Below are positions 1 through 64,000 of a stretch of DNA of 64,000 nucleotides, piece after piece. Made by a program: the position numbers and the translations under genes. Location of the stretch: NCBI RefSeq assembly GCF_016411865.1, contig NZ_JAEKJA010000010.1:62001-126000 (forward strand), given 5' to 3'. The DNA is from Acuticoccus mangrovi (GTDB taxonomy: Bacteria; Pseudomonadota; Alphaproteobacteria; Rhizobiales; Amorphaceae). Positions within the stretch are counted from its first letter, which is position 1. Every line of letters starts with the position of its first letter. The notes under the pieces are model-generated. The model was not told the DNA's origin and ran no database searches. It was given only the letters and a program-made list of their open reading frames with translations.

Positions 1-396
1 TTGCGCGGCTCGCGCATCGGGCGCGCCATCGTGGCGGTGCGCATGGACCGGTCGGCGGCGGCGCTGATGGGCATCCGCGTCAACCGCATCTACGCCATCA
101 CCTTCGGCATCGGCGCGCTGATGGCGGGGGCCGCCGGCGCGCTCTTCGCCATGGTGTTCCCGATCACCACCAACCTCTCCGGCGTCTTCCTCGGCAAGGC
201 GTTCGTCGTGTGCGTCATCGGCGGGCTCGGCTCGGTGCCGGGGGCGCTGGTGGGGGGCCTCGCGCTCGGCATCATCGAGAGCTTCTCCGGCGTCCTCCTC
301 GGGCCGCAGCACGCACTCACCGTGGGCTTCCTCGTCATGCTGCTCCTCCTCATCGTGCGGCCCACCGGCCTCGTCGGCGTGAAGGGGTACGAGTGA
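1..396 (+). CDS. livH: Branched-chain amino acid ABC transporter permease, LivH type (5'-truncated)
   Basis: This is the C-terminal 131 residues of an inner-membrane permease; the gene begins before the window, so the TTG at its edge is not the true start. The protein is hydrophobic, with several membrane segments and the typical LivH run GGLGSVPGALVGG, and it ends just after a last transmembrane helix. Its stop overlaps the livM start (TGATG). With LivM, LivG and LivF it would form a HAAT-type importer. The periplasmic binding protein is not in view, and the substrate could be a non-amino-acid carboxylate, since this family is often recruited to catabolic operons such as the one that follows. 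Confidence 0.9.
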   Translation: MRGSRIGRAIVAVRMDRSAAALMGIRVNRIYAITFGIGALMAGAAGALFAMVFPITTNLSGVFLGKAFVVCVIGGLGSVPGALVGGLALGIIESFSGVLLGPQHALTVGFLVMLLLLIVRPTGLVGVKGYE

Positions 397-1352
397 TGCG
401 CGCCGCCAAGGTCCTGCTCTTCGTCGCCTGGATCGCCGTCCTCGCCGCGACGCCCTTCTTCGCCGACAACAACATCGTGCGCACGGCGATCATGCTCGCC
501 ATGTACTCGGTGCTCGCCTACTCGTGGAACTTCATCGGCGGCTTCACCGGCTACCCGTCCTTCGCCACCGCCGCCTTCTTCGGCCTCGGCTGCTACGCGG
601 GGGCGATCGTCGAGCACGCGGGGGTGCCGATGGCGCTCGCCTGGATCGCGGCCACGGTCTTCGTCGCGCTGTTCGCCGCGGTGCTCGGCGCCATCGTGCT
701 GCGCCTGCGCGGCCACTACTTCGCCATCGGCTCCATCGCCATCGTCGAAGTGTGCCGGCTCGTCGTCTCGTCGTGGTCGAGCCTCACCGGCGGCGGCAAC
801 GGGCTCAACGTGCCGCTCCTCATGTGGCACCCCAACACGGTGGCGATGTTCTTCCTCTACGTGATGCTCGGCCTGCTCGCGATCGTCTTCGCCATCACGG
901 TGTTCGTCGACAACCACCGGCTCGGCTTCGGCCTCAAGTGCATCCGCCAGAACGAGGATGCGGCCGACATGGTGGGGGTCAACACCACGCGCTACAAGGT
1001 GATCGCCTTCGTCCTCTCCGCCTTCCTGTGCGGCACGGCGGGGGCGGTCTACGCCTCGTGGGTGGGCTACATCGACCCGACGGATTCCTTCCAAATCCTC
1101 CTCACGGTGAAGGTGCCGGTGATGACCCTTCTGGGCGGGGCGGGAACGGTGCTGGGTCCGGCCATCGGCACCGCCGCCTTCGTGGTGCTGGAGGAGTTTT
1201 TCTGGGCGAACTTCCTGTCCTGGAACCGGGCGATCCTCGGCCTCATCATCGTGTTCCTGATCTTCTTCCTGCCGGGGGGGCTCCTCAACACCTCCTTCCG
1301 CCGCGTGGTGCGCCGCCTCAGGGGCCGGGAGAGCGCGGGGGCGTCGGCATGA
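396..1352 (+). CDS. livM: Branched-chain amino acid ABC transporter permease, LivM type
   Basis: This is the second permease subunit of the HAAT importer, 318 residues, a usual length for LivM. It starts at an ATG sharing one base with the livH stop. An N-terminal signal-anchor helix is followed by about eight more hydrophobic segments. The GGxTGYPSF-type loop near residue 50 and the ILLTVKVPVMTLLGGAGTVLGP region near the C-terminus are characteristic of LivM. The end overlaps the livG start by four bases (ATGA), so the transporter genes are translationally coupled. The substrate cannot be deduced. Confidence 0.93.
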   Translation: MRAAKVLLFVAWIAVLAATPFFADNNIVRTAIMLAMYSVLAYSWNFIGGFTGYPSFATAAFFGLGCYAGAIVEHAGVPMALAWIAATVFVALFAAVLGAIVLRLRGHYFAIGSIAIVEVCRLVVSSWSSLTGGGNGLNVPLLMWHPNTVAMFFLYVMLGLLAIVFAITVFVDNHRLGFGLKCIRQNEDAADMVGVNTTRYKVIAFVLSAFLCGTAGAVYASWVGYIDPTDSFQILLTVKVPVMTLLGGAGTVLGPAIGTAAFVVLEEFFWANFLSWNRAILGLIIVFLIFFLPGGLLNTSFRRVVRRLRGRESAGASA

Positions 1353-2104
1353 GCGACTATCTGCGCCTCGAGAACGTCTCCAAGACGTTCGGCGGCATCC
1401 GCGCCGTCAACGACGTCAGCTTTGCTTTGAAGCAGGGCGAGATCGTCGGCCTCATCGGCCCCAACGGGGCGGGCAAGACCACCCTCGTCAACGTCATCAC
1501 CGGCGTGCACCCGGCCTCCTTGGGGCGGGTGATCTTCCAGGGCGAGGAGGTGACGCGGCAAAAGCCCTTCCAGGCCGCCCGCCGCGGTCTCGCCCGCACC
1601 TTCCAGATCGTCCAGCCCTTCCCGGAAATGACCGTTCTCGACAACGTCGCCGCCGGCGCCCTCTTCGGCGGCTCGCCGGAAGGGCTCGCCGAGGCGCGCG
1701 AGCACGCCCACAGGCACCTCGCTTTCGTGGGTCTCGACCCGATCGCCGACCAGCCCGCCGCCTCCCTCACTCTGCCCAACCGCAAGCGGCTCGAATTGGC
1801 GAAGTCGCTCGCCATGAACCCCAAGGTGCTGATGCTCGACGAGGTCAACGCCGGCCTCAACACCGGCGAGATCGACACCGCGCTCGACCTCATCCGCCGC
1901 ATCTCCGAGCGCGGCATCACCATCCTCCTCATCGAGCATCTGATGAAGGTCGTGATGAGCGTCTCCCAGCGCCTTCTGGTGCTCCACCACGGAGCGCTGA
2001 TCGCCGAGGGTGAGCCGCAGAAGGTGGTGAACGACCAGCACGTGGTGGAAGCCTATCTCGGCGAGAAATTCGCCAAGCGGTTGAAGGAGATGGGCCATGC
2101 CTGA
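1349..2104 (+). CDS. livG: ABC transporter ATP-binding protein, LivG type
   Basis: This is a cytoplasmic ATPase subunit of the HAAT importer, 251 residues. Walker A is GPNGAGKTT at residues 37-45. The Walker B region reads LMLDEVNAGLN, where LDEPAAGLN is more usual, and the ABC signature is the degenerate LTLPNRKRLE form common in LivG proteins rather than LSGGQ. The start is fixed by the ATGA overlap with livM, and the 3' end overlaps livF by eight bases. LivG pairs with LivF to energise transport by the two permeases. Confidence 0.93.
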   Translation: MSDYLRLENVSKTFGGIRAVNDVSFALKQGEIVGLIGPNGAGKTTLVNVITGVHPASLGRVIFQGEEVTRQKPFQAARRGLARTFQIVQPFPEMTVLDNVAAGALFGGSPEGLAEAREHAHRHLAFVGLDPIADQPAASLTLPNRKRLELAKSLAMNPKVLMLDEVNAGLNTGEIDTALDLIRRISERGITILLIEHLMKVVMSVSQRLLVLHHGALIAEGEPQKVVNDQHVVEAYLGEKFAKRLKEMGHA

Positions 2105-2810
2105 GCTGTTGAGGATCGCCGGCCTCACCGCCGGCTATGGCGACGTCCAGGTGCTCTGGGGCATCGACCTCGACGTGCGGGAAGGGGAGATCGTCGCGAT
2201 CGTCGGCTCCAACGGCGCCGGCAAGACGACGCTCCTGCGCACGATCTCCGGTCTCGTCGGCGCGCGCGCCGGCTCCATCCTCTTCGAAGGCCGCGAGATC
2301 TCGAAGGCCGGCCCCGACGAGGTCCTCGCCGCGGGCATCGCCCACGTCCCCGAGGGACGGCGCCTCTTCAAGGGATTGTCGGTCAAGGATAATCTCCTCC
2401 TCGGCGCCTATCTGCGGCGCGACAAGGCCGAGATCCAGAACGATCTCGACTACGTGTTCGACCTCTTCCCCCGCCTCAAGGAGCGCCACAGCCAGGACGC
2501 CACCACCATGTCGGGCGGCGAGCAGCAGATGTGCGCCATCGCGCGGGGCATCATGTCCCGTCCGCGCCTCCTGATGATCGACGAGCTGTCGCTCGGCCTC
2601 GCGCCGGCGCTCATCGAGCGCCTGTCGGAGGGCCTCAAGGCGATCAACGGCAACGGCCTCACGATCCTGCTCGTGGAGCAGGACGTGATGACCGCCTTCG
2701 AGCTTGCGAGCCGCGCCTTCGTGGTGGAGACCGGCCGCATCGCCAAGGCCGGCGAGACGGTGGTCCTCGCCGACGACCCCGCCATCCGGCAAGCCTATCT
2801 CGGCGTTTAA
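2097..2810 (+). CDS. livF: ABC transporter ATP-binding protein, LivF type
   Basis: This is the second ATPase subunit of the importer, 237 residues. Walker A is GSNGAGKTT at residues 37-45, the ABC signature is MSGGEQQM and Walker B is [13 protein letters not shown]. The start codon lies inside the 3' end of livG, so the two are coupled. It is the last transporter gene; a gap of about 120 bp precedes the enzyme genes downstream, which lie on the same strand and are probably regulated together. Confidence 0.93.
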
Positions 2811-2929
2811 TTGAATGGGAAACAGCGGAAACCATTGCCTTAACCGGAAAATTGAATCTACTAATGGAACCACTCGACGACCTCGTCCTCATCACGAGGC
2901 GTGCGGGCTCTCGGAATAAGGAGAAGCGT

Positions 2930-4411
<1,482 letters not shown>

Positions 4412-4430
4412 CGACGAGGAAGGAGAGAGC

Positions 4431-5387
4431 GTGGCCGTCACGCCCTACGAGACCATTCGCGAACGCACCCGCGCGCGCGACCGCTCGCTCACCGAAAAGG
4501 TCATGTCGTTCGAGGAGGCGGCGGCCTTGGTGAAGGACGGCGATCACGTCGCGCTCGGGGGCTGCACCCTGTCGCGCACGCCGATCGCCGCGATCTGGGC
4601 GCTGATCCGGGCTGGCCGCAAGGACCTCGTCCTGTCGCGCTCCATCACCTCCAACGAAGGCGATCTCGCCTACGTCTCGGGCCTTTCCTCGCACATCATG
4701 ACGTCGTGGTTCGCGCAGGGGATCGTCTGGGGTCTCTCCAAGGTGATGCGCGCCTACACCGAATCGGGCCGCGCCGAGTTCGAGGAATGGAGCCACATGG
4801 CGATGGGCCTGCGCTACCGCGCCGGCGCCATGGGCGTGCCCTTCATGCCGGCCCGCTCGATGATGGGCTCGAACGTGCTCGACCGCGTCGCCGGCACCAA
4901 GGAGATGGACTGCCCCTTCACCGGCGAGCGTCTCCTCCTGTTGCCAGCGCTCAATCCGGACGTCGCCCTCATCCACGTGCAGCGCTGCGACGCCTACGGC
5001 AACGCGCAGATCGATGGTCTCCAGTTCATGGACATCGACATCGCGATGGCGGCGAACCGGGTGATCATCACCACCGAGCGGATCGTCTCCAACGACCAGA
5101 TCCGCCGCGCGCCCGATCAGACCAAGATCCCCTTCTTCACCGTCGACGCGGTGGTGGAGGCACCCTACGGCAGCGCTCCGCACGAGTGCTACGGCGTCTA
5201 CGAGCCGTTCTTCAACGAGCTCGACGCCTACGCCAAGATCACCGCCACCGAGGGTGAGGAGGGGGTGAGGAAATATCTCGACCGCTGTTTCTACGAGCCC
5301 GAGGACTGGGCCGGCTACCTGTCGCATATCGGGGTGGCCGACATTCTTGACGCCGCCAAGCGCGGCAGGAGGGTTTATGACGACTGA
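4431..5387 (+). CDS. Glutaconate-CoA-transferase-type CoA transferase, subunit A
   Basis: This is the alpha subunit (318 residues) of a family I heteromeric CoA transferase, which moves CoA from an acyl-CoA donor to a free carboxylate. The segments GDHVALGG near the N-terminus and VDAVVEAPYGSAPHECYG near residue 245 closely resemble Acidaminococcus glutaconate CoA-transferase GctA as I recall it. The start is GTG, 20 bp after the PLP gene and behind AGGAAGGAGAG. It overlaps subunit B by 11 bases. Related pairs (IpdAB in mycobacteria) hydrolyse a ring rather than transfer CoA, so the activity should be tested rather than assumed. The acid substrate is not known. Confidence 0.85.
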   Translation: MAVTPYETIRERTRARDRSLTEKVMSFEEAAALVKDGDHVALGGCTLSRTPIAAIWALIRAGRKDLVLSRSITSNEGDLAYVSGLSSHIMTSWFAQGIVWGLSKVMRAYTESGRAEFEEWSHMAMGLRYRAGAMGVPFMPARSMMGSNVLDRVAGTKEMDCPFTGERLLLLPALNPDVALIHVQRCDAYGNAQIDGLQFMDIDIAMAANRVIITTERIVSNDQIRRAPDQTKIPFFTVDAVVEAPYGSAPHECYGVYEPFFNELDAYAKITATEGEEGVRKYLDRCFYEPEDWAGYLSHIGVADILDAAKRGRRVYDD

Positions 5388-6171
5388 CCTCGCGACCCCG
5401 CCCGCCGACACCAAGCCCTACACGAAGTCGCAGCTCCTCACGATTTCCGCCTCCCGCGTGCTGGAGGACGGGCAGATCGTGTTCGCCGGCATCGGCATCA
5501 CGCTGCTCGCGGCGACGCTCGCCCAGCGCACCCATGCGCCCGGCCTCACCATCCTCTTCGAGGGCGGCGTCATCGGCCCCTTCATCCAGCCCGGCGAGCT
5601 GCCGCCCTCGACCAACGAGCAGCGCTGCACCCGGCGCGCCAACATGCTGGTGCCGATCACCGACGTGCTCCTTCTCCTGCAGCGCGGCTATGTCGACATC
5701 GGCTTCATGGGCGGCGCCCAGATCGACCGCTACGGCAACCTCAACTCCTCCTATATCGGCGATCCCGACATGCCGAAGACGCGGCTGCCGGGCACCGGCG
5801 GCGGCAACGACATCGCGAGCCTCGCCGAGATCATCGTCGCCACCAAGCACGAGAAGCGCCGCTTCGTGGAGAAGGTCGACTTCGTCACGAGCCCCGGCTT
5901 CATCGACGGCGGCGACAGCCGCGCCCGCTGCGGCCTGCCCTATGGCGGGGTGAAGAAGGTGGTGACCGACCTCGCCCTCCTCGGCTTCGATCCCGACACC
6001 AAGCTGATGCGCATCGACGCGCTGCAGCCGGGCGTGACGGCGGAGGAGGTGCAGGACAACACCGGCTTCGATCTCGTCATTCCCGACGATGTGCCGATCG
6101 CCGAGGCGCCGACCGCCACCGAGCTCGCGATCCTCGAGAACCTCGATCCCGAGCGCCTTTACACGCACTGA
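5377..6171 (+). CDS. Glutaconate-CoA-transferase-type CoA transferase, subunit B
   Basis: This is the beta subunit (264 residues) that carries the catalytic glutamate in family I CoA transferases. The motif ILFEGGVIGP places a Glu at residue 62, corresponding by position to the catalytic Glu54 of GctB, so a true transferase is plausible. FMGGAQIDRYGNLNSSYIGD is nearly the GctB signature for this region. I chose the ATG at 5377 because GGCAGGAGG lies just upstream and the reading frame overlaps the end of subunit A. It is co-transcribed with the PLP enzyme and the downstream LLM oxidoreductase. Confidence 0.87.
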   Translation: MTTDLATPPADTKPYTKSQLLTISASRVLEDGQIVFAGIGITLLAATLAQRTHAPGLTILFEGGVIGPFIQPGELPPSTNEQRCTRRANMLVPITDVLLLLQRGYVDIGFMGGAQIDRYGNLNSSYIGDPDMPKTRLPGTGGGNDIASLAEIIVATKHEKRRFVEKVDFVTSPGFIDGGDSRARCGLPYGGVKKVVTDLALLGFDPDTKLMRIDALQPGVTAEEVQDNTGFDLVIPDDVPIAEAPTATELAILENLDPERLYTH

Positions 6172-6235
6172 ACCGAGCCGGCCGGGCGGCGAGCCCACCG
6201 GCGCCACCACTGTCGACAGGAAGGACGACCAAGCC

Positions 6236-7186
6236 ATGGTCGAGAACACCCGCTTCGGCGTTGCCATGCGCAACTTCACCCGCGCGCCCGAGGAGCCCAA
6301 CGCGCAGGAGATCATCGACTACGGCGTTCACATGGAGGAGCTGGGGTTCGATTCGGTGTGGGTGTGGGATCACATCCTGCTCGGCACGGATCCCTACTTC
6401 CCGATCCTCGATTCGCTGTCACTGATCACCGCGGTGGCGGCGCGCACCAAGAAGATCAAGGTCGGCACCGGCATTCTGGTGATGCCGCTGCGCAACCCGG
6501 TGCTGCTCGCCAAGCAGCTCTCCTCCATCGACCAGATCTCGGGCGGCCGCCTGATGCTCGGCACCGCCGCCGGCTGGTACAAGCGCGAGTTCGACGCCGT
6601 CGGCGTGCCCTTCCACCGCCGCGGCAAGATCATGGACCGCAACCTCGACATCCTCACCGAGCTGTGGACCAAGGACCAGGTGACGGGCGAGTGGGACGAG
6701 CATGTGCTGCGCCGGGCGGTGATGTATCCCAAGCCCGTGCAGAAGCCGCGGCCGCCGCTCCTCATCGGCGGCTACGTCGAGCCCGTCCTGAAGCGCGCCG
6801 GCACCCGTGGCGACGGCTGGCTCACCTACTTCTACCAGCCGGAGGCCTTCACCCGCTCCTGGACCAAGATCCGCAACTATGCAGAGGAGGCCGGCCGCGA
6901 CCCCGACAGCCTCACGAGCCTCAACCAGCTCGCGATCTATGTCGGCCCGCGCGACAAGGTCGCCGAGCCGATGAACGAGTGGCTGAACTCCGACTGGGAC
7001 ATCTCCTCCGGCTCCGAATCCACCTACGACAGCGCCATCATGGGCACGCCCGAAGAGTGTGCCGAGCAGCTGCGCGCCCACCTCGACACCGGTCTCAAGA
7101 AGATCATCTTCGTGCCCTACCGCTACGAGCGCGAGCAGGTGGAGGTGATCGCCAAGGAGGTCATTCCGCTCGCGCTGAAGGGCTGA
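6236..7186 (+). CDS. LLM-class (luciferase-like) flavin/F420-dependent oxidoreductase
   Basis: This is a TIM-barrel oxidoreductase of the bacterial luciferase superfamily, 316 residues. The N-terminal half has GFDSVWVWDHILLG, then KVGTGILVMPLRNPV and DQISGGRLMLGTAAGW, the standard LLM landmarks around the cofactor pocket. ATG 6236 follows AGGAAGGA. This superfamily includes both FMN-dependent monooxygenases and F420-dependent reductases and dehydrogenases. A complete F420 biosynthesis operon begins about 550 bp downstream on the other strand, which makes F420 a reasonable but unproven cofactor. It is the last gene of the CoA-transferase operon and is followed by a hairpin. Confidence 0.85.
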   Translation: MVENTRFGVAMRNFTRAPEEPNAQEIIDYGVHMEELGFDSVWVWDHILLGTDPYFPILDSLSLITAVAARTKKIKVGTGILVMPLRNPVLLAKQLSSIDQISGGRLMLGTAAGWYKREFDAVGVPFHRRGKIMDRNLDILTELWTKDQVTGEWDEHVLRRAVMYPKPVQKPRPPLLIGGYVEPVLKRAGTRGDGWLTYFYQPEAFTRSWTKIRNYAEEAGRDPDSLTSLNQLAIYVGPRDKVAEPMNEWLNSDWDISSGSESTYDSAIMGTPEECAEQLRAHLDTGLKKIIFVPYRYEREQVEVIAKEVIPLALKG

Positions 7187-7210
7187 GCCCGGCGCCACGA
7201 GGGTTGCCCG

Positions 7211-7242
7211 AGGGCCGCGTGAGGCTATGGTCGCGCGGCCCT
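7211..7242 (+). terminator. Hairpin, probable terminator of the liv/CoA-transferase operon
   Basis: AGGGCCGCG at 7211-7219 pairs perfectly with CGCGGCCCT at 7234-7242 across a 14-base loop, followed by only a short T run (TTTC). It lies 24 bp after the LLM gene stop and before the next ribosome site. Confidence 0.5.
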
Positions 7243-7263
7243 TTCGCATTCTGAGGAGGCCCG

Positions 7264-7701
7264 ATGCCGATCACCCTCGACGACGTTCTCGCCCTCGGCG
7301 AGGCTTGGTGCGACACGTTGCGCAACGGCGGCACCGTCGCCGAGCGGGAGCGCTTCTTTGTCCATCATCCGGCGCGCATCTACGTGCAGGAGACGGGCGC
7401 CTCGATGACGCTCGAGGAGCACCACGCCTACCACACCCAGTTCGCGCGCCAGGTGCTGCGGCTTGGCGACTTCGTGGTCGCGCCGCTGTCGGATGCGCCG
7501 GAGCGGGCGCGCGCCATCGGCTCGCTCTACTGGGAGGCGCACGTCGCCGACGACCGGACGCCGCCGCTGCGCTGCATCGTGGGGGAGGACTGGATCGTGG
7601 AGCGCACGCCGGAGGGGCTGAAGTTCGTGCTGTGGCTCAACACCATGCACCACTTCCTGCCCGACAGCGGCGTCGAACGGCTCGACCTCGCGTCGAACTG
7701 A
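7264..7701 (+). CDS. Hypothetical protein, possibly NTF2/SnoaL-like
   Basis: This 145-residue soluble protein is preceded by GAGGAGG. I do not recognise a specific family with confidence. The length, the helical N-terminus (LDDVLALGEAWCDTL), the aromatic-rich middle and the C-terminal beta-like stretch WIVERTPEGLKFVLWLNTMHHF are compatible with the NTF2-like cone fold, whose members are small polyketide-cyclase or hydrolase-type enzymes or ligand binders. It lies after a probable terminator and converges on fbiC with a 39-bp gap, so it may be a single-gene unit. Confidence 0.55.
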   Translation: MPITLDDVLALGEAWCDTLRNGGTVAERERFFVHHPARIYVQETGASMTLEEHHAYHTQFARQVLRLGDFVVAPLSDAPERARAIGSLYWEAHVADDRTPPLRCIVGEDWIVERTPEGLKFVLWLNTMHHFLPDSGVERLDLASN

Positions 7702-7740
7702 GCGCTCGCGCCGATCCCGTGGCCGAGCGCCGGCCCCGGC

Positions 7741-10182
7741 TCAGGCGCCGGCGCGGCGGCGGGCGCTCCCGACGCGCGCGAGCTTCGCCGCCGCCGTGTT
7801 GACGACATCGGAGAGGGGCGGTGCCTGGAAGGCGCGGCGCTGCTGGACCGCGGGCGCATCGCCGTAGAGGGTGGTGCGCTGGCGTGCGGTGCGGCCGAGG
7901 CGCCGGATCGCCGCCTCCATCCGCTCCGGCGGCATCTCTTGGCCGTGCTCGGTGCCGGCGGCGCGGCTGATCGATTCGTTCATCAGCGTGCCGCCGAGAT
8001 CGTTGGCGCCGGCCTCGAGCGCGGCGGCGATGCCGGCCTCGCCCATCTTCACCCAGCTCACCTGAATGTTCGCGATCACCGGATTGAGCGCGAGGCGCGA
8101 CACCGCATGGATCAAGACCGCCTCGCGCAGGCTCGGCCCCTGCCGCGCGCCGGCGCCCTTCAGATAGATCGGCGCTTCCATGTGGACGAACGGCAGCGGC
8201 ACGAACTCGGTGAAGCCGCCGGTGCGGTCCTGCAGCGCACGCACCCGCATCAGATGGCGCGCGACGTGATGGTAGGCCTCGACGTGGCCGAACATGATCG
8301 TCGCCGTGGTCCTCAGCCCCAGCCGATGGGCCGTGCCGACGACGTCGAGCCACTCGTCGGTGGAGACCTTGGTGGCGCAGAGGCGCCGGCGGACCTCGTC
8401 GTCGAGGATCTCGGCGGCGGTGCCGGGGAGGGTGCCGAGGCCGGCGGCCTTCAGCTCCGACAGGAACTCCGCCACCGAAAGGCCGAGGGTGCGCGCACCC
8501 TGCGTCACCTCCAGCGGCGAGAAGGCGTGGACATGCATCTCGGGCACGGCGCGCTTCACGGTGCGGACGATCTCGAGATAGGTCTCGCCCGTATAGTCGG
8601 GGTGGATGCCCCCTTGCATGCACACCTCGGTGGCGCCGCGCTCGTGAGCCTCCACCACGCGCCGCTCGATCTCCTCCAAGGTGAGGTCGTAGGGCCTGCC
8701 GCGCAGGTGCTCGGCGGCCTTGCCCTTGGAGAAGGCGCAGAACTGGCAGCCGTAGCCGCACACGTTGGTGTAGTTGATGTTGCGCGTGACGACGTAGCTC
8801 ACGGTGTCGCCGTTCCGCTCGCGGCGCACTGCGTCGGCGGCGGCTCCGACGGCGTCGGCATGTCCGCCGCGGGCGCAGAGGAGGGCGACGATGGCGCTTT
8901 CCTCGAGCGGCCGGCCGGCGACGCCGGCGTCGATGGCGGCCGCCAAGGCGCTGCCGAGGGCGGGGGCGGCGAAGCCCTGGGGGGTGATCGTCACCACGCT
9001 CTCGGAGCGGCCGACGCGCCAGGCACCCTCGTGGGCAAGGCCCGCCCCGTCGGAGCGTGAGAGCACGACGCGCCGCACGTCGGGATCGATCCAGGTCTCG
9101 GCGTCGGCGACGTAGGCCGGGTAGGCGGTGAGGCGGGGCGTGAGGATCTTGCCGGCTGCCGCGGTTTCGGCGGCGAGACGGGCGAGCGCCGGCCAGGGCG
9201 CCTCGGGGTTCACGTGGTCGGGGGTGACGGGGGAGACGCCGCCCCAGTCGTTGATGCCGGCCTCGACGAGGGGGAGAAGGTCGCCGTCGCGCAGGTTGGG
9301 CGGCGCCTGGATCGACATCGCGGGCCCGAACACGAAGCGCGCCATGGCGATCGTCCAGAGATGATCCTCGAGCGCCGGCTCCGGCGCGTTCGCCATCTTG
9401 GTGCCGGCCTTCGCCCGGAAATTCTGGACGATGATCTCCTGAATGTGGCCGTGTTCCTCGTGCAGGTCGCGCAGCTTGAGGAAGGCGTCGATGCGCTCCT
9501 GCCGCGTCTCGCCGAGGCCGATCAGGATGCCGGATGTGAACGGCACCTTCGCCCGGCCGGCGGCGGCGATCGTCGCAAGGCGCACCGCGGGCGCCTTGTC
9601 GGGCGAGCCGAAGTGGGGCATGCCGCGCTGCATCAGCCGGTCGGTGGTCGCCTCCACCATGATGCCTTGCGAGGCCGACACGCGGCGCAGCGCGGCGATC
9701 TCGTCCTCGCTCATCACGCCGGCGTTGATGTGCGGCAGGAGGCCGGTTTCGGCGAGCACCGCCGCGGCCATCTCGGCGAGATAGGCGACGGTGGTCTCGT
9801 GTCCGAGCGCCGCCAGCGCCTCGCGTGCCGCCCGGTAGCGCATCTCCGGCTTGTCGCCGAGGGTGAAGAGGGCCTCGTCGCACCCCGCCGCGGCGCCGGC
9901 GCGAGCAATCTCCAGCACCTCCTCGCGCGACAGGAAAATCGGCTCTCCCGGCCGCGGCGGGTGGGCGAAGGTGCAGTAGTGGCAGACGTTGCGGCAGAGC
10001 TTCGTCAGCGGGATGAACACCTTGCGCGAGACGGTGACGACCGGGCCGAAGCCGTTGTCGCGCAGGCGCGCCGCCCCGGCCATCAGCGCGGCGAGCGGCG
10101 CCTCGCCGAGGGTCGCGAGCGCGGCCGCGTCGAGCCGCTCGCCGGCCGCGACACGGCGGGCGAAGGAAGCGACGTCGTGCAT
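7741..10182 (-). CDS. fbiC: FO synthase, fused CofG-CofH radical SAM protein
   Basis: FO synthase makes 7,8-didemethyl-8-hydroxy-5-deazariboflavin, the F420 chromophore, from tyrosine and a ribityl-diaminouracil. The 813-residue protein contains two radical SAM modules. The CofG-like half has CRNVCHYC (Cys63, 67, 70) and the CofH-like half has CGYGCQFC (Cys475, 479, 482), both CX3CX2C cluster motifs. Archaea often use two separate proteins, whereas the fused form is the actinobacterial and proteobacterial arrangement. Its ATG shares one base with the cofC stop (TGATG), making it the last gene of a cofE-cofD-cofC-fbiC operon. The reading frame upstream of this ATG belongs to cofC's shadow, not to FbiC. 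Confidence 0.96.
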   Translation of the reverse strand: MHDVASFARRVAAGERLDAAALATLGEAPLAALMAGAARLRDNGFGPVVTVSRKVFIPLTKLCRNVCHYCTFAHPPRPGEPIFLSREEVLEIARAGAAAGCDEALFTLGDKPEMRYRAAREALAALGHETTVAYLAEMAAAVLAETGLLPHINAGVMSEDEIAALRRVSASQGIMVEATTDRLMQRGMPHFGSPDKAPAVRLATIAAAGRAKVPFTSGILIGLGETRQERIDAFLKLRDLHEEHGHIQEIIVQNFRAKAGTKMANAPEPALEDHLWTIAMARFVFGPAMSIQAPPNLRDGDLLPLVEAGINDWGGVSPVTPDHVNPEAPWPALARLAAETAAAGKILTPRLTAYPAYVADAETWIDPDVRRVVLSRSDGAGLAHEGAWRVGRSESVVTITPQGFAAPALGSALAAAIDAGVAGRPLEESAIVALLCARGGHADAVGAAADAVRRERNGDTVSYVVTRNINYTNVCGYGCQFCAFSKGKAAEHLRGRPYDLTLEEIERRVVEAHERGATEVCMQGGIHPDYTGETYLEIVRTVKRAVPEMHVHAFSPLEVTQGARTLGLSVAEFLSELKAAGLGTLPGTAAEILDDEVRRRLCATKVSTDEWLDVVGTAHRLGLRTTATIMFGHVEAYHHVARHLMRVRALQDRTGGFTEFVPLPFVHMEAPIYLKGAGARQGPSLREAVLIHAVSRLALNPVIANIQVSWVKMGEAGIAAALEAGANDLGGTLMNESISRAAGTEHGQEMPPERMEAAIRRLGRTARQRTTLYGDAPAVQQRRAFQAPPLSDVVNTAAAKLARVGSARRRAGA

Positions 10183-10814
10183 CAGAAGATCTCCTCGTCG
10201 ATCAGGGTGCGCGCCGCCCGGAAGGCGGAGAGATCGGCCGGGCGGTCGAGGTCGCGCGCAAAGGAGGCAAGCGGGCAGGGGACGGCCCCCGGGATGGCAA
10301 GATGGCGGGCGAAGCTCTCCTCGCCGAACTGGAAGGCGGGGGGGCGCGCCGCCCGCACCACGAGGGCGTTGGTGCCGGTGCGGGCGAGGTCCGGCACCAC
10401 GACGGGGCTGCCGGTGCGCCGGGCGAGCGCCAGCGCCTCGGCCGCCTCGGCGGCGTCGAGGTCGGGGAGATCGGCGGGCACCACCATCGCCCAGCGGGCG
10501 CCGGCGGCGGCGAGCGCGGCGACGCCTTCGCGCACCGCCTCGTTGAGCCCGCCCGGCGGCGTCTCCCATTGGGTGGTCGCCCCGGCGGTAGCGGCGATCG
10601 CGTGCACCTCCGGGTCGGGCGAGATCACCCGCACCCCCGCAAGCTCCGGCATCGCCAGAAGCTCGGCGAGGACGTGGCGCAGCATGTGGCGCTGGAGGCT
10701 CGCCCGATCGCGCGGCGAGAGCGCCGGGGCGAGGCGGCTCTTCGCCGCCGCGAGGCGCTTCACCGGCACCAGCGCATGGGCAGGGGCCGGAGCGGCGGAC
10801 ATGCGGCGGCTCAT
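10182..10814 (-). CDS. cofC: 2-phospho-L-lactate (or PEP / 3-phosphoglycerate) guanylyltransferase
   Basis: This is a 210-residue nucleotidyltransferase that activates the three-carbon phospho-acid with GTP so that CofD can attach it to FO. ALVPVKRLAAAKSRLAP near the N-terminus and VVPADLPDLD in the middle are the CofC/FbiD nucleotide-binding and metal-binding motifs. The start chosen at 10814 overlaps the cofD stop in an ATGA; an internal ATG at 10802 is an alternative. Family members differ in substrate: 2-phospholactate in archaea, phosphoenolpyruvate in mycobacterial FbiD and 3-phosphoglycerate in a Mycetohabitans enzyme. I cannot tell which applies here. Confidence 0.92.
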   Translation of the reverse strand: MSRRMSAAPAPAHALVPVKRLAAAKSRLAPALSPRDRASLQRHMLRHVLAELLAMPELAGVRVISPDPEVHAIAATAGATTQWETPPGGLNEAVREGVAALAAAGARWAMVVPADLPDLDAAEAAEALALARRTGSPVVVPDLARTGTNALVVRAARPPAFQFGEESFARHLAIPGAVPCPLASFARDLDRPADLSAFRAARTLIDEEIF

Positions 10815-11758
10815 GCGCGGCCCGCGAGGCGATCCGCCGCGGCAAGGCAGGCGCGCGCGAGGGCGATCCGGTCTTCGAGCGTCACCATCATGGTCTTGGC
10901 GACCGCCATGCGCGGGTCGGTCGCCTCGGCGGCGTCCCTTTCGTCGAGGAGCAGAAGATCGACGAGGTCGCCGTAGTGAGCGAGGATCGTCGCGCTGGTG
11001 CGGGCGTGGCCGAGCTCGTCCATCATCTTGGCGAGCGGCCCCTTCACCGCATCGCCGCCGACGAGCGGCGACACCGCGATGGTGGGCGCCTTCGCCGTCG
11101 CCAGCGCGTAGCGTAGCCCCGGGATCGCCAGCATCGGATCGATGGAGAGGTAGGGGTTGGACGGGCAGAGGATGATCGCGGCGAGGTCCGGCGCGTTGAG
11201 CGCGGCCTTTACCTCGGGCGTCGGCTCGGCCTCGTCGGCGGCGTGATAGCGTAGCGTCCGCACCACCGGCGCGCAGCGCAGCCCCACGAAGTAGCGCTGG
11301 AAGGGGAGGACCCCCTCGTCGGTCTCGACGACGGTCGGCACGTGGGCGTCGGTCGCCGGCAGGATCGCCGGGGCGATGCCGAGGGCACGGGCGAAGGCGG
11401 CGGTGATCTCGGTGGGTCGGGCGCCGGCGGCGAGCCGGGCGGTGCGCACCGCATGCATCGCGAGGTCGGTGTCGCCGAGGTTGAACCAGGTCTCGCCGCC
11501 GAGCTCGCCGACCGCCTCCATGAAGCGCCACGTCTCCTCGTTGCGCCCCCAGCCGGTGGCGGGATTGACGCGGCCGGAGAGGGTGTAGAGCACGGTGTCG
11601 ACGTCGGGCGAGACGGCGAGGCCGAAATGGCGGAAGTCGTCGCCTACGTTGACGATGATGGAGAGCTTCTTCGCGGGCACCACGTGGCTGAGGCCGAGTG
11701 CCAGCTTCGCCCCACCGATCCCGCCGCAGAGGGCGACGACCGAGCCGCGGCCGCTCAA
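10811..11758 (-). CDS. cofD: 2-phospho-L-lactate transferase (LPPG:FO transferase)
   Basis: CofD joins the activated phospho-acid to FO, forming F420-0 or dehydro-F420-0. The 315-residue protein begins with ALCGGIGGAKLALGL, the diagnostic CofD glycine loop, and contains NPYLSIDPMLAIPG and SPLVGGDAVKGP further on, which are typical of the family. The start is a TTG overlapping the cofE stop as TTGA; no ATG or GTG lies between it and the glycine loop. The 3' end overlaps cofC (ATGA). The whole biosynthesis set is thus translationally chained. Confidence 0.94.
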   Translation of the reverse strand: MSGRGSVVALCGGIGGAKLALGLSHVVPAKKLSIIVNVGDDFRHFGLAVSPDVDTVLYTLSGRVNPATGWGRNEETWRFMEAVGELGGETWFNLGDTDLAMHAVRTARLAAGARPTEITAAFARALGIAPAILPATDAHVPTVVETDEGVLPFQRYFVGLRCAPVVRTLRYHAADEAEPTPEVKAALNAPDLAAIILCPSNPYLSIDPMLAIPGLRYALATAKAPTIAVSPLVGGDAVKGPLAKMMDELGHARTSATILAHYGDLVDLLLLDERDAAEATDPRMAVAKTMMVTLEDRIALARACLAAADRLAGRA

Positions 11759-12513
11759 CGGAAGAGGTCCTGGCCGGCCGGGCGCAGGCCGTCGCGCGCG
11801 CCTTGATGGGTGGGCGTCCAGTCGAGGCCGCGCACCACGACGGCGGGGCGGCCCTCGGCGCCTTCGCCCATCACCAGCACCCCGGCGGCGGCGACCGAGT
11901 CGGCGAACGCCACCTCCGTCACCTCGAGGCGCCGGCCGTCGCGGTCGGCCTCGCCGCGGCGATCGAGGAGCATCGCGGGTCCGGCGACGCCGATCGCGAC
12001 GCCCGTCGTGCCCATCCGCCACGGCCGGCCGAAGGAATCGGACACGATCACGCCGATCTCGCTGCCCGTCGCGGCGGCGATGCCCTCGCGCAGCGCCGCG
12101 GCGCTCGCGTCCGGATCCTCCGGCAGGAGCAGGATCATGTCGGCGTCGCCGCCGATATTGGACCGGTCGATGCCGGCATTCGCCATGATGTGTCCCAAGC
12201 GGTGCTCCACCACCATCAGCCCCGGCCGCGTGCGCAGCGTGCCGACGCTCTCCGAAAGGATCGCCTCCACGAGGCGCGCATCCTTCTGCGTCACCTCGGC
12301 AAGGCGCGCAGCGTCCGCCGAGGGGGCGAGGGCGGAGAGCGGCAGCAGCCGGCCTTCCGCCTTCGACACGATCTTCTGGGCGACGACCAGAATGTCGCCA
12401 TCCTGGAATGCGACGGCTTCGCGGTCGGCGGCGTCGAGGATCTCGGCGACGAGATCCGTCCCGCTGGTGATCGTGGGCAGAGTGTTGAGCCCGATGAGGC
12501 TGACAGATGTCAT
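11755..12513 (-). CDS. cofE: Coenzyme F420-0:L-glutamate ligase
   Basis: CofE adds gamma-linked glutamates to F420-0 using GTP. The protein has 252 residues, the size of a stand-alone CofE. It lacks the C-terminal flavin reductase domain found in mycobacterial FbiB. Recognisable segments are VVAQKIVSKAEGR, the catalytic-site region EHRLGHIMANAGID, and VSDSFGRPWRMGTTGVAIG. ATG 12513 is the first gene start of the cofEDC-fbiC chain, about 120 bp after fno. A stem-loop lies in that gap, so the operon may have its own promoter or may continue from pxpA-fno. Confidence 0.95.
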   Translation of the reverse strand: MTSVSLIGLNTLPTITSGTDLVAEILDAADREAVAFQDGDILVVAQKIVSKAEGRLLPLSALAPSADAARLAEVTQKDARLVEAILSESVGTLRTRPGLMVVEHRLGHIMANAGIDRSNIGGDADMILLLPEDPDASAAALREGIAAATGSEIGVIVSDSFGRPWRMGTTGVAIGVAGPAMLLDRRGEADRDGRRLEVTEVAFADSVAAAGVLVMGEGAEGRPAVVVRGLDWTPTHQGARDGLRPAGQDLFR

Positions 12514-12562
12514 GCGCGCTCGCTGGTCGGACCGACTGCCCGGCACGTCGCCGCGCGGCGCG

Positions 12563-12597
12563 GATCCCTGAAGCATTCTAACGACGGTTCAGGGATC
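12563..12597. other. Inverted repeat between fno and cofE
   Basis: GATCCCTGAA (12563-12572) and TTCAGGGATC (12588-12597) form a perfect 10-bp inverted repeat with a 15-base centre. On the minus strand it lies 50-84 bases upstream of the cofE start and 35 bases after the fno stop. It has no T tract, so it could be an operator, an mRNA processing or stability hairpin, or a weak terminator. Confidence 0.45.
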
Positions 12598-12632
12598 GCG
12601 CCGGCGGCCTGCGGGGTCAAGGGGCTAGGCCC

Positions 12633-13304
12633 TCACGCCTCGCCGAGGCCGGTGATGCGAATGCCCGCACCCTCGGCCACCTTGTAGCGCTTGTTGATGG
12701 CGATCAGCACCGAGGTGAGCGCTTCTGCCGCCGCCGAGTTGTCGAGCACGCCGCCGTGCAGGCCGCGCAGGCCGATGGCGTTGGCGAGGTCGACCACGAG
12801 CTGGCGCGCGTCGACATCGTCGCCGAACACCAGGACGTCGCACGCGACGGGGCCTTCCTCGCCAAGCTTCTTGGCGGAGACGTTGTGGAAGCCGGTGACG
12901 AGGCGCACGCCCTCGCCGAGCGCCTTCGCCGCGCGCTGGGCGGCCGAGCCTTCCGGCGGAAGCTGCACCCGCGCCACCTTGGGGGGGACCAGCGGCACCG
13001 TGGTGTCGACCACCACCTTGCCGCCGACCATCGGGGCGATCGCGGCGAGGGTGTCGGCCTGGCTCGCGAACGGCACGGTGACGACGACCATCTCCCCGGC
13101 GGCGGCCGCGGCGGCGTTCTCCAGGCCGACGACGTCGGCGTCCGGCACCGTCTCGCGCAGCGCGGCGGCGGCGGCCTCGGCCTTCTGCGCGGTGCGCGAG
13201 CCGATCACCACGGGGCAGCCGGCCCGGGCGGCGCGGATCGCGAGCCCGCCGCCGAGCGCCCCGGTGCCGCCGACGATCGCCAGCGGCTTCGGAAACTCGC
13301 TCAC
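12633..13304 (-). CDS. fno: NADPH-dependent F420 reductase (F420:NADP oxidoreductase)
   Basis: Fno exchanges hydride between NADP(H) and F420, setting the pool of reduced F420 for LLM-type enzymes. The 223-residue protein opens with the Rossmann motif IVGGTGALGGGLAIRAARAG and has VIGSRT at the end of the next strand, an arrangement used by Fno to bind NADP phosphate. The segment TGFHNVSAKKL near residue 140 is also typical of the family. GTG 13304 overlaps the pxpA stop as GTGA, so it is translationally coupled to a 5-oxoprolinase subunit gene, an unusual pairing. Confidence 0.9.
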   Translation of the reverse strand: MSEFPKPLAIVGGTGALGGGLAIRAARAGCPVVIGSRTAQKAEAAAAALRETVPDADVVGLENAAAAAAGEMVVVTVPFASQADTLAAIAPMVGGKVVVDTTVPLVPPKVARVQLPPEGSAAQRAAKALGEGVRLVTGFHNVSAKKLGEEGPVACDVLVFGDDVDARQLVVDLANAIGLRGLHGGVLDNSAAAEALTSVLIAINKRYKVAEGAGIRITGLGEA

Positions 13305-14089
13305 GCCGCTTCCTTCGCGGCCATCACTTCGGGCAGCGTCACGATCTCGATGCCGGCTTCCACCATCGCGTCGCGGGCGGCGCGGGCGACGGTGATGGCG
13401 GTCGGCTCGTCGCCGTGGATGCAGAGCGAATCGAACGGCGTCGGCATCTTGGTGCCGTCGATCGCGACGATCTCCTGATCCATCACCATGCGCACGGCGC
13501 GCTCGGCGGCCACCTTCGGATCGCGGATCATCGAGTCCGGGTTCTTGCGCGAGGCGAGGTTGCCGTCGGCGGTATACTGGCGGTCGATGAAGGCCTCGCG
13601 AGCGAGCGGCACGTCGAGCTTCAGCGCGGCCTTCTCCATCTCCGAGTTGGAGAGGGCGAGGTAGTAGATCGACGGGTCCACCGTCTTGATCGCGCGGGCG
13701 ATGGCGAGCGCATATTCGGGGTCGTCGGCGGCCATGTTGTTGAGCGCGCCGTGCGGCTTCAGGTGGGTGATCTCGATGCCGGCATATTTGGCCATGCCCT
13801 TCAGCGCGCCGATCTGGTAGGCGACCATGTATTCGAGGTCGCGCGGGCTCATGTCGATGCGCCGGCGGCCGAAGCCCCACAGGTCGTTGAAGCCGGGATG
13901 CACGCCCACCGACACGCCGAGCTCCTTGGCTTGCATGCACACATCGTGCATCACGGTGGCGTCGCCGGCGTGGAAGCCGCAGGCGAGGTTGACGCTCTTG
14001 ACGATGGTCAGGATCGCCGCGTCGTCGCCGATCTGGTAGTGGCCGTAGCCTTCGCCCATGTCGGCGTTGATGTTGATGCGCGTGACCAC
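13301..14089 (-). CDS. pxpA: 5-oxoprolinase subunit A (LamB/YcsF family)
   Basis: PxpA is the ring-opening subunit of the prokaryotic ATP-dependent 5-oxoprolinase, which acts with PxpB and PxpC to turn pyroglutamate into glutamate. The 262-residue protein has the family landmarks NADMGEGYG, NLACGFHAGD and LKPHGALNN, which carry the expected metal and catalytic side chains. It is the first gene of the minus-strand unit and is coupled to fno by a GTGA overlap. pxpB and pxpC lie divergently across a 164-bp promoter region, so the complex is encoded by two divergent units. Confidence 0.93.
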   Translation of the reverse strand: MVTRININADMGEGYGHYQIGDDAAILTIVKSVNLACGFHAGDATVMHDVCMQAKELGVSVGVHPGFNDLWGFGRRRIDMSPRDLEYMVAYQIGALKGMAKYAGIEITHLKPHGALNNMAADDPEYALAIARAIKTVDPSIYYLALSNSEMEKAALKLDVPLAREAFIDRQYTADGNLASRKNPDSMIRDPKVAAERAVRMVMDQEIVAIDGTKMPTPFDSLCIHGDEPTAITVARAARDAMVEAGIEIVTLPEVMAAKEAA

Positions 14090-14130
14090 GTCCGCTCTCC
14101 TCTCGGCTGATGTCTGGTTTTTGAGCTAAG

Positions 14131-14158
14131 CGACTAGAAAATTTGCAATTTTTAGTCG
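14131..14158. promoter_or_regulatory. AT-rich imperfect palindrome in the pxpA/pxpB divergent promoter, candidate GntR operator
   Basis: CGACTA (14131-14136), G, AAAATT (14138-14143), TGC, AATTTT (14147-14152), TAGTCG (14153-14158) form a palindrome with one bulged base. It stands in a strikingly AT-rich island within GC-rich DNA, 42-69 bp upstream of pxpA and about 95 bp upstream of pxpB. The HutC-type GntR gene at the end of pxpBC is the obvious candidate to bind it; this is inference. Confidence 0.55.
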
Positions 14159-14253
14159 TGTGTTTCTATGATTAATACCATACTCTATCCCACGCCGAAA
14201 TCAAGTTCGGACAGACCTGCGGACCGGCGGCGCGGGGACATGGAAGGATTGCG

Positions 14254-14994
14254 ATGGCAGCCGACACGGTGGCGGACAAGGCCCGTTTTCTCTCCGCCGG
14301 CGACGGCGGCGTCGTGGTGGAGTTCGGCGACACCGTCGACCGTACGATTTCCGCCCGCGTGATGAAGACGGCGGAGATGATCCGCGACGCCGCGCTCGAC
14401 GGTGTCACCGAGCTCGTCCCCACATTTCGCTCCCTGTTCGTCCACTATGATCCCACGATCACCTCGGCGTCCACGATAACCGACATCATCGCCGCGATGC
14501 CGCTCGACGACGTGGAGGCGTCGGCGATGCGCCATGTGTGGCGCATCCCGGTGCTCTACGGCGGCGAGGGCGGGCCGGATCTCGCCGACGTCGCCGCCAC
14601 CGCGGGGATGAGCGAGGCGGATGCCGTCGCCCTCCATGCCGGCAGCGTCTACAACGTCTACATGCTCGGCTTCCTGCCGGGCTTCGGCTACCTCGGCGAC
14701 ACGCCGGAGCCGTTGCGGCTGCCGCGCCTGGAGACGCCGCGGGTGCGGGTGCCGGCGGGCTCGGTGGCGCTCACCGGGCAGATGACCGCGGTCTATCCCC
14801 TCGAATCGCCCGGCGGCTGGCGCCTCCTCGGCAAGACGCCGGTGCGCTTCTTCGACATTGCGGCCGAGCGGCCGGCGCTGCTCGCCCCCGGCGACGGGGT
14901 CCGCTTCGTGCCCGTCGACGACGCGGCCTACGACGACATCGCCGCCCTCTGCCGCGAGGGCCGCTACGAGGTGGAGCGGGAGGACGCGGCGTGA
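14254..14994 (+). CDS. pxpB: 5-oxoprolinase subunit B (KipI-like)
   Basis: This 246-residue subunit belongs to the allophanate hydrolase subunit 1 / KipI family. Diagnostic segments are SVYNVYMLGFLPGFGYLG, RVRVPAGSVALTGQMT and SPGGWRLLGKTP. With PxpC it is thought to phosphorylate and channel 5-oxoproline for ring opening by PxpA. It is the first gene of the plus-strand unit, coupled to pxpC by a GTGA overlap. The related family member allophanate hydrolase acts on urea derivatives, so a different cyclic amide substrate remains possible. Confidence 0.92.
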   Translation: MAADTVADKARFLSAGDGGVVVEFGDTVDRTISARVMKTAEMIRDAALDGVTELVPTFRSLFVHYDPTITSASTITDIIAAMPLDDVEASAMRHVWRIPVLYGGEGGPDLADVAATAGMSEADAVALHAGSVYNVYMLGFLPGFGYLGDTPEPLRLPRLETPRVRVPAGSVALTGQMTAVYPLESPGGWRLLGKTPVRFFDIAAERPALLAPGDGVRFVPVDDAAYDDIAALCREGRYEVEREDAA

Positions 14995-16040
14995 CCACCA
15001 TCGAGGTTGTCGAGCCGGGGCTGCAGACCACGGTGCAGGATCGCGGTCGCTTCGGCTATCAGGCGCTGGGGGTGCCGGTCTCCGGGGTGCTCGATTTCGA
15101 GGCGATGCGCCTTGCGAACGCCCTCGTCGGCAACGGCGGCGACGCGGCGGTCCTCGAGATGCGCATGGTCGGCCCCTCGCTGAAGGCGGCGGAGGGGACC
15201 GTGCGGATGGCGCTCGCCGGCAGCGAGGCGAAGCTGACGATCACCCTCGCCGACGGGGCGACGCGCACGGTCCCCGCCCACCAGGCCTTCGACCTTCCGG
15301 CGGACGCGGTGGTGAAGATCGGCCCGCTCAAGGGATCGGTCACCGCCTGCCTCGCCGTGTCGGGCGGGGTCGACGTGCCGCCGCTCTTCGGCTCGCGCGC
15401 GACCTACCTGCGCGGCCCCTTCGGCGGGCACGAAGGGCGGGCGCTGCGTGCCGGGGACCGCTTGGCGATCGGGGAGGGCGCGCCGGCCGGCCCGCCGCTC
15501 GCGGTCGAGCCGATCCCCGCGCCCGCCGGCGATACGGTGCTTCGCGTCGTCCTCGGCCCGCAGGCCGACTGGTTCACCGACAAGGGCATCGCCACCTTCC
15601 TGGAGGAACCCTACGTCATCGACGGCGCCACCGATCGGATGGGCATGCGGCTCAACGGCCCGGAGATCGAGCACGTCGGCGGCTACAATCTCGTCTCCGA
15701 CGGCATCGCGACGGGGGCGATCCAGGTGCCCGGCTCGCGGTTGCCGATCCTGCTCCTCGCCGACCATCAGACCACCGGCGGCTACCCCAAGATCGCCAAC
15801 GTGATCTCGGCGGACCTGCCGCTCGCCGGGCGGCTCGGCCCCGGAGGAGTCGTGCGTTTTGAGGCCGTGTCGGTGGCCGACGCGGAGGTGATCCGACGCG
15901 ACGCGGAAGCCGCCCTCGCTCGGCGGATCGGCGCGATGGCCCCGGCGCAAACCGCGGCCGAGCCCTCGCTCGCCGCGCTCAGCGGTGAAAACTTGATCTC
16001 CGGCGTTGTCGACGCCACTAACGTGGGTCATCCGTCGTGA
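14991..16040 (+). CDS. pxpC: 5-oxoprolinase subunit C (biotin-dependent carboxyltransferase / KipA family)
   Basis: This 349-residue subunit is the partner of PxpB. Typical segments are EVVEPGLQTTVQDRGRFG at the N-terminus, GVPVSGVLDFEAMRLAN and, toward the C-terminus, GAIQVPGSRLPILLLADHQT. GTG 14991 overlaps the pxpB stop. Its own stop overlaps the GTG of the GntR gene, so enzyme and regulator are translated as one chain. The last 50 residues form a poorly conserved, alanine-rich tail. Confidence 0.92.
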   Translation: MTTIEVVEPGLQTTVQDRGRFGYQALGVPVSGVLDFEAMRLANALVGNGGDAAVLEMRMVGPSLKAAEGTVRMALAGSEAKLTITLADGATRTVPAHQAFDLPADAVVKIGPLKGSVTACLAVSGGVDVPPLFGSRATYLRGPFGGHEGRALRAGDRLAIGEGAPAGPPLAVEPIPAPAGDTVLRVVLGPQADWFTDKGIATFLEEPYVIDGATDRMGMRLNGPEIEHVGGYNLVSDGIATGAIQVPGSRLPILLLADHQTTGGYPKIANVISADLPLAGRLGPGGVVRFEAVSVADAEVIRRDAEAALARRIGAMAPAQTAAEPSLAALSGENLISGVVDATNVGHPS

Positions 16041-16795
16041 AACGGACGCCCATCAGAGGTCAGACCATCACCGTCCCCGATTACAACCGCAGCCCGCTTC
16101 CCCGATATCTGCAGGTGGCGGCCGCCATTCGGCGGCGCATCGAGGAGGGGCATTGGGGTGCCAACGAGAAGATCGCCACCCTCGCCGCATTGGAGGACGA
16201 GTTCGCGGTGGCGCGCGTCACGGTCCGCCAGGCGGTGGAGCTCCTCGAGAACGAGGGGCTGCTGAAGCGCATCCAGGGCAAGGGCACCTTCGTGTCCGGC
16301 AACGTGGAGGACAAGCGCTGGCTGCGCCTCGACCTGCGCTGGCAGTCGCTCGCCAAGACGATCGGCGCCAACACGCCCCATTTCCTCAAGGTCGTGTCGG
16401 ACGCCGAACCCCCCTCCTTGGGGGAGGACGAAGGACGGCCGGCCGAGGAGTATCGCTATCTTGAGAGCGTGCAGTCGCGGCGCGGTGTGCCGTTCTCCTT
16501 CGCCTGCGTGCACGTCGCCGAGCATGTGGTGGCGATGGCGCCCGACCGCTTCGCCAAGGAGCCGTCGATCTCGGTGGTCGCCACCCTCGAGGGGCTCGAC
16601 GTGAAGTCGGCGCGGCAGTCCTTCGTCGTCGCGGCGGCGGACACGCGCACCGCCGATCTCCTCAAGATCGGCATCGGCTTTCCCACCGCCGACGGCCACC
16701 TCGTGGTGACCGACAGTGCCGACCGCGTGATCTACTACGGCAACATCATCTACCGCGGCGACTGCGTGCGGCTCGACATCGACCTCTTCGGGTAG
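16037..16795 (+). CDS. GntR-family transcriptional regulator, HutC subfamily (UTRA domain)
   Basis: This 252-residue DNA-binding regulator has an N-terminal winged helix-turn-helix (about residues 20-88; LPRYLQVAAAIRRRIEEGHW, then FAVARVTVRQAVELLENEGL and KRIQGKGTFV) and a C-terminal UTRA-like ligand-binding domain ending IIYRGDCVRLDIDLFG. Its GTG overlaps the pxpC stop. The position suggests local control of pxpBC and probably of divergent pxpA-fno-cof, with a metabolite of the pathway as effector. The palindrome at 14131 is a likely target. Confidence 0.88.
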   Translation: MKRTPIRGQTITVPDYNRSPLPRYLQVAAAIRRRIEEGHWGANEKIATLAALEDEFAVARVTVRQAVELLENEGLLKRIQGKGTFVSGNVEDKRWLRLDLRWQSLAKTIGANTPHFLKVVSDAEPPSLGEDEGRPAEEYRYLESVQSRRGVPFSFACVHVAEHVVAMAPDRFAKEPSISVVATLEGLDVKSARQSFVVAAADTRTADLLKIGIGFPTADGHLVVTDSADRVIYYGNIIYRGDCVRLDIDLFG

Positions 16796-16807
16796 GGCGG
16801 AGCGCGC

Positions 16808-17806
16808 TCAGGCGAGGGCGCGGCCGAGGGCGGCGATCTCGTCGGCGGCGTCGGGGCCGGAAAAGGTGAGGGCGAGCTCGGTGACGCCCGCCGCCCGATA
16901 GTCCGCGGCCCGGGCGAGGCAGTCGTCCACCGTGCCGGCGAGGGCGAAGGCATGGGCGAAGCGGCCGTCGAGCGCCCGGTCGGCCGGCTCGTCGGCGAGG
17001 CGGCGGGCCGCGTCGGCGAAGGTCTCGTCGTCGATGCCGGCGCCCTCGGTGAGCGCCGCCTTCGCCGCCGGCACTTTGGCGGCGAGCGCCCAGTAGCGCG
17101 GCACCATCGCTCCCACCGCACCGAGTGCCCGCTTCACCGCCGCGTCTCCGTCGGCACCGACGGCGGCAGGCATATATTGGACGATCGCTGCGGGCGGGCG
17201 GCTTCCCCGGGCCGCGGCCACCGTCGCGGCGAGGCCGCCGGCGAAGGCGACGGTGCACATGTTGGAGACGATCAGCCCGTCCGCCGCCTCGCCGGCGAAC
17301 TTCACCGTCAATCGGCCGCGGCCGGCGAGATAGATCGGCAGGTCCGCCCGCGCCGGGCACTCGAGCGCGACGCCGCGGGCGCTGAAGTGATCACCCGCAT
17401 GGTCCACCGTCTCGCCGGCGAGAAGGCCGCGCACGATGGCGAGCGCGTCGCGCAGGGCGGGCAGCGGCTTGTCGGGGTCGATCGCGAGCCGCCGCGTCGC
17501 CGCCGCGATGCCGGACCCGAGTCCGAGGCCGACGCGTCCGCCCGCCAACTCGTCGAGCGCGGCGATCTCCATCGCCATCATGGTGGGATGGCGGCTGTAG
17601 GGGTTGAACACGCCGGCGTTGATCGCGATGCGCGAGGTCGCCGCCGCGCAGGCCGCCGCCGCCGGCAGGATGCCGCGGGCGAAGGCGTTCTCGGCGAACC
17701 AGACGCTCGCGAAGCCCGCCGCCTCGGCGGCGCAGGCGAGCCTCACGCACTCGGCCGGGCTCATGCCTCCATCGAGGCGGATGCTGATCTTCGGCAGGGC
17801 GCTCAC
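16808..17806 (-). CDS. LLM-class F420-dependent oxidoreductase, Mer-like
   Basis: This 332-residue luciferase-superfamily TIM barrel resembles methylene-tetrahydromethanopterin-reductase-like F420 enzymes: short loops, GFASVWFAEN near residue 35, RIAINAGVFNPYSRHP and GRVGLGLGSG. GTG 17806 overlaps the stop of the molybdenum-hydroxylase large subunit (GTGA), so it is the last gene of that operon. It faces the gntR gene with 12 bp between their 3' ends. The substrate is unknown; being coupled to a hydroxylase suggests it acts on the hydroxylated product or its precursor. Confidence 0.83.
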   Translation of the reverse strand: MSALPKISIRLDGGMSPAECVRLACAAEAAGFASVWFAENAFARGILPAAAACAAATSRIAINAGVFNPYSRHPTMMAMEIAALDELAGGRVGLGLGSGIAAATRRLAIDPDKPLPALRDALAIVRGLLAGETVDHAGDHFSARGVALECPARADLPIYLAGRGRLTVKFAGEAADGLIVSNMCTVAFAGGLAATVAAARGSRPPAAIVQYMPAAVGADGDAAVKRALGAVGAMVPRYWALAAKVPAAKAALTEGAGIDDETFADAARRLADEPADRALDGRFAHAFALAGTVDDCLARAADYRAAGVTELALTFSGPDAADEIAALGRALA

Positions 17807-20121
17807 GGTCGGGCCTCGGCGTTGGTGGGATCGTCGGCGTTGGTGGTATCGGATGCGGCCCGCCGCCCGGCCTCGATGAGGTGCCACAGGCGCGGCGGCG
17901 TGAGGGGCAGGGTGTTGGGCTCGACGGCGAAGTCGGCGAGCGCCGCGGCGACGGCATTGGCGATCACCCCGCCCACCGGGATGAGCCCGCCCTCGCCGGC
18001 GCCCTTTGCTCCGATGGGGTTGTTGGGGCAGGGCCGCAACCCGAGCGAGATGGCGCGCACCGGCGGAACCTCGGTCGCGGTGGGCATCAGATAGTCGGCG
18101 AATGAGCCGGTGAGGAGCTGGCCCTCCTCGTCGTAGCGGATCTCTTCCAAGAAGGTGCTGCCGAGACCCTGGACCAGCGCGCCGACCACTTGACCGTGGA
18201 GCGTCAGCGGGTTGATGACGCGGCCGACGTCGTCGACCGTCACGTAGTCGAGCACAGCGACGTCGCCGGTGCGCGGGTCGACGGAGACGTGCGCGGCATG
18301 GGCGCCGTAGCTGTAGGTCAGCTTCTTGTTGAAGAATTGCCGCTCCACGACGAGCCCGGCGAAGGCGTCGAGCGGCAGCCGGGCGTCGCCCACGGCGACC
18401 ATGCCGTCCTCGATGCGCACCTTGCCGGCGGCTTCATGGTGCGGCGCGGCCTCGCCGATCGCCTGGAGCAGCGCTTCGGCGGCGAGGAGGATCGCCGAGC
18501 CGCCCATCACCGTGGAGCGTGAGTGGAAGGAGCCGCCGCCCTGGCTCACGAGGTTGGTGGAGCCGTGCACGAGGCGGATGCGGTCCATCGGGAGCGAGAG
18601 CGCGTCGGCCGCGATCTGGGTGAGGATCGTGACGAGCCCCTGGCCGAGCGAGGTGGAGCCCACCGCCACCTCCACCATGCCGTCGGCCGTGATGGTCATG
18701 CGCGCCGTCTCGCCGCGACCGCCCGCGCCGCCCTCCACGAAGGCCCCGACGGCAATGCCGTGGTGCCGCCCGTCGACCAGGCGGCCGTCGAGACGGGACT
18801 TCGCCGCCCAGTCGAAGGTCTCGAGGCAGCGCGCCATCACCTCGCCGTAGGCGCCGTTGTCGAGCTCGGTTTGCCAGCTGGCGTCGAGGCCGTCCATGTG
18901 GGCGAGGGGATAGGGCAGCCGCTCTTCGGGAATGAGGTTCATCATGCGGAACTCGGCGCGGTCGACGCCGAGATCGCGGGCCGCCATGTCGAAGAGACGC
19001 TCGCAGAAGAAGCTCGCCTCGTAGCGCCCCGGCCCGCGATAGGTGCCCGTCGGCGTCTTGTTGGTGACGTGCACGGCGACGTCGATCGCGATGTGCGGCA
19101 CGAGGTAGGGCCCGGTCACGAACTGGGCGACGTTGCGCGGGGTGGTGAGGCCGTTGGTGCGCACGTAGGCGCCGAGGTCGACGTCGACGGTGCCGCGGAT
19201 GCCGATGACGCGGCCGTCGCGCTCGCAGGCGATCTCCATCTCGGCGGTCATCTCGCGGGCGTGGTTCATGGCCGAGAAGTGCTCCCGGCGGTCCTCCAGC
19301 CAACGCACGCGCGCCCCGAGGCGGCGGGCGGCGAAGGGGATGAGGAAGTCTTCCGGGTAGAACTCGCCGCGGGCGCCGAAGCCGCCGCCCACGTCCACCT
19401 CGATCAGCGTCACGTCGCCGGCGCCGAGGCCGAGCATCGTGGCGAGCGTATCGCGGTTGAAGAAGGGCACTTTGGTCGCGCCGTGGACGGTGAGGTGCCC
19501 GCTCTCGCCGTCCCACTCGGCGAGGAGGCCGCGCGTTTCCATGGGCGAGGCGGTGTGGCGTTGCACAGCGAAGCGGGCGCGGCGGGTGTAGGGGGCGGCG
19601 GCGAAGGCGGCGTCGGCCCCGCCCGCCCGGGCGCGGAAGGTGGTGACGCGGTTGGTGGGGGCCGCGAACACCAGCGTCTCGTCGCGCGCCGAGATGGCGG
19701 TGTCGGCGACGACCGGCAGCGGGTCGATGTCGACGACGACGGCTTCGGCGGCGTCCTCCGCGACGGCGGCCTCGCGCGCCACGACGATCGCCACCGGCTC
19801 GCCGACATAGCGCACGCGATCGGCGGCGATGACCGGCTGGCGGTAGGCCTCGCCCTCCGGCACGCCGTGCTGGCGGATCGGGATCAGCGGCACCTCGCCG
19901 ATGTCGGCCGCGGTGAAGAGGGCGACGACGCCGTCCATCGCCCGCGCCGCGTCGGCGTCGACGGCGAGGATGCGGCCATGGGCGAGCGGGCTGCGCACGA
20001 TGACGGCGTGGAGGAGGTCGTGGCGGGCAAGGTCCGCGACGAAGCGGGCGCCGCCGGTCAGAAGGCGCGCGTCCTCGATCCGCGGCATCGGGCTCCCCAC
20101 GAAGGCGTTGGAGCGGCTCAC
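17803..20121 (-). CDS. Molybdenum-containing hydroxylase, large (molybdopterin-binding) subunit
   Basis: This is the catalytic subunit (772 residues) of a three-subunit xanthine-oxidase-family hydroxylase, which inserts a water-derived oxygen next to a ring nitrogen or into an aldehyde. SNAFVGSPMPRIEDARLLTG at the start, VDVGGGFGARG in the middle and GAKGAGEGG near the end (catalytic Glu about residue 710) are the family landmarks. The active-site loop GTYRGPGR lacks the Cys of the AYxCSFR loop of carbon-monoxide dehydrogenase, so this is not a form I CoxL. GTG 20121 overlaps the small-subunit stop. Substrate unknown; an N-heterocycle or aldehyde is likely. Confidence 0.92.
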   Translation of the reverse strand: MSRSNAFVGSPMPRIEDARLLTGGARFVADLARHDLLHAVIVRSPLAHGRILAVDADAARAMDGVVALFTAADIGEVPLIPIRQHGVPEGEAYRQPVIAADRVRYVGEPVAIVVAREAAVAEDAAEAVVVDIDPLPVVADTAISARDETLVFAAPTNRVTTFRARAGGADAAFAAAPYTRRARFAVQRHTASPMETRGLLAEWDGESGHLTVHGATKVPFFNRDTLATMLGLGAGDVTLIEVDVGGGFGARGEFYPEDFLIPFAARRLGARVRWLEDRREHFSAMNHAREMTAEMEIACERDGRVIGIRGTVDVDLGAYVRTNGLTTPRNVAQFVTGPYLVPHIAIDVAVHVTNKTPTGTYRGPGRYEASFFCERLFDMAARDLGVDRAEFRMMNLIPEERLPYPLAHMDGLDASWQTELDNGAYGEVMARCLETFDWAAKSRLDGRLVDGRHHGIAVGAFVEGGAGGRGETARMTITADGMVEVAVGSTSLGQGLVTILTQIAADALSLPMDRIRLVHGSTNLVSQGGGSFHSRSTVMGGSAILLAAEALLQAIGEAAPHHEAAGKVRIEDGMVAVGDARLPLDAFAGLVVERQFFNKKLTYSYGAHAAHVSVDPRTGDVAVLDYVTVDDVGRVINPLTLHGQVVGALVQGLGSTFLEEIRYDEEGQLLTGSFADYLMPTATEVPPVRAISLGLRPCPNNPIGAKGAGEGGLIPVGGVIANAVAAALADFAVEPNTLPLTPPRLWHLIEAGRRAASDTTNADDPTNAEARP

Positions 20122-20603
20122 TCCACGCCCTCGCGACGGTAGGCGCCGCGCGCCGCCATCACGGCGGCGATGATGGGAAGGTAGCCGGTGCAGCGGCAGA
20201 GATTGCCGGAGAGGACGTCGCGGATGCGTGCCTCGTCCGCCTCGGGCTCCTCGGTGAGGAGCGCGTGCATCGTGGTGAGGATCCCCGGCGTGCAGAAGCC
20301 GCATTGCAGGGCGTGGTGCTCGTGGAAGGCCTGCTGCAACGCGCCGAGGCCGCCGTCGCGGGGGGCGAGCCCCTCCACCGTCACGACGTCGGCGCCGTCG
20401 GCCTGGACGGCCAGCATCAGGCAGGCGCGGACGGCGAGGCCGTCGACGATCACGGTGCAGGCGCCGCAGACCCCGTGCTCACAGCCGAGGTGGGTGCCGG
20501 TGAGGCGGGCGCCGTCGCGCAGCGCGTCGGCGAGGGTGGTGCGGTCGGCGACGTCGAGTGCGGTGGCGACGCCGTTGAGCGCGAAGCGGACGGTGCGGCT
20601 CAT
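20118..20603 (-). CDS. Molybdenum hydroxylase, small 2Fe-2S subunit
   Basis: This 161-residue electron-transfer subunit has two [2Fe-2S] domains. The plant-ferredoxin-like cluster uses Cys41, Cys46 and Cys49 (CEHGVCGAC) plus Cys61. The all-helical second domain has CGFCTPG (Cys101, Cys104) and CRC (Cys136, Cys138). It passes electrons from the molybdenum site to the FAD subunit. Both ends overlap neighbours (ATGA and GTGA), giving the order FAD, FeS, Mo, LLM. Confidence 0.95.
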   Translation of the reverse strand: MSRTVRFALNGVATALDVADRTTLADALRDGARLTGTHLGCEHGVCGACTVIVDGLAVRACLMLAVQADGADVVTVEGLAPRDGGLGALQQAFHEHHALQCGFCTPGILTTMHALLTEEPEADEARIRDVLSGNLCRCTGYLPIIAAVMAARGAYRREGVE

Positions 20604-21511
20604 GCGGCGCGCTCGGCGGGGGGATTCTCCAGCGCGCAGGCGAGCGCACGGCCGAGGAGCGTCGCGAGGAGCGCGCGGCGGTAGGCGGCGTCGGCGCTCG
20701 GGTCGCCGTCCGGGGTGACGCTGGCGACGCAGGCCGCTTCCGCCGCCGCGACGGCGGACGCGTCGGCGACGGCGCCTTCGAGCGCGGCTTCCACGGCGTC
20801 GAGGCGCAGCGGCACGTCGGCGATGCCGAAGGCGGCGATGCGCGCGCCTTCGATCCGCGGCGCTGCGCGGTCGCGCGCCATGGTGACGTCGAGCGGGAGG
20901 GTGACGTCGAGCGAGAGGGCGATGCCGGCGAGGGCGAAGTCGCCGCGCCGGCGCGCGAACTCCTCGAAGCCGTGCCGCCGCGTCGCCGGGGCGGGCGGCA
21001 GATGGAGGGCGGTGACGATCTCGCCCGGTTCGAGCGCCGTCGTCATCGCGCCGAGGAAGAAGTCTTGCGCACCGATGCGGCGGGGGCCGGCGGGGCCGGC
21101 GACCTCGATGGTGGCGTCGAGGGTGAGGGCGACCGCCGGCAGCTCGGCGGCGGGGTCCGCGTGGGCGAGGCTGCCCCCGACGGTGCCGCGATTGCGGATC
21201 TGATAGTGGGCGATGTGGGGGAGGGCGGCGGCGAGGAGTGGCTGGGCGGCGGCGAGCGCGTGGGAGCGCTCCAGCGCGCGCCACGTCACCCGCGACCCGA
21301 CGTGCGTTCCCTCCGCGTCGATCGCGATGCGGTCGAGCCCCGGCACGCGCCTCAGGTCCACGAGCACGCTCGGCGCGGCGAGGCGGAAGGCGAGCATCGG
21401 CATCAAGCTCTGGCCGCCGCTCAGGATCTGGGCCTCGTCGTCGGCCGCGAGGAGGGCGATGGCCTCGTCGAGGCTTTCCGGGCATCGGTAGGCGACCGGC
21501 GGCAGCTTCAA
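20600..21511 (-). CDS. Molybdenum hydroxylase, FAD-binding middle subunit
   Basis: This is a CoxM-type FAD subunit of about 303 residues. AQILSGGQSLMPMLAFRLA is the first FAD-binding loop and IRNRGTVGGSLAHADPAAE the second. I chose TTG 21511 (protein beginning MKLPPVAYR) because GGGAG lies nine bases upstream and family members start here. An in-frame ATG at 21607 would make the operator array part of the coding region. First gene of the Mo-hydroxylase/LLM operon. Confidence 0.88.
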   Translation of the reverse strand: MKLPPVAYRCPESLDEAIALLAADDEAQILSGGQSLMPMLAFRLAAPSVLVDLRRVPGLDRIAIDAEGTHVGSRVTWRALERSHALAAAQPLLAAALPHIAHYQIRNRGTVGGSLAHADPAAELPAVALTLDATIEVAGPAGPRRIGAQDFFLGAMTTALEPGEIVTALHLPPAPATRRHGFEEFARRRGDFALAGIALSLDVTLPLDVTMARDRAAPRIEGARIAAFGIADVPLRLDAVEAALEGAVADASAVAAAEAACVASVTPDGDPSADAAYRRALLATLLGRALACALENPPAERAA

Positions 21512-21559
21512 GTGCGGGGGCTCCCGATGGCGAAACGCGCCCGCCCGCTCGGACGGGAC

Positions 21560-21592
21560 GGAACATCGTTCCAATATATAGAACATTGTTCC
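21560..21592. promoter_or_regulatory. Operator A: IclR-type pentamer array upstream of the Mo-hydroxylase operon
   Basis: GGAAC-ATC-GTTCC at 21560-21572 and AGAAC-ATT-GTTCC at 21580-21592 are separated by seven AT-only bases; their centres are 20 bp apart. This is the most complete of four such arrays in the window. It lies 48-81 bp upstream of the FAD-subunit TTG, overlapping the likely promoter. Confidence 0.8.
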
Positions 21593-21697
21593 AAAATATG
21601 ATGGCATCGGCAGTGATGCCTGTCAATCGACCGCCGCCCCGACGGGCGGAAGGCCGGCCGGCGGTTGACAGGCCATCTGCGCTCACTCACAGTAGTT

Positions 21698-21722
21698 GAA
21701 ACAGTGTTCCATATAAAGGAAC
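21698..21722. promoter_or_regulatory. Operator B: IclR-type pentamer array upstream of the M24 hydrolase gene
   Basis: GAAAC-AGT-GTTCC at 21698-21710 is followed after seven bases (ATATAAA) by GGAAC at 21718-21722; the fourth pentamer is not recognisable. Spacing equals that of operator A. It ends 17 bp before the ATG at 21740, so bound regulator would sit over the transcription start. Confidence 0.75.
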
Positions 21723-21739
21723 GCTTTTGAGGAATCCCG

Positions 21740-22939
21740 ATGCCAAGCGACGCCTGTCTCGCCAATCTTCCCCGGCTCAACGACCTTGCGAAGCGTGAAG
21801 GCTTCGACGCCGTAATCGCCACATCACCGGAAAACGTCACCTATCTCAGCGGTTTCTGGGCGATGTCCCAGTGGGTCCGGCGCGGCCCGCAGGCATATTG
21901 TCTCTACCCCCTCAACGGCGAAGAGCCGGCGCTGATCGCGAACTCCAGCATCCTCGACCTCGTGGCCGATCAGAAGCCCTGGGTGAGCGACGTCCGCCGC
22001 TACGGCTACTTCCAGATCGACGTCGACGCGAGCGCGACGCTCGAGCCGGACGACGCCACCCAGAGCGAGCTCTTCGCCACCGACGCCTATGCGGGTTCGG
22101 TCGAGGCGCTGGTCGCCGCGATGAAGGAGAAGGGCGTTGCCAAGGGGCGCATCGCCCTCGACGAGACGGGCATCACCCCCCAGTGCATGGACGAGCTCCT
22201 CGCGGCGTTGCCGGAGGCGACCTTCGTGCGCTCCTTCGGCCTCTTCCAGCGCGTGCGGGCGGTGAAGACGCCGGTCGAGATCGACATCCTGCGCGATGTG
22301 GCGGCGATCACCCAGCGGGCGATCGAAGCGTCTCTCGCCGTCGCCCGCGAGGGGGTGAGCGAGCGCGAGATGCTGCGCGCCTTCAACGGCTCGCTGGTCG
22401 CCGACGACGCGCTCCCGGTGACGGGGTGCATCGGCTTCGGCCCGCGCAGCGCCATGATCAACGCCCAGCCTTCCGACCGGCAGCTGAGGCCCGGCGATCT
22501 CATCCGCTTCGACGTCGGCGCCCGCTACAAGCACTACCGCTCGGACATGGCCCGCGGCGCCGTTCTCGGTGAACCGGACAAGCGCACCGCCGCCGCCTAT
22601 GCCGCGGTGGAGAAGGGCATCGAGCGCAGCTACGAGATCATCAAGCCCGGCCTCAAGGTCGCCGACCTCTTCACCGAGGTGGTGGAGACGGTGCGGCGCG
22701 AGGGGATCCCCGGCTTCCGCCGCAGTCACGTCGGCCATGGCATCGGCATCGACGGCTACGATCCGCCGACGATTTCCGAGGCCGCACCGGAAGTGCTCGA
22801 GGAGAACATGGTGCTCTGCCTCGAGACCCCCTACTACGAGCTCGGTTTCGGCGGCTTCCAGGTGGAAGACATGCTGCGCGTCACGCGCGACGGCGTGGAA
22901 TCCTTCATGACGCTGCCGACTGCGCTGCGCGTGGTCTAA
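21740..22939 (+). CDS. M24-family metallohydrolase (creatinase / Xaa-Pro dipeptidase-like)
   Basis: This 399-residue protein has an N-terminal creatinase domain (about residues 10-150) and a C-terminal pita-bread domain. Metal-ligand motifs are present: RFDVGARYKHYRSDMAR (two Asp), SHVGHGIGIDGYD (His), ETPYYELG (Glu) and FQVEDM (Glu). The ATG follows GAGGAA. Family members cleave Xaa-Pro dipeptides, creatine or other amidino or amide bonds. Placement behind operator B and before an LLM gene points to a catabolic amide or C-N hydrolase rather than general peptide turnover. Confidence 0.85.
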   Translation: MPSDACLANLPRLNDLAKREGFDAVIATSPENVTYLSGFWAMSQWVRRGPQAYCLYPLNGEEPALIANSSILDLVADQKPWVSDVRRYGYFQIDVDASATLEPDDATQSELFATDAYAGSVEALVAAMKEKGVAKGRIALDETGITPQCMDELLAALPEATFVRSFGLFQRVRAVKTPVEIDILRDVAAITQRAIEASLAVAREGVSEREMLRAFNGSLVADDALPVTGCIGFGPRSAMINAQPSDRQLRPGDLIRFDVGARYKHYRSDMARGAVLGEPDKRTAAAYAAVEKGIERSYEIIKPGLKVADLFTEVVETVRREGIPGFRRSHVGHGIGIDGYDPPTISEAAPEVLEENMVLCLETPYYELGFGGFQVEDMLRVTRDGVESFMTLPTALRVV

Positions 22940-22951
22940 CTCTTTGGGAGC

Positions 22952-22999
22952 GAGCGGCTTCTTCCCGTCCGATGGGTCAAGAGAGGACGGGAGCCGCTC
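22952..22999 (+). other. Long two-part hairpin between the M24 and LLM genes
   Basis: GAGCGGCT (22952-22959) pairs with AGCCGCTC (22992-22999), and CCCGTCC (22964-22970) with GGACGGG (22985-22991), leaving a four-base bulge (TCTT) and a 14-base loop. There is no T tract, so it is more likely a transcript-stabilising or processing element inside the operon than a full terminator. Confidence 0.5.
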
Positions 23000-23023
23000 T
23001 CGGCGCTGCGCAAGGACGCTTTC

Positions 23024-24025
23024 ATGAAATACTCCGTCTGCCTGTCGACCGGCTATGAAGGGCTCGCCTTTCCGGTCAATTTCTGCGCGCCGCAGGATCT
23101 CGTGCGCCACGCGCAGGTGGCCGAGCGGCTCGGCTTCGATTCGGTGTGGGGCAACGACCACATCACCCCGCCGCGCTACGTGCGCGAGCACTTCGACGCC
23201 TCGCCCAACTTCTACGACGTGCTCATCGCGCTTGCGATGATCGCGCAGGCGACGACCACGCTGCGCGTCGGGACGGCGCTTCTCGTCGTGCCGAACCGCG
23301 AGCCGGTCTATCTCGCCAAGCAGGCCTTCACCCTCGATCAGATGTCGGGCGGCCGCTTCATGATGGCCGTGGGCCTCGGCGCCTATCGCGAGGAGTTTGA
23401 GGCGTTCGTCGGCCATCGCTACGAGAAGCCCCACCGCGGCAAGATGATGGCCGAGGGGCTCGAGATCTTCCGCCGCCTCGCCACCGAGAAGGTCTCCTCC
23501 TTCGACGGCGAGTATTATTCGTACACCGACATCGAGATGTTCCCCAAGCCGAAGCAGGACCCGTTCCCGCTGTTCATCGGCGGGCACAACATGAAGGCGG
23601 TGGAGCGGGCGGCCGAGATCGGCCAGGGCTGGCTGCCCGGCTGGCGGCCGTTTCACGAGATCGCCGAGCGCATCGAGGCGCTGCACGCGGCGGCCGAGAA
23701 GATCGGGCGCGACCCGAAGTCCATCGAGGTGGCGCCGCAATTCTCCCTCCTCATCGGCAAGACCCAGGAGGAGGCCGAGGCGACCTACATGAAGAGCGGC
23801 CTCGTGGCGCACCGCGTCTCGCTCGCCCACACCGGGCGCGATCCGGCCTATCAGGTCTCCGGCAACCTCGTCGGCTCGCCCGAAACGATCATCGCCAAAA
23901 TCCACGAGCTGAAGGCGATGGGCGTCGACCACTGCGCCGCCATGGCCCTCGCGGTGAACAGCCAGGAAGAATATCTGGAGCAGCTGCACTGGTTCTCCGA
24001 GGAGATCATGCCCCACTGCGCCTGA
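23024..24025 (+). CDS. LLM-class flavin/F420-dependent oxidoreductase
   Basis: This 333-residue luciferase-superfamily TIM barrel has LGFDSVWGNDHITPP, RVGTALLVVPNREPVYLAKQ and DQMSGGRFMMAVGLGAYREE, the standard LLM landmarks. It is the third LLM gene of the window and lies 84 bp after the M24 gene, under operator B. A strong terminator follows. F420 rather than FMN is plausible because the same locus encodes F420 synthesis and Fno, but the cofactor cannot be decided from sequence alone. Confidence 0.85.
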   Translation: MKYSVCLSTGYEGLAFPVNFCAPQDLVRHAQVAERLGFDSVWGNDHITPPRYVREHFDASPNFYDVLIALAMIAQATTTLRVGTALLVVPNREPVYLAKQAFTLDQMSGGRFMMAVGLGAYREEFEAFVGHRYEKPHRGKMMAEGLEIFRRLATEKVSSFDGEYYSYTDIEMFPKPKQDPFPLFIGGHNMKAVERAAEIGQGWLPGWRPFHEIAERIEALHAAAEKIGRDPKSIEVAPQFSLLIGKTQEEAEATYMKSGLVAHRVSLAHTGRDPAYQVSGNLVGSPETIIAKIHELKAMGVDHCAAMALAVNSQEEYLEQLHWFSEEIMPHCA

Positions 24026-24050
24026 CGCCGCCGCCTCGAGCCGCATCCAC

Positions 24051-24082
24051 GAAAGGCCCGCCTCGGCGGGCCTTTCTTGTTG
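24051..24082. terminator. Rho-independent terminator between convergent LLM and tctA genes
   Basis: GAAAGGCCCGC and GCGGGCCTTTC (24051-24061 and 24066-24076) form an 11-bp stem with a tetraloop, followed by TTGTTG. The A/T-flanked stem could act in both directions between the convergent genes. Confidence 0.8.
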
Positions 24083-24125
24083 CGTCGGCGCGTTTCGGTG
24101 CGTGGGGGTGGCGCCGCGCCCCGCC

Positions 24126-25628
24126 TCAGCGCGAGGCGATGCGGCGGCGCATGCCGCCGACGGCACGGGCGATGGTGGGGTAGAGCAGCACGCCGAGGAT
24201 CATCACGAGCAGCGCGGCGGCGACCGGGCGCTCCAGGAACACCACCGGGTCGGTGCCGTAGACGATGAGGGCCTGCTTGAAGTTTACCTCCACCATCGGG
24301 GCGAGCACGTAGCCGATGATCAGCGGGGCGAGCGGGAAGCCGAGCACCCGCAGGCCCCAGCCGAGGAAGCCCGCGGCGGCCATGATGACGAGGTCGAAGG
24401 CGGAGTTGTTGCCGGCGAAGGTGCCGACCGAGGCGAGCACCACCACGCCGGCGAGGAGCAGCGGCTCCGGTAGCCGCAGCACGCGGGTGAAGAGCCGCGC
24501 GCCGAAGCCGCCGGCGACGAGGATGCCGATGTTGGCGATGAACAGCGAGAAGAGGATGAGGAGCACCTGGTCCATGTGCTCGGTGTAGAGCCGCGGTCCG
24601 GGCGTCACCCCCTGTAGTACGAGGGCGGCGAGGATCATCGCCGTGATCGGGTCGCCGGGAATGCCGAGCGACAGGGAAGGGACCAGCGCCCCGCCCGTCA
24701 CCGCGTTGTTGGCCGCCTCGGAGGCGAGGATGCCCTCGGGGTTGCCCTTGCCGAAGCTGTCGGGGTCCTTGGAGGAGCGCTTCGCCTCCGAGTAGCTGAT
24801 GAAGGAGGCTGCCGTCGGCCCGGCCCCCGGCAGGATGCCGAGCACGATGCCGATGAGCGAGGACTTCGCCACCGTGCGCCAGGCCGAGCGCCAGAAGTGG
24901 AGCCCCGGCACGCGGAAGCCGATGCGCGCCAGCGTGCCCTCGGCCGGGCCGCGGCCATATTCGGCGACGCGCATCATCACCTCGGAGATGGCGAAGAGGC
25001 CCATGAGGAGGGGCACGAGGGGAATGCCGGCGGCGAGCGGGAAGTAGCCGAAGGTGAGGCGCATGTCGCCGGACGCGGGGTCCTGGCCGATCGAGGCGAG
25101 CGCCATGCCGACGAGCCCGGCGGCGACCGCCTTCACCAGGATCGCCCGCTCGATGATGGCGACGCAGCAGAGGGCGAAGACGCCGACGAGGAACATCTCG
25201 AGCGGCCCGAAGCGCAGGGCGAAGCGGGCGAGGAAGGGCGCCAGAAAGGCGAGGATCACGATGGAGAACATGCCCCCCATCGCCGAGCCGATCGTGGTGA
25301 TGCCGATGGCGAGGTCGCCGTCGCCGCGCCGCGCCATCGGGTAGCCGTCGAAGCAGGTGGCGGCCGAGGCGGGCGTGCCCGGCACGTTGAGGAGGATCGC
25401 CGCCACCGACCCGCCATAGATCGAGGTGCAGTAGAGGCCCATCAACAGGGCGACGCTCGGCCCGAGCGACATGTTGAGGGTGAAGGGCAGCGCGAGGGCG
25501 ATGGCGATGCTCGGCCCGAGCCCCGGCAGGACGCCGATGATGGTGCCCACCACCACGCCGGCGAGGAGTGCGACGAGCGTCGTGGGGTCGACGAGAAGGG
25601 TGACGGCGGCGAGGGCGTCGTTCAGCAA
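24126..25628 (-). CDS. tctA: Tripartite tricarboxylate transporter, large membrane subunit TctA
   Basis: This 500-residue integral membrane protein has about a dozen hydrophobic segments. The duplicated family signature is clear: GVLPGLGPSIAIALALPFT near residue 35 and GILPGAGPTAAS near residue 265, with YGGSVAAILLNVPGTPASAAT and GIPGDPITAMIL nearby. With TctB and the periplasmic TctC it imports a carboxylate using an ion gradient. The family covers citrate, aromatic acids and many others. Last gene of the M20-tctC-tctB-tctA operon under operator C. Confidence 0.93.
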   Translation of the reverse strand: MLNDALAAVTLLVDPTTLVALLAGVVVGTIIGVLPGLGPSIAIALALPFTLNMSLGPSVALLMGLYCTSIYGGSVAAILLNVPGTPASAATCFDGYPMARRGDGDLAIGITTIGSAMGGMFSIVILAFLAPFLARFALRFGPLEMFLVGVFALCCVAIIERAILVKAVAAGLVGMALASIGQDPASGDMRLTFGYFPLAAGIPLVPLLMGLFAISEVMMRVAEYGRGPAEGTLARIGFRVPGLHFWRSAWRTVAKSSLIGIVLGILPGAGPTAASFISYSEAKRSSKDPDSFGKGNPEGILASEAANNAVTGGALVPSLSLGIPGDPITAMILAALVLQGVTPGPRLYTEHMDQVLLILFSLFIANIGILVAGGFGARLFTRVLRLPEPLLLAGVVVLASVGTFAGNNSAFDLVIMAAAGFLGWGLRVLGFPLAPLIIGYVLAPMVEVNFKQALIVYGTDPVVFLERPVAAALLVMILGVLLYPTIARAVGGMRRRIASR

Positions 25629-25637
25629 GATGGCCTC

Positions 25638-26087
25638 CTAGAGCGGCAGCGGGACGTTCATCAGGCGGATGAACACGAGCCACACGAGCGCCAGGATCGC
25701 GATGGTGAAGGCGGCGATGGCCACGATGTTGCGATAGCCGAGGAGGACGGGCAGGAGCACGGAAAGGGCCGTGGTGGCGATCAGGAAGCCCACGCGGGGC
25801 AGGGCGATCGCATAGATCGCGGCGAGCGCGCCGATGCCGACGGCCTTGAGGAGGCCGGCGGTGGCGAACGGCGTGTCGCTGTTGCGGGCGGCGCCGGCGG
25901 CGATGAGGAGCCCGCAGAGGATGGCCCCCGCCAGCACGACCACCGGAAAGATGGTCTTCGACTGGGCCGCACGCAGCCAGTCGCCGGGGGAGAGGAGTCC
26001 CCCGGCGGCGGCGAACAGGAGGCACGCGGCGGAGAGACCGAGGCCGGTCGCGACCCGGCGGATCCGCGGCGACGCCTCGCCGCTCAT
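25638..26087 (-). CDS. tctB: Tripartite tricarboxylate transporter, small membrane subunit TctB
   Basis: This 149-residue protein has four hydrophobic helices, the TctB pattern. Sequence conservation in TctB is always low, so the call rests on topology and position between tctA and tctC. ATG 26087 overlaps the tctC stop (ATGA). A nine-base gap separates it from tctA. Confidence 0.85.
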   Translation of the reverse strand: MSGEASPRIRRVATGLGLSAACLLFAAAGGLLSPGDWLRAAQSKTIFPVVVLAGAILCGLLIAAGAARNSDTPFATAGLLKAVGIGALAAIYAIALPRVGFLIATTALSVLLPVLLGYRNIVAIAAFTIAILALVWLVFIRLMNVPLPL

Positions 26088-27040
26088 TGGATGAGGCCGG
26101 CCTTTTCGAGGAGGGCCTTGGAGGTGGCGCTTTCTTCCTTGGCGAGCGGCTCGAACTCGGCGCCGTCCATGTAGGCGGGCACCATGCCGAGCTCGTTCAT
26201 GCGGCTCTGGAAGGCCTCCGAGCTCTGCGCATCGGCGCAACCCTTGCGCAGCGTCGCCAGCACGTCTTCCGGCATTCCCTTCGGCCCCACGAGCACGCCC
26301 CACAGCGAATAATAGACCGGGAAGCCCTCTTCGGCGAAGGTCGGAACGTCGGGGAAGATCGGCGAGCGCTCGCGGCTCATCACGCCGATCGGCTTCAGCG
26401 TGTCCTCGTTCTTCTTGATGACGCTCGAGGAGGTGAGGGTGCCGGTGATGACGTCGGCGAGGATGTTGCGCAGGTTGTCGGCGTCGCTGCTGTTGGCGAC
26501 GTGGACGCCCTCGACGCCGGCGAGATCGGAGAACTGCAGCATGGCGAGGTGCTGGACCGAGCCGTTGCCCGAGGAGCCGTAGCGCAGCCGCTCGCTGCCG
26601 GCATAGTCGGCGAGAGCCTTCGGCGACGCGATGTCCGAATCGACCTTCACCGCGAAGAACATCGGGTTCTCGAACACGCGGCAGACATAGTCGAAGCTGT
26701 CGACCGTGTAGGGCACGTCGCTGACGAAGGGCTTCAGCATCAGCGGGGTGGAGGCGGTCACGCCGAGGGTGTAGCCGTCGGTGTCGGCGGCGGCCATCTC
26801 GGCGGTGCCGATGGCGCCACCCGCGCCGGCGCGGTTCACCACGCTGACGGTTTCGCCGAGGGCCTCGGAGAGGGCGTCGGCGAGAGTGCGGCTCGCGATG
26901 TCGGTCTGCCCGCCGGGCGAGAAGGGCACGATCACCGAAATCGGCTTGTCGGGGTAGGATTGCGCCTCGGCGTCACCGCCGAAGCCGACCAGCACCGCGG
27001 CGAGGGCGCCGAGGGCGAGGCAGGGCATGGACCTGTTCAT
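26084..27040 (-). CDS. tctC: Tripartite tricarboxylate transporter, periplasmic binding protein TctC (Bug family)
   Basis: This 318-residue secreted substrate-binding protein has a signal peptide of about 24 residues (MNRSMPCLALGALAAVLVG..., cleavage near AEA-QS). The mature N-terminus YPDKPISVIVPFSPGGQTDI is the classic Bug/TctC opening, which forms part of the carboxylate-binding loop, and VNRAGAGGAIGTAEMA follows. It would deliver a carboxylate ligand to TctAB. ATG 27040 is preceded by GGAGA. It lies 53 bp after the M20 gene. Confidence 0.93.
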   Translation of the reverse strand: MNRSMPCLALGALAAVLVGFGGDAEAQSYPDKPISVIVPFSPGGQTDIASRTLADALSEALGETVSVVNRAGAGGAIGTAEMAAADTDGYTLGVTASTPLMLKPFVSDVPYTVDSFDYVCRVFENPMFFAVKVDSDIASPKALADYAGSERLRYGSSGNGSVQHLAMLQFSDLAGVEGVHVANSSDADNLRNILADVITGTLTSSSVIKKNEDTLKPIGVMSRERSPIFPDVPTFAEEGFPVYYSLWGVLVGPKGMPEDVLATLRKGCADAQSSEAFQSRMNELGMVPAYMDGAEFEPLAKEESATSKALLEKAGLIQ

Positions 27041-27093
27041 GGGAGATCTCCATCTGGTTCGGTTCGGCCGGGGCGGGAGGGCTCCGGCGGCTC

Positions 27094-28386
27094 TCATGCG
27101 GCACCCGTGGCGCGCCGCCGCGGCTTCTCGCGCGTGCACACCTCAAGAGCGGTTCGGGCATAGACGGCGGCGCTGCGGGCGAGATCGTCGACGCTCATCG
27201 CCTGCTGGCGGAAGCTGCGCGGCGGGCCGTAAGTGATCGCCGGGATGCCCATCTCGTTGAAGATGAGAACGTCGCGCCACATGCTGGAGAACACCGGCTC
27301 GGCGAGCTCGAGCGCGCCGCCGATGGTCGCCTCGTGGCCCCTGCGCAGGCCGTCGAGCAGCACCTCGTTGTCGCCCGCGCCATAGGAGCGGCGGTAGAGA
27401 AAGAGCTCCACCTCGCCTTCGAGGCCGGTCTCGGCGAGGAGATCGCGCAGCTCGCGGCGGATCTCGAGCGGGTCCGACACCGGCGTCAGGCGGCAGTCGA
27501 GATAGAGGGCGCAGAGCTCGGAGGTGCGGGTGACGTGATAGGGGTTGCCGGCCCGGATCGCCCCGATCACCGCCTTCGGCACGATGGTGCCGTCCTTCGT
27601 GGTGTGGGTGTGGCGCTTCTCGTAGTCGTTGGCCCAGGCCTGGAGGCGGGGAATGAGGAGCGAGGCCCGCACGATGGCGTTGGGATGGTCGGGCCCGACC
27701 TCGGCCATCGGCGTGAACGGGGTATAGAACTGCGGCGCGCCGAACACCGTGATCTTGAAGAAGGCCTTGCCGGCCTCGATGCCCGAATAGCGGAAGTCGG
27801 TGCCCTCGGCGACGAGCGCGAAGTCGGCCACCCCGCCGTGCTGGACGAGGTAGCGCGCGCCGACCTCCTTGCTGAGATAGCGGGGCGAGGCGAACTCGTC
27901 GACGGCCTCGTAGCCGATCTCGCCCGGCACCGCCGACAGGAGAAGGTCGCCGCGCAGCGCGATGCCGGCCGCCTTGATCGCCTTCGCCGCAATCATGAAG
28001 GCGGCCATCGGCCCCTTGTCGTTGACGATGCCCTCGCCGAACAGCGTGCCGTCCTTCACCCAGGCGCCGTGATTGATGCCGACGCCGGGGTCGCGGATGC
28101 TCCACACGTCCGCCTTGCTGCGGCCGGTATCCATGTGGCTGTTGAAGATGAGGCTGTAGCCGTCGCCGGCGCCCGGCAGCGTGCCGAGCACGTTGAAGCG
28201 GTCCGGGAACATGCTGATCTTGCGCGGCGCGAAGCCTTCGCGCGCCATCCAGTCGTGGATGAAGGCGCCGACCTCGGCCTCCTCGCCCGCCGGGCTTTCG
28301 ATGTTGCAGAGCGCCAGGGCGAGCTCCACGAGCTCGTCGGTGTCGAGCGGGACTCGCGTGCCTTGGAATTCGAAGTGGTGGGTCAC
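27094..28386 (-). CDS. M20-family metallohydrolase (ArgE/DapE/CPG2-like)
   Basis: This zinc hydrolase of about 430 residues has NSHMDTGRS (first metal His-Asp), GEGIVNDKGPMAAF (bridging Asp and neighbours), and a dimerisation domain between the metal-binding halves. M20 enzymes cleave N-acyl amino acids, dipeptides or N-carbamoyl compounds. I chose GTG 28386 (protein start MTHHFEFQG); longer in-frame starts reach 28455 and are possible. It is the first gene before tctCBA, so the imported solute is probably an N-substituted amino or carboxylic acid, or gives rise to one. Confidence 0.83.
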   Translation of the reverse strand: MTHHFEFQGTRVPLDTDELVELALALCNIESPAGEEAEVGAFIHDWMAREGFAPRKISMFPDRFNVLGTLPGAGDGYSLIFNSHMDTGRSKADVWSIRDPGVGINHGAWVKDGTLFGEGIVNDKGPMAAFMIAAKAIKAAGIALRGDLLLSAVPGEIGYEAVDEFASPRYLSKEVGARYLVQHGGVADFALVAEGTDFRYSGIEAGKAFFKITVFGAPQFYTPFTPMAEVGPDHPNAIVRASLLIPRLQAWANDYEKRHTHTTKDGTIVPKAVIGAIRAGNPYHVTRTSELCALYLDCRLTPVSDPLEIRRELRDLLAETGLEGEVELFLYRRSYGAGDNEVLLDGLRRGHEATIGGALELAEPVFSSMWRDVLIFNEMGIPAITYGPPRSFRQQAMSVDDLARSAAVYARTALEVCTREKPRRRATGAA

Positions 28387-28736
28387 GGCGTCTCGATCTG
28401 GCGAAGAGCAGCGGGCGAGCGCGACCGGCGGGCGCGACGCGCAGCGGCACCGCACCCCGTGGCTGTCGTGGTTTCGCCCATGGTCCTACCCATGCCGGCC
28501 GTGCTCCGAAGTGCCGCCGGCCATGCGTATGGCCGGTCATTTGTTCCAATAATAAGAACAGCGTTCTAATAAATGCTCACATGGGGTCGAAACCGAGTCA
28601 ATTCGCCAGCAGGCACTTTTTTTGGGCAGACCGTGATGTGTGCAGGGGCGGACGGCGCCCGCCGACCGCCCGACGGGTGGCGAACGGCTGCGCGTTCGGT
28701 GGGCGCTGTCGTTGCCCGCGGCAGTGGGGCGCAGGC
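28387..28736. other. Intergenic region between the iclR 3' end and the M20 operon
   Basis: This 350-bp stretch holds the promoter region of the M20-tctCBA operon, including operator C. It also has a locally AT-rich patch around 28540-28575 that stands out from the GC-rich surroundings. I see no credible gene here; reading frames crossing it are products of high GC content. Confidence 0.6.
28543..28567. promoter_or_regulatory. Operator C: IclR-type pentamer array upstream of M20-tctCBA
   Basis: GTTCC (28543-28547), seven bases (AATAATA), AGAAC (28555-28559), AGC, GTTCT (28563-28567). The leftmost pentamer (GGTCA at 28535) is degraded. The spacing is identical to operators A, B and D. It lies about 155-180 bp upstream of the GTG chosen for the M20 gene, which leaves room for a leader or an earlier start. 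Confidence 0.72.
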
Positions 28737-29537
28737 TCAGCCGGCGGGGTGGCCGAAGGCGCGGGGCGTCGGGGCGCCGAGCTTGCGGGAGGCGCGCTGG
28801 GCCGCGTCGTGCACGCGCATGCCGATCCGGGCGCGGGCATCCGCGGCGAGGTCGACGGCCGGCACCGCGCCGCTCAGAACGGCCACCACGCCGCCCGTCG
28901 CGTCCCGCACCACCGCGCCCGCGGAGAAGAAGCCCTGACGGTTCTCCTCGTCGCTGTAGGAGTAGCCGAGCTTGCGATACTCGGCGAGGTCGGCGAGGAG
29001 CTGCGGCAGCTCGATGCGGGTCGACTGGGTGATCCGGGGCAGGGGATCGGAGCCGAGGAGGCTGATCACCGCCTCGTCGCTCATCTCGGCGAGGAGCGCC
29101 TTGCCCATGGCGGTGGAGTGGAGGTGGGTCTGGTGGCCCGGGCGGTGGTTGATCGCGACGGGTCCCTCGCTCTGGACCGTCGCGAGATAGACGACGCTGC
29201 GGTCGCGCATCACGCCCAGGAAGCCGGTGATGTGCTCGTCGGCGAGGGCGTAGAGCTCGGGCATCACCGCGGAGACGAGGCTCGTCTGGCCGACGAAGGC
29301 GTTGCCCACCTGAAACGCGCGGTAGCCGATGGCGTAGCGCAGCGTGGCGTCGGCCTGCTCCAGATAGCCGGCGCGGGTGAGCGTCTTGATGAGGCGCTGC
29401 ACGTTGCTCGGCGGCAGACCGAGGCGGCGGGCGATCTCGCGCACGCCCAACGGCTCGGGACTGTCGGCGAGAAGGTCGAGGATCGACAGCGCTCGTGCTA
29501 CGGACTGGTTCTCGCCGCTTGCTGGTGGGTTGCTCAA
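28737..29537 (-). CDS. IclR-family transcriptional regulator
   Basis: This 266-residue regulator has a winged helix-turn-helix at about residues 10-75 (SVARALSILDLLADSPEPLG, LGLPPSNVQRLIKTL) and a C-terminal IclR effector domain with HRPGHQTHLHSTAMGKALLA and GYSYSDEENRQGFFSAGAVV. Start is TTG 29537, behind GAGG; upstream in-frame codons would add a basic low-complexity extension. IclR proteins bind palindromes as dimers or dimers of dimers and sense small carboxylates. The four pentamer arrays in the window, one in its own divergent promoter, are its probable targets. Confidence 0.88.
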   Translation of the reverse strand: MSNPPASGENQSVARALSILDLLADSPEPLGVREIARRLGLPPSNVQRLIKTLTRAGYLEQADATLRYAIGYRAFQVGNAFVGQTSLVSAVMPELYALADEHITGFLGVMRDRSVVYLATVQSEGPVAINHRPGHQTHLHSTAMGKALLAEMSDEAVISLLGSDPLPRITQSTRIELPQLLADLAEYRKLGYSYSDEENRQGFFSAGAVVRDATGGVVAVLSGAVPAVDLAADARARIGMRVHDAAQRASRKLGAPTPRAFGHPAG

Positions 29538-29650
29538 TCTCGTACCTCGTGAGGCTCGTGGCCGGCCGGCCCGCGCAGCGGTCGATGATAAGGCGCATCC
29601 CGATGCGCAAGCGTGTTGACGCGCCCGTCCCACCCGCTCAGACTATATGT

Positions 29651-29675
29651 GGAACAATGTTCCATTAAGTGGAAC
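29651..29675. promoter_or_regulatory. Operator D: IclR-type pentamer array between iclR and the threonine-synthase-like gene
   Basis: GGAAC-AAT-GTTCC at 29651-29663, seven bases (ATTAAGT), GGAAC at 29671-29675; the fourth pentamer is absent. It lies 45-69 bp upstream of the ATG at 29720 and in the divergent promoter of the iclR gene, consistent with autoregulation. Confidence 0.78.
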
Positions 29676-29719
29676 AACTGCCGCTGTCAAATCCGGTGGC
29701 GGCCGGCAAGGAGACGGGC

Positions 29720-30970
29720 ATGGCAACGGTGGTGGGCTTCGACTGTCTGCGCTGCGGGGCGCGCTACGGGCTCGACGCCTACGCGCAGGACTGCCCGCGC
29801 TGTCATGCCGAGGCGCCGAGCAATCTCGTGGTCGCCTATGCCGAGGATCCCGCCGCCGCCTTGCGCCGCCCGACAGGGAACGGCGGCGGTCTCTGGCGCT
29901 ACGGCGACGTGTTGCCCGTGGCGCCGGCCGATGCGGTGAGCCTTGCGGAAGGGTCGACGCCGCTCGTGGCGCTGGAGCGGATCGCCGCCGCGACGGGCGT
30001 CGCAACCCTCCTCGGCAAGGACGAGACGCGCAACCCCACCGGCTCCTTCAAGGACCGTCTCGCCGCGATCGCCGTCGCCTATGCGCGCTCGATCGGGGCG
30101 CCGGCCATCGTGTCGAGCTCCACCGGGAATGCCGGCGCCGCCGTCGCCGCCTATGCGGCGCGGGCGGGGCTGCCGGCGATCGTCTTCACCGCCGAGGGCG
30201 CCGTCGGTCCGCTCCTCACCCAGATGAAGGCCTACGGGGCGAAGGTGGTGGCGGTCCCGACGAAGGCGGGGCGCTGGCCGTTGATGCGCTATGGCGTGGA
30301 GCGGTTCGGCTTCTTTCCCACCTCGCCCTTCTTCGCGCCGGTGGTCGGCAGCAACCCGGTCGGCATCGAGGGCTATAAGACGCTCGCCTACGAGGTGGTG
30401 GAGCAGCTCGACTGGCAGGTTCCGGACGTATGCGTTCTGCCGGTCTGCTACGGCGATGCCCTCATCGGCATGTGGCGCGGCTTTCTGGACCTCAAGGCGG
30501 CTGGCTGGATCGACCGCCTGCCGCGGATGATGGCGGCGGAGATCTACGGCTCGCTCGGCGCTGCCCTCGCCTCCGGAAGCGACGCGCTGCCCGACATGCC
30601 GCAGACCCACGCGACCGTCGCAAAGTCCACCACTGCGACGCAGAGCACCTACCAGGCGCTCCACGCCCTGCGGGCTTCGGGCGGGACGGCGGTGTCGGTG
30701 GGCAACGACGACATCATGGATTGGCAGGCCCGCCTTGCGAGCGCCGAGGGGCTCTACGTGGAGCCGGCCGCCGCGGGCTCCATCGCCGCCGTCGCCGCGT
30801 TGCGCCGCGCGGGGGCGATTGGGGACGGCGAGCGGGTCGTCGCCCTCCTCACCGCCGGCGGGCTCAAGGATCCAGACGCGACGGCGGCCCGTCAGGGCGA
30901 GGTGATCCCTGTGCCGCTGGAGCCCGAGGCGGCCTTCGCGAAGCTCGCCGAGGCGGGGGTTCTTCCCTGA
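29720..30970 (+). CDS. Threonine-synthase-like PLP enzyme with N-terminal zinc ribbon
   Basis: This 416-residue fold-type II PLP enzyme has an N-terminal zinc-ribbon-like pair of CxxC motifs (CLRC and CPRC within the first 30 residues). NPTGSFKDR carries the Schiff-base lysine, SSTGNAGAAVAAYAARAG is the substrate loop, and LLTAGGLKD the phosphate region. ATG 29720 follows AAGGAGA. Although it looks like ThrC, its control by the same operator as the hydrolases, and the absence of threonine genes nearby, suggest a catabolic beta- or gamma-eliminating role. That assignment is inference; a real threonine synthase remains possible. Confidence 0.8.
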   Translation: MATVVGFDCLRCGARYGLDAYAQDCPRCHAEAPSNLVVAYAEDPAAALRRPTGNGGGLWRYGDVLPVAPADAVSLAEGSTPLVALERIAAATGVATLLGKDETRNPTGSFKDRLAAIAVAYARSIGAPAIVSSSTGNAGAAVAAYAARAGLPAIVFTAEGAVGPLLTQMKAYGAKVVAVPTKAGRWPLMRYGVERFGFFPTSPFFAPVVGSNPVGIEGYKTLAYEVVEQLDWQVPDVCVLPVCYGDALIGMWRGFLDLKAAGWIDRLPRMMAAEIYGSLGAALASGSDALPDMPQTHATVAKSTTATQSTYQALHALRASGGTAVSVGNDDIMDWQARLASAEGLYVEPAAAGSIAAVAALRRAGAIGDGERVVALLTAGGLKDPDATAARQGEVIPVPLEPEAAFAKLAEAGVLP

Positions 30971-30989
30971 GGCGGGAAGCCCCGCCGGC

Positions 30990-31832
30990 TCATCGCGGCC
31001 CGAAGCCGGCGGCGGGCGGCGGCTCCGGCGTCGGCCAGATCTGCCGCAGATAGGCCTGAAGGCCGCGCTCCTGCCGCCACTGGCGCGGGTAGCCGAGCGA
31101 CACCTCCTCGAACCGCGTGCCGTCGCGCCAGTCGGTGCGGCGCAGGTGGATGTGGCCGCTGACGGCGACCTTGACGTTGAAGCGCCGGTGCCAGTCCTCC
31201 GTCAGCACCGTGCCGCACCAGGGCGAGAAGCGCGGCGCGCGCGGAATGCGCACGAGATCATGCCGCAGCGGATAGTGGTTGACGATGATGGTCGGTGCGC
31301 CCTCGAGCCCGGCGAGGCGGTCCGCGGCGGTGGCGCAGCGCGCGTGGCACCACGCGATCCGCGAGGCGTAGGGGGTGGGGGCGAGCATGAACTCGTCGCC
31401 GCACATGGCGCGCTCCTCGCGCGCCCACTCCACCACGCGGGCGAGCGGAAGGTGCGGCGGCCGGAAGGTGTAGTCGTAGAGCAGGAAGAGGGGGGCGATC
31501 ACCACCTCGCCGCCCGGGCCCGGCCAGACGGGAAAGGGGTCCTCCGGCGTCACGACCCCGTGCTCGCGAGCGAGGTCCACCAGCGCCTCGTACTTGCGCG
31601 GCCCGCGCCAGGCCATCCCCGGCACCGTCCACAGGTCGTGGTTGCCGGGTGTCCAGATCACCTTGGCGAAGCGGCGGGTGAGCGCGGTGAAGGCCGCGGC
31701 GACCCGGCTCGGCTGCTCGGCGATGTCGCCGGCCACGATGAGCCAGTCGTCGGGAAAGTCCGGCAGGGCGGCGAGCGCATCGCGGTTCACCGGGCTCGCG
31801 AGATGCAGGTCGCTGATCGCAAGCAGCCTCAC
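30990..31832 (-). CDS. Metallophosphoesterase
   Basis: This 280-residue calcineurin-like phosphoesterase has all five metal-binding motifs: SDLHL near the start, GDI, GNHD, NHYP and GHIH. GTG 31832 is the natural start, giving MRLLAISDLHL. The substrate of such stand-alone proteins is rarely predictable; it could be a nucleotide, phospholipid or other phosphodiester. It converges on the threonine-synthase-like gene and is divergent from the small ACP-like gene. Confidence 0.85.
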   Translation of the reverse strand: MRLLAISDLHLASPVNRDALAALPDFPDDWLIVAGDIAEQPSRVAAAFTALTRRFAKVIWTPGNHDLWTVPGMAWRGPRKYEALVDLAREHGVVTPEDPFPVWPGPGGEVVIAPLFLLYDYTFRPPHLPLARVVEWAREERAMCGDEFMLAPTPYASRIAWCHARCATAADRLAGLEGAPTIIVNHYPLRHDLVRIPRAPRFSPWCGTVLTEDWHRRFNVKVAVSGHIHLRRTDWRDGTRFEEVSLGYPRQWRQERGLQAYLRQIWPTPEPPPAAGFGPR

Positions 31833-31952
31833 CCGCGACGCTCCGGCACAGGAACAATGACGGACCGCCGCGGATTGAGATGGTCGAGACACCCGTCCTG
31901 CGTCACTATGGTGTCGGATCGTTCGCCGCGCGTCGCGGTGGGAGGACGCGCT

Positions 31953-32198
31953 ATGGAGCCCGAATCCGTCTTCCGCGTGCTGGTCGCCCAGCTTCGCGCC
32001 GTGGCGCCCCAGCTCGCCCATCGGGAGATCTCTCGCGTCGACACCTTCGCCGAGCTCGGCGTCGGCCCGTTCGAGCGGGAGGCGGCGGTCAGCCTCGCGA
32101 TGGAAGAGCTCTGCATCGGCGCCTCGTCGCAGGATTTCGCCCGCGCCGCGACCGTCGGCGAGCTCGTCGATCTCCTCGGGGCCGAGGCGACGGACTGA
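31953..32198 (+). CDS. Small acyl-carrier-like protein lacking the phosphopantetheine serine
   Basis: This 81-residue protein is preceded by GGGAGG. The stretch from about residue 29, DTFAELGVGPFEREAAVSLAMEEL, followed by ATVGELVDLLG, aligns by eye with an acyl carrier protein ([12 protein letters not shown]...[11 protein letters not shown]...TVGDAIKFL) over helices 2 to 4. Where ACPs have Asp-Ser-Leu, this protein has Gly-Pro-Phe, so it could not carry phosphopantetheine. It may be a degenerate ACP-fold adaptor. No acyl-processing enzyme is adjacent. Confidence 0.6.
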   Translation: MEPESVFRVLVAQLRAVAPQLAHREISRVDTFAELGVGPFEREAAVSLAMEELCIGASSQDFARAATVGELVDLLGAEATD

Positions 32199-32211
32199 GC
32201 GGCGGCGACGT

Positions 32212-32604
32212 CTATACCCCGACCTCGCGCGCCCGCTCGCGGGCCTGCTCCACCCGGTGCTGGTTGCGCACGGCCCATTCGCCGAGGGCCTCCAGCGGCC
32301 CGAGAAGGTCCACCCCGAGATCGGTCAGCGTGTAGTCGACGCGGGGCGGGATGGTCGGCGTCACGGTGCGCGTCACGAAGCCGTCGCGCTCCAGCTCGCG
32401 CAGCGTCGAGGTCAGCATCTTCTGGCTGATGGTGCCGATGTCGCGCTTCAATTCGGAAAAGCGCATCGGGCCGGTGGCGAGCCGCGTCACTACGATCATC
32501 GACCATTTCGCGCCGATCCGGGCGAGAAGCTCGCGAACGTGTCGACAGTCGGGGCTCGATGTGTGCTTGATGGGTTTCACGGACGTGACCGAGGTTGCTT
32601 TCAT
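32212..32604 (-). CDS. HxlR-family transcriptional regulator
   Basis: This 130-residue MarR-like winged-helix regulator has the HxlR landmarks GAKWSMIVVTRLATGPMRFSEL, ISQKMLTSTLRELERDGFV and PRVDYTLTDLG. A cysteine at residue 20 (SPDC) sits where several HxlR regulators, such as YodB-type proteins, have their redox-sensing cysteine. It is divergent from an NADPH-dependent FMN reductase gene across 77 bp, the usual arrangement for an electrophile or quinone-responsive switch. Confidence 0.9.
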   Translation of the reverse strand: MKATSVTSVKPIKHTSSPDCRHVRELLARIGAKWSMIVVTRLATGPMRFSELKRDIGTISQKMLTSTLRELERDGFVTRTVTPTIPPRVDYTLTDLGVDLLGPLEALGEWAVRNQHRVEQARERAREVGV

Positions 32605-32681
32605 GTGCGTACTTGCCGTGGGCGTCCTGTCGGTTAGGTGTAGGTCCTCCCGTCGGTTTCCAACTGATACCAGAGTCTCCT

Positions 32682-33230
32682 ATGAAAACCATCGCCGTCC
32701 TCGTGGGGAGCCTGCGCTCGGGCTCCTTCAACCTCAAGCTGGCCAAGGCTCTCGAAAAGCTCGCCGAGGGTCGCCTCAAATTCGTCTATCCCGATCTCGG
32801 CAGCGTGCCCCACTATAACGACGATCTGTGGTCGGACCTGCCGGCGAGCGTGACCGCGCTCAAGAGCGCGATCGACGAGAGCGACGCCGTGCTCTTCGTC
32901 ACGCCCGAGTATAACCGCACCTATTCGCCGCTCCTTGCGAACGCCATCGCCTGGGCGTCGCGGCCGTACGGCAAGTCGAGCTTCATGCACAAGCCCGGCG
33001 CGGTGGTGGGCACGTCGCCCGGCGCCATCGGCACGGCGGCCGGTCAGGTGGACCTGCGCGGTCTCCTGCCGGTCCTCGGCGTGATCCCGATGGGGCAGCC
33101 GGAAGTCTACCTGCAGATGAAGCCCGACCTCATCGACGACGCCTCCAATGTCACGGTGCCCGACACCGAGGCCTTCCTGAAGCGTTGGGTCGACGCGTTC
33201 GTGGCGTTCGTCGACCGCGTCGCGCTCTGA
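32682..33230 (+). CDS. NADPH-dependent FMN reductase (flavodoxin-fold, azoreductase/quinone reductase type)
   Basis: This 182-residue flavoprotein has GSLRSGSFNLKLAKAL, the FMN phosphate loop, and FVTPEYNRTYSPLLANAIAW with the classic PEYN flavin motif. Family members reduce quinones, azo dyes, chromate or free FMN with NADPH in the cytoplasm. It is divergent from the HxlR regulator and followed by a strong hairpin, so it is a single-gene unit probably induced by redox-active compounds. Confidence 0.9.
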   Translation: MKTIAVLVGSLRSGSFNLKLAKALEKLAEGRLKFVYPDLGSVPHYNDDLWSDLPASVTALKSAIDESDAVLFVTPEYNRTYSPLLANAIAWASRPYGKSSFMHKPGAVVGTSPGAIGTAAGQVDLRGLLPVLGVIPMGQPEVYLQMKPDLIDDASNVTVPDTEAFLKRWVDAFVAFVDRVAL

Positions 33231-33236
33231 AGTGAG

Positions 33237-33279
33237 GCGAGGGGGCCCTACGGCGGTCGCCGTGGAGCCCCCTCGCTTT
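33237..33279 (+). terminator. Terminator hairpin after the FMN reductase gene
   Basis: GCGAGGGGGC (33237-33246) pairs perfectly with GCCCCCTCGC (33267-33276), enclosing a smaller hairpin, followed by TTTG. It starts six bases after the stop codon. Confidence 0.7.
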
Positions 33280-33371
33280 GCCATATACGACCTCCGCCGG
33301 AACCACTAGGAAGTGCAATGGAGGACACGCCAACGCGCCACCCGAAGCGCGGGCAGAAGAAGGATCCGGCG

Positions 33372-34115
33372 ATGAATACCTACGACTTCACGGGCCGCGT
33401 CGCGGTCGTCACGGGCGGCGCCCAAGGGATTGGCGGGGCGGTTGCGACCAAGCTCGCCGCGAACGGCGCCCGCGTCGCCCTGTGGGACGTCGATCGCTCG
33501 CTCGCGGAGGACCACGCCGCCGAGATCGGCAACGCTGCCGCCTTCGACGTCGACATCGCCGACTGGGCGTCGGTGGAGGCGGCATATGCTGCCACGCTGG
33601 AGGTGTTCGACGAGGTGGACATCGTCGTGAACTCCGCCGGCATCGCCGGGATGAACGCCACCGTGGCCGACTATCCGGTGGACGAGTTCGCCAGGATCTG
33701 CGCGATCAACCTCAACGGCACCTTCCACGTGAACAAGGTGGTGGTGCCCGCGATGCGCGCCCGCAACTACGGCCGTATCGTCAACATCGCCTCGATCGCG
33801 GGCAAGGAAGGCAACCCCAACGCCTGCGCCTACTCGGCCTCGAAGGCCGCGGTGATCGGCTTCACCAAGTCGCTCGGCAAGGAGCTCGCCGACGTGAACG
33901 TGGCGGTGAACTGCGTCACGCCCGCCGCCGCCCGCACCCGCATCTTCGACCAGATGAGCGAGGAGCACATCGGCTACATGCTGTCGAAGATCCCCCGCGG
34001 GCGTTTCCTGGAACTCGACGAGGCCGCCAACATGATCGCCTGGCTCGTGAGCGAGGAGAACACCTTCACCACCGGCGCGGTGTTCGACCTGTCCGGCGGC
34101 CGCGCGACATACTGA
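33372..34115 (+). CDS. Short-chain dehydrogenase/reductase (SDR)
   Basis: This classical SDR of about 247 residues has TGGAQGIGG for dinucleotide binding, NSAGIAG, the catalytic Ser region NIASIAGKEG and YSASK (Tyr-x-x-x-Lys). An Asp at the end of the second strand (LWDVD) suggests preference for NAD over NADP. I chose ATG 33372 because the family begins at MNTYDFTGRVAVVTGG; an in-frame ATG at 33318 adds 18 basic residues. Substrate unknown. It stands alone behind a terminator. Confidence 0.85.
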   Translation: MNTYDFTGRVAVVTGGAQGIGGAVATKLAANGARVALWDVDRSLAEDHAAEIGNAAAFDVDIADWASVEAAYAATLEVFDEVDIVVNSAGIAGMNATVADYPVDEFARICAINLNGTFHVNKVVVPAMRARNYGRIVNIASIAGKEGNPNACAYSASKAAVIGFTKSLGKELADVNVAVNCVTPAAARTRIFDQMSEEHIGYMLSKIPRGRFLELDEAANMIAWLVSEENTFTTGAVFDLSGGRATY

Positions 34116-34122
34116 CCCGCCC

Positions 34123-34542
34123 TCAGCGTCGGATGCTGATCTCGGTATTCTCGGCGCCCACCGTCAGCACGAGATCGAAGAACTTCTCCGCGTCCGCCGG
34201 GTGCAGGCGGATGCAGCCGTGCGAGGCGGGTGCGCCGAGGCTGCCGATCTCGTAGCTGCCGTGGATGGCATAGCCGCCATCGTAGAACACGGCGTTGGGC
34301 ATCGGCGCGCCGTCGTACTCCTTGGAGAAATACTCCCGATACATCCGCATCGGCCGGAAGGTGCCGGTGGGAGTGCGGTAGCCGGCCCGACCCGTCGACA
34401 CCTTCCACTCCGCCAGCGGCTCGCCCTTGTAGATGATGGTGAGCCGCTGCGTCGAAAGATCGACGTCGGCGACGAGCGTCTTCGCGGACGCATGGCCGAT
34501 GCCGGCGACGAGGAGGGTGACGGCGAACAGGAGACGGATCAT
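34123..34542 (-). CDS. L,D-transpeptidase (YkuD domain)
   Basis: This 139-residue exported enzyme has a signal peptide of about 20 residues (ending GHASA). The YkuD catalytic signature is complete: His94 in YAIHG and SHGCIRL with Cys110 and Arg112. These enzymes form 3-3 peptidoglycan cross-links or attach proteins to peptidoglycan in the periplasm. The protein is close to the minimal length of a single catalytic domain with no wall-binding module. It converges on the SDR gene with seven bases between stops. Confidence 0.9.
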   Translation of the reverse strand: MIRLLFAVTLLVAGIGHASAKTLVADVDLSTQRLTIIYKGEPLAEWKVSTGRAGYRTPTGTFRPMRMYREYFSKEYDGAPMPNAVFYDGGYAIHGSYEIGSLGAPASHGCIRLHPADAEKFFDLVLTVGAENTEISIRR

Positions 34543-34718
34543 GGCATGACCTCGATGCATGTCGGGCAGGGGATCGGCGTATCGCCGCACCGTGAGTAGA
34601 TTGGAGACGCTCAAAAAATCACTAAAATCGGCGAAACGCGGCGCCGTGCCGCGCTGCCCCGCTCCTCCATCTTTTGGGGGCAAGCAAGGGCCGCAGGGTC
34701 AGACAGGCGGAGACGATC

Positions 34719-35315
34719 ATGGTGCTGATGATAGTGGGGCTCGCGGTGTTTCTCGGAGCCCACCTCGTGCCGCGCGCGACGGGCCTGCGCGGGTCGCTCG
34801 TCGCAGCGCTCGGCGAATATGGCTACAAGGGGCTCTTCTCCGTCGTCTCCCTCGTCGGCATCGTGATGGTCTCGATGGGCTACGGCGACTGGCGCTTCCA
34901 GGGCTCGCCGCTTCTTTATCGGCTGCCGACCGGCGTCACCCATCTGGCGCTTCTTCTGATGCTGTTCGCCTCGATCTCCCTGGTCGCCGCCTATACCCCG
35001 TCCCATATGCGCAAGGCGTTGAAGCACCCGATGCTCGTCGCCGTGAAGCTCTGGGCGTTCGCCCACCTTCTGGCGAACGGCGACGTCGCCTCGGTGGTGC
35101 TCTTCGGGGCGTTCCTCGCCTGGGCGGTGGTGGATCGGATCATCCTGAAACGCCGGGAGCGGGCGGGGGTGATCGTGCGTCGCCCCTTCACTGCGCGGTG
35201 GAGCGGCGACGCGGTCGCCATCGTCGTCGGGGTTATCGTTTACGTGTTGTTTGTTTGGAAGCTGCATCTGTGGCTAATAGGGGTTTCGCCGCTCCCCATG
35301 GGGGCGGTGTCGTGA
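34719..35315 (+). CDS. NnrU-family integral membrane protein
   Basis: This 198-residue protein has about six transmembrane helices, with LGAHLVPRATGLRG near the start, YTPSHMRKALKHPML and WAFAHLLANGDVASVVLFG, the NnrU landmarks. NnrU was first linked to nitric oxide metabolism in Rhodobacter, and the family is related to the plant zeta-carotene isomerase Z-ISO, so a heme- or isoprenoid-linked role is possible. No denitrification gene is nearby. ATG 34719 follows GGCGGAGA. It precedes the yfgM-bamB-der group by 22 bp. Confidence 0.85.
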   Translation: MVLMIVGLAVFLGAHLVPRATGLRGSLVAALGEYGYKGLFSVVSLVGIVMVSMGYGDWRFQGSPLLYRLPTGVTHLALLLMLFASISLVAAYTPSHMRKALKHPMLVAVKLWAFAHLLANGDVASVVLFGAFLAWAVVDRIILKRRERAGVIVRRPFTARWSGDAVAIVVGVIVYVLFVWKLHLWLIGVSPLPMGAVS

Positions 35316-35337
35316 GTGAACCCCGACCGGGATAGAC

Positions 35338-36045
35338 ATGTCGGATATCTTTCAGGAAGTCGAAGAAGACCTCAGGCGCGAGCGACTGCGCAAGCTTTGG
35401 GATCGATTCGGCATCTACATCATTCTCGTGGCGGTGCTGATCGTCGCGATCACCGCCGGCTATCGCGGCTACGAGGCCTGGCGCACGGGTCGCGAGCGGG
35501 CTGCGGGCGATGCCTATCTCGAGGTCGTCAAGGCGGTCGACGAGACCGGGACGAGCTCGGCCGTCACGAGCCTCATCGAGTATGCCGACGACGCGCCGGC
35601 GGGCTTCCAGATGCTGGCGCGCTTCCGGGCCGCGGCGGCCCTCTCGGCGCAGGACGACGATGCCGGCGCCGCGGACATCCTGCGCGGCCTCGCGGCCGAC
35701 AGCGACGTCGCCCCGCTCTACCGCGACCTCGCCTCGCTGCGCCTCGCCCAGATCCTCATCGACGAGGGGGACGCGGCCGGCGCGCGCAAGGCGATCGGCG
35801 GCCTCTCGGAGGATTCCGGCAGCCCCTACTATCTCGCGGCGCAAGAGCTGATGGGCCTTGCCGCCTACACCGAGGACGATCTCGAGGCAGCCCGGCAGCA
35901 CTTCGCCACCCTGCGCGATGCTGCGGGCGCACCGCAGCCCATGGTGCAGCGCGCCCGGCTGATGCTCGCTCTCATCACCCAGACCGCCCCCGACCCGGCC
36001 GATGCCGACGGGGAGGCGGCGGAGACGGCGCAGGAGACGAACTGA
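35338..36045 (+). CDS. YfgM-like tetratricopeptide membrane protein
   Basis: This 235-residue protein has a short cytoplasmic N-terminus rich in charged residues, a single transmembrane helix (about residues 25-43, IYIILVAVLIVAITAGY) and a periplasmic helical TPR-like domain, ending in an acidic tail. The topology and the place directly before bamB and der match YfgM, an ancillary subunit of the Sec translocon that interacts with periplasmic chaperones. Its stop overlaps the bamB start (TGATG). Confidence 0.83.
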   Translation: MSDIFQEVEEDLRRERLRKLWDRFGIYIILVAVLIVAITAGYRGYEAWRTGRERAAGDAYLEVVKAVDETGTSSAVTSLIEYADDAPAGFQMLARFRAAAALSAQDDDAGAADILRGLAADSDVAPLYRDLASLRLAQILIDEGDAAGARKAIGGLSEDSGSPYYLAAQELMGLAAYTEDDLEAARQHFATLRDAAGAPQPMVQRARLMLALITQTAPDPADADGEAAETAQETN

Positions 36046-37367
36046 TGCGTGTTGTCCCCTTCGTCCTCGCGGCGGCGCTTACGGGGTGCGGGTCGATCAG
36101 CGATCTCAATCCGTTCGGCGCCAAGGACGAGCATCTCGTCGGCGAGCGCACCACCGTCTTCTCCACCAACACGGAGATGCCGGAGGACGCGACGCCCAAG
36201 CCCGCGTCGGTCGGTCCGGCGCGTGCCAACAACGACTGGCCGCAGCCCGGCGGCAACGCGCAGAACGACCCCGGCCATCTCGCCTATAGCGGCGGCGCCG
36301 TGCGGGCGTGGCGGGCCTCCGTGGGCGGCTCCGGCTCCGGCGGCCTGTCCGTGGCGCGCGGCACGCCGCGGATCTCGGCGCGGCCCGTCGTCTCGGGCGA
36401 CCGCGTCTTCGTCTATGCGCCCAACGGCACCGTCACGGCGCTGTCGCTCGGTTCGGGCACGCGCATCTGGTCCACCTCGCTGCGTCCCGATGGCGAGCGC
36501 GACGCGGCGGCCGGCGGCGGCGTGACCGTCGACGGCAACCGCGTGTTCGTCGCCACGGGCTATGGCGAGATGGCGGCGCTCGACGCCCAGAACGGCCAGG
36601 AGATCTGGCGCCGCGGTCTCGATACGCCCGCCCGCGGCGCGCCGACGGCCGGCGCCGGCAAGGTGTTCGTGGTGTCGCAGAAGAACAAGGTGTTCGCGAT
36701 CGACCAGGCGGACGGGACGGAGGCCTTCACCTACGACGGCATTCCGGAGCAGGCGGGCCTGCTCGCGACCTCGTCGCCGGCGATCTCCGGCTCGACCGTG
36801 GTCATTCCCTATTCGTCCGGCGAGGTGATGGCGTTCTCCACCGACACGGGCGAGCCGAAGTGGCAGAGCTTCGTGACGCGCTCGATGAGAACCCTCGCCG
36901 TGTCCGGCCTCACCGACGTGTCGGGCAGCCCGGTGATCGACGGCGGCACGGTCTATGCCACCGGCGTCTCCGGCCGCACCATCGCCGTGAACCTGTCCGA
37001 CGGATCGATGAAGTGGGAGCGCAATATCGGCTCCGCCCACACGCCCATCGTCTCGGGTGACGCGCTCTTCCTGGTCGATCTCGCCGACCGCATGGTGGCG
37101 CTCAACAAGTCGAGCGGCGAGACGCTGTGGATGACGGAGCTGCCCAAGCCCAAGAAGAAGAAGGACCGCGCCTACGCCGGTCCGCTCCTCGCCGGGGGCT
37201 CGCTCTACGCGATCTCCAACGACGGTCGCCTCGCCCAGCTCAACCCGAAGGACGGGCAGGTGGTCGCCGATCGCACGATTGGGTCGGCGGCCTACTCGGC
37301 GCCCATCCTCGCCTCCGGCCAGATGATCATCGTCTCGGACGCGGGCGAGATCACCGCCCTGCGGTAG
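36045..37367 (+). CDS. bamB: Outer membrane protein assembly factor BamB
   Basis: This 440-residue lipoprotein has a lipobox LTGC with Cys15 as the lipidation site, and repeated PQQ-type beta-propeller blades (for example VFVYAPNGTVTALSLGSGTRIW, MAALDAQNGQEIW, VALNKSSGETLW). BamB supports the BamA complex that inserts beta-barrel proteins such as LptD, encoded elsewhere in this window. The region between the lipobox and the first blade (about 60 residues) is polar and probably unstructured. der follows after three bases. Confidence 0.93.
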   Translation: MRVVPFVLAAALTGCGSISDLNPFGAKDEHLVGERTTVFSTNTEMPEDATPKPASVGPARANNDWPQPGGNAQNDPGHLAYSGGAVRAWRASVGGSGSGGLSVARGTPRISARPVVSGDRVFVYAPNGTVTALSLGSGTRIWSTSLRPDGERDAAAGGGVTVDGNRVFVATGYGEMAALDAQNGQEIWRRGLDTPARGAPTAGAGKVFVVSQKNKVFAIDQADGTEAFTYDGIPEQAGLLATSSPAISGSTVVIPYSSGEVMAFSTDTGEPKWQSFVTRSMRTLAVSGLTDVSGSPVIDGGTVYATGVSGRTIAVNLSDGSMKWERNIGSAHTPIVSGDALFLVDLADRMVALNKSSGETLWMTELPKPKKKKDRAYAGPLLAGGSLYAISNDGRLAQLNPKDGQVVADRTIGSAAYSAPILASGQMIIVSDAGEITALR

Positions 37368-37370
37368 GCC

Positions 37371-38714
37371 ATGAAGGTCGCGATCGCGGGGCGGGCCAAC
37401 GTCGGCAAGTCCACCCTGTTCAACCGCCTGGTGGGCAAGCGCCTCGCCATCGTCGACGATACCCCGGGCGTCACGCGGGATCGGCGCGAGGCGCCGGCGC
37501 GGCTGCAGGACCTCACCTTCGATCTCGTCGACACCGCCGGCTTCGAAGGAGCCGACGACGGCACCCTCGAAGCGCGCATGTGGAGCCAGATGGCCCGTGC
37601 GCTCGACGAGGCGGACGTCTACCTCTTCGTGGTCGACGCGCGCGCCGGGGTGACACCGCTCGACGAGACGCTCGCCGCCGACGTGCGCCGGCGTGGCAAG
37701 CCGGTGGTGCTCGTCGCCAACAAGGCCGAGGGCCGGCTGGGCGATCTTGCGAGCATGGAGGCCTACTCCCTCGGCCTCGGCGATCCGGTGGCGATCTCGG
37801 CCGAGCACGGCGAGGGCACCTCCGATCTGCGCGACGCGCTGGCGGAGGCGTTCGAGCGCGTCCCCCCCGTGGCGGAGGAGGACGAGAGCCCGGCGATCGA
37901 CCTCGCCCGCCCGATCCAGGTCGCTTTCGTGGGCCGCCCCAACGTCGGCAAGTCCACCCTCGTCAACCGCATCGTCGGCGAGGACCGGATGCTCACCGGG
38001 CCGGAGGCGGGCCTCACGCGCGATTCGATCGCCGTCGAGTTCACGATCGACGAGCAGCGCTTCAAGCTCGTCGACACGGCGGGGCTGCGTCGGCGCGCCA
38101 AGGTCACCGACACGCTGGAGCGCCTGTCGACGGGCGACACCATCCGCGCCCTGAAATATGCCGAGGTGGTGGTGGTGGTGCTCGACGCCACCCAGCCCTT
38201 CGAGAAGCAGGATCTGCAGATCATCGACCTCATCGTGCGCGAGGGGCGGGCGGTGGTCATCGCGCTCAACAAGTGGGACCTCGTGGAGGAGCCCGACCCG
38301 ACCATCAGGGCGGCGCGCGAGGCGGCAACGCGGCTGGTGCCCCAGGCGGCGGGGGTGCGCGTCGTCCCGGTCTCGGCGAAATCGGGACGCAACGTCGACA
38401 AGCTGATGGCCACCGTGACCGAGGCGGTGACGCGGTGGTCGGCACGCATCTCCACCGGCCGCCTCAACCGCTGGCTCGAGGGAGCGGTGGCGCGCCACCC
38501 GCCCCCCGCCGTCGGCGGCCGGCGCATCAAGATCCGCTACGTGACGCAGGCGAAGACGCGGCCACCCACCTTCGTCGCCTTCTGCTCACGGCCGGAGGCG
38601 CTGCCACCCGCCTATCAGCGCTACCTGATCAACTCGATCCGGGAGAAGTTCGACCTCCCGGGCGTGCCGATCCGTCTGAACCTCAGAAAGCCGGACAACC
38701 CCTACGCGGACTGA
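37371..38714 (+). CDS. der: GTPase Der (EngA), ribosome biogenesis
   Basis: This essential GTPase for large-subunit assembly has 447 residues. Two tandem G domains are evident: GRANVGKST with DTAGFEG in the first, and [20 protein letters not shown] and NKWDL in the second. A C-terminal KH-like domain follows ([28 protein letters not shown]). Length and order match the family. A short hairpin follows the stop. Confidence 0.97.
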
Positions 38715-38716
38715 GC

Positions 38717-38735
38717 GCGCAAGGCTGCCTTGCGC
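38717..38735 (+). terminator. Short hairpin after der
   Basis: GCGCAAGG (38717-38724) and CCTTGCGC (38728-38735) form a perfect 8-bp stem with a three-base loop two bases after the der stop. There is no T tract, so a Rho-dependent or mRNA-protecting role is as likely. Confidence 0.4.
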
Positions 38736-38807
38736 CGCGGGCGCTTGGGACGAAGGCAGGGGCGGGCATAAGATCGTTGCTCCGACACCTTCGGAAAGGA
38801 TCGGCCG

Positions 38808-39425
38808 ATGCATCTCTATGGAATGCTGGACTCGCCCTATGTGCGGCGTGTCGCCGTGGCGCTGAACCTTCTCGGTATCAGCTACGAGCACACCAAGCTC
38901 TCGGTCTTCAGCACCTTCGACGAGTTTCGCGCGGTGAACCCGGTGGTCAAGGCGCCCACTCTCGTCACCGACGATGGCGTGACGCTGATGGATTCCACCC
39001 TGATCCTGGAGCACGTCGAGGAGATCGGCCGGCGGGACGGGGCCACGTTGCGGGCCGCTTCGCCCGCCGATCGCACGCGGGCGCTGCGGATCACCGGTCT
39101 TGCCCTCGCGGCGGCGGAGAAGGCGGTGCAGATCGTCTACGAGCACAATCTGCGGCCGGCCGCGAAGCTCCATCAGCCCTGGGTCGACCGGGTGACGGGT
39201 CAACTCCATGCCGCGCTCGCCGGGCTGGAGGAGATCGTCGGCGCGGGGGACCGCTGGCTCGTCGACGAGCGACCGCTCGAGGTCGACGCCACCGTCGCGG
39301 TGGTGTGGGACTTCATCCGCATGATGATCCCCGACGTGGTCGCCGCCGACGCCTACCCGGGCCTCGCCCACTTCTCCACGCGGGCGGAGGCGCTGCCGGC
39401 CTTCGCCGCTGCGCCGTCCCACTGA
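38808..39425 (+). CDS. Glutathione S-transferase family protein
   Basis: This 205-residue cytosolic protein has an N-terminal thioredoxin-like domain (MHLYGMLDSPYVRRVAVALN; a Ser at the GST active-site position; VVKAPTLV with the cis-Pro; LMDSTLILEHVEE glutathione loop) and a C-terminal all-helical domain. It probably conjugates or reduces with glutathione; the substrate is unknown. The stop lies 25 bp from the convergent SDR gene. Confidence 0.9.
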   Translation: MHLYGMLDSPYVRRVAVALNLLGISYEHTKLSVFSTFDEFRAVNPVVKAPTLVTDDGVTLMDSTLILEHVEEIGRRDGATLRAASPADRTRALRITGLALAAAEKAVQIVYEHNLRPAAKLHQPWVDRVTGQLHAALAGLEEIVGAGDRWLVDERPLEVDATVAVVWDFIRMMIPDVVAADAYPGLAHFSTRAEALPAFAAAPSH

Positions 39426-39450
39426 GGCGCAGCCCATCCGGGCGCGCGGA

Positions 39451-40197
39451 TCAGATGAAGTCGCGGTCGCGGAAGGAGTAGGTGGCGCCGCTTCTTTCCA
39501 TGCCCGGGGCGCAGAGGGCGGCGATGGAGGGGGCGACGTCGGCCGGGGTGGGCAGCGTGTCCGGGTCCTCGCCCGGCACGGCGGCGGCGCGCATCGCCGT
39601 GCGCACCGCGCCGGGGCTGAAGAGGTTGGCGCGGACCGCGGTGGTGGCGGTTTCGTTGGCGTAGGTCTTCACCAGCGCGTCGAGGGCGGCCTTCGAGACC
39701 GAGTAGGGCCCCCAGAACGGCCGCAGCTTGGCCACCGCCCCGGAGGTCACGAACACGCAGCGGCCGGCGTCGGAGCGGCGCAGCAGCGGATCGAGGGTGC
39801 GGATGAGCCGCCAGTTGGCGGTCACGTTCACGTCGAGGGTTTCCTGCCAGGTGGGCGCCTTGACGTGGGCGAGCGGCGAGATCTGGCCGAGCACGCCGGC
39901 GTTGCCCACGACGATGTCCACCTTGCCCCAGCGATCGTTGATCGAGCCGCCGAGGCGGTCGACGCCCTGACCGTCGGTCATGTCGAGCGGAACCAGCGTG
40001 CCGGCGGTGCCGACGGCGCGCAGGGCGTCGTCGAGCTCCTCGAGCGCCTCCACCTTGCGGCCCACGGCGATCACGTGCACGCCGTGCCGGGCGAGCTCCG
40101 TCGCGACCGCCCAGCCGATGCCGCGCGTCGCCCCCGTCACCACCGCGAGCCGGCCGGCGAGCGGGGTGAGGTCGATCGTCGATAGCGGGTCGGTCAC
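39451..40197 (-). CDS. Short-chain dehydrogenase/reductase (SDR)
   Basis: This 248-residue classical SDR has TGATRGIGWAVA, GNAGVLG and YSVSK, with the catalytic Ser in FVTSGAVAK. AVGRK at the end of strand 2 suggests NADP. GTG 40197 overlaps the purF stop as GTGA, so it is translated with purF, an arrangement seen in other Hyphomicrobiales; its physiological substrate is unknown. Confidence 0.87.
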   Translation of the reverse strand: MTDPLSTIDLTPLAGRLAVVTGATRGIGWAVATELARHGVHVIAVGRKVEALEELDDALRAVGTAGTLVPLDMTDGQGVDRLGGSINDRWGKVDIVVGNAGVLGQISPLAHVKAPTWQETLDVNVTANWRLIRTLDPLLRRSDAGRCVFVTSGAVAKLRPFWGPYSVSKAALDALVKTYANETATTAVRANLFSPGAVRTAMRAAAVPGEDPDTLPTPADVAPSIAALCAPGMERSGATYSFRDRDFI

Positions 40198-41657
40198 TCG
40201 GCGTTTTCCAGAAAGGACAGCTGCGGGTGCGGCGTGCGCGCCGCCCGGTCGGTGAGGGGGGTGGGGTACTCGCCGGTGAAGCAGGCGTCGCAATATTGCG
40301 GCACCGCCGGGTCGCGCCGCATCTCGCCGGCGGCCCGGTAGAGGCCGTCGATGGAAAGGAAGGCGAGGCTGTCCACCTTGATGTAGCGGGCGAGCTCGGC
40401 GACGCTCATGCGCGAGGCGATCAGCTTCGACTTCTCCGGCGTGTCGACGCCGTAGAAGCACGAATCGGTGGTCGGCGGGCTCGCGATGCGCATGTGCACC
40501 TCGGTGGCGCCGGCGTCGCGCACCATCTCCACGATCTTGAGCGACGTTGTGCCCCGCACGATGGAGTCGTCGACGAGCACCACGCGCTTGCCCGCGAGCA
40601 CCTCGCGGTTGGCGTTGTGCTTCAGCTTCACCCCCATGTGGCGGATCTGGTCCGACGGCTCGATGAAGGTGCGCCCCACATAGTGGTTGCGGATGATGCC
40701 GAGATCGAACGGCAGCGCCGAGGCCTCGGCATAGCCGATGGCGGCGGGGGTGCCCGAATCGGGCACCGGCACGACGACGTCGGCCGGCGCGGGCGACTCG
40801 CGGGCGAGCTCGGCGCCGATGCGCTTGCGCACGCCATAGACGTTGCGTCCGCCCACCGAGGAGTCGGGGCGGGCGAAGTAGACGTACTCGAACACGCAGA
40901 AGCGGTCGTGGCTCTCGGGGAAGGGCCGCATCGATTCGAGGCCCTGCTCGGTGATCACCACCATCTCGCCCGGCTCCACGTCGCGCACGTAGCGCGCGCC
41001 GATGATGTCGAGGGCGCAGGTCTCCGAGGCGAGCACGTAGGCCCCCTCGAAGTCGCCGATGATGAGCGGGCGGATGCCGAGCGCGTCGCGGCAGCCGATC
41101 ATCATCGACGGCGTCAGCGCGACGAGGGCGAAGGCGCCTTCGAGCTGGCGGATCGCGTCGATGAAACGTTCGATGAAGGAGTTCTTGGTGGACGTCGCGG
41201 TGAGGTGGATGATGACCTCGGTGTCGGACGTCGACTGGAAGATGGAGCCGCGCTCGCGCAGCGTTCCGCGCAGCATGCCGGCGTTGGTGATGTTGCCGTT
41301 GTGCGCAACGGCAAAGCCGCCCATCGCGGTTTCGGCGAAGAGCGGCTGAACGTTGTGGAGGGCGGGTTCGCCGGTGGTGGAGTAGCGCGTATGGCCGATC
41401 GCGCTGTCGCCTTTCAATCGGTCGATGACGCCCTGGCTCGTGAAGTTGTCGCCGACGAGACCCATGTGGCGCTCGACACGGAAGGCGCCACGCGCGCACG
41501 TCGCGATGCCCGCGGCCTCCTGGCCGCGGTGCTGGAGAGCGTGCAGGCCGAGCGCGGTGAGCGCGCTGGCTCCGCTGTTGCGGAAGACGCCGAAGACGCC
41601 GCACTCGTCATGAAAGCGGTCGCCTTCCCTGATGTCGATGATGCGCCGTGAGGCCAA
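40194..41657 (-). CDS. purF: Amidophosphoribosyltransferase
   Basis: PurF catalyses the first committed step of purine synthesis, making phosphoribosylamine from PRPP and glutamine. The 487-residue precursor has an 18-residue propeptide before the nucleophile Cys19 (HDECGVFG). The Ntn glutaminase domain has GHTRYSTTG and AHNGNITN, and the phosphoribosyltransferase domain VLVDDSIVRGTTS. Start is TTG 41657, the only reasonable codon upstream of the Cys. A C-terminal Cys pair (YCDACF) may contribute to a metal or cluster site, as in the B. subtilis-type enzyme. Confidence 0.96.
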   Translation of the reverse strand: MASRRIIDIREGDRFHDECGVFGVFRNSGASALTALGLHALQHRGQEAAGIATCARGAFRVERHMGLVGDNFTSQGVIDRLKGDSAIGHTRYSTTGEPALHNVQPLFAETAMGGFAVAHNGNITNAGMLRGTLRERGSIFQSTSDTEVIIHLTATSTKNSFIERFIDAIRQLEGAFALVALTPSMMIGCRDALGIRPLIIGDFEGAYVLASETCALDIIGARYVRDVEPGEMVVITEQGLESMRPFPESHDRFCVFEYVYFARPDSSVGGRNVYGVRKRIGAELARESPAPADVVVPVPDSGTPAAIGYAEASALPFDLGIIRNHYVGRTFIEPSDQIRHMGVKLKHNANREVLAGKRVVLVDDSIVRGTTSLKIVEMVRDAGATEVHMRIASPPTTDSCFYGVDTPEKSKLIASRMSVAELARYIKVDSLAFLSIDGLYRAAGEMRRDPAVPQYCDACFTGEYPTPLTDRAARTPHPQLSFLENAE

Positions 41658-41658
41658 C

Positions 41659-42351
41659 TTAGTTGTTGCTCCCTGACGTGGTTCCCGTGGTGGGCGCGGG
41701 GGTGGTGGAGGATCCGTTGCCGCTGGTCGCGTCGATCAGCTGGTCGATCTGGCTCTGCTGACCGGGGGTGGTGGTCGTCGGAGCGGGGGCCGTCTGCGTC
41801 GGCGTGCTGGTGGTGGGGGCGCTCGCCGGGTTGTCGCTGCCGCCCTCGAAGGCGCCGCGGATCGCCGATTCCGGATCGTCCGGGATCACCGCGAGGAGGC
41901 GGTCGCCGAGCTCGGAGAGCTGCGGGTAGCTCGCCGCCTGCGTCACCCACGACGGGCGGTTGGGCTCGTCCACCAGCCAGTTGAAGAAGATCACCGCGAC
42001 CACCACGAGGAGCACGCCGCGGGCGGCGCCGAACACGAAGCCGAGGAGACGGTCGAGCGCGCCGATGGGGCTATCCATCACGTAGTCGGAGATCTTCATG
42101 GTGATGAGGCTGACGACGATCAGCGACACCAGGAAGATGCCGGCGGCCGAAAGACCGATCGCGACGGTCTGGTTGTCCACATATTGGCTGACGTAGGGCA
42201 GCAGCTCCCCATAGAAGAGATAGGCGAGCACCGCGGCAGCGACCCATGCGGCGATCGACAGGATTTCGCGTACGAAACCGCGGAACATGGCGAGGATCGC
42301 CGAGATAAACACCACGGCAATGACCACGCCGTCGAGGATCGCGATATTCAT
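41659..42351 (-). CDS. cvpA: CvpA family protein
   Basis: This 230-residue inner-membrane protein has four transmembrane helices in the first 130 residues, starting MNIAILDGVVIAVVFISAILAMFRGFVREIL, and DYVMDSPIGALDRLLGFVFG. A periplasmic or cytoplasmic tail of about 60 residues rich in Pro, Thr, Ser and Ala follows and looks disordered. CvpA proteins are involved in colicin V secretion and envelope stress; placement before purF is conserved. ATG shares one base with the radA stop. Confidence 0.88.
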   Translation of the reverse strand: MNIAILDGVVIAVVFISAILAMFRGFVREILSIAAWVAAAVLAYLFYGELLPYVSQYVDNQTVAIGLSAAGIFLVSLIVVSLITMKISDYVMDSPIGALDRLLGFVFGAARGVLLVVVAVIFFNWLVDEPNRPSWVTQAASYPQLSELGDRLLAVIPDDPESAIRGAFEGGSDNPASAPTTSTPTQTAPAPTTTTPGQQSQIDQLIDATSGNGSSTTPAPTTGTTSGSNN

Positions 42352-43763
42352 CAATCGTCTCCAGAGAAGGCGCCCCGCCGATCGTCGGCAAGGCCGTCCG
42401 GTGCGATCCGGTGAACCAAATCGCCGAGCAATGCAACCTCGCTCGTGGCGCAGCCGTCGGCGTCGGCCCCCGCGAGCGGTGGAACGATGGCGCCGCGAAA
42501 GCCGAGCTTCGAGGCCTCCTTCAGCCGCCCGTTGGCGTGCGGAACGGCCCGCACGCGGCCCGACAGGCTGATCTCGCCGAAATAGACCACATCGGCCGGC
42601 AGGGCCACGCCCGCCCGCGATGAAATCAGCGCCGCGGCCACCGCGAGGTCGGCCGCGGGCTCGGCGATCCGCAGCCCGCCCGCCACTGCGAGGTAGATAT
42701 CGTGGGTGGAAAGGGCAAGGCCGCAGCGCGCTTCGAGGACGGCGAGCACCATCGACAGGCGCGAGCCGTCCCAGCCGATCACCGCGCGGCGGGGCGTGCC
42801 GAGGCGCGAGGGGGCGACGAGCGCCTGGATTTCCACAAGCAGCGGTCGCGTGCCCTCCATGCCGGCGAACACGGCGGCGCCGGGGGAGGAGATGTCGCGC
42901 TCGCCGAGGAAGAGCTCGGACGGGTTCTGCACCTCGGAGAGGCCGCCGCCGGTCATTTCGAAGACGCCCACCTCGTCGGTCGGGCCGAAGCGGTTCTTGG
43001 AGCCGCGCAGCAGGCGGAAGGCGTGGCTCGGGTCGCCTTCGAAGGTGAGAACGGCGTCCACCATGTGCTCCACCACCCGCGGCCCCGCGATTTGCCCGTC
43101 CTTCGTCACATGGCCCACGAGGATGACGGCGGCACCCGACAGTTTCGCATAGCGGATCAGCGCCTGCGCCGAGGCGCGCACCTGCGTCACCGTGCCCGGG
43201 GAGGCCTCGGCGATGGAGGTGTGGAGCGTCTGGATGGAATCGATGACGACGAGCGCCGGCGGCGGACCACCTTGGAGCGTCTCGATGATGGTCTCGACGC
43301 TGGTCTCTGCGGCAAGGCCCACCGAGGAGCGGTCGGCGCCGAGCCGGCGGGCGCGAAGCTGGACCTGTGCCGTCGCCTCCTCGCCGGTGACGTAGACCAC
43401 CCGTGCGCCGCGGTTGGCGAGGGCGGCGGCGGTCTGGAGGAGCAGCGTCGACTTGCCGATGCCGGGGTCGCCGCCGATGAGGATCGCCGATCCCGGCACC
43501 AGTCCACCGCCCGTCACCCGGTCGAACTCGCTGATGCCGGTGACGATGCGCGGGGCCTCGGGAATCGGCTCGTCGAGCGAGGTGAGCGCCAGCCGGCGGC
43601 CCTTGGTGCGGGACGTCTTGCCGGTCGCCGCCGTCATGATGTCCTCGGTGGCGGCCTCCTCGGTGATGGTGTTCCACTCGCCGCAGGCTTCGCAGCGGCC
43701 CGCCCAGCGCGTGGTGACGGCACCGCAGGCCTGGCAGACGAAGCGGCTCGCCCGGCGCGCCAT
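42351..43763 (-). CDS. radA: DNA repair protein RadA
   Basis: This is a 470-residue branch-migration helicase that acts with RecA in recombination. An N-terminal zinc finger (CQAC and CEAC), Walker A GGDPGIGKST, the RadA-specific KNRFG motif, and a C-terminal Lon-like domain (AVAGGLRIAEPAADLAVAAA) are all present. ATG 43763 overlaps the alr stop by one base and its own stop overlaps cvpA. Confidence 0.96.
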   Translation of the reverse strand: MARRASRFVCQACGAVTTRWAGRCEACGEWNTITEEAATEDIMTAATGKTSRTKGRRLALTSLDEPIPEAPRIVTGISEFDRVTGGGLVPGSAILIGGDPGIGKSTLLLQTAAALANRGARVVYVTGEEATAQVQLRARRLGADRSSVGLAAETSVETIIETLQGGPPPALVVIDSIQTLHTSIAEASPGTVTQVRASAQALIRYAKLSGAAVILVGHVTKDGQIAGPRVVEHMVDAVLTFEGDPSHAFRLLRGSKNRFGPTDEVGVFEMTGGGLSEVQNPSELFLGERDISSPGAAVFAGMEGTRPLLVEIQALVAPSRLGTPRRAVIGWDGSRLSMVLAVLEARCGLALSTHDIYLAVAGGLRIAEPAADLAVAAALISSRAGVALPADVVYFGEISLSGRVRAVPHANGRLKEASKLGFRGAIVPPLAGADADGCATSEVALLGDLVHRIAPDGLADDRRGAFSGDD

Positions 43764-45106
43764 CAGAGCGGCCCCGTCACCCGCGTCGCCCGCCGCGAGA
43801 GGCCGGTGAGAAGCTCGTAGCCGATGGTGCCGGCCCGCGCCGCCACCTCGTCGACGCCGACGGTGGGGCCGAAGATCTCCACGAAGTCGCCGCGGGCACA
43901 GGCGATCCCCGTCACGTCGATGGCGAGAAGGTCCATCGAGACGCGGCCGAGGAGGTGCGTGCGACGGCCGGCGACGGCGACGGGGGCGCCGGCGGCGGTG
44001 TCGGAGCTGCCGGCGGCGCGCGGATAGCCGTCGGCATAGCCGAGTGAGGCGATGGCGATGCGGGTCGGCCGGGTGAGGGTCACCGCGCCGCCGTAGCCCA
44101 CCGTCTCGCCGGCGGCGGCCTCGCGCACCTGCACCACCCGCGCCTCGAGCTTCACGGTGGGCTCCAGCGGCACGCTGGTGGGTGCGGAGGCGGCGCCGTA
44201 GAGGGCGATGCCGGGGCGCACGAGATCGTAGTGGCTCGTCGGCCGGGTGAGGAGGGCGGCGGAGTTGGCGAACGAGGCGGCGACGTCCGACATCATCGCG
44301 CGGGCGGCGGCGAAATTCGCCTCCTGGATGACATTGAGAGGATGGTCGGGCGTGTCGGCGGCGGCGAAGTGGCTGGCAAGGAGCGCCGGGCGTCGTGTCA
44401 CCGTGCCGAGCTCGGCGAGGGTGACGCCGAGCCGGTTCATGCCGGTGTCGACGTTGAGGGCGAAGGCGCCCTGGGGCCATTCCGAGAGCGCCTCCAGCGA
44501 GGAGATCAGCGGCCGCAGCCCCGCCTCGCGCGCCTCCCGCACCGCGTCGAACACGCCGTTCAGCACGTAGATGACGACGCCCGGTAGCAGGCGGCGCAGC
44601 CGCATCGCCTCGGTGGGAAGGGCGACGAAGAAGGTGCGGCAGCCGGCCGCGGCGAGCGGCACCGCGACGCGCTCGATGCCGAGCCCGTAGGCATCGGCCT
44701 TCACCACCGCCGCGCATTCGGCGCCGGTGAGGGCGGCGAGGCGGCGCCAGTTGCGCACCACCGCCTCCGGATCGATGGTGAGCCGCACGCCCTCCCAGTT
44801 CTCCTCGCCGGCGGGATGGGCATTGAGGACGAGGAAGGCGTCGGCCGCGGCCGAACGCAGGCCGTCGGCGTCGGCCGGGGGAGCGCTCTCCTCCAACCCG
44901 TGTGCGGCGGCGGGCTCCGGTTTGGGCGGTGCGGCGTCGATCTCGCGGGAGAGGGAGGCGAGGGCGGCGGCGAGCTTCGGGCTCGGGTCGCGATGCAGGC
45001 CGGAGAGGGCGGCGACGATGCCGTCGCGGAAGCCCGGGGAGGAGATGCGACCTCCGAGAAAGCGGGCGAGAAGGTCGGTGATCAGGGCGCGGTCGGCTGG
45101 GTGCAT
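43763..45106 (-). CDS. alr: Alanine racemase with an N-terminal extension
   Basis: This PLP enzyme makes D-alanine for peptidoglycan. The catalytic Lys is in AVVKADAYGLG at residue 136, where it is usually at about 35-40, so there is an extra N-terminal segment of about 100 residues. The second catalytic Tyr is in VGYGGAVT. The extension (MHPADRALITDLLARFLGG to about residue 105) is partly helical, then Pro/Ala-rich. The ATG at 45106 has AGGATAGG upstream; a GTG near the usual domain start (VRLTIDP) is an alternative. The 447-residue total is well above the usual 360-390. Confidence 0.88.
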   Translation of the reverse strand: MHPADRALITDLLARFLGGRISSPGFRDGIVAALSGLHRDPSPKLAAALASLSREIDAAPPKPEPAAAHGLEESAPPADADGLRSAAADAFLVLNAHPAGEENWEGVRLTIDPEAVVRNWRRLAALTGAECAAVVKADAYGLGIERVAVPLAAAGCRTFFVALPTEAMRLRRLLPGVVIYVLNGVFDAVREAREAGLRPLISSLEALSEWPQGAFALNVDTGMNRLGVTLAELGTVTRRPALLASHFAAADTPDHPLNVIQEANFAAARAMMSDVAASFANSAALLTRPTSHYDLVRPGIALYGAASAPTSVPLEPTVKLEARVVQVREAAAGETVGYGGAVTLTRPTRIAIASLGYADGYPRAAGSSDTAAGAPVAVAGRRTHLLGRVSMDLLAIDVTGIACARGDFVEIFGPTVGVDEVAARAGTIGYELLTGLSRRATRVTGPL

Positions 45107-45173
45107 CGCCTATCCTAGTCCCGGTGAGGGGGGCGGGAAAATGGGGCATCGTCGCCGGATGGTGCCGCTCGGC

Positions 45174-45233
45174 GGGCCCATCCGATCCGTGGCGAGCCCA
45201 CTTTATCCGCAGCGGGCCCATTCTATCCGCGGC
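45174..45233. repeat. Three tandem imperfect 20-bp repeats
   Basis: Units 45174-45193, 45194-45213 and 45214-45233 share GRGCCCA, four variable bases, ATCCG, then YRGC. They lie between the upstream small gene and alr (both on the minus strand), in the region where the alr leader would be. The exact 20-bp period (two helical turns) suggests protein binding sites, though simple slippage is possible. Confidence 0.65.
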
Positions 45234-45264
45234 GGGGCGGGGGAGCCGGCAGGGCGATCGCGCC

Positions 45265-45582
45265 TCAGGCGGTGATCGCCTCCAGCCGACGGATCATGTC
45301 GAGAACATAGGTCACCTGATCGTCGGTGAGGCGGTTTTCCACCGTTTGCAGCTCGGCGCGGGCCGCCTCGGCCTCGCCGTCGCGGATCGGCGGCAGGCGC
45401 TTCGTCTCCGGCGTCGGATCGAGTCGGCCGCGCGGCACCACCACCTCCAGATTCGCCCGGTCGACGAGACCGCCGACCCTGAGGCGCTCCAACTCGGCGG
45501 CGAGGAGCTTCGCCTCGCCCCTGAGCGTCACGGTGGCGTGGACGTAGCCGATGTCCACCGTGGATAGATCGCGTTCGGCCAT
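45265..45582 (-). CDS. Hypothetical protein between dnaB and alr
   Basis: This 105-residue soluble protein is unrecognised. It has a strong ribosome site (AAGGAGA) seven bases before ATG 45582. Predicted beta strand ([12 protein letters not shown]) is followed by a helix ([11 protein letters not shown]), a basic central region and a C-terminal helix rich in Glu and Leu ([17 protein letters not shown]). It lies 41 bp downstream of dnaB on the same strand and upstream of alr, so it is probably co-transcribed with these. Confidence 0.65.
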
Positions 45583-45623
45583 CAGAAGTCTCCTTCGGAT
45601 CTCGCCGACGCCGGGCGCCGGGC

Positions 45624-47099
45624 TCAGAACGGATCGGACGCCGACTGGTCGTCGATGACGAGGTTTGAGAAGCGCGTCACTTCGGCCTCGAACTGCAGCT
45701 TCACCGTACCCGTCGGCCCGTGGCGCTGCTTGCCGATGATCACCTCCGCTACGCCGTGGACGGCCTCCATCTTGGCCTCCCACTCGAAGAATTCCTGCGT
45801 GCCTTCGGCGGGCTTGCGACTCTGCAGATAGTACTCCTCGCGGAACACGAACATCACCACGTCCGCGTCCTGCTCGATGGAGCCCGATTCGCGCAGGTCC
45901 GCAAGCTGCGGCCGCTTGTCGTCGCGCGCTTCCACCTGACGGGAAAGCTGGGAGAGGGCGATGATCGGCACCTCGAGCTCCTTGGCGAGCGCCTTGAGGC
46001 CGGTGGTGATCTCGGTGATCTCGTTGACGCGGCTCGCGTTGGTCTTGCCGGAGCCCGACAGGAGCTGGAGATAGTCGACGATCAGGAGGTCGAGCCCCTT
46101 CTGGCGCTTCAGTCGGCGGGCGCGGGCGGCGAGCTGGCCGACGGTGATGCCGCCGGTCTGATCGATGTAGAAGGGCAGCGTCTGCATCGCCTTCGCCGCC
46201 TCCACGAGGTCGTGGAACTGGCTCTCGTCGATGGAGCCGCGGCGGATGTGGGAGGAGGAGATGCCCGACTGCTCGGCGAGGATACGGGTGGCGAGCTGCT
46301 CGTAGGACATTTCGAGCGAGAAGAAGCCCACCACGCCGCCGTCGGCCGACTTGCCGGCTAGCCCTTCGGGGCTCGGCTTGAAGTTGCGGGCGACGGCGAA
46401 GCCGATGTTGGTGACGAGCGAGGTTTTTCCCATCGCCGGCCGGCCGGCGAGGATGATGAGGTCGGAGCGCTGCAGCCCGCCCATCAGCCGGTCGAGGTCG
46501 GAGAGCCCGGTGGCGATGCCGGAGAGGCCGCCCGCCCGGTCGTAGGCCGCCGCCGCCATGTCGACCGCGGCGGTGAGGGCGTCGCCGAAGCCGACGAAGC
46601 CCTGGTCGAAGCGGCCGGTCTCGGCGAGCTCGTAGAGGCGCTTTTCCACGCCCTCGATTTGCGTGCGCGGCGTCGTCTCGGGCGGCGCGTCGTAGGCCTC
46701 GTTGACCATGTCCTCGCCGATGGTGATGAGCGAGCGGCGCAGGGCGAGGTCGAAGAGGGTGCGGCCGTAATCCTCGGCGTTGATGATGGTGGTGGCGTTG
46801 GCGGCGAGGCGGCCGAGATATTCCACCACCGCGAGGTCGGCGATGGTCTCGTCGGCGCCGAAGAAGGTCTTCACCGTGAGCGGCGTCGCCACCTTGCCGG
46901 CGCGGATCAGCTTGGAGGTGATGTCGTACACCTTGCGGTGCGGCTCGACGAAGAAGTGCTCGATCTTCAGGAAGTCGCTGACGCGGTAGAACGCCTCGTT
47001 GTTGACGAGGATCGCGCCCAGCAGCTGTTGCTCGATCTCGGTGTTCTGCGGCGCGGTGCGCGCCATTTCGAGGTGAGTGTGGTCGAGCGGTTTGTTCAT
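45624..47099 (-). CDS. dnaB: Replicative DNA helicase DnaB
   Basis: This is the hexameric helicase of the replication fork, 491 residues. The N-terminal domain ([19 protein letters not shown]) and the RecA-like ATPase domain with GRPAMGKT Walker [11 protein letters not shown] Walker B and [15 protein letters not shown] are complete, and the C-terminus [15 protein letters not shown] is typical. No intein is present. ATG 47099 is preceded by AAGGCGAGG. Confidence 0.97.
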
Positions 47100-47335
47100 G
47101 GAGCCTCGCCTTTCCTTGGCGACCGTCATAGCGCGGCGAGGGCGGGCAGTCCGCCGGTGGGACACCTTCTCAACCGCTATCCACGATCTCAGCACCGCCG
47201 AGAAGAAGGACGCATCGAGCGTTGACAGCGCCTTAATTCGCGCGTCGCCCGAGCGTGAGGAAGCCGCCGCCGGCGCGCACCACGACGCCGCTCGCCAGGG
47301 CGAGCGGCGGGTTGCGATCCGAGGGGGCGGTGCGG

Positions 47336-48145
47336 CTAGTCCGCGCGGCGGGCGAGCACCAGATCGCCCGCCACCGGCACGCCCTCCTCGTGGCGCACCA
47401 CGATGGGCTCGATGGCCGCCACGGTGAAGCCGGCGCCCTCGAGCAGGCGTCGGACATAGTGCGTGCCGTGGGCGAAGCGCTGGGTCGTCGTCACGCGCCA
47501 GCCGTCGGGCAGATCGTCGGCCCGCTCGGTCGAGGTGACGAGGAGGCCGCCCGGTGCGAGCGCCTCCCGTGCCGTCGCGATGAAGGCGTCGAGCCCGCCG
47601 AGATAGGGCCACACGTCGGTGGCGAGGATGATGTCGAACGGCGTCTCGTCCCAGCCGGAGAGGAAGGCGACCGCCTCGCCGACATAGAGGTCGGTGTAGA
47701 CGTCGCGCTCGTCGGCCATCGCGAGCATCCCCTCGGCAAGGTCCACGCCGACGAGGGTGTTGGCGAGCCCGGCGAAGGCGACGCCCGCGAGGCCGGTGCC
47801 GCACCCGAGATCGAGGATGTGGCTGTCCGCCTTGGCGTGGCCTTCGCAGAGGCGGCGGGCGAGGGTGGGCACATGGTAGCCGAGGCGCTCCACGAGCACC
47901 TCGTCGAACGTCTCGGCGTTCTGGTCGAAGAGGGTGGCGACATAGGCGGCGGGCGCCGCCTCGGGCGCGGCGAGGCCGTAGGCGGCGAGCCGCATCTCGA
48001 CCCCGCAATGGTCGGCGGGGTCGAGGGAGAGGCATTCCTTGAAGAGCCGCTCGGCGGTGGCGAGATCGCCGGCGTCCTCCGCCTTGCGGGCGGCGTCGTA
48101 GAGCTCGCCGAGGGCGTCCGCGTCGAACGCGGGCGCCTTGTTCAT
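47336..48145 (-). CDS. SAM-dependent methyltransferase with N-terminal TPR-like segment
   Basis: This 269-residue class I methyltransferase has a helical TPR-like N-terminus (about residues 10-45, ARKAEDAGDLATAERLFKEC) followed by a Rossmann domain with ILDLGCGTGLAGVAFAG and VGVDLAEGML. Proteins of this build are known as putative TPR-containing methyltransferases; substrate unknown. ATG 48145 overlaps the cyclopropane-fatty-acid synthase stop (ATGA), so it is translated with that gene. Confidence 0.82.
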   Translation of the reverse strand: MNKAPAFDADALGELYDAARKAEDAGDLATAERLFKECLSLDPADHCGVEMRLAAYGLAAPEAAPAAYVATLFDQNAETFDEVLVERLGYHVPTLARRLCEGHAKADSHILDLGCGTGLAGVAFAGLANTLVGVDLAEGMLAMADERDVYTDLYVGEAVAFLSGWDETPFDIILATDVWPYLGGLDAFIATAREALAPGGLLVTSTERADDLPDGWRVTTTQRFAHGTHYVRRLLEGAGFTVAAIEPIVVRHEEGVPVAGDLVLARRAD

Positions 48146-49389
48146 CCGTGGCCGGCGATCAGCGCCGGTCCCGTCGAGCGGCCACTGTCGCGGGCGGCCA
48201 GGGCGCGCTCGGTGGAGGCCATGTAGTCGCGCGTGAGGGGGACGGTCTCGAGGCGTTTGGCGAGCTGGATCTGGAACACCATCATGTCGCCGGCGCGGAA
48301 GGAGGCCTCGGAGCCGGCGAGATAGAAGTCCCACATGCGGAAGAAGCGCTCGTCCTTCTCCTTCACCACCTCGTCGTGATGGGCGTGGAAGCGCGCGTTC
48401 CAGTTCTTCAGCGTCTCGGCGTAGTGCAAGCGCAGGATCTCCACATCGGTGACGTAGAGGCCGGCCCGCTCGATCGCCGGCAGAACCTCCGACAGGGCCG
48501 GGATATAGCCGCCCGGGAAGATGTATTTGGCGATGAAGGGGTTGGTGGATCCCGGACCGTCGAAGCGGCCGATGGAGTGGAGGAGCATCACTCCGTCGTC
48601 CTCGAGCAGGCGGTGGGCGGCCTGGAAGTAGTCGTCGAAGTAGCCGACGCCGACGTGCTCGAACATGCCCACCGAGACGATGCGGTCGAACGTCTCGGGC
48701 ACCGCGCGATAGTCCTGCACGCGGAAGTCGAGCCCGGTGCGGCCCTTGGCCCGCTCGCGCGCCCGCGCCACCTGGTTGTCGGCGAGGGTGATGCCCGTCA
48801 CCTCGGCGCCGGTGAACTCGTTGAGATAGAGCGCCATGCCGCCCCAGCCGCAGCCGATGTCGAGCACGCGGTGACCCGGCTCGAGCAGCATCTTCGCCGC
48901 GATGTGGCGCTTCTTGGCGAGCTGCGCCTCCTCGAGCGAGGCGTCTGCGCTCGGAAAGTAGGCGCAGGAATACTGCCAGTCCTCGTCGAGGAACAGCGTA
49001 TAGATCTCGTTGCCGACGTCGTAGTGGTGGGTGGCGTTCTTGCGGGCGGCGCGCGCCGTGTTGCGCTGCGCGACGCGGCGCAGTGCGAGGCGCATGAGGC
49101 GGCGCAAGCGCGAGGGAGGCGCCGAGCCCTTCAGGTTGGCCATGAAGAGGGTCAGGAGGGCCGTGAGGGAGCCGCTCTTGATGCTCCACTCGCCGTCCAT
49201 GTAGGCTTCGCCGAGCGTCAGTTCTGGATCGCGCAGCAGGCGCCGCTCCACGCTGCTGTCGTGCAACACGATGTGCTGCAGCTCACCGGTCCCGTCGCCG
49301 AACACATGATCGCGCCCATTCGCGTCCGTCACGGTCAACGAGCCGTGCCACACGATGCGCTTCAACAATTGCGATAGTAGGGAGTTCAT
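48142..49389 (-). CDS. cfa: Cyclopropane-fatty-acyl-phospholipid synthase
   Basis: This 415-residue enzyme adds a methylene group from SAM across the double bond of membrane phospholipid acyl chains. VLDIGCGWGGMALYL is the SAM motif, SCAYFPSADASLEEAQ the substrate-site region and GYFDDYFQAAHRLLEDDG and YIFPGGYIPALSE later landmarks. It is longer than the usual about 380 residues owing to an N-terminal beta-rich segment typical of the family. Upstream is the promoter region shared with no other gene. Confidence 0.95.
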   Translation of the reverse strand: MNSLLSQLLKRIVWHGSLTVTDANGRDHVFGDGTGELQHIVLHDSSVERRLLRDPELTLGEAYMDGEWSIKSGSLTALLTLFMANLKGSAPPSRLRRLMRLALRRVAQRNTARAARKNATHHYDVGNEIYTLFLDEDWQYSCAYFPSADASLEEAQLAKKRHIAAKMLLEPGHRVLDIGCGWGGMALYLNEFTGAEVTGITLADNQVARARERAKGRTGLDFRVQDYRAVPETFDRIVSVGMFEHVGVGYFDDYFQAAHRLLEDDGVMLLHSIGRFDGPGSTNPFIAKYIFPGGYIPALSEVLPAIERAGLYVTDVEILRLHYAETLKNWNARFHAHHDEVVKEKDERFFRMWDFYLAGSEASFRAGDMMVFQIQLAKRLETVPLTRDYMASTERALAARDSGRSTGPALIAGHG

Positions 49390-49523
49390 TCTCGATATTC
49401 GTCTTGCCGCAGCCTAGAAGAAGTCTGAGACGCCGGGGCGTCATGTCAAGACCTCCGTGCCATAGGCTGGGGGCAAGAACGTGGCTTGGCACCTAAGGGT
49501 GTCGGTCAGGCCACGCTTGGGTA

Positions 49524-49552
49524 TCGCTCCGGCGCACGTGGCGCCGAAGCGA
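49524..49552 (-). terminator. Hairpin after rplI
   Basis: TCGCTCCGGCGC (49524-49535) pairs with GCGCCGAAGCGA (49541-49552) with one mismatch and a five-base loop. It lies just beyond the rplI stop in the minus-strand direction. There is no T tract. Confidence 0.45.
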
Positions 49553-49562
49553 CAGGGAGGGG

Positions 49563-50147
49563 TCAGGCCTGCTCTTCCTCGCCGGCCTCGGCGGTGGCCT
49601 CCTCGTCGGAAGCCTCGTCGTAGAACTCCTCCTCGTCTTCGTCCTCGTCGTCGAGGTCCGGGGCGAGCACGTCCTCGCCGGCGGCCTGGCGCTCGGCCTC
49701 GTCGTTGGAGCGGGCGACGTTGATCATCACCGGCACGATCACCTCGGGGTGCAGCACGAGCTGGATCTCGTGCACGCCGATCGACTTGATCGGCATCGTC
49801 ATGTCGACCTGGCGGCGCTCGATGGTGATGCCTTCGCCCGCCAGCACCTCGGTGATGTCGCGGGTGGAGACGGAGCCGTAGAGCTGGCCCGTCTGGCCGG
49901 CCTGGCGGATGGCGACGAAGGTCTTGCCGGCGACGCGCTTCGACATCGCCTCGGCCTGGGCGCGACGCTCCTGGTTGCGCACCTCGAGGCTGGCCTTCTC
50001 GGCTTCGAAGCGGGCGCGATTCTCGCGGTTCGCGCGCAGCGCCTTGCCCTGGGGCAGCAGGAAGTTGCGCGCGAAGCCGTCGCGCACGCGCACCTCTTCG
50101 CCCATCTCGCCGAGCTTGGGCACGCGCTCTAGAAGGATGACTTGCAT
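49563..50147 (-). CDS. rplI: Large-subunit ribosomal protein bL9
   Basis: This 194-residue protein has the L9 signature [32 protein letters not shown] at the N-terminus, a long connecting helix and the C-terminal rRNA-binding domain. It carries an extra acidic tail of about 40 residues ([11 protein letters not shown]...), a common feature in alphaproteobacterial L9. ATG 50147 follows GGAGA. It is separated from rpsR by about 200 bp containing a perfect palindrome. Confidence 0.96.
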
Positions 50148-50314
50148 GGTGGTTCTCCGATCTGTCCCGCGCTGCGGCGGTTAGGGGCGGCGCCCCAGAT
50201 GGCGGACATGGCGTCCGAAGAAGCGGGTGGTCTCCCGCAGGTGAAGCCGGCTCGCGCCGGAACGCGGAACGACCGCACCGAGGGTGCGGCCGATACGCGT
50301 CAGCTCAATGGAAC

Positions 50315-50344
50315 GGCGCCCGCCCGATCGATCGGGCGGGCGCC
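50315..50344 (-). other. Perfect 30-bp palindrome between rpsR and rplI
   Basis: GGCGCCCGCCCGATC from 50315 is followed directly by its reverse complement, ending at 50344. It would form a very stable hairpin in the transcript eight bases after the rpsR stop. There is no T tract. It may attenuate or process the transcript between S18 and L9; the rest of the 205-bp gap holds nothing I recognise. Confidence 0.6.
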
Positions 50345-50352
50345 TGTCCGAC

Positions 50353-50601
50353 TTATTTGATGACGTAGGGCAGCAGGCCGAGGAAGCGGGCGCGCTTGAT
50401 GGCCTTGGCGAGTTCGCGCTGCTTCTTCGCCGACACGGCGGTGATGCGCGAGGGAACGATCTTGCCGCGCTCCGATACGTAGCGCTGCAGGAGCTTGACG
50501 TCCTTGTAGTCGATCCGCGGGGCGTTGGGGCCGGAGAAGGGGCAGGTCTTGCGGCGACGGAAGAACGGCCGGCGGGTGGGAAGCTGCGCGATATCGACCA
50601 T
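50353..50601 (-). CDS. rpsR: Small-subunit ribosomal protein bS18
   Basis: This 82-residue protein has [28 protein letters not shown] and [29 protein letters not shown], all standard S18. Its ATG shares one base with the rpsF stop (TGATG). S18 binds with S6 to the platform of the 30S subunit. Confidence 0.97.
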
Positions 50602-51023
50602 CAGGCGGACTCCCTCTCACGCCGTTCGCTGCGCTCTTCGCGGGGGGCGCCGTCACCGTCTTCACGCGGGCCGCGCTCGCGGCGGCGGCGATCGTCGCGA
50701 TCGCGCTTCTGCTTCATCACAGACGGACCGTCCTCATGCTCCTCCACGCGGATGGTGAGGGTGCGCAGCACGTCTTCGTTGAGACGCATCTGGCGCTCCA
50801 TCTCCTGCACCGCGGCGGCCGGGGCGTCGATGTCCATCAGCGCGAAGTGCGCCTTGCGGTTCTTGTTGATCCGATAGCTGAGCGTCTTCAGACCCCAGTT
50901 CTCGGTGCGGCCGACCGACCCGCCATTCTCGGCGAGCACGGACTTGTACTGTTCGACGAGGTCGTCGACAGCCTGGCCGGACACGTCCTGGCGGACCAGG
51001 AACACGGTCTCGTATAAAGGCAT
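50601..51023 (-). CDS. rpsF: Small-subunit ribosomal protein bS6
   Basis: This 140-residue protein starts [16 protein letters not shown] and has [25 protein letters not shown], the standard S6 core (about 95 residues). A C-terminal tail of some 40 residues, rich in Arg, Asp and Glu ([15 protein letters not shown]), follows, as in other alphaproteobacterial S6 proteins. ATG 51023. First gene of rpsF-rpsR-rplI. Confidence 0.97.
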
Positions 51024-51348
51024 TGGTGTCCTCGTTGCATGGCGCGCCGACCATCGGCACGCTGGGTCGGCGCGAAGCCCCGCGACAGCGCCGGTGAGGA
51101 AACGGCCCCGCACGGGCAAGGACACGGGAGGAGCGGGCGTCCGATGCCCTAATGGGGCGCCTCATTGCCCCATTCCTCCGTTCAGCCCTCGGCCAACGTA
51201 GCCGCCGATATAGGCCGTGCCCTGCCTCAAGATCAAGCGGGGATGGCGCCGCGTTGTGCGATTTATCCTCCAGCGAGGCTTGACGCGCCGATTGCGCTGG
51301 TGGTCTTTGCGCCCACGCCGCGGCCTCGGCCGCTCACACTAACGGCAG
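51024..51348. other. Divergent promoter region between rpsF and fabD
   Basis: This 325-bp region contains no credible gene. It must carry the rpsF operon leader (minus strand) and the fabD promoter (plus strand). An inverted repeat, AATGGGGC (51151-51158) and GCCCCATT (51167-51174) with an eight-base centre, lies about 130 bp upstream of rpsF. I could not identify a convincing S6:S18 autoregulatory RNA motif or a FabR/FadR-type site by eye. Confidence 0.55.
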
Positions 51349-52311
51349 ATGATGACGTTTGCGTTTACCTTTCCCGGCCAGGGCAGCCAGGCCGTCGGCA
51401 TGGGCCGCTCCCTCCACGACGCCTATCCGGCCGCCCGCGCCGTGTTCGAGGCGGTGGACGAGGCTCTCGGCGAGGCGCTGTCCCGGCTGATCTTCGAAGG
51501 GCCGGAGGAGACGCTCCGGCTGACCGCCAACGCCCAGCCGGCGCTGATGGCCGTGAGCCTCGCCGCCATGAAGGCGCTCGAGGCCGAGGGCGTCACCATC
51601 GACAGGGCGAGCCTCGTCGCCGGCCACTCGCTGGGCGAGTATTCGGCGCTCGCCGCCGCCGGGGCGCTGTCGGTGGACAGCGCGGCGCGCCTCCTGCGCC
51701 TGCGCGGCGAGGCGATGCAGGCGGCGGTTCCGGCGGGCGAGGGGGCGATGGCCGCTCTCCTCGGCCTCGACCTCGAGACCGCCGAGGACGTCGCCGCCGA
51801 AGCGAGCGAGGCGACGGGCGGCGAGACCTGCGACGTCGCCAACGACAACGCGCCCGGCCAGTGCGTGGTATCGGGCACCGCCGCCGCCGTCGCCCGGGCG
51901 GTGGAGATCGCCAAGGAAAAGGGCGCGCGCCGGCCGATGCTCCTTCCCGTCAGCGCCCCGTTCCATTCGGCGCTGATGGCGCCGGCGGCCGAGGCGATGG
52001 CCGAGGCGCTCGCCTCCGTGGCGATGACGGCCCCCGCCGTTCCCCTCCTCGCCAACGTCTCGGTGACGCTGCTCACCGACCCGGCGGCCATCAAGGAGAG
52101 CCTCGTCGCCCAGGTGACGGGCCGGGTGCGCTGGCGCGAATCCGTCGCCGCCTTCGCCGGCCACGGCATCACCCACACCGTGGAAATCGGCGCGGGAAAG
52201 GTGCTGACGGGGCTTGCCAAGCGCATCGACCCGGGCCTCAAAGGCGTCACCGTCAACACGGCGGAGGACGTTGCCGCCTTCGCCCACAGCTTCGCGCAAC
52301 AGGGAGCCTGA
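51349..52311 (+). CDS. fabD: Malonyl-CoA-ACP transacylase
   Basis: This 320-residue enzyme loads malonyl groups onto acyl carrier protein. TFPGQGSQAVGMG at the N-terminus, GHSLGEYSALAAAGALS with the catalytic Ser and the later VSAPFHS with the catalytic His are present. Two adjacent ATGs (51349 and 51352) could start translation. Its stop shares one base with fabG. Confidence 0.96.
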   Translation: MMTFAFTFPGQGSQAVGMGRSLHDAYPAARAVFEAVDEALGEALSRLIFEGPEETLRLTANAQPALMAVSLAAMKALEAEGVTIDRASLVAGHSLGEYSALAAAGALSVDSAARLLRLRGEAMQAAVPAGEGAMAALLGLDLETAEDVAAEASEATGGETCDVANDNAPGQCVVSGTAAAVARAVEIAKEKGARRPMLLPVSAPFHSALMAPAAEAMAEALASVAMTAPAVPLLANVSVTLLTDPAAIKESLVAQVTGRVRWRESVAAFAGHGITHTVEIGAGKVLTGLAKRIDPGLKGVTVNTAEDVAAFAHSFAQQGA

Positions 52312-53048
52312 TGATGTTCGACCTGTCGGGCAAGACCGCGCTCGTCACCGGTGCGACCGGAGGTATCGGTGGGGCGATCGCCGCCGGCCTCAAGGCGCGC
52401 GGCGCGAAAGTCATCGTCACCGGCTCCACGATGGAGCGCGCCGAGGCTGCGCGCGAGCGGCTCGGCTGCGACGCCGCCCTCGCCGCCGATCTCGGCGACC
52501 GCGCCGCCGTCGACGCCCTCGCCAAGGAGGCCGACGCCCTCGGCCCGGTGGACATCCTCGTCAACTGCGCCGGCATCACCCGCGACACGCTGATGCTGCG
52601 CATGAAGGACGACGACTTCGACAAGGTGATCGAAGTGAACCTCACCGCCGCCTTCCGCCTCTCGCGCGCGCTCATGCGCGGAATGCTGAAGCGTCGTGGC
52701 GGCCGCATCATCAACATCGGCTCGGTGGTGGGCGCCACCGGCAACGCGGGTCAGGCGAACTACGCCGCGGCGAAGGCCGGCCTCGTCGGCCTCACCAAGG
52801 CGATCGCCCGCGAGGTCGCCAACCGCGGCGTCACCGTCAACCTCGTCGCGCCCGGCTTCATCGGCACGCCGATGACCGACGTTCTCAACGAGGATCAGCG
52901 CGAGCAGATCCTCTCCGACATCCCCGCCGGCACGCTCGGCACGCCAGAGGACATCGCCGCGGCGGTGATCTATCTTGCCAGCGCCGAGGCCGGATACGTG
53001 ACCGGGCAGACACTTCATGTGAATGGCGGTATGGCGATGGGCTTCTAA
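52311..53048 (+). CDS. fabG: 3-oxoacyl-[ACP] reductase
   Basis: This 245-residue SDR performs the first reduction of fatty-acid elongation. TGATGGIGGAIA binds NADPH, NCAGITRD is the structural motif, the catalytic Ser is in NIGSVVGATGNAGQ and the Tyr/Lys in YAAAKAG. It has the LVAPGFIGTPMTD loop of FabG. It is translationally coupled to fabD and precedes acpP. Confidence 0.95.
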   Translation: MMFDLSGKTALVTGATGGIGGAIAAGLKARGAKVIVTGSTMERAEAARERLGCDAALAADLGDRAAVDALAKEADALGPVDILVNCAGITRDTLMLRMKDDDFDKVIEVNLTAAFRLSRALMRGMLKRRGGRIINIGSVVGATGNAGQANYAAAKAGLVGLTKAIAREVANRGVTVNLVAPGFIGTPMTDVLNEDQREQILSDIPAGTLGTPEDIAAAVIYLASAEAGYVTGQTLHVNGGMAMGF

Positions 53049-53218
53049 TTCCGACCGACGCCGTTCGGCCGCTTCCCAAACCACAAAGGGTTGTGATACC
53101 GGCGAGCGCAAATTTGGAACCGCTAGAATCCGGCTTCCCTAAGACCGTCACGCGCTGCAAACGCGACCGACATCACCCAACAAGCCAGTTTCCTGGCTGA
53201 AGATCTGAAGGACAACCC

Positions 53219-53458
53219 ATGAGCGACACCGCAGACCGCGTGAAGAAAATCGTCGTCGAGCACCTCGGCGTCGAGAAGGAGAAGGTCACCGAGGAGGCGA
53301 GCTTCATCGACGACCTCGGTGCCGATTCGCTCGACACGGTCGAGCTGGTGATGGCCTTCGAGGAAGAGTTCGGCGTCGAGATTCCGGATGATGCGGCCGA
53401 GACCATTCTCACCGTCGGCGACGCCATCAAGTTCCTGGACAAGAACGCCTCCTCCTGA
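53219..53458 (+). CDS. acpP: Acyl carrier protein
   Basis: This 79-residue acidic protein has the invariant [18 protein letters not shown], with Ser37 as the phosphopantetheine attachment site. ATG 53219 follows AAGGA. The 170-bp upstream region probably carries its own strong promoter and contains a short hairpin, AGCCAG-TTTC-CTGGCT, near 53183-53198. Confidence 0.98.
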
Positions 53459-53502
53459 GGCGCTCTTCCCATTTCCAACGATCAATCGCTGTACGGAGTG
53501 TG

Positions 53503-54762
53503 ATGGTGCGTCGCGTCGTGGTGACCGGTCTGGGGACCGTCAATCCGCTCGGGAGCGGGGTGGACGCCTCCTGGAGCGCGATCCTTCAGGGAAAGAGCGG
53601 CGCGTCCGCGGTTACGAGATGCGAGGTGTCAGACCTGGCGTCCCGCATCGCCTGCCAGGTGCCGCGGGGGACTGGCGAGGGCGAGTTCGACGCCGACACG
53701 GCAATGGACCCGAAGGACCAGCGCAAGTTCGATGAGTTCATCCTGTTCGCCGCGGCGGCGGCGGATCAGGCGATCGCGGACGCCGGCTGGGCGCCGGTGG
53801 ATGAGGAAGAGCTCGACCGCACGGGGGTCCTCATCGGCTCCGGCATCGGCGGCCTCGTCTCCATCGAGCGGTCGGCGAAGGCGCTGGAGGAGAGGGGGCC
53901 GCGCCGCGTGTCGCCCTTCTTCATTCCGGGCGCGCTCATCAACATGGCCTCGGGCTTCGTGTCGATCCGTCATGGCTTCCGCGGTCCGAACCATGCGGTG
54001 GTCACGGCCTGCTCCACGGGCGCCCACGCCATCGGCGACGCGGCGCGCCTCATCGCCCTCGACGATGCGGACGTGATGGTGGCGGGCGGCGCCGAGGCGT
54101 CCATCGGCCGGCTGGCGCTGGCGGGCTTTGCCGCCTGCCGCGCCCTGTCGACGGGCTTCAACGACCGCCCGACCGAGGCCTCCCGCCCCTACGACAAGGA
54201 TCGCGACGGCTTCGTCATCGGCGAGGGCGCCGGCGCGATGGTGCTCGAGGAATACGGGCACGCCAAGGCCCGCGGCGCCCGCATCTACGGCGAGATCATC
54301 GGCTACGGCCTGTCGGGCGACGCCTACCACATCACCGCCCCGGCGAGTGACGGCAACGGCGCCTTCCGCTGCATGACCGCGGCGCTGAAGCGGGCCAAGA
54401 TCAACCCCGACGAGATCGACTACGTGAACGCCCACGGCACCTCCACGCCGCTCGGCGACGAGATCGAGCTCAACGCCGTGCATCGGGTGATGGGCAATGC
54501 GGCCGGCGGGCTCACCATGAGTTCCACCAAGTCGGCGACCGGCCATCTTCTCGGCGCGGCCGGGGCGGTGGAGGCGATCTTCTCGCTGCTGGCGATCCGC
54601 GACAATGTGGCGCCACCCACGATCAATCTGGACAATCCATCCGTCTCTACCGCCATCGATCTCGTGCCCCACCAGGCGCAGGAGAAGGCGATCGACGTGG
54701 TGTTGTCCAATTCGTTTGGCTTCGGCGGAACCAACGCATCGCTGGTCTTCCGCCGGGTCTGA
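53503..54762 (+). CDS. fabF: 3-oxoacyl-[ACP] synthase II
   Basis: This is the elongation condensing enzyme, about 419 residues. The catalytic triad is Cys in ACSTGAHA, His in NAHGTSTPLGD and His in KSATGHLLGAAG. GTG, ATG and GTG codons occur in a row at 53500, 53503 and 53506; ACGGAG upstream spaces best for the ATG or the second GTG, so I chose 53503. mltG follows after 14 bases. Confidence 0.95.
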   Translation: MVRRVVVTGLGTVNPLGSGVDASWSAILQGKSGASAVTRCEVSDLASRIACQVPRGTGEGEFDADTAMDPKDQRKFDEFILFAAAAADQAIADAGWAPVDEEELDRTGVLIGSGIGGLVSIERSAKALEERGPRRVSPFFIPGALINMASGFVSIRHGFRGPNHAVVTACSTGAHAIGDAARLIALDDADVMVAGGAEASIGRLALAGFAACRALSTGFNDRPTEASRPYDKDRDGFVIGEGAGAMVLEEYGHAKARGARIYGEIIGYGLSGDAYHITAPASDGNGAFRCMTAALKRAKINPDEIDYVNAHGTSTPLGDEIELNAVHRVMGNAAGGLTMSSTKSATGHLLGAAGAVEAIFSLLAIRDNVAPPTINLDNPSVSTAIDLVPHQAQEKAIDVVLSNSFGFGGTNASLVFRRV

Positions 54763-54776
54763 CAGGGGAGGCGCTC

Positions 54777-55967
54777 GTGCGGCAGGGTCGGCGAGGCGAC
54801 GACGACGGAGGCGACCGGCGGGCACGCCGCCGCCATCCCGACGACAATGGAAGCGAGGGCGGCGGCCGACGTCGGCCGGAGCCCCTCGTCGACGACGGCC
54901 GGCGCCGCCGTCGCCGCCCGGTCGAGAAGCCGAAATCCCGACGCCGCTCGCGGGCGGCCCGCCACCCGCTCGTCATCCTGCTCAGCTTCGGCATGCTGTT
55001 CCTGGTGCTGGGGCTCGTCGGCGGGCTCGCGCTCTTCGTGTTCGGCGAGCGCACCTTCCTTGCGCGCGGCCCCCTCGTCGAGGACACCGGCGTCGTCGTC
55101 GAGCAGGGCTTCTCGATGGAGAATATCGCGGAGGGGCTTCAGGGGCGCGGCGTCATCTCCAACCGCTACGTCTTCATCGCGGCGGCCTACGTTCTCGGAA
55201 CGACCGGCAAAATGCAGGCGGGCGAATATATGATCCCCGCCGGCGCCTCCATGAAGGAGGTGATGCAGCGCATCGTCGCCGGCGACGTGGTGCAGCACGC
55301 GATCACGCTCGCCGAAGGCCTCACCTCCGCCCAGATCGTCCAGCGCCTCAACGAGAACGAGATCCTCGTCGGGCGCATCAACGAGATCCCGGCCGAAGGC
55401 TCGCTGCTGCCGGAGACCTATCGCATCACCCGCGGCATGAGCCGCCAGCGTCTCATCGACACGATGCAGCTGGAGCAGGCCCAGCTGTTGGCCAGAGTAT
55501 GGGCCGGCCGCGACCCGAACCTGCCCCTGCAGAGCCCGGAAGAGCTCGTGACCCTCGCCTCCATCGTGGAGAAGGAGACGGGTGTCGACGCGGAGCGGGC
55601 GCGCATCGCCGGCGTCTTCATCAACCGCCTGAAGCGGCGGATGCGTCTCCAGTCCGATCCGACGATCCTCTACGGCCTCTATGGCGGCGACGCCTGGAGC
55701 CAGCCCCGCACCCTCTACCGGTCCGACATGGAGCGGGAGAACCCCTACAACACCTACCAGATCACCGGTCTGCCGCCCGGTCCCATCGCCAATCCCGGAC
55801 GCGAGGCGCTCGAGGCGGTGGCGCACCCGGCGGAGACGGCGGAGCTCTACTTCGTCGCCGACGGGACGGGCGGTCACGTCTTTTCCCAGACCTACGAGCA
55901 GCATCAGGCGAACGTGGCGCGCTGGCGCGAGGTCGAGCGGCAGCGCCGCGGCCCGACGACCGAGTGA
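54777..55967 (+). CDS. mltG: Endolytic murein transglycosylase MltG
   Basis: This 396-residue membrane-anchored enzyme terminates peptidoglycan glycan strands. The first 60 residues are cytoplasmic and strikingly Arg-rich ([20 protein letters not shown]), then a transmembrane helix (about 64-90), a LysM-like domain and the YceG catalytic domain with [32 protein letters not shown] and [20 protein letters not shown]. Its stop overlaps the yicC start as GTGA. Confidence 0.94.
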
Positions 55968-56853
55968 GCAAGGTGGCCGAACCCGTCCAGTCGATGACCG
56001 GCTTCGCCAGCCTCGAAGGCGAGAAGGACGGCGTCGCCTGGCAGTTCGAGGCGCGCTCGGTGAACGGGCGCGGGCTCGACGTGCGGGTGCGCCTGCCCAA
56101 CGGACTGGAGCGGGTCGAACCGGAGCTTCGCCGCCTCGTCGCCGCCACCTTCCGGCGCGGCAATGTCGGCCTGTCGCTCTCGCTGAAGAGCGGGGAGGCG
56201 GTGAGCGCCCGCTACAGCGTCAACGAGCGGCAGCTCGGCGCCTACCTCGACGCGATCCAGGCGATGGCCGCGTCGGGCTCCGTCGCCGCCCCGCGCGCCG
56301 ACGGCCTCCTGGCGCTCAAGGGCGTCATCGAGACCGAGGTGACCGACGAGGCCGCCACCGTCGAGCCGATCGTCGTCGAAGAGGCGCAGCGGCTCGTCGC
56401 GGCCCTCGCCGCGGTGCGGCGGGAGGAGGGCGCGCACATCGTCCCGGTGGTCCGCGGTCAGCTCGCCGAGATCGATCGCCTGCGGGCGGCGATCGACGCC
56501 CATCCGGAGCGCAGCCTGGAGGCGATCAAGGAGCGGCTCGAGCGCCAGATCGACGACCTCGTCGCCCACCGCGAAGGCCTGTCGCAGGAGCGGCTGCACC
56601 AGGAGGCGGCGCTGATGGCGACGCGCGCCGACGTGCGCGAGGAGCTCGACCGACTGGCGGCGCACATCGCCGCAGCCACCAAGCTCTTCGACGAGGGCGG
56701 ACCCATCGGCCGCAAGCTCGACTTCCTCTGCCAGGAGTTCAACCGCGAGACCAACACCATCTGCTCCAAAGCGCCGCACCATGCGATCACGGCGCTGGGG
56801 CTGGAGCTCAAGGCGGTGGTGGAGCAGGTGCGCGAACAGGTGCAGAACCTCGA

Positions 56854-56857
<4 letters not shown>
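55964..56857 (+). CDS. yicC: YicC family endoribonuclease-type protein
   Basis: This 297-residue protein has the YicC N-terminal motif [34 protein letters not shown] and a DUF1732-like C-terminus ([22 protein letters not shown]). YicC proteins have been reported as RNA-cleaving enzymes and are conserved next to gmk. I used GTG 55964, which overlaps the mltG stop; a GTG at 55973 is an alternative. Its end overlaps gmk (ATGA). Confidence 0.9.
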
Positions 56858-57495
<638 letters not shown>

Positions 57496-57564
57496 GGCAT
57501 CTCGCCAGCGCGCTCCGTCGGGGCTATTGATCCGCACATCTCCTCCTGACGCGGATCGCCTGGC

Positions 57565-58176
57565 ATGTTTCTTCTCACCGTAGCGCTGATCTGGTTCGTC
57601 GCGGCGGTCACGCCGGGGCCCAACTTTCTCGTCGTGGTGCGTTGCGCCCTGTCGGGGACGCGGGCCGTCGCGCTGGCGGCGGTGGCGGGCACCCTGACGG
57701 GCACGGCCCTATGGGGTGTCGCGGGCTGGCTCGGCATCACCGCCCTCTTTGCGGTCGCCCCGTTCGCCTACACGGCGCTCAAGGTCGTCGGCGGCATCTA
57801 CATCGCCTTCCTCGGCGTGCGGCTTCTGTGGAGGAACCGCAACCGCCAGGTGGTGGCGGACGTGCGGCAGGTGGCGCCGCTCGGCGCCTGGGCGGCCTAC
57901 AGGCTGGGGCTCGTCACCAACCTCGCGAACCCCAAGTCGGCCGTGTTCGTGGCCTCGCTGTTCGCCGCCGCCCTGCCCGAGGGCGCCCACTGGAGCCATG
58001 GCCCCATCGCCGTCGTGATGATGGTGGCGATCTCGGCGAGCTGGTACGGCGCGCTGGTCACCTCGCTCACCCATCCGCGCGTCGCGAGCGCCTACGCGCG
58101 GGCGCGGCGGGTGATCGACCTCTGCACCGGCGCGATCTTCATCGCCTTCGGTTCACGCCTCGCGTTCGACCGCTGA
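57565..58176 (+). CDS. LysE/RhtB-family amino acid exporter
   Basis: This 203-residue membrane protein has six predicted helices. The family opening FLLTVALIWFVAAVTPGPNFLVVVR, with TPGPN, and GIYIAFLGVRLLWR, GLVTNLANPKSAVFVASLFAAALP are diagnostic. It probably exports an amino acid such as threonine, homoserine or a lysine analogue. Its last 24 coding bases overlap the 3' end of convergent rsmA. Confidence 0.9.
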   Translation: MFLLTVALIWFVAAVTPGPNFLVVVRCALSGTRAVALAAVAGTLTGTALWGVAGWLGITALFAVAPFAYTALKVVGGIYIAFLGVRLLWRNRNRQVVADVRQVAPLGAWAAYRLGLVTNLANPKSAVFVASLFAAALPEGAHWSHGPIAVVMMVAISASWYGALVTSLTHPRVASAYARARRVIDLCTGAIFIAFGSRLAFDR

Positions 58177-59070
58177 CGCCAGGCGGTCGGCGTAGATCTC
58201 CGCGAGCCGAACGAAATCCCGAAGCTCCAGCCGCTCCGCCCGCTCTGTGGGCGCGATGCCGGCGTCCCCGAGCAGCGCCTCGGGGTCGCTCACGAGGGAG
58301 CGGAGGCTCGAGCGCAGCATCTTGCGCCGCTGCCCGAAGGCGGCGGCCGTGACGCGGCTGAGCGCGCCGATCGGCGTGTCGGCGGCCTCGGGCTTGGGGT
58401 CGAGGCGCACCACCGTCGACCAGACCTTGGGGGGCGGCACGAACGCCGTGGGCGGCACGTCGAACACCGCGCTCGCGTGGCAGCGCACGCCCGTCAGCAC
58501 GCCGAGCCGGCCGTAGTCGTCGCGGCCGGGGGCTCCGACCATGCGGCCCGCCACCTCGCGCTGCACCATCACGGTGGCGCTCGCCCACCACGGCGGCCAC
58601 GGCCCCTCGGTGAGCCAGCCGACGAGCAGGGGCGTTGCGACGTTATAGGGCAGGTTGGCGCAGATCACCGCGCCTTCGGGGGCGATCGCCCGCCAGTCGG
58701 CGGTGAGGGCATCGGCGATGTGGACCGTGAGGCGCCCGTCGGCCGCCTCCTGAAGCGGCGCCAGGACGGCGGCGGCCCGCGCATCCTTTTCCACTGCGAC
58801 GACCTCGGCGCCGGCCTTGAGGAGGGAGCGTGTGAGCCCGCCCGGACCGGGACCGACCTCCACCACCGTCGCCCCGGCGAGCGGGGCGTCGGGCGGCGCG
58901 CCCGCGACCCGCGCCGCGCGGGCGATCTTGTCGGTGAGGTTGAGGTCGAACAGGAAATGCTGGCCGAGCGACTTCTTGGCGGTCAGCCCACCGCTCAGCA
59001 CCTCACGCAGAGGCGGCAGCGCGTCGACGCGACGCCGCAGCGCGTCGATCCCCTCCGGCGTCGCCGTCAC
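58153..59070 (-). CDS. rsmA: 16S rRNA dimethyladenosine transferase
   Basis: KsgA/RsmA methylates two adjacent adenines in the 16S rRNA 3' helix. The 305-residue protein has KKSLGQHFLFD, EVGPGPGGLTRSLL, ANLPYNVATPLL and AAFGQRRKMLRSSL, all family landmarks. GTG 59070 starts two bases after the surA stop. In most proteobacteria pdxA stands between surA and rsmA; it is absent here. Confidence 0.96.
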   Translation of the reverse strand: MTATPEGIDALRRRVDALPPLREVLSGGLTAKKSLGQHFLFDLNLTDKIARAARVAGAPPDAPLAGATVVEVGPGPGGLTRSLLKAGAEVVAVEKDARAAAVLAPLQEAADGRLTVHIADALTADWRAIAPEGAVICANLPYNVATPLLVGWLTEGPWPPWWASATVMVQREVAGRMVGAPGRDDYGRLGVLTGVRCHASAVFDVPPTAFVPPPKVWSTVVRLDPKPEAADTPIGALSRVTAAAFGQRRKMLRSSLRSLVSDPEALLGDAGIAPTERAERLELRDFVRLAEIYADRLASAVEREA

Positions 59071-59072
59071 CC

Positions 59073-59990
59073 CTAGCGGCGCTCGATCACCGCGTCGCGG
59101 CGGAGCTGACGCAGATACTGCTTGGCGAACGCCTCGCCGCGCTCGTTGTTCATGTCGGGCTCGAGCGCCTTCATGGCGGCGTTGGTCGACTTGATGATCT
59201 TCTTGTCGCACACGGCGAACATGACGAGCCCGCGCGGCACCTCGATGGGCTCGGAAAGGCGCCCGACGGGCACGTCCTCGAGCACGGCGCGCGCGTCGGG
59301 CGTGAGCTCGGCGGCCGTGCGGCGACCGAACGGGCGCACCACCACCTCGCGCGTCTTCTTCGCCATCGCGAGCCCGTCGCGGCAGTTGGTGAACTTCGCG
59401 CGGACGTCCGCGGCTCGCCGCTTGGCGTCGGCGAGGCGCTGGGGCGACGGCTTCTCGGGCAGCGCGACCATCACCTGGGTGAGGTTGTATTCGGCAGTCT
59501 CGATTTTCTTGTCGAGGCTGTCGTCCTTCCGGAGGGCGGCGACGAGATCCTGCTCGCTCACCGTCAGGGACGACTGGAAGCGGGCGCGCACCAGGCGGTT
59601 GAAGGCGATCTGCGCGCGCAGTCGGTCGCGCAGGGTGCTGATGTTCACCCCTTGCGAGGCGAGGCCCTTGGTGAGCTGGCTCGGCGACATCTTGATGCGG
59701 GAGGCGATCTCGCCGATCGCGCGGTCGATGTCGGCGTCGCTCGCCGTGATGTTCACCGCCTGGGCGGCCTCGAGCTGCACCTTCTCGTCGATCAACTCAT
59801 CGAGAGCCACCTGGTGCAGGTTGCTGCGGGTGCCGGTGAGGCGCAGCAGCTTCTGGCGCTGTGAGACGTCGTAGCTGGTGATCGGCTTGCCGTTGACCAC
59901 GGCGACGATCGTGGTCTGCGCGGCGGCAGGCACCACGGGGGACAGGAACAGCGCCAGTAAGACGGCGAGTGGGGCAAAATATCGTCTCAT
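59073..59990 (-). CDS. surA: Periplasmic chaperone / peptidyl-prolyl isomerase SurA-like
   Basis: This 305-residue exported protein has a signal peptide of about 24 residues (ending AAAQ), a SurA N-terminal chaperone domain (VVNGKPITSYDVSQRQKLL, LIDEKVQLEAAQ) and one parvulin-like domain. It is shorter than E. coli SurA, which has two parvulin domains. It escorts outer-membrane proteins, including LptD encoded upstream, across the periplasm. Confidence 0.88.
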   Translation of the reverse strand: MRRYFAPLAVLLALFLSPVVPAAAQTTIVAVVNGKPITSYDVSQRQKLLRLTGTRSNLHQVALDELIDEKVQLEAAQAVNITASDADIDRAIGEIASRIKMSPSQLTKGLASQGVNISTLRDRLRAQIAFNRLVRARFQSSLTVSEQDLVAALRKDDSLDKKIETAEYNLTQVMVALPEKPSPQRLADAKRRAADVRAKFTNCRDGLAMAKKTREVVVRPFGRRTAAELTPDARAVLEDVPVGRLSEPIEVPRGLVMFAVCDKKIIKSTNAAMKALEPDMNNERGEAFAKQYLRQLRRDAVIERR

Positions 59991-60115
59991 GAAACACTCC
60001 AGGCTCACACGGTGGCACCACTTTAGGCCACCTGCCGGCATGGTCACCACCAAGACCTGTGGCGCGATAGCGCGCCGTCCCGCGGTGCCGGCTGACGCTC
60101 TAGCCGCATAGAGCG

Positions 60116-62440
60116 TCAATTATCAAGCGACGTGGAGGTGCTCGCGTCGCCGATCGTGCGCAGGCCGATCCGGAAATAGACGGTCCGGTCGACGGGGTCC
60201 TCGGGCAGGCCGCCGCGGTCCTCGGAGAAGGCGAGGGACATCGACAGCGCATCGTCGTCGTAGGCGAGGCCGACGCCGGTGCGGATGATGTCGCGATCCT
60301 GCAGGTCGTAGCGCATCTGGCCGAACACGCGCACGCGCTTCAGCACCTGCAGCGAGGCCGAGCCGTGGATCTCCTCGCGGTCGTCCACCACGCCGAGGTC
60401 GGGCTGCTTGGCGAGGAAGGCGTAGACGACGCGCGAGGACAACGGGCCGGCGCGCGCGGAAGCCGACAGCTCGGCGCGCTGCAGATCGAAGTCCTCGTCG
60501 TCGAAGCGGCCCTTGGCCGACATCGCGAGGCCCTGATTGGTGTCGAGGTAGACGGCGCCCACGAAGTCGGAGCGGTCGGAGGTCAGGCCCGAGTTGCCGG
60601 TGGAATCGAGAATGTCCGGCACGCGATAGGAGTTGCGGCCGGCGAGGTGGTAGGACTGGCCGAACGTCGTCGACAGGAAGGCGCCCGAATAGGTCTGCAG
60701 CGTGTAGCGCAGCCCGATGTTGGAGCGCACGCCGCCCTCGACGCGGTCGTAGCCGGAAAAGCGGGTGGGACCGAAGAGGTTGGTGTCGTCGAACACCACG
60801 CTCTGGGCGTCGTCGTTGGGCAGGCTGCCGATGTGGGTCTCGTTGGGACGAGCGTAGATCTCGGCGATGGGCTCGATGGTCTGGGTGCCCCAGCGGGCGG
60901 AGATCAGCCACGGCCAGCGATAGGAGATGCCCACATAAGGCATGACGCGACCGGCGAACCCGTCATCGAGCTGCGTCACGTTGGGGTCGCGGTTGTTGAT
61001 GGCGTAGAGGTCGCCGCGGATGCCGGCGGAGGGGGTGAGCACCTGGCCGAGCGGGGCGAACAGGCGCCGGCGCCAGGCGACCTCCGCGCTCGCCCGGGTG
61101 TAGGTGCCCTCGACGCCGCGGAAGCGGGCGGTGTCGACGCCGTCGACCAGCGCGCCGAACGCGTCGGTCTCCTGCCGCGACAGCGAGATCACGTTGAACT
61201 TGTAGGACAGCTCGCCGCCGAAGACGGCGCGGTCGACCACCCCGTCATAGTCGATGGCGGGGTGGACGTAGGCCTGCTTGCCCTGAAGGCGCTGGCCGAC
61301 GCCGGTGAAGGGGGAGGGCGGGTTCAGCACCTCGTTCGACACGTAGTCGTCCTGCAGGATGCGGAAGGCCCAGAAGCTCGCCTCGAAGTAGTTCCTCTCG
61401 CCGAGGCCCTTGAGGTAGATGTTGGTCGGCGCCGTCAGATTGTCGCCGGTCGACTGCTTGTAGTCCGACAGATAGCGGCGGTCGGTGGAGACGGTGCTCT
61501 CCCACCCCCACTGCCACATCGGGTTGAGGTAGAAGTTGCCCTGGGTGGAGATCGCGCCGCGGAAGAGCCGATCGCCGGAGGAACCGTCGAACGCGTCCGG
61601 GTCGAGCTGGTAGATGCCGGAGGCCCGCACGCCGAAGGAGCCGGAGGCGGTGCGCTGGCGGTATTCGATGTCGCTGAAGAGGCCCTGCCGGCTGAGCGGG
61701 GTGAGCGCCATCGTCACGTCGGCGGAGGGGCCGAGCGTCTGGAAGTAGGGGGCGCGAACGCCGAAGCCCAGGAGGTTGGAGTAGACCGCCGTCGGCGTCA
61801 GGAAGCCCGACTTCCGCTTCACCGTCGGGTCCGGAATGGTGAACGAGGGGAGCACCGCGACGGTGGAGCCGAACGCGTCGAAGCGCGGCTCCTCGAAGCG
61901 AAGGGTGTGCTCGCTGTCGTTGTGCACCACGCGGCGTGCCTTGATCGCCCAGGAGGGCGGCTGGTCGGGCCGCTTGCGGCATGACCAGCAGGCCGTGTAG
62001 CCGGCCTCCTCGAAGATGGTGACGTCCTCGCTGACCCGCTCGGCGCGGTTGGCGGCGAGGCGGGTGCGGTAGATGGTGTCGGCTCGGAGACCGTTGGCGA
62101 AGCCGCGCGAGAGGTCCTCGTTGAGCTCCAGATCGCGGGCGATGATGACGTTGCCTTCCGGCTCCTCCAGCCGCACCCCGCGCGAGGCGCTGAGGCGCTT
62201 GGAGGTCTCGTCGTAGCTCACCTCCGAGGCGAACAGCTGGTAGCCGCGATAGTGGATGTAGACGTTGCCGAGCGCCGTCACCTTCTTGGTGCGCACGTTG
62301 TAGACGAGGGTATCGGCCTCGAGCAGCATCTTGGCGTCGGGGTCGGGCTCGGTCACCGTGCTGAAGAACTGCGCCGAGGCCACGCCGGGCATGACGAGCA
62401 GCGCGATCGCGAGCGCGAGGAAGGCGAGACGGCGCCGCAT
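60116..62440 (-). CDS. lptD: LPS-assembly protein LptD
   Basis: This 774-residue outer-membrane barrel inserts lipopolysaccharide into the outer leaflet. It has a signal peptide (about 24 residues ending VASAQ), an OstA-like beta-jellyroll domain (DAKMLLEADTLVYNVRTKKVTALGNV) and a large C-terminal beta barrel. Cysteines in GYTACWSCRKR correspond to the family's Cys-pair region. ATG 62440 overlaps the lptG stop. Confidence 0.94.
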   Translation of the reverse strand: MRRRLAFLALAIALLVMPGVASAQFFSTVTEPDPDAKMLLEADTLVYNVRTKKVTALGNVYIHYRGYQLFASEVSYDETSKRLSASRGVRLEEPEGNVIIARDLELNEDLSRGFANGLRADTIYRTRLAANRAERVSEDVTIFEEAGYTACWSCRKRPDQPPSWAIKARRVVHNDSEHTLRFEEPRFDAFGSTVAVLPSFTIPDPTVKRKSGFLTPTAVYSNLLGFGVRAPYFQTLGPSADVTMALTPLSRQGLFSDIEYRQRTASGSFGVRASGIYQLDPDAFDGSSGDRLFRGAISTQGNFYLNPMWQWGWESTVSTDRRYLSDYKQSTGDNLTAPTNIYLKGLGERNYFEASFWAFRILQDDYVSNEVLNPPSPFTGVGQRLQGKQAYVHPAIDYDGVVDRAVFGGELSYKFNVISLSRQETDAFGALVDGVDTARFRGVEGTYTRASAEVAWRRRLFAPLGQVLTPSAGIRGDLYAINNRDPNVTQLDDGFAGRVMPYVGISYRWPWLISARWGTQTIEPIAEIYARPNETHIGSLPNDDAQSVVFDDTNLFGPTRFSGYDRVEGGVRSNIGLRYTLQTYSGAFLSTTFGQSYHLAGRNSYRVPDILDSTGNSGLTSDRSDFVGAVYLDTNQGLAMSAKGRFDDEDFDLQRAELSASARAGPLSSRVVYAFLAKQPDLGVVDDREEIHGSASLQVLKRVRVFGQMRYDLQDRDIIRTGVGLAYDDDALSMSLAFSEDRGGLPEDPVDRTVYFRIGLRTIGDASTSTSLDN

Positions 62441-63543
62441 CAGCCGTCCTCGCTGTAGAGGAGGGCGGAGACGCCGAAGAGGGCGGCGGCGAGCCCCGGG
62501 AGCCAGGCGGCGAGCACCGGCGGCACGGCACCGGCTTCGCCGAGATCGGAGGCGACGGCGGAACCGACATAGAGGGCGAAGCCGGCGACGACGCCGCCGG
62601 TGATCGCCTGGGTCATGCCGCCGAGCCGCATCAGGCGCAGCGACACGCTGGCGGCGATCATCACCATCGCGAGGAGGAGGAGCGGGCGGGCGAGGAGCAC
62701 CTGGTACTGCATGGCGAAGCGGTGGGTCGGCAGCCCGGCGCGCTCGGCGAGGGCGATCGCGTCGGGCAGCCGCCAGAAGGAGATGGCGTCGGGCCGGGCC
62801 ACCGCCTCGCGCACCTCCACCGCGGTGAGGGCGGTCGGCACCGTCGCCGTCGGCTCGACGCTGCGCTTGCCGTCGGCATCGTAGCGCGTGACGTTGACGA
62901 GGTGCCAGGCGTTGTCGCCGAGCGTCGCCTCGTCGGCCTCGATGCGGCCGGTGAAGCGGTCGTGCCGGTCGAAGAGGTGGGCCTCGACGGTGAAGAGGGT
63001 GAGCCCGTCCGAGCTCGCGGCGGCGGCATGCATGATCGAGCCGCCGTCGGGGCCCTCCTGGCGGAACCAGACGGAATGGGAGCCGCCGGTGAGCATCCGC
63101 GCCTCCTTGCCGAGAACGCGCGCGCTCAGCTCCTCGGAGCGCTCGCGGGCGGCGGCGGAGATCGGATTGTAGAGCGTGGTGGCGAAGGCGCCGATGGCGA
63201 TCACCACCATCGCCGCCGGCCAGATGAACTGCCAGGCCGAGATGCCGGCCGCCCGCATCACGGAGAGTTCCAGCCGCCGGTTCAGGGCCATGAAGGCGGC
63301 GATCGAGCCGAACAGCACGGCGAACGGCAGGAACTCCTCGGTGAGCGAGGGGGTCTTGTAGAACGAGGCGGCGACGGCCTCGAGGGCGTCGAAGCTCGTC
63401 CGGTCGACGGAGCGGCGGATCAGCTCCACCGCATCGGCGAGGAAGATGATGGCGCTGCCGAGGAGGAAGAAGCCGCCGATCCAGCGCATGAAGGTGAGCG
63501 CCAGGTAGCGGGTGAGAATGGGGCCCGGTCCGATCGCCATCAT
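62440..63543 (-). CDS. lptG: LPS export ABC transporter permease LptG
   Basis: This 367-residue inner-membrane permease of the LptB2FG exporter has six helices in two blocks flanking a periplasmic jellyroll domain. RYLALTFMRWIGGFFLLG near the start, FLPFAVLFGSIAAFMALNRRLELSVMRAAGISAWQ in the first block and GVVAGFALYVGSAVASDLGEAG in the last are typical. ATG 63543 overlaps the lptF stop (ATGA). Confidence 0.95.
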   Translation of the reverse strand: MMAIGPGPILTRYLALTFMRWIGGFFLLGSAIIFLADAVELIRRSVDRTSFDALEAVAASFYKTPSLTEEFLPFAVLFGSIAAFMALNRRLELSVMRAAGISAWQFIWPAAMVVIAIGAFATTLYNPISAAARERSEELSARVLGKEARMLTGGSHSVWFRQEGPDGGSIMHAAAASSDGLTLFTVEAHLFDRHDRFTGRIEADEATLGDNAWHLVNVTRYDADGKRSVEPTATVPTALTAVEVREAVARPDAISFWRLPDAIALAERAGLPTHRFAMQYQVLLARPLLLLAMVMIAASVSLRLMRLGGMTQAITGGVVAGFALYVGSAVASDLGEAGAVPPVLAAWLPGLAAALFGVSALLYSEDG

Positions 63544-64000
63544 GCGGCGGCCTTGCCCGGATGGGCCACGAGGCGGGCCGCGAGCTTCACGAGATGGGCC
63601 GCCGCGCGCTCGTGGAGGGTGATCGTGCGGTCGGTGACGATGAGATAGAGCGCGCCGCCGCCGACGGCGAGGAGGAACACGTAGACGAGGGGGGCGAGGC
63701 CCGGCGAGCTCTCCGCCGCGAGGAGCGTGCCGTAGGTCGCGCCGCGCACCGCCGCCACCGCGAGACCCGCGGCGAAGATCCCGGCGAGCCGGCTCTGCCG
63801 GTGCATCCGCGGATCGCCCACGAACAGGAAGACCACGAGCGCATAGACGAAGGGTGCCAGCGGCTGCGACAGGCGGTCGTGCAGCTCGATCTCGAAGCGG
63901 GCCTCCCGCTCGGCGCGATAAGTGTCGTCCGGATCGGGGGTCAAGAGCTCCAGAAGCGTGCGCTCGGAGGGGCGGAAGGTGGTGGTCGTCGGGCCGGACG
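63540..64000 (-). CDS. lptF: LPS export ABC transporter permease LptF (N-terminus outside the window)
   Basis: This is the C-terminal about 153 residues of the partner permease of LptG. The beta-jellyroll end (RFEIELHDRLSQPLAPFVYALVVFLFVGDPRM) and the last two membrane helices are visible. The gene runs off the right edge, so no start is given; the ATG inside at about 63944 is internal. The order lptF-lptG-lptD-surA-rsmA is the standard LPS-transport locus. Confidence 0.93.
   Translation of the reverse strand, partial: SGPTTTTFRPSERTLLELLTPDPDDTYRAEREARFEIELHDRLSQPLAPFVYALVVFLFVGDPRMHRQSRLAGIFAAGLAVAAVRGATYGTLLAAESSPGLAPLVYVFLLAVGGGALYLIVTDRTITLHERAAAHLVKLAARLVAHPGKAAA

Follow-up and report, generated by a model that had tools for sequence, protein, structure and literature searches.

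Within 8.1 kb of the 64-kb stretch of DNA analysed here (the window), four arrays of short inverted pentamers lie upstream of four sets of genes, and a gene for an IclR-type regulator lies among them. This raises the question of whether the arrays are the operators of that regulator and, if so, how such an operator is built. The original prediction had described up to four pentamers spaced 5-3-5-7-5-3-5 (GGAAC-N3-GTTCC-N7-GGAAC-N3-GTTCC), read them as two dyads, and proposed that the IclR protein controls all four units as one pathway. The four locations and the spacing were both confirmed, and the features concerned are as follows.

21560 to 21592, minus strand: array 1, predicted operator of the coxM-coxS-coxL-LLM1 operon
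21698 to 21730, plus strand: array 2, predicted operator of M24-LLM2
28535 to 28567, minus strand: array 3, predicted operator of M20-tctC-tctB-tctA
29651 to 29683, plus strand: array 4, predicted operator of the PALP (threonine-synthase-like) gene
16808 to 17887, minus strand: LLM1, luciferase-like monooxygenase (open-frame limits)
17803 to 20304, minus strand: coxL, Mo subunit (open-frame limits; the true start lies inside)
20118 to 20603, minus strand: coxS, [2Fe-2S] subunit (start placed from the reading frame)
20600 to 21511, minus strand: coxM, FAD subunit (TTG start at 21511 placed by eye from the start in the related locus L030; the open frame continues through array 1 up to 21607)
21740 to 22939, plus strand: M24 metallohydrolase (ATG at 21740)
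23024 to 24025, plus strand: LLM2, luciferase-like monooxygenase
24126 to 25628, minus strand: tctA (match to the annotated transporter permease of loci L086 and L088)
25638 to 26303, minus strand: tctB-like (named by its position between tctC and tctA; open-frame limits)
26084 to 27139, minus strand: tctC, tripartite transporter receptor (open-frame limits)
27094 to 28455, minus strand: M20 hydrolase (open-frame limits)
28737 to 29537, minus strand: iclR, regulator of 266 aa with a TTG start and IclR_C and HTH_IclR domains
29720 to 30970, plus strand: PALP enzyme, threonine-synthase-like

In the PDB the Mo subunit comes closest to quinoline 2-oxidoreductase and 6-hydroxypseudooxynicotine dehydrogenase, a hint, though no proof, of an N-heterocyclic substrate. 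Taken together, the Mo-hydroxylase, the LLM monooxygenases, the M24 and M20 hydrolases, the PALP enzyme and TctCBA may serve to take up and degrade a small compound, perhaps an N-heterocyclic one. Ectoine use (M24 as DoeA, PALP as EutB) was rejected, with best scores of 91.3/575 and 41.0/413 bits, and our literature searches found no paper on this gene cluster.

Array 1, read on the minus strand, is GGAAC AAT GTTCT ATATATT GGAAC GAT GTTCC and is alone among the four in having all four boxes. Box 4 is lost from array 2 (GAAAC AGT GTTCC ATATAAA GGAAC), array 3 (AGAAC GCT GTTCT TATTATT GGAAC) and array 4 (GGAAC AAT GTTCC ATTAAGT GGAAC). The inner pair GTTCC-N7-RGAAC, said to be kept in all four, was placed at each of them by a genome scan. 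The outer pentamers had been described as decaying in three copies; this is true of the gene-side box, whereas on the promoter side, with each array read along its transcript, all four retain a box (GGAAC, GAAAC, AGAAC and GGAAC). Two dyad centres 20 bp apart are present in array 1, but the other arrays keep just half of the second dyad.

The product of 28737-29537 is a member of the IclR transcription factor family, with HTH_IclR (70.3 bits, cut-off 22) and IclR_C (96.4 bits, cut-off 24) both scoring above the Pfam cut-offs. It matched seven NCBIfam models and reached the curated cut-off of none of them. Of the 397 genomes searched in the order, 4 had matches at E up to 1e-45, as had 5 of the 385 searched in the class (the organism's own genome being counted in both), and among the matches listed from nine other genomes of its family identity was at most 32%. 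Because close matches are so few in the order and class, and the listed family matches so dissimilar, the gene cluster that carries this iclR is, judged by its distribution, accessory.

One related locus is L030 from a Pseudomonadota assembly, where an iclR orthologue (72% identity) has PALP, TctC-like, LLM2, M24, coxM, coxS, coxL and LLM1 genes alongside. Two arrays lie between coxM and M24 in this locus, one between PALP and iclR, and one before the tctC-like gene. Loci with IclR proteins of 39-51% identity contain varying subsets of M24, PALP, TctC, TctA, Cox subunits and LLM; in L082, L084 and L089 just IclR was matched, and L089 ends at the end of its record. On two Agrobacterium pusense plasmids and one Bosea vestrisii plasmid, iclR-M24-PALP-tctCBA forms one block. 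Neither M20 nor TctB was matched in the related loci listed, and the place of M20 in the predicted regulon therefore rests on the window array together with the arrays before tctC in L030 and L069.

With a symmetric matrix trained on the four window arrays alone, we scanned 17 other loci (three of which, L084, L085 and L087, are near-copies), a check that had been proposed together with the original prediction. In all but L074, i.e. in 16 loci, the best match lay upstream of an iclR or of a gene of the cluster; in L083 a second iclR has the best match and the main iclR the next-best. In the 328 bp around iclR starts, the median matrix score was 15.4 for orthologues (n=19, including the window's own region and some near-copies) vs 4.6 for IclR paralogues (n=27, four of 31 loci having no usable match; Mann-Whitney P 1.6e-4). 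The match was equalled by 0 or 1 of 200 shuffles in 15 of the 19 orthologue regions and by 5 shuffles in L064, and L067, L068 and L079 had no array near iclR in these 328-bp regions; in L067 an array sits upstream of the preceding M24 gene instead. However, 9 of the 27 paralogue regions also contained a match equalled by at most 1 of 200 shuffles, e.g. L029, a paralogue from the organism's own genome with a GGAAA-type variant. Box type alone therefore does not identify the regulator: it appears to be family-wide, and it is strength and placement that go with this cluster. The comparison supports a single IclR regulon over four units, as arrays recur at the corresponding intergenic places in L030, precede iclR, M24 or tctC in loci that are less closely related, and are unique in the organism's own genome.

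We determined the polarity of the operator from 23 arrays in 14 loci, each oriented by its target gene. Left out of these counts were the near-copies L084, L085 and L087, L074 (which has no array), two matrix matches with no clear target (L082:14018, score 14.1, and L071:18139, score 16.8, the iclR array of L071 scoring 17.0) and weaker matrix matches elsewhere in the loci. The promoter-side outer box was closer to GGAAC than the gene-side box to GTTCC in 21 of the 23 arrays, worse in one (the L069 iclR array) and tied in one (array 21560); the sign test on these arrays counts related loci as independent. The profile of the 23 arrays has high information over boxes 1, 2 and 3 and most of the A/T spacer (0.74-1.91 bits per position in the promoter-side outer box). 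Information in box 4 is approximately zero, with the exception of the last base (0.39 bits), where the commonest letter is G instead of the expected C. This alignment describes the operator as polar, with three boxes in the form GGAAC-N3-GTTCC-W7-GGAAC and no conserved fourth box on the gene side. The boxes and layout of the original prediction are present, but this directional element replaces its two equal dyads and is the chief point absent from that prediction.

The same arrays are placed at a characteristic distance from a TTGAC motif, and in the window the candidate promoter elements are:

21621 to 21626, minus strand: TTGACA, predicted -35 of coxM, 34 bp before array 1 (spacer 17, CATCAT with TG before it)
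21665 to 21670, plus strand: TTGACA, predicted -35 of M24, 33 bp before array 2
28596 to 28601, minus strand: TTGACT, predicted -35 of M20-tct, 34 bp before array 3
29616 to 29621, plus strand: TTGACG, predicted -35 of PALP, 35 bp before array 4
29685 to 29690, minus strand: TTGACA, candidate -35 of iclR, 7 bp before array 4 when read towards iclR

The -10 elements are poor, and coxM alone of the window promoters passes the scan. In all but one of the 23 arrays, i.e. in 22, a TTGAC starts 32-44 bp ahead of box 1 (range scanned -46 to -31), compared with 1.2% of random positions and 0 of 23 in the mirror direction; the L069 iclR array, which has the opposite polarity, has no TTGAC in range. Four arrays were tabulated both ways before one direction was chosen, i.e. 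towards PALP for window 29651 and L030:7999 and towards iclR for L073:10360 and L082:9571. Without these four, polarity was better in 17, worse in 1 and tied in 1 (n=19) and TTGAC was in range in 18 of 19. Read the other way, the first two of the four have a TTGAC at -7 and at -12, respectively, and the last two have none. In the divergent coxM/M24 regions (21560/21698 and L030:13865/13972) targets were assigned by nearness, and in L086, L088 and L089, each with a small HTH gene diverging beyond the array, iclR was taken as the target, the arrays lying at its start. All three informative paralogues agree with this polarity, although this is a small sample.

Searching 397 genomes of the order for TTGAC-N26-41-GRAAC-N3-GTTYC-N7-GRAAC gave 19 sites, of which two are in the window, spread over 16 genomes and 12 genera, vs a single site in the mirror form (same core distance, extra box on the far side) and 0 sites for the reversed-pattern controls. 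The ratio of forward to mirror sites without the window was 17 to 1 and, by genus, 12 to 1 (P 0.003). TTGAC lay 33-41 from box 1 in 18 of the 19 sites and 45 in the other (31-46 allowed), and in none of the 19 did box 4 share more than 2 of its 5 letters with GTTCC. An IclR-family gene was present within the ~3-kb locus at 15 forward sites and was divergent at 12 of these; no such gene was present at the M24 site of the window or at L164, L165 and L167. L169, which has the mirror form, is probably a real exception to the polarity, because it too adjoins an IclR-family gene; its genus also has forward sites.

These counts bear on whether the operator could instead consist of two equal dyads, each bound by one dimer, with outer boxes decaying at random. 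Array 21560, with all four boxes, has the form that this arrangement would require, and spacings of 18-22 bp between paired palindromes are frequent among IclR regulators (tandem sites 18-22 nt apart were reported for 94 groups in the excerpts of PMC8222616 available). However, box loss is not random (the promoter-side box was the better one in 21 arrays and the poorer one in a single array, with one tie), box 4 is degenerate at every one of the order-wide sites, and the mirror arrangement was found once against 19 forward sites. Two equal dyads are thus an unlikely description of the operator, and the polar three-box element is the form used below.

We then considered how rare this layout is in the organism's own genome. 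GTTCC-N7-RGAAC occurs at 12 distinct places in the 5.46 Mb, four of which are the arrays; the N7 spacer is A/T at 6-7 of 7 positions in the four arrays vs 1-4 of 7 in the eight other places, and the window is 70% G+C. At the rate of the eight other places, finding four in 8.1 kb has a Poisson P of ~8e-10, a value computed post hoc with the cluster already seen. The pattern RRAAC-N3-GTTYY-N7-RGAAC has five exact matches in the genome, all within the four arrays (21560 being counted on both strands). Allowing 1 mismatch added no site, and at 2 mismatches there were 29 matches vs 43 for the reversed-pattern control. Within the window, by comparison, neither the core with 1 mismatch (8 matches, expected mean 4.5, 15 of 100 shuffles having as many) nor RRAAC-N3-GTTYY-type dyads (4 matches, mean 1.8) were significantly enriched. 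The rarity is therefore a property of the full layout, not of the core or of a single dyad. The exact three-box form is thus confined to the arrays and has no near form at 1 mismatch, and the four predicted strong operators seem to be all that the genome contains.

It is quite improbable that another IclR paralogue or some other regulator reads the arrays and that the local iclR is merely adjacent, even though boxes are alike across the family, as the paralogue regions matching the matrix illustrate, and the organism's own genome holds eight further matches to the local IclR at E up to 1e-3. The arrays accompany this group of iclR genes and its cluster in 14 loci, and because no further array was found in the organism's own genome at up to 1 mismatch, none stands beside its other IclR genes. 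In addition, L068, an orthologue type without an array, is alone among 15 aligned proteins in lacking the Gln of the QR pair of the recognition helix; the loss of the pair and the loss of the array coincide in this single case, which speaks weakly for the local IclR as the reader of the arrays.

We consider it likely that the arrays are operators of the local IclR, which would repress the four units by binding over the transcription start. If TTGAC is the -35 element, box 1 starts at about the transcription start, and since box 1 lies 33-35 bp after TTGAC in the window, the element would cover the start and approximately the first 25 transcribed bases. IclR, probably binding as a dimer of dimers (i.e. 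a tetramer), would there stop RNA polymerase, and an inducer, probably a substrate or product of the pathway, would release it. Array 29651 had been described as common to PALP and iclR; the PALP promoter fits this description, and the iclR share is drawn from one feature, the TTGACA 7 bp before the array, from which the array would span the iclR -35 through -10. The array thus probably also covers the divergent iclR promoter, and iclR is probably autoregulated through it.

Some IclR regulators with three-box sites act in the opposite sense; PcaU and PobR activate. Activation of the present promoters by the local IclR is, however, highly improbable, as in 22 of 23 arrays the distance from TTGAC (32-44 bp) would put the boxes at the transcription start and downstream of it, a position from which bound protein would be expected to block polymerase rather than recruit it. 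It is extremely improbable that the pentamers arose by chance or reflect hairpins of the RNA made from AT-rich promoters, because although the 1-mismatch core and the single dyad are not rare in the window, the full layout is unique in the organism's own genome and recurs in related loci.

Repression by a polar element can be set against what is known of IclR operators, for which our full-text literature search for three-box sites returned PMC8222616 only. In the excerpts of that article available, Suvorova and Gelfand (2021) distinguish the motif groups GTTYC-N7-GRAAC (group 1) and GRAAC-N3-GTTYC (group 2), suggest alternative dimerisation for them, and report three-box sites in 32 orthologous groups. 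The present arrays resemble their three-box and tandem operators in combining groups 1 and 2 in one site, with boxes alternating in direction; in array 21560, where both dyads are present, their spacing of 20 bp lies within the published 18-22 bp. Both pairs are found in the 23-array profile with one box in common, the group 1 pair with single-base departures in some arrays (GTACC, GTGCC), and the spacer edges (GATAATA-like) fit RYW3RY in part. The box types, three-box sites and ~20-bp tandems are already published for IclR regulators. We found no statement in those excerpts on the side of the third box, a fixed distance from -35 or this gene cluster, and polarity may be implicit in the supplementary tables; the promoter-side polarity is the part that we did not find in the literature examined.

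Individual systems are similar in part. TtgV (PDB 2XRN/2XRO), cited as an example of tetramer binding in the same excerpts of PMC8222616, is of the IclR family and matches protein P0001 at 54.8 bits, but the similarity is distant and TtgV regulates efflux transporters. PcaU, PobR and HmgR have three-box sites and PcaU needs its third box (PMC8222616, excerpts), but the local IclR is below the PcaR/PcaU/PobR family cut-off (110.3/284.75 bits). BhcR of Paracoccus denitrificans, also an alphaproteobacterial IclR regulator, is the best-scoring curated model, but at 164.9/350 bits, and the site proposed for it is placed before the bhcA -35 and not at the start (PMC11323563, in the part available). 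KdgR, for which the original prediction gave a dyad of the type GAAAC-N3-GTTTC, and E. coli IclR share the family and A/T-rich palindromic motifs (PMC8222616, excerpts), but their cut-offs are not reached (115.5/275 and 108.3/380 bits), nor is that of AllR (90.5/406 bits).

Whether the polarity extends to IclR three-box operators in general is a proposal that could equally turn out right or wrong: the third box would almost always lie on the promoter side, mostly 33-44 bp after TTGAC and rarely on the gene side, and the two published motif groups would be overlapping parts of one polar promoter-operator unit, the extra box anchoring the repressor beside polymerase as opposed to reflecting a free choice of dimerising. 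For this organism, the assignment of a regulator, its predicted operators and four target units to an accessory catabolic cluster would provide a direct handle for finding the inducer. For the family, the polarity rule would allow the gene under the control of an IclR operator to be told from sequence, and it is relevant to why two motif arrangements and three-box sites exist among IclR regulators, a question posed in PMC8222616.

Among the loci of other genomes that carry orthologues of the window iclR, one (L083) has, adjoining the main cluster of that genome, PALP and LLM genes together with an additional IclR gene of 35% identity (1350-5619), and the matrix built from the four window arrays showed that this second gene has its own three-box array (in the window, the predicted IclR operator GGAAC-N3-GTTCC-W7-GGAAC). 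In another orthologue locus, L071, a strong matrix match (score 16.8) lies at 18139, apart from the cluster genes, and may represent an additional target.

The matrix scan also detected, upstream of iclR on rhizobial plasmids, a weaker second array that overlaps the main one at an offset of exactly 20 bp:

Pairs of overlapping arrays upstream of iclR (matrix scan)
L086, 9942 and 9962
L088, 9965 and 9985
L089, 9952 and 9972

In these plasmids the box pattern looks as if it had been extended in the promoter direction. Behind the plasmid-borne clusters of both genera come two further genes, one of the cysteine synthase family and one for a kinase (L086 17826-19801, L088 16194-18178). In the window, a PxpC-like gene of the 5-oxoprolinase/urea amidolyase family and a gene that appears GntR-like by eye adjoin the cluster (14538-16795), and no array precedes either of them.

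The array-less type of orthologue (L068, within L074, and L079) has SR in place of the residue pair QR in the recognition helix, as read in L068 only, a replacement that could reflect a change of specificity.

The distance from TTGAC, the presumed -35 element, to box 1, the promoter-side outer box, is spread out between 32 and 44 in 22 of the 23 oriented arrays. At the order-wide sites matching TTGAC plus the three boxes (L150-L168) the values cluster at 33-37 and at 39-41, and a single site has 45. Where these order-wide sites have an IclR gene nearby, it is divergent at 12 of 15 (window site counted in). This promoter grammar, which recurs in 15 further genomes of the order, is likely to mark IclR-regulated promoters.
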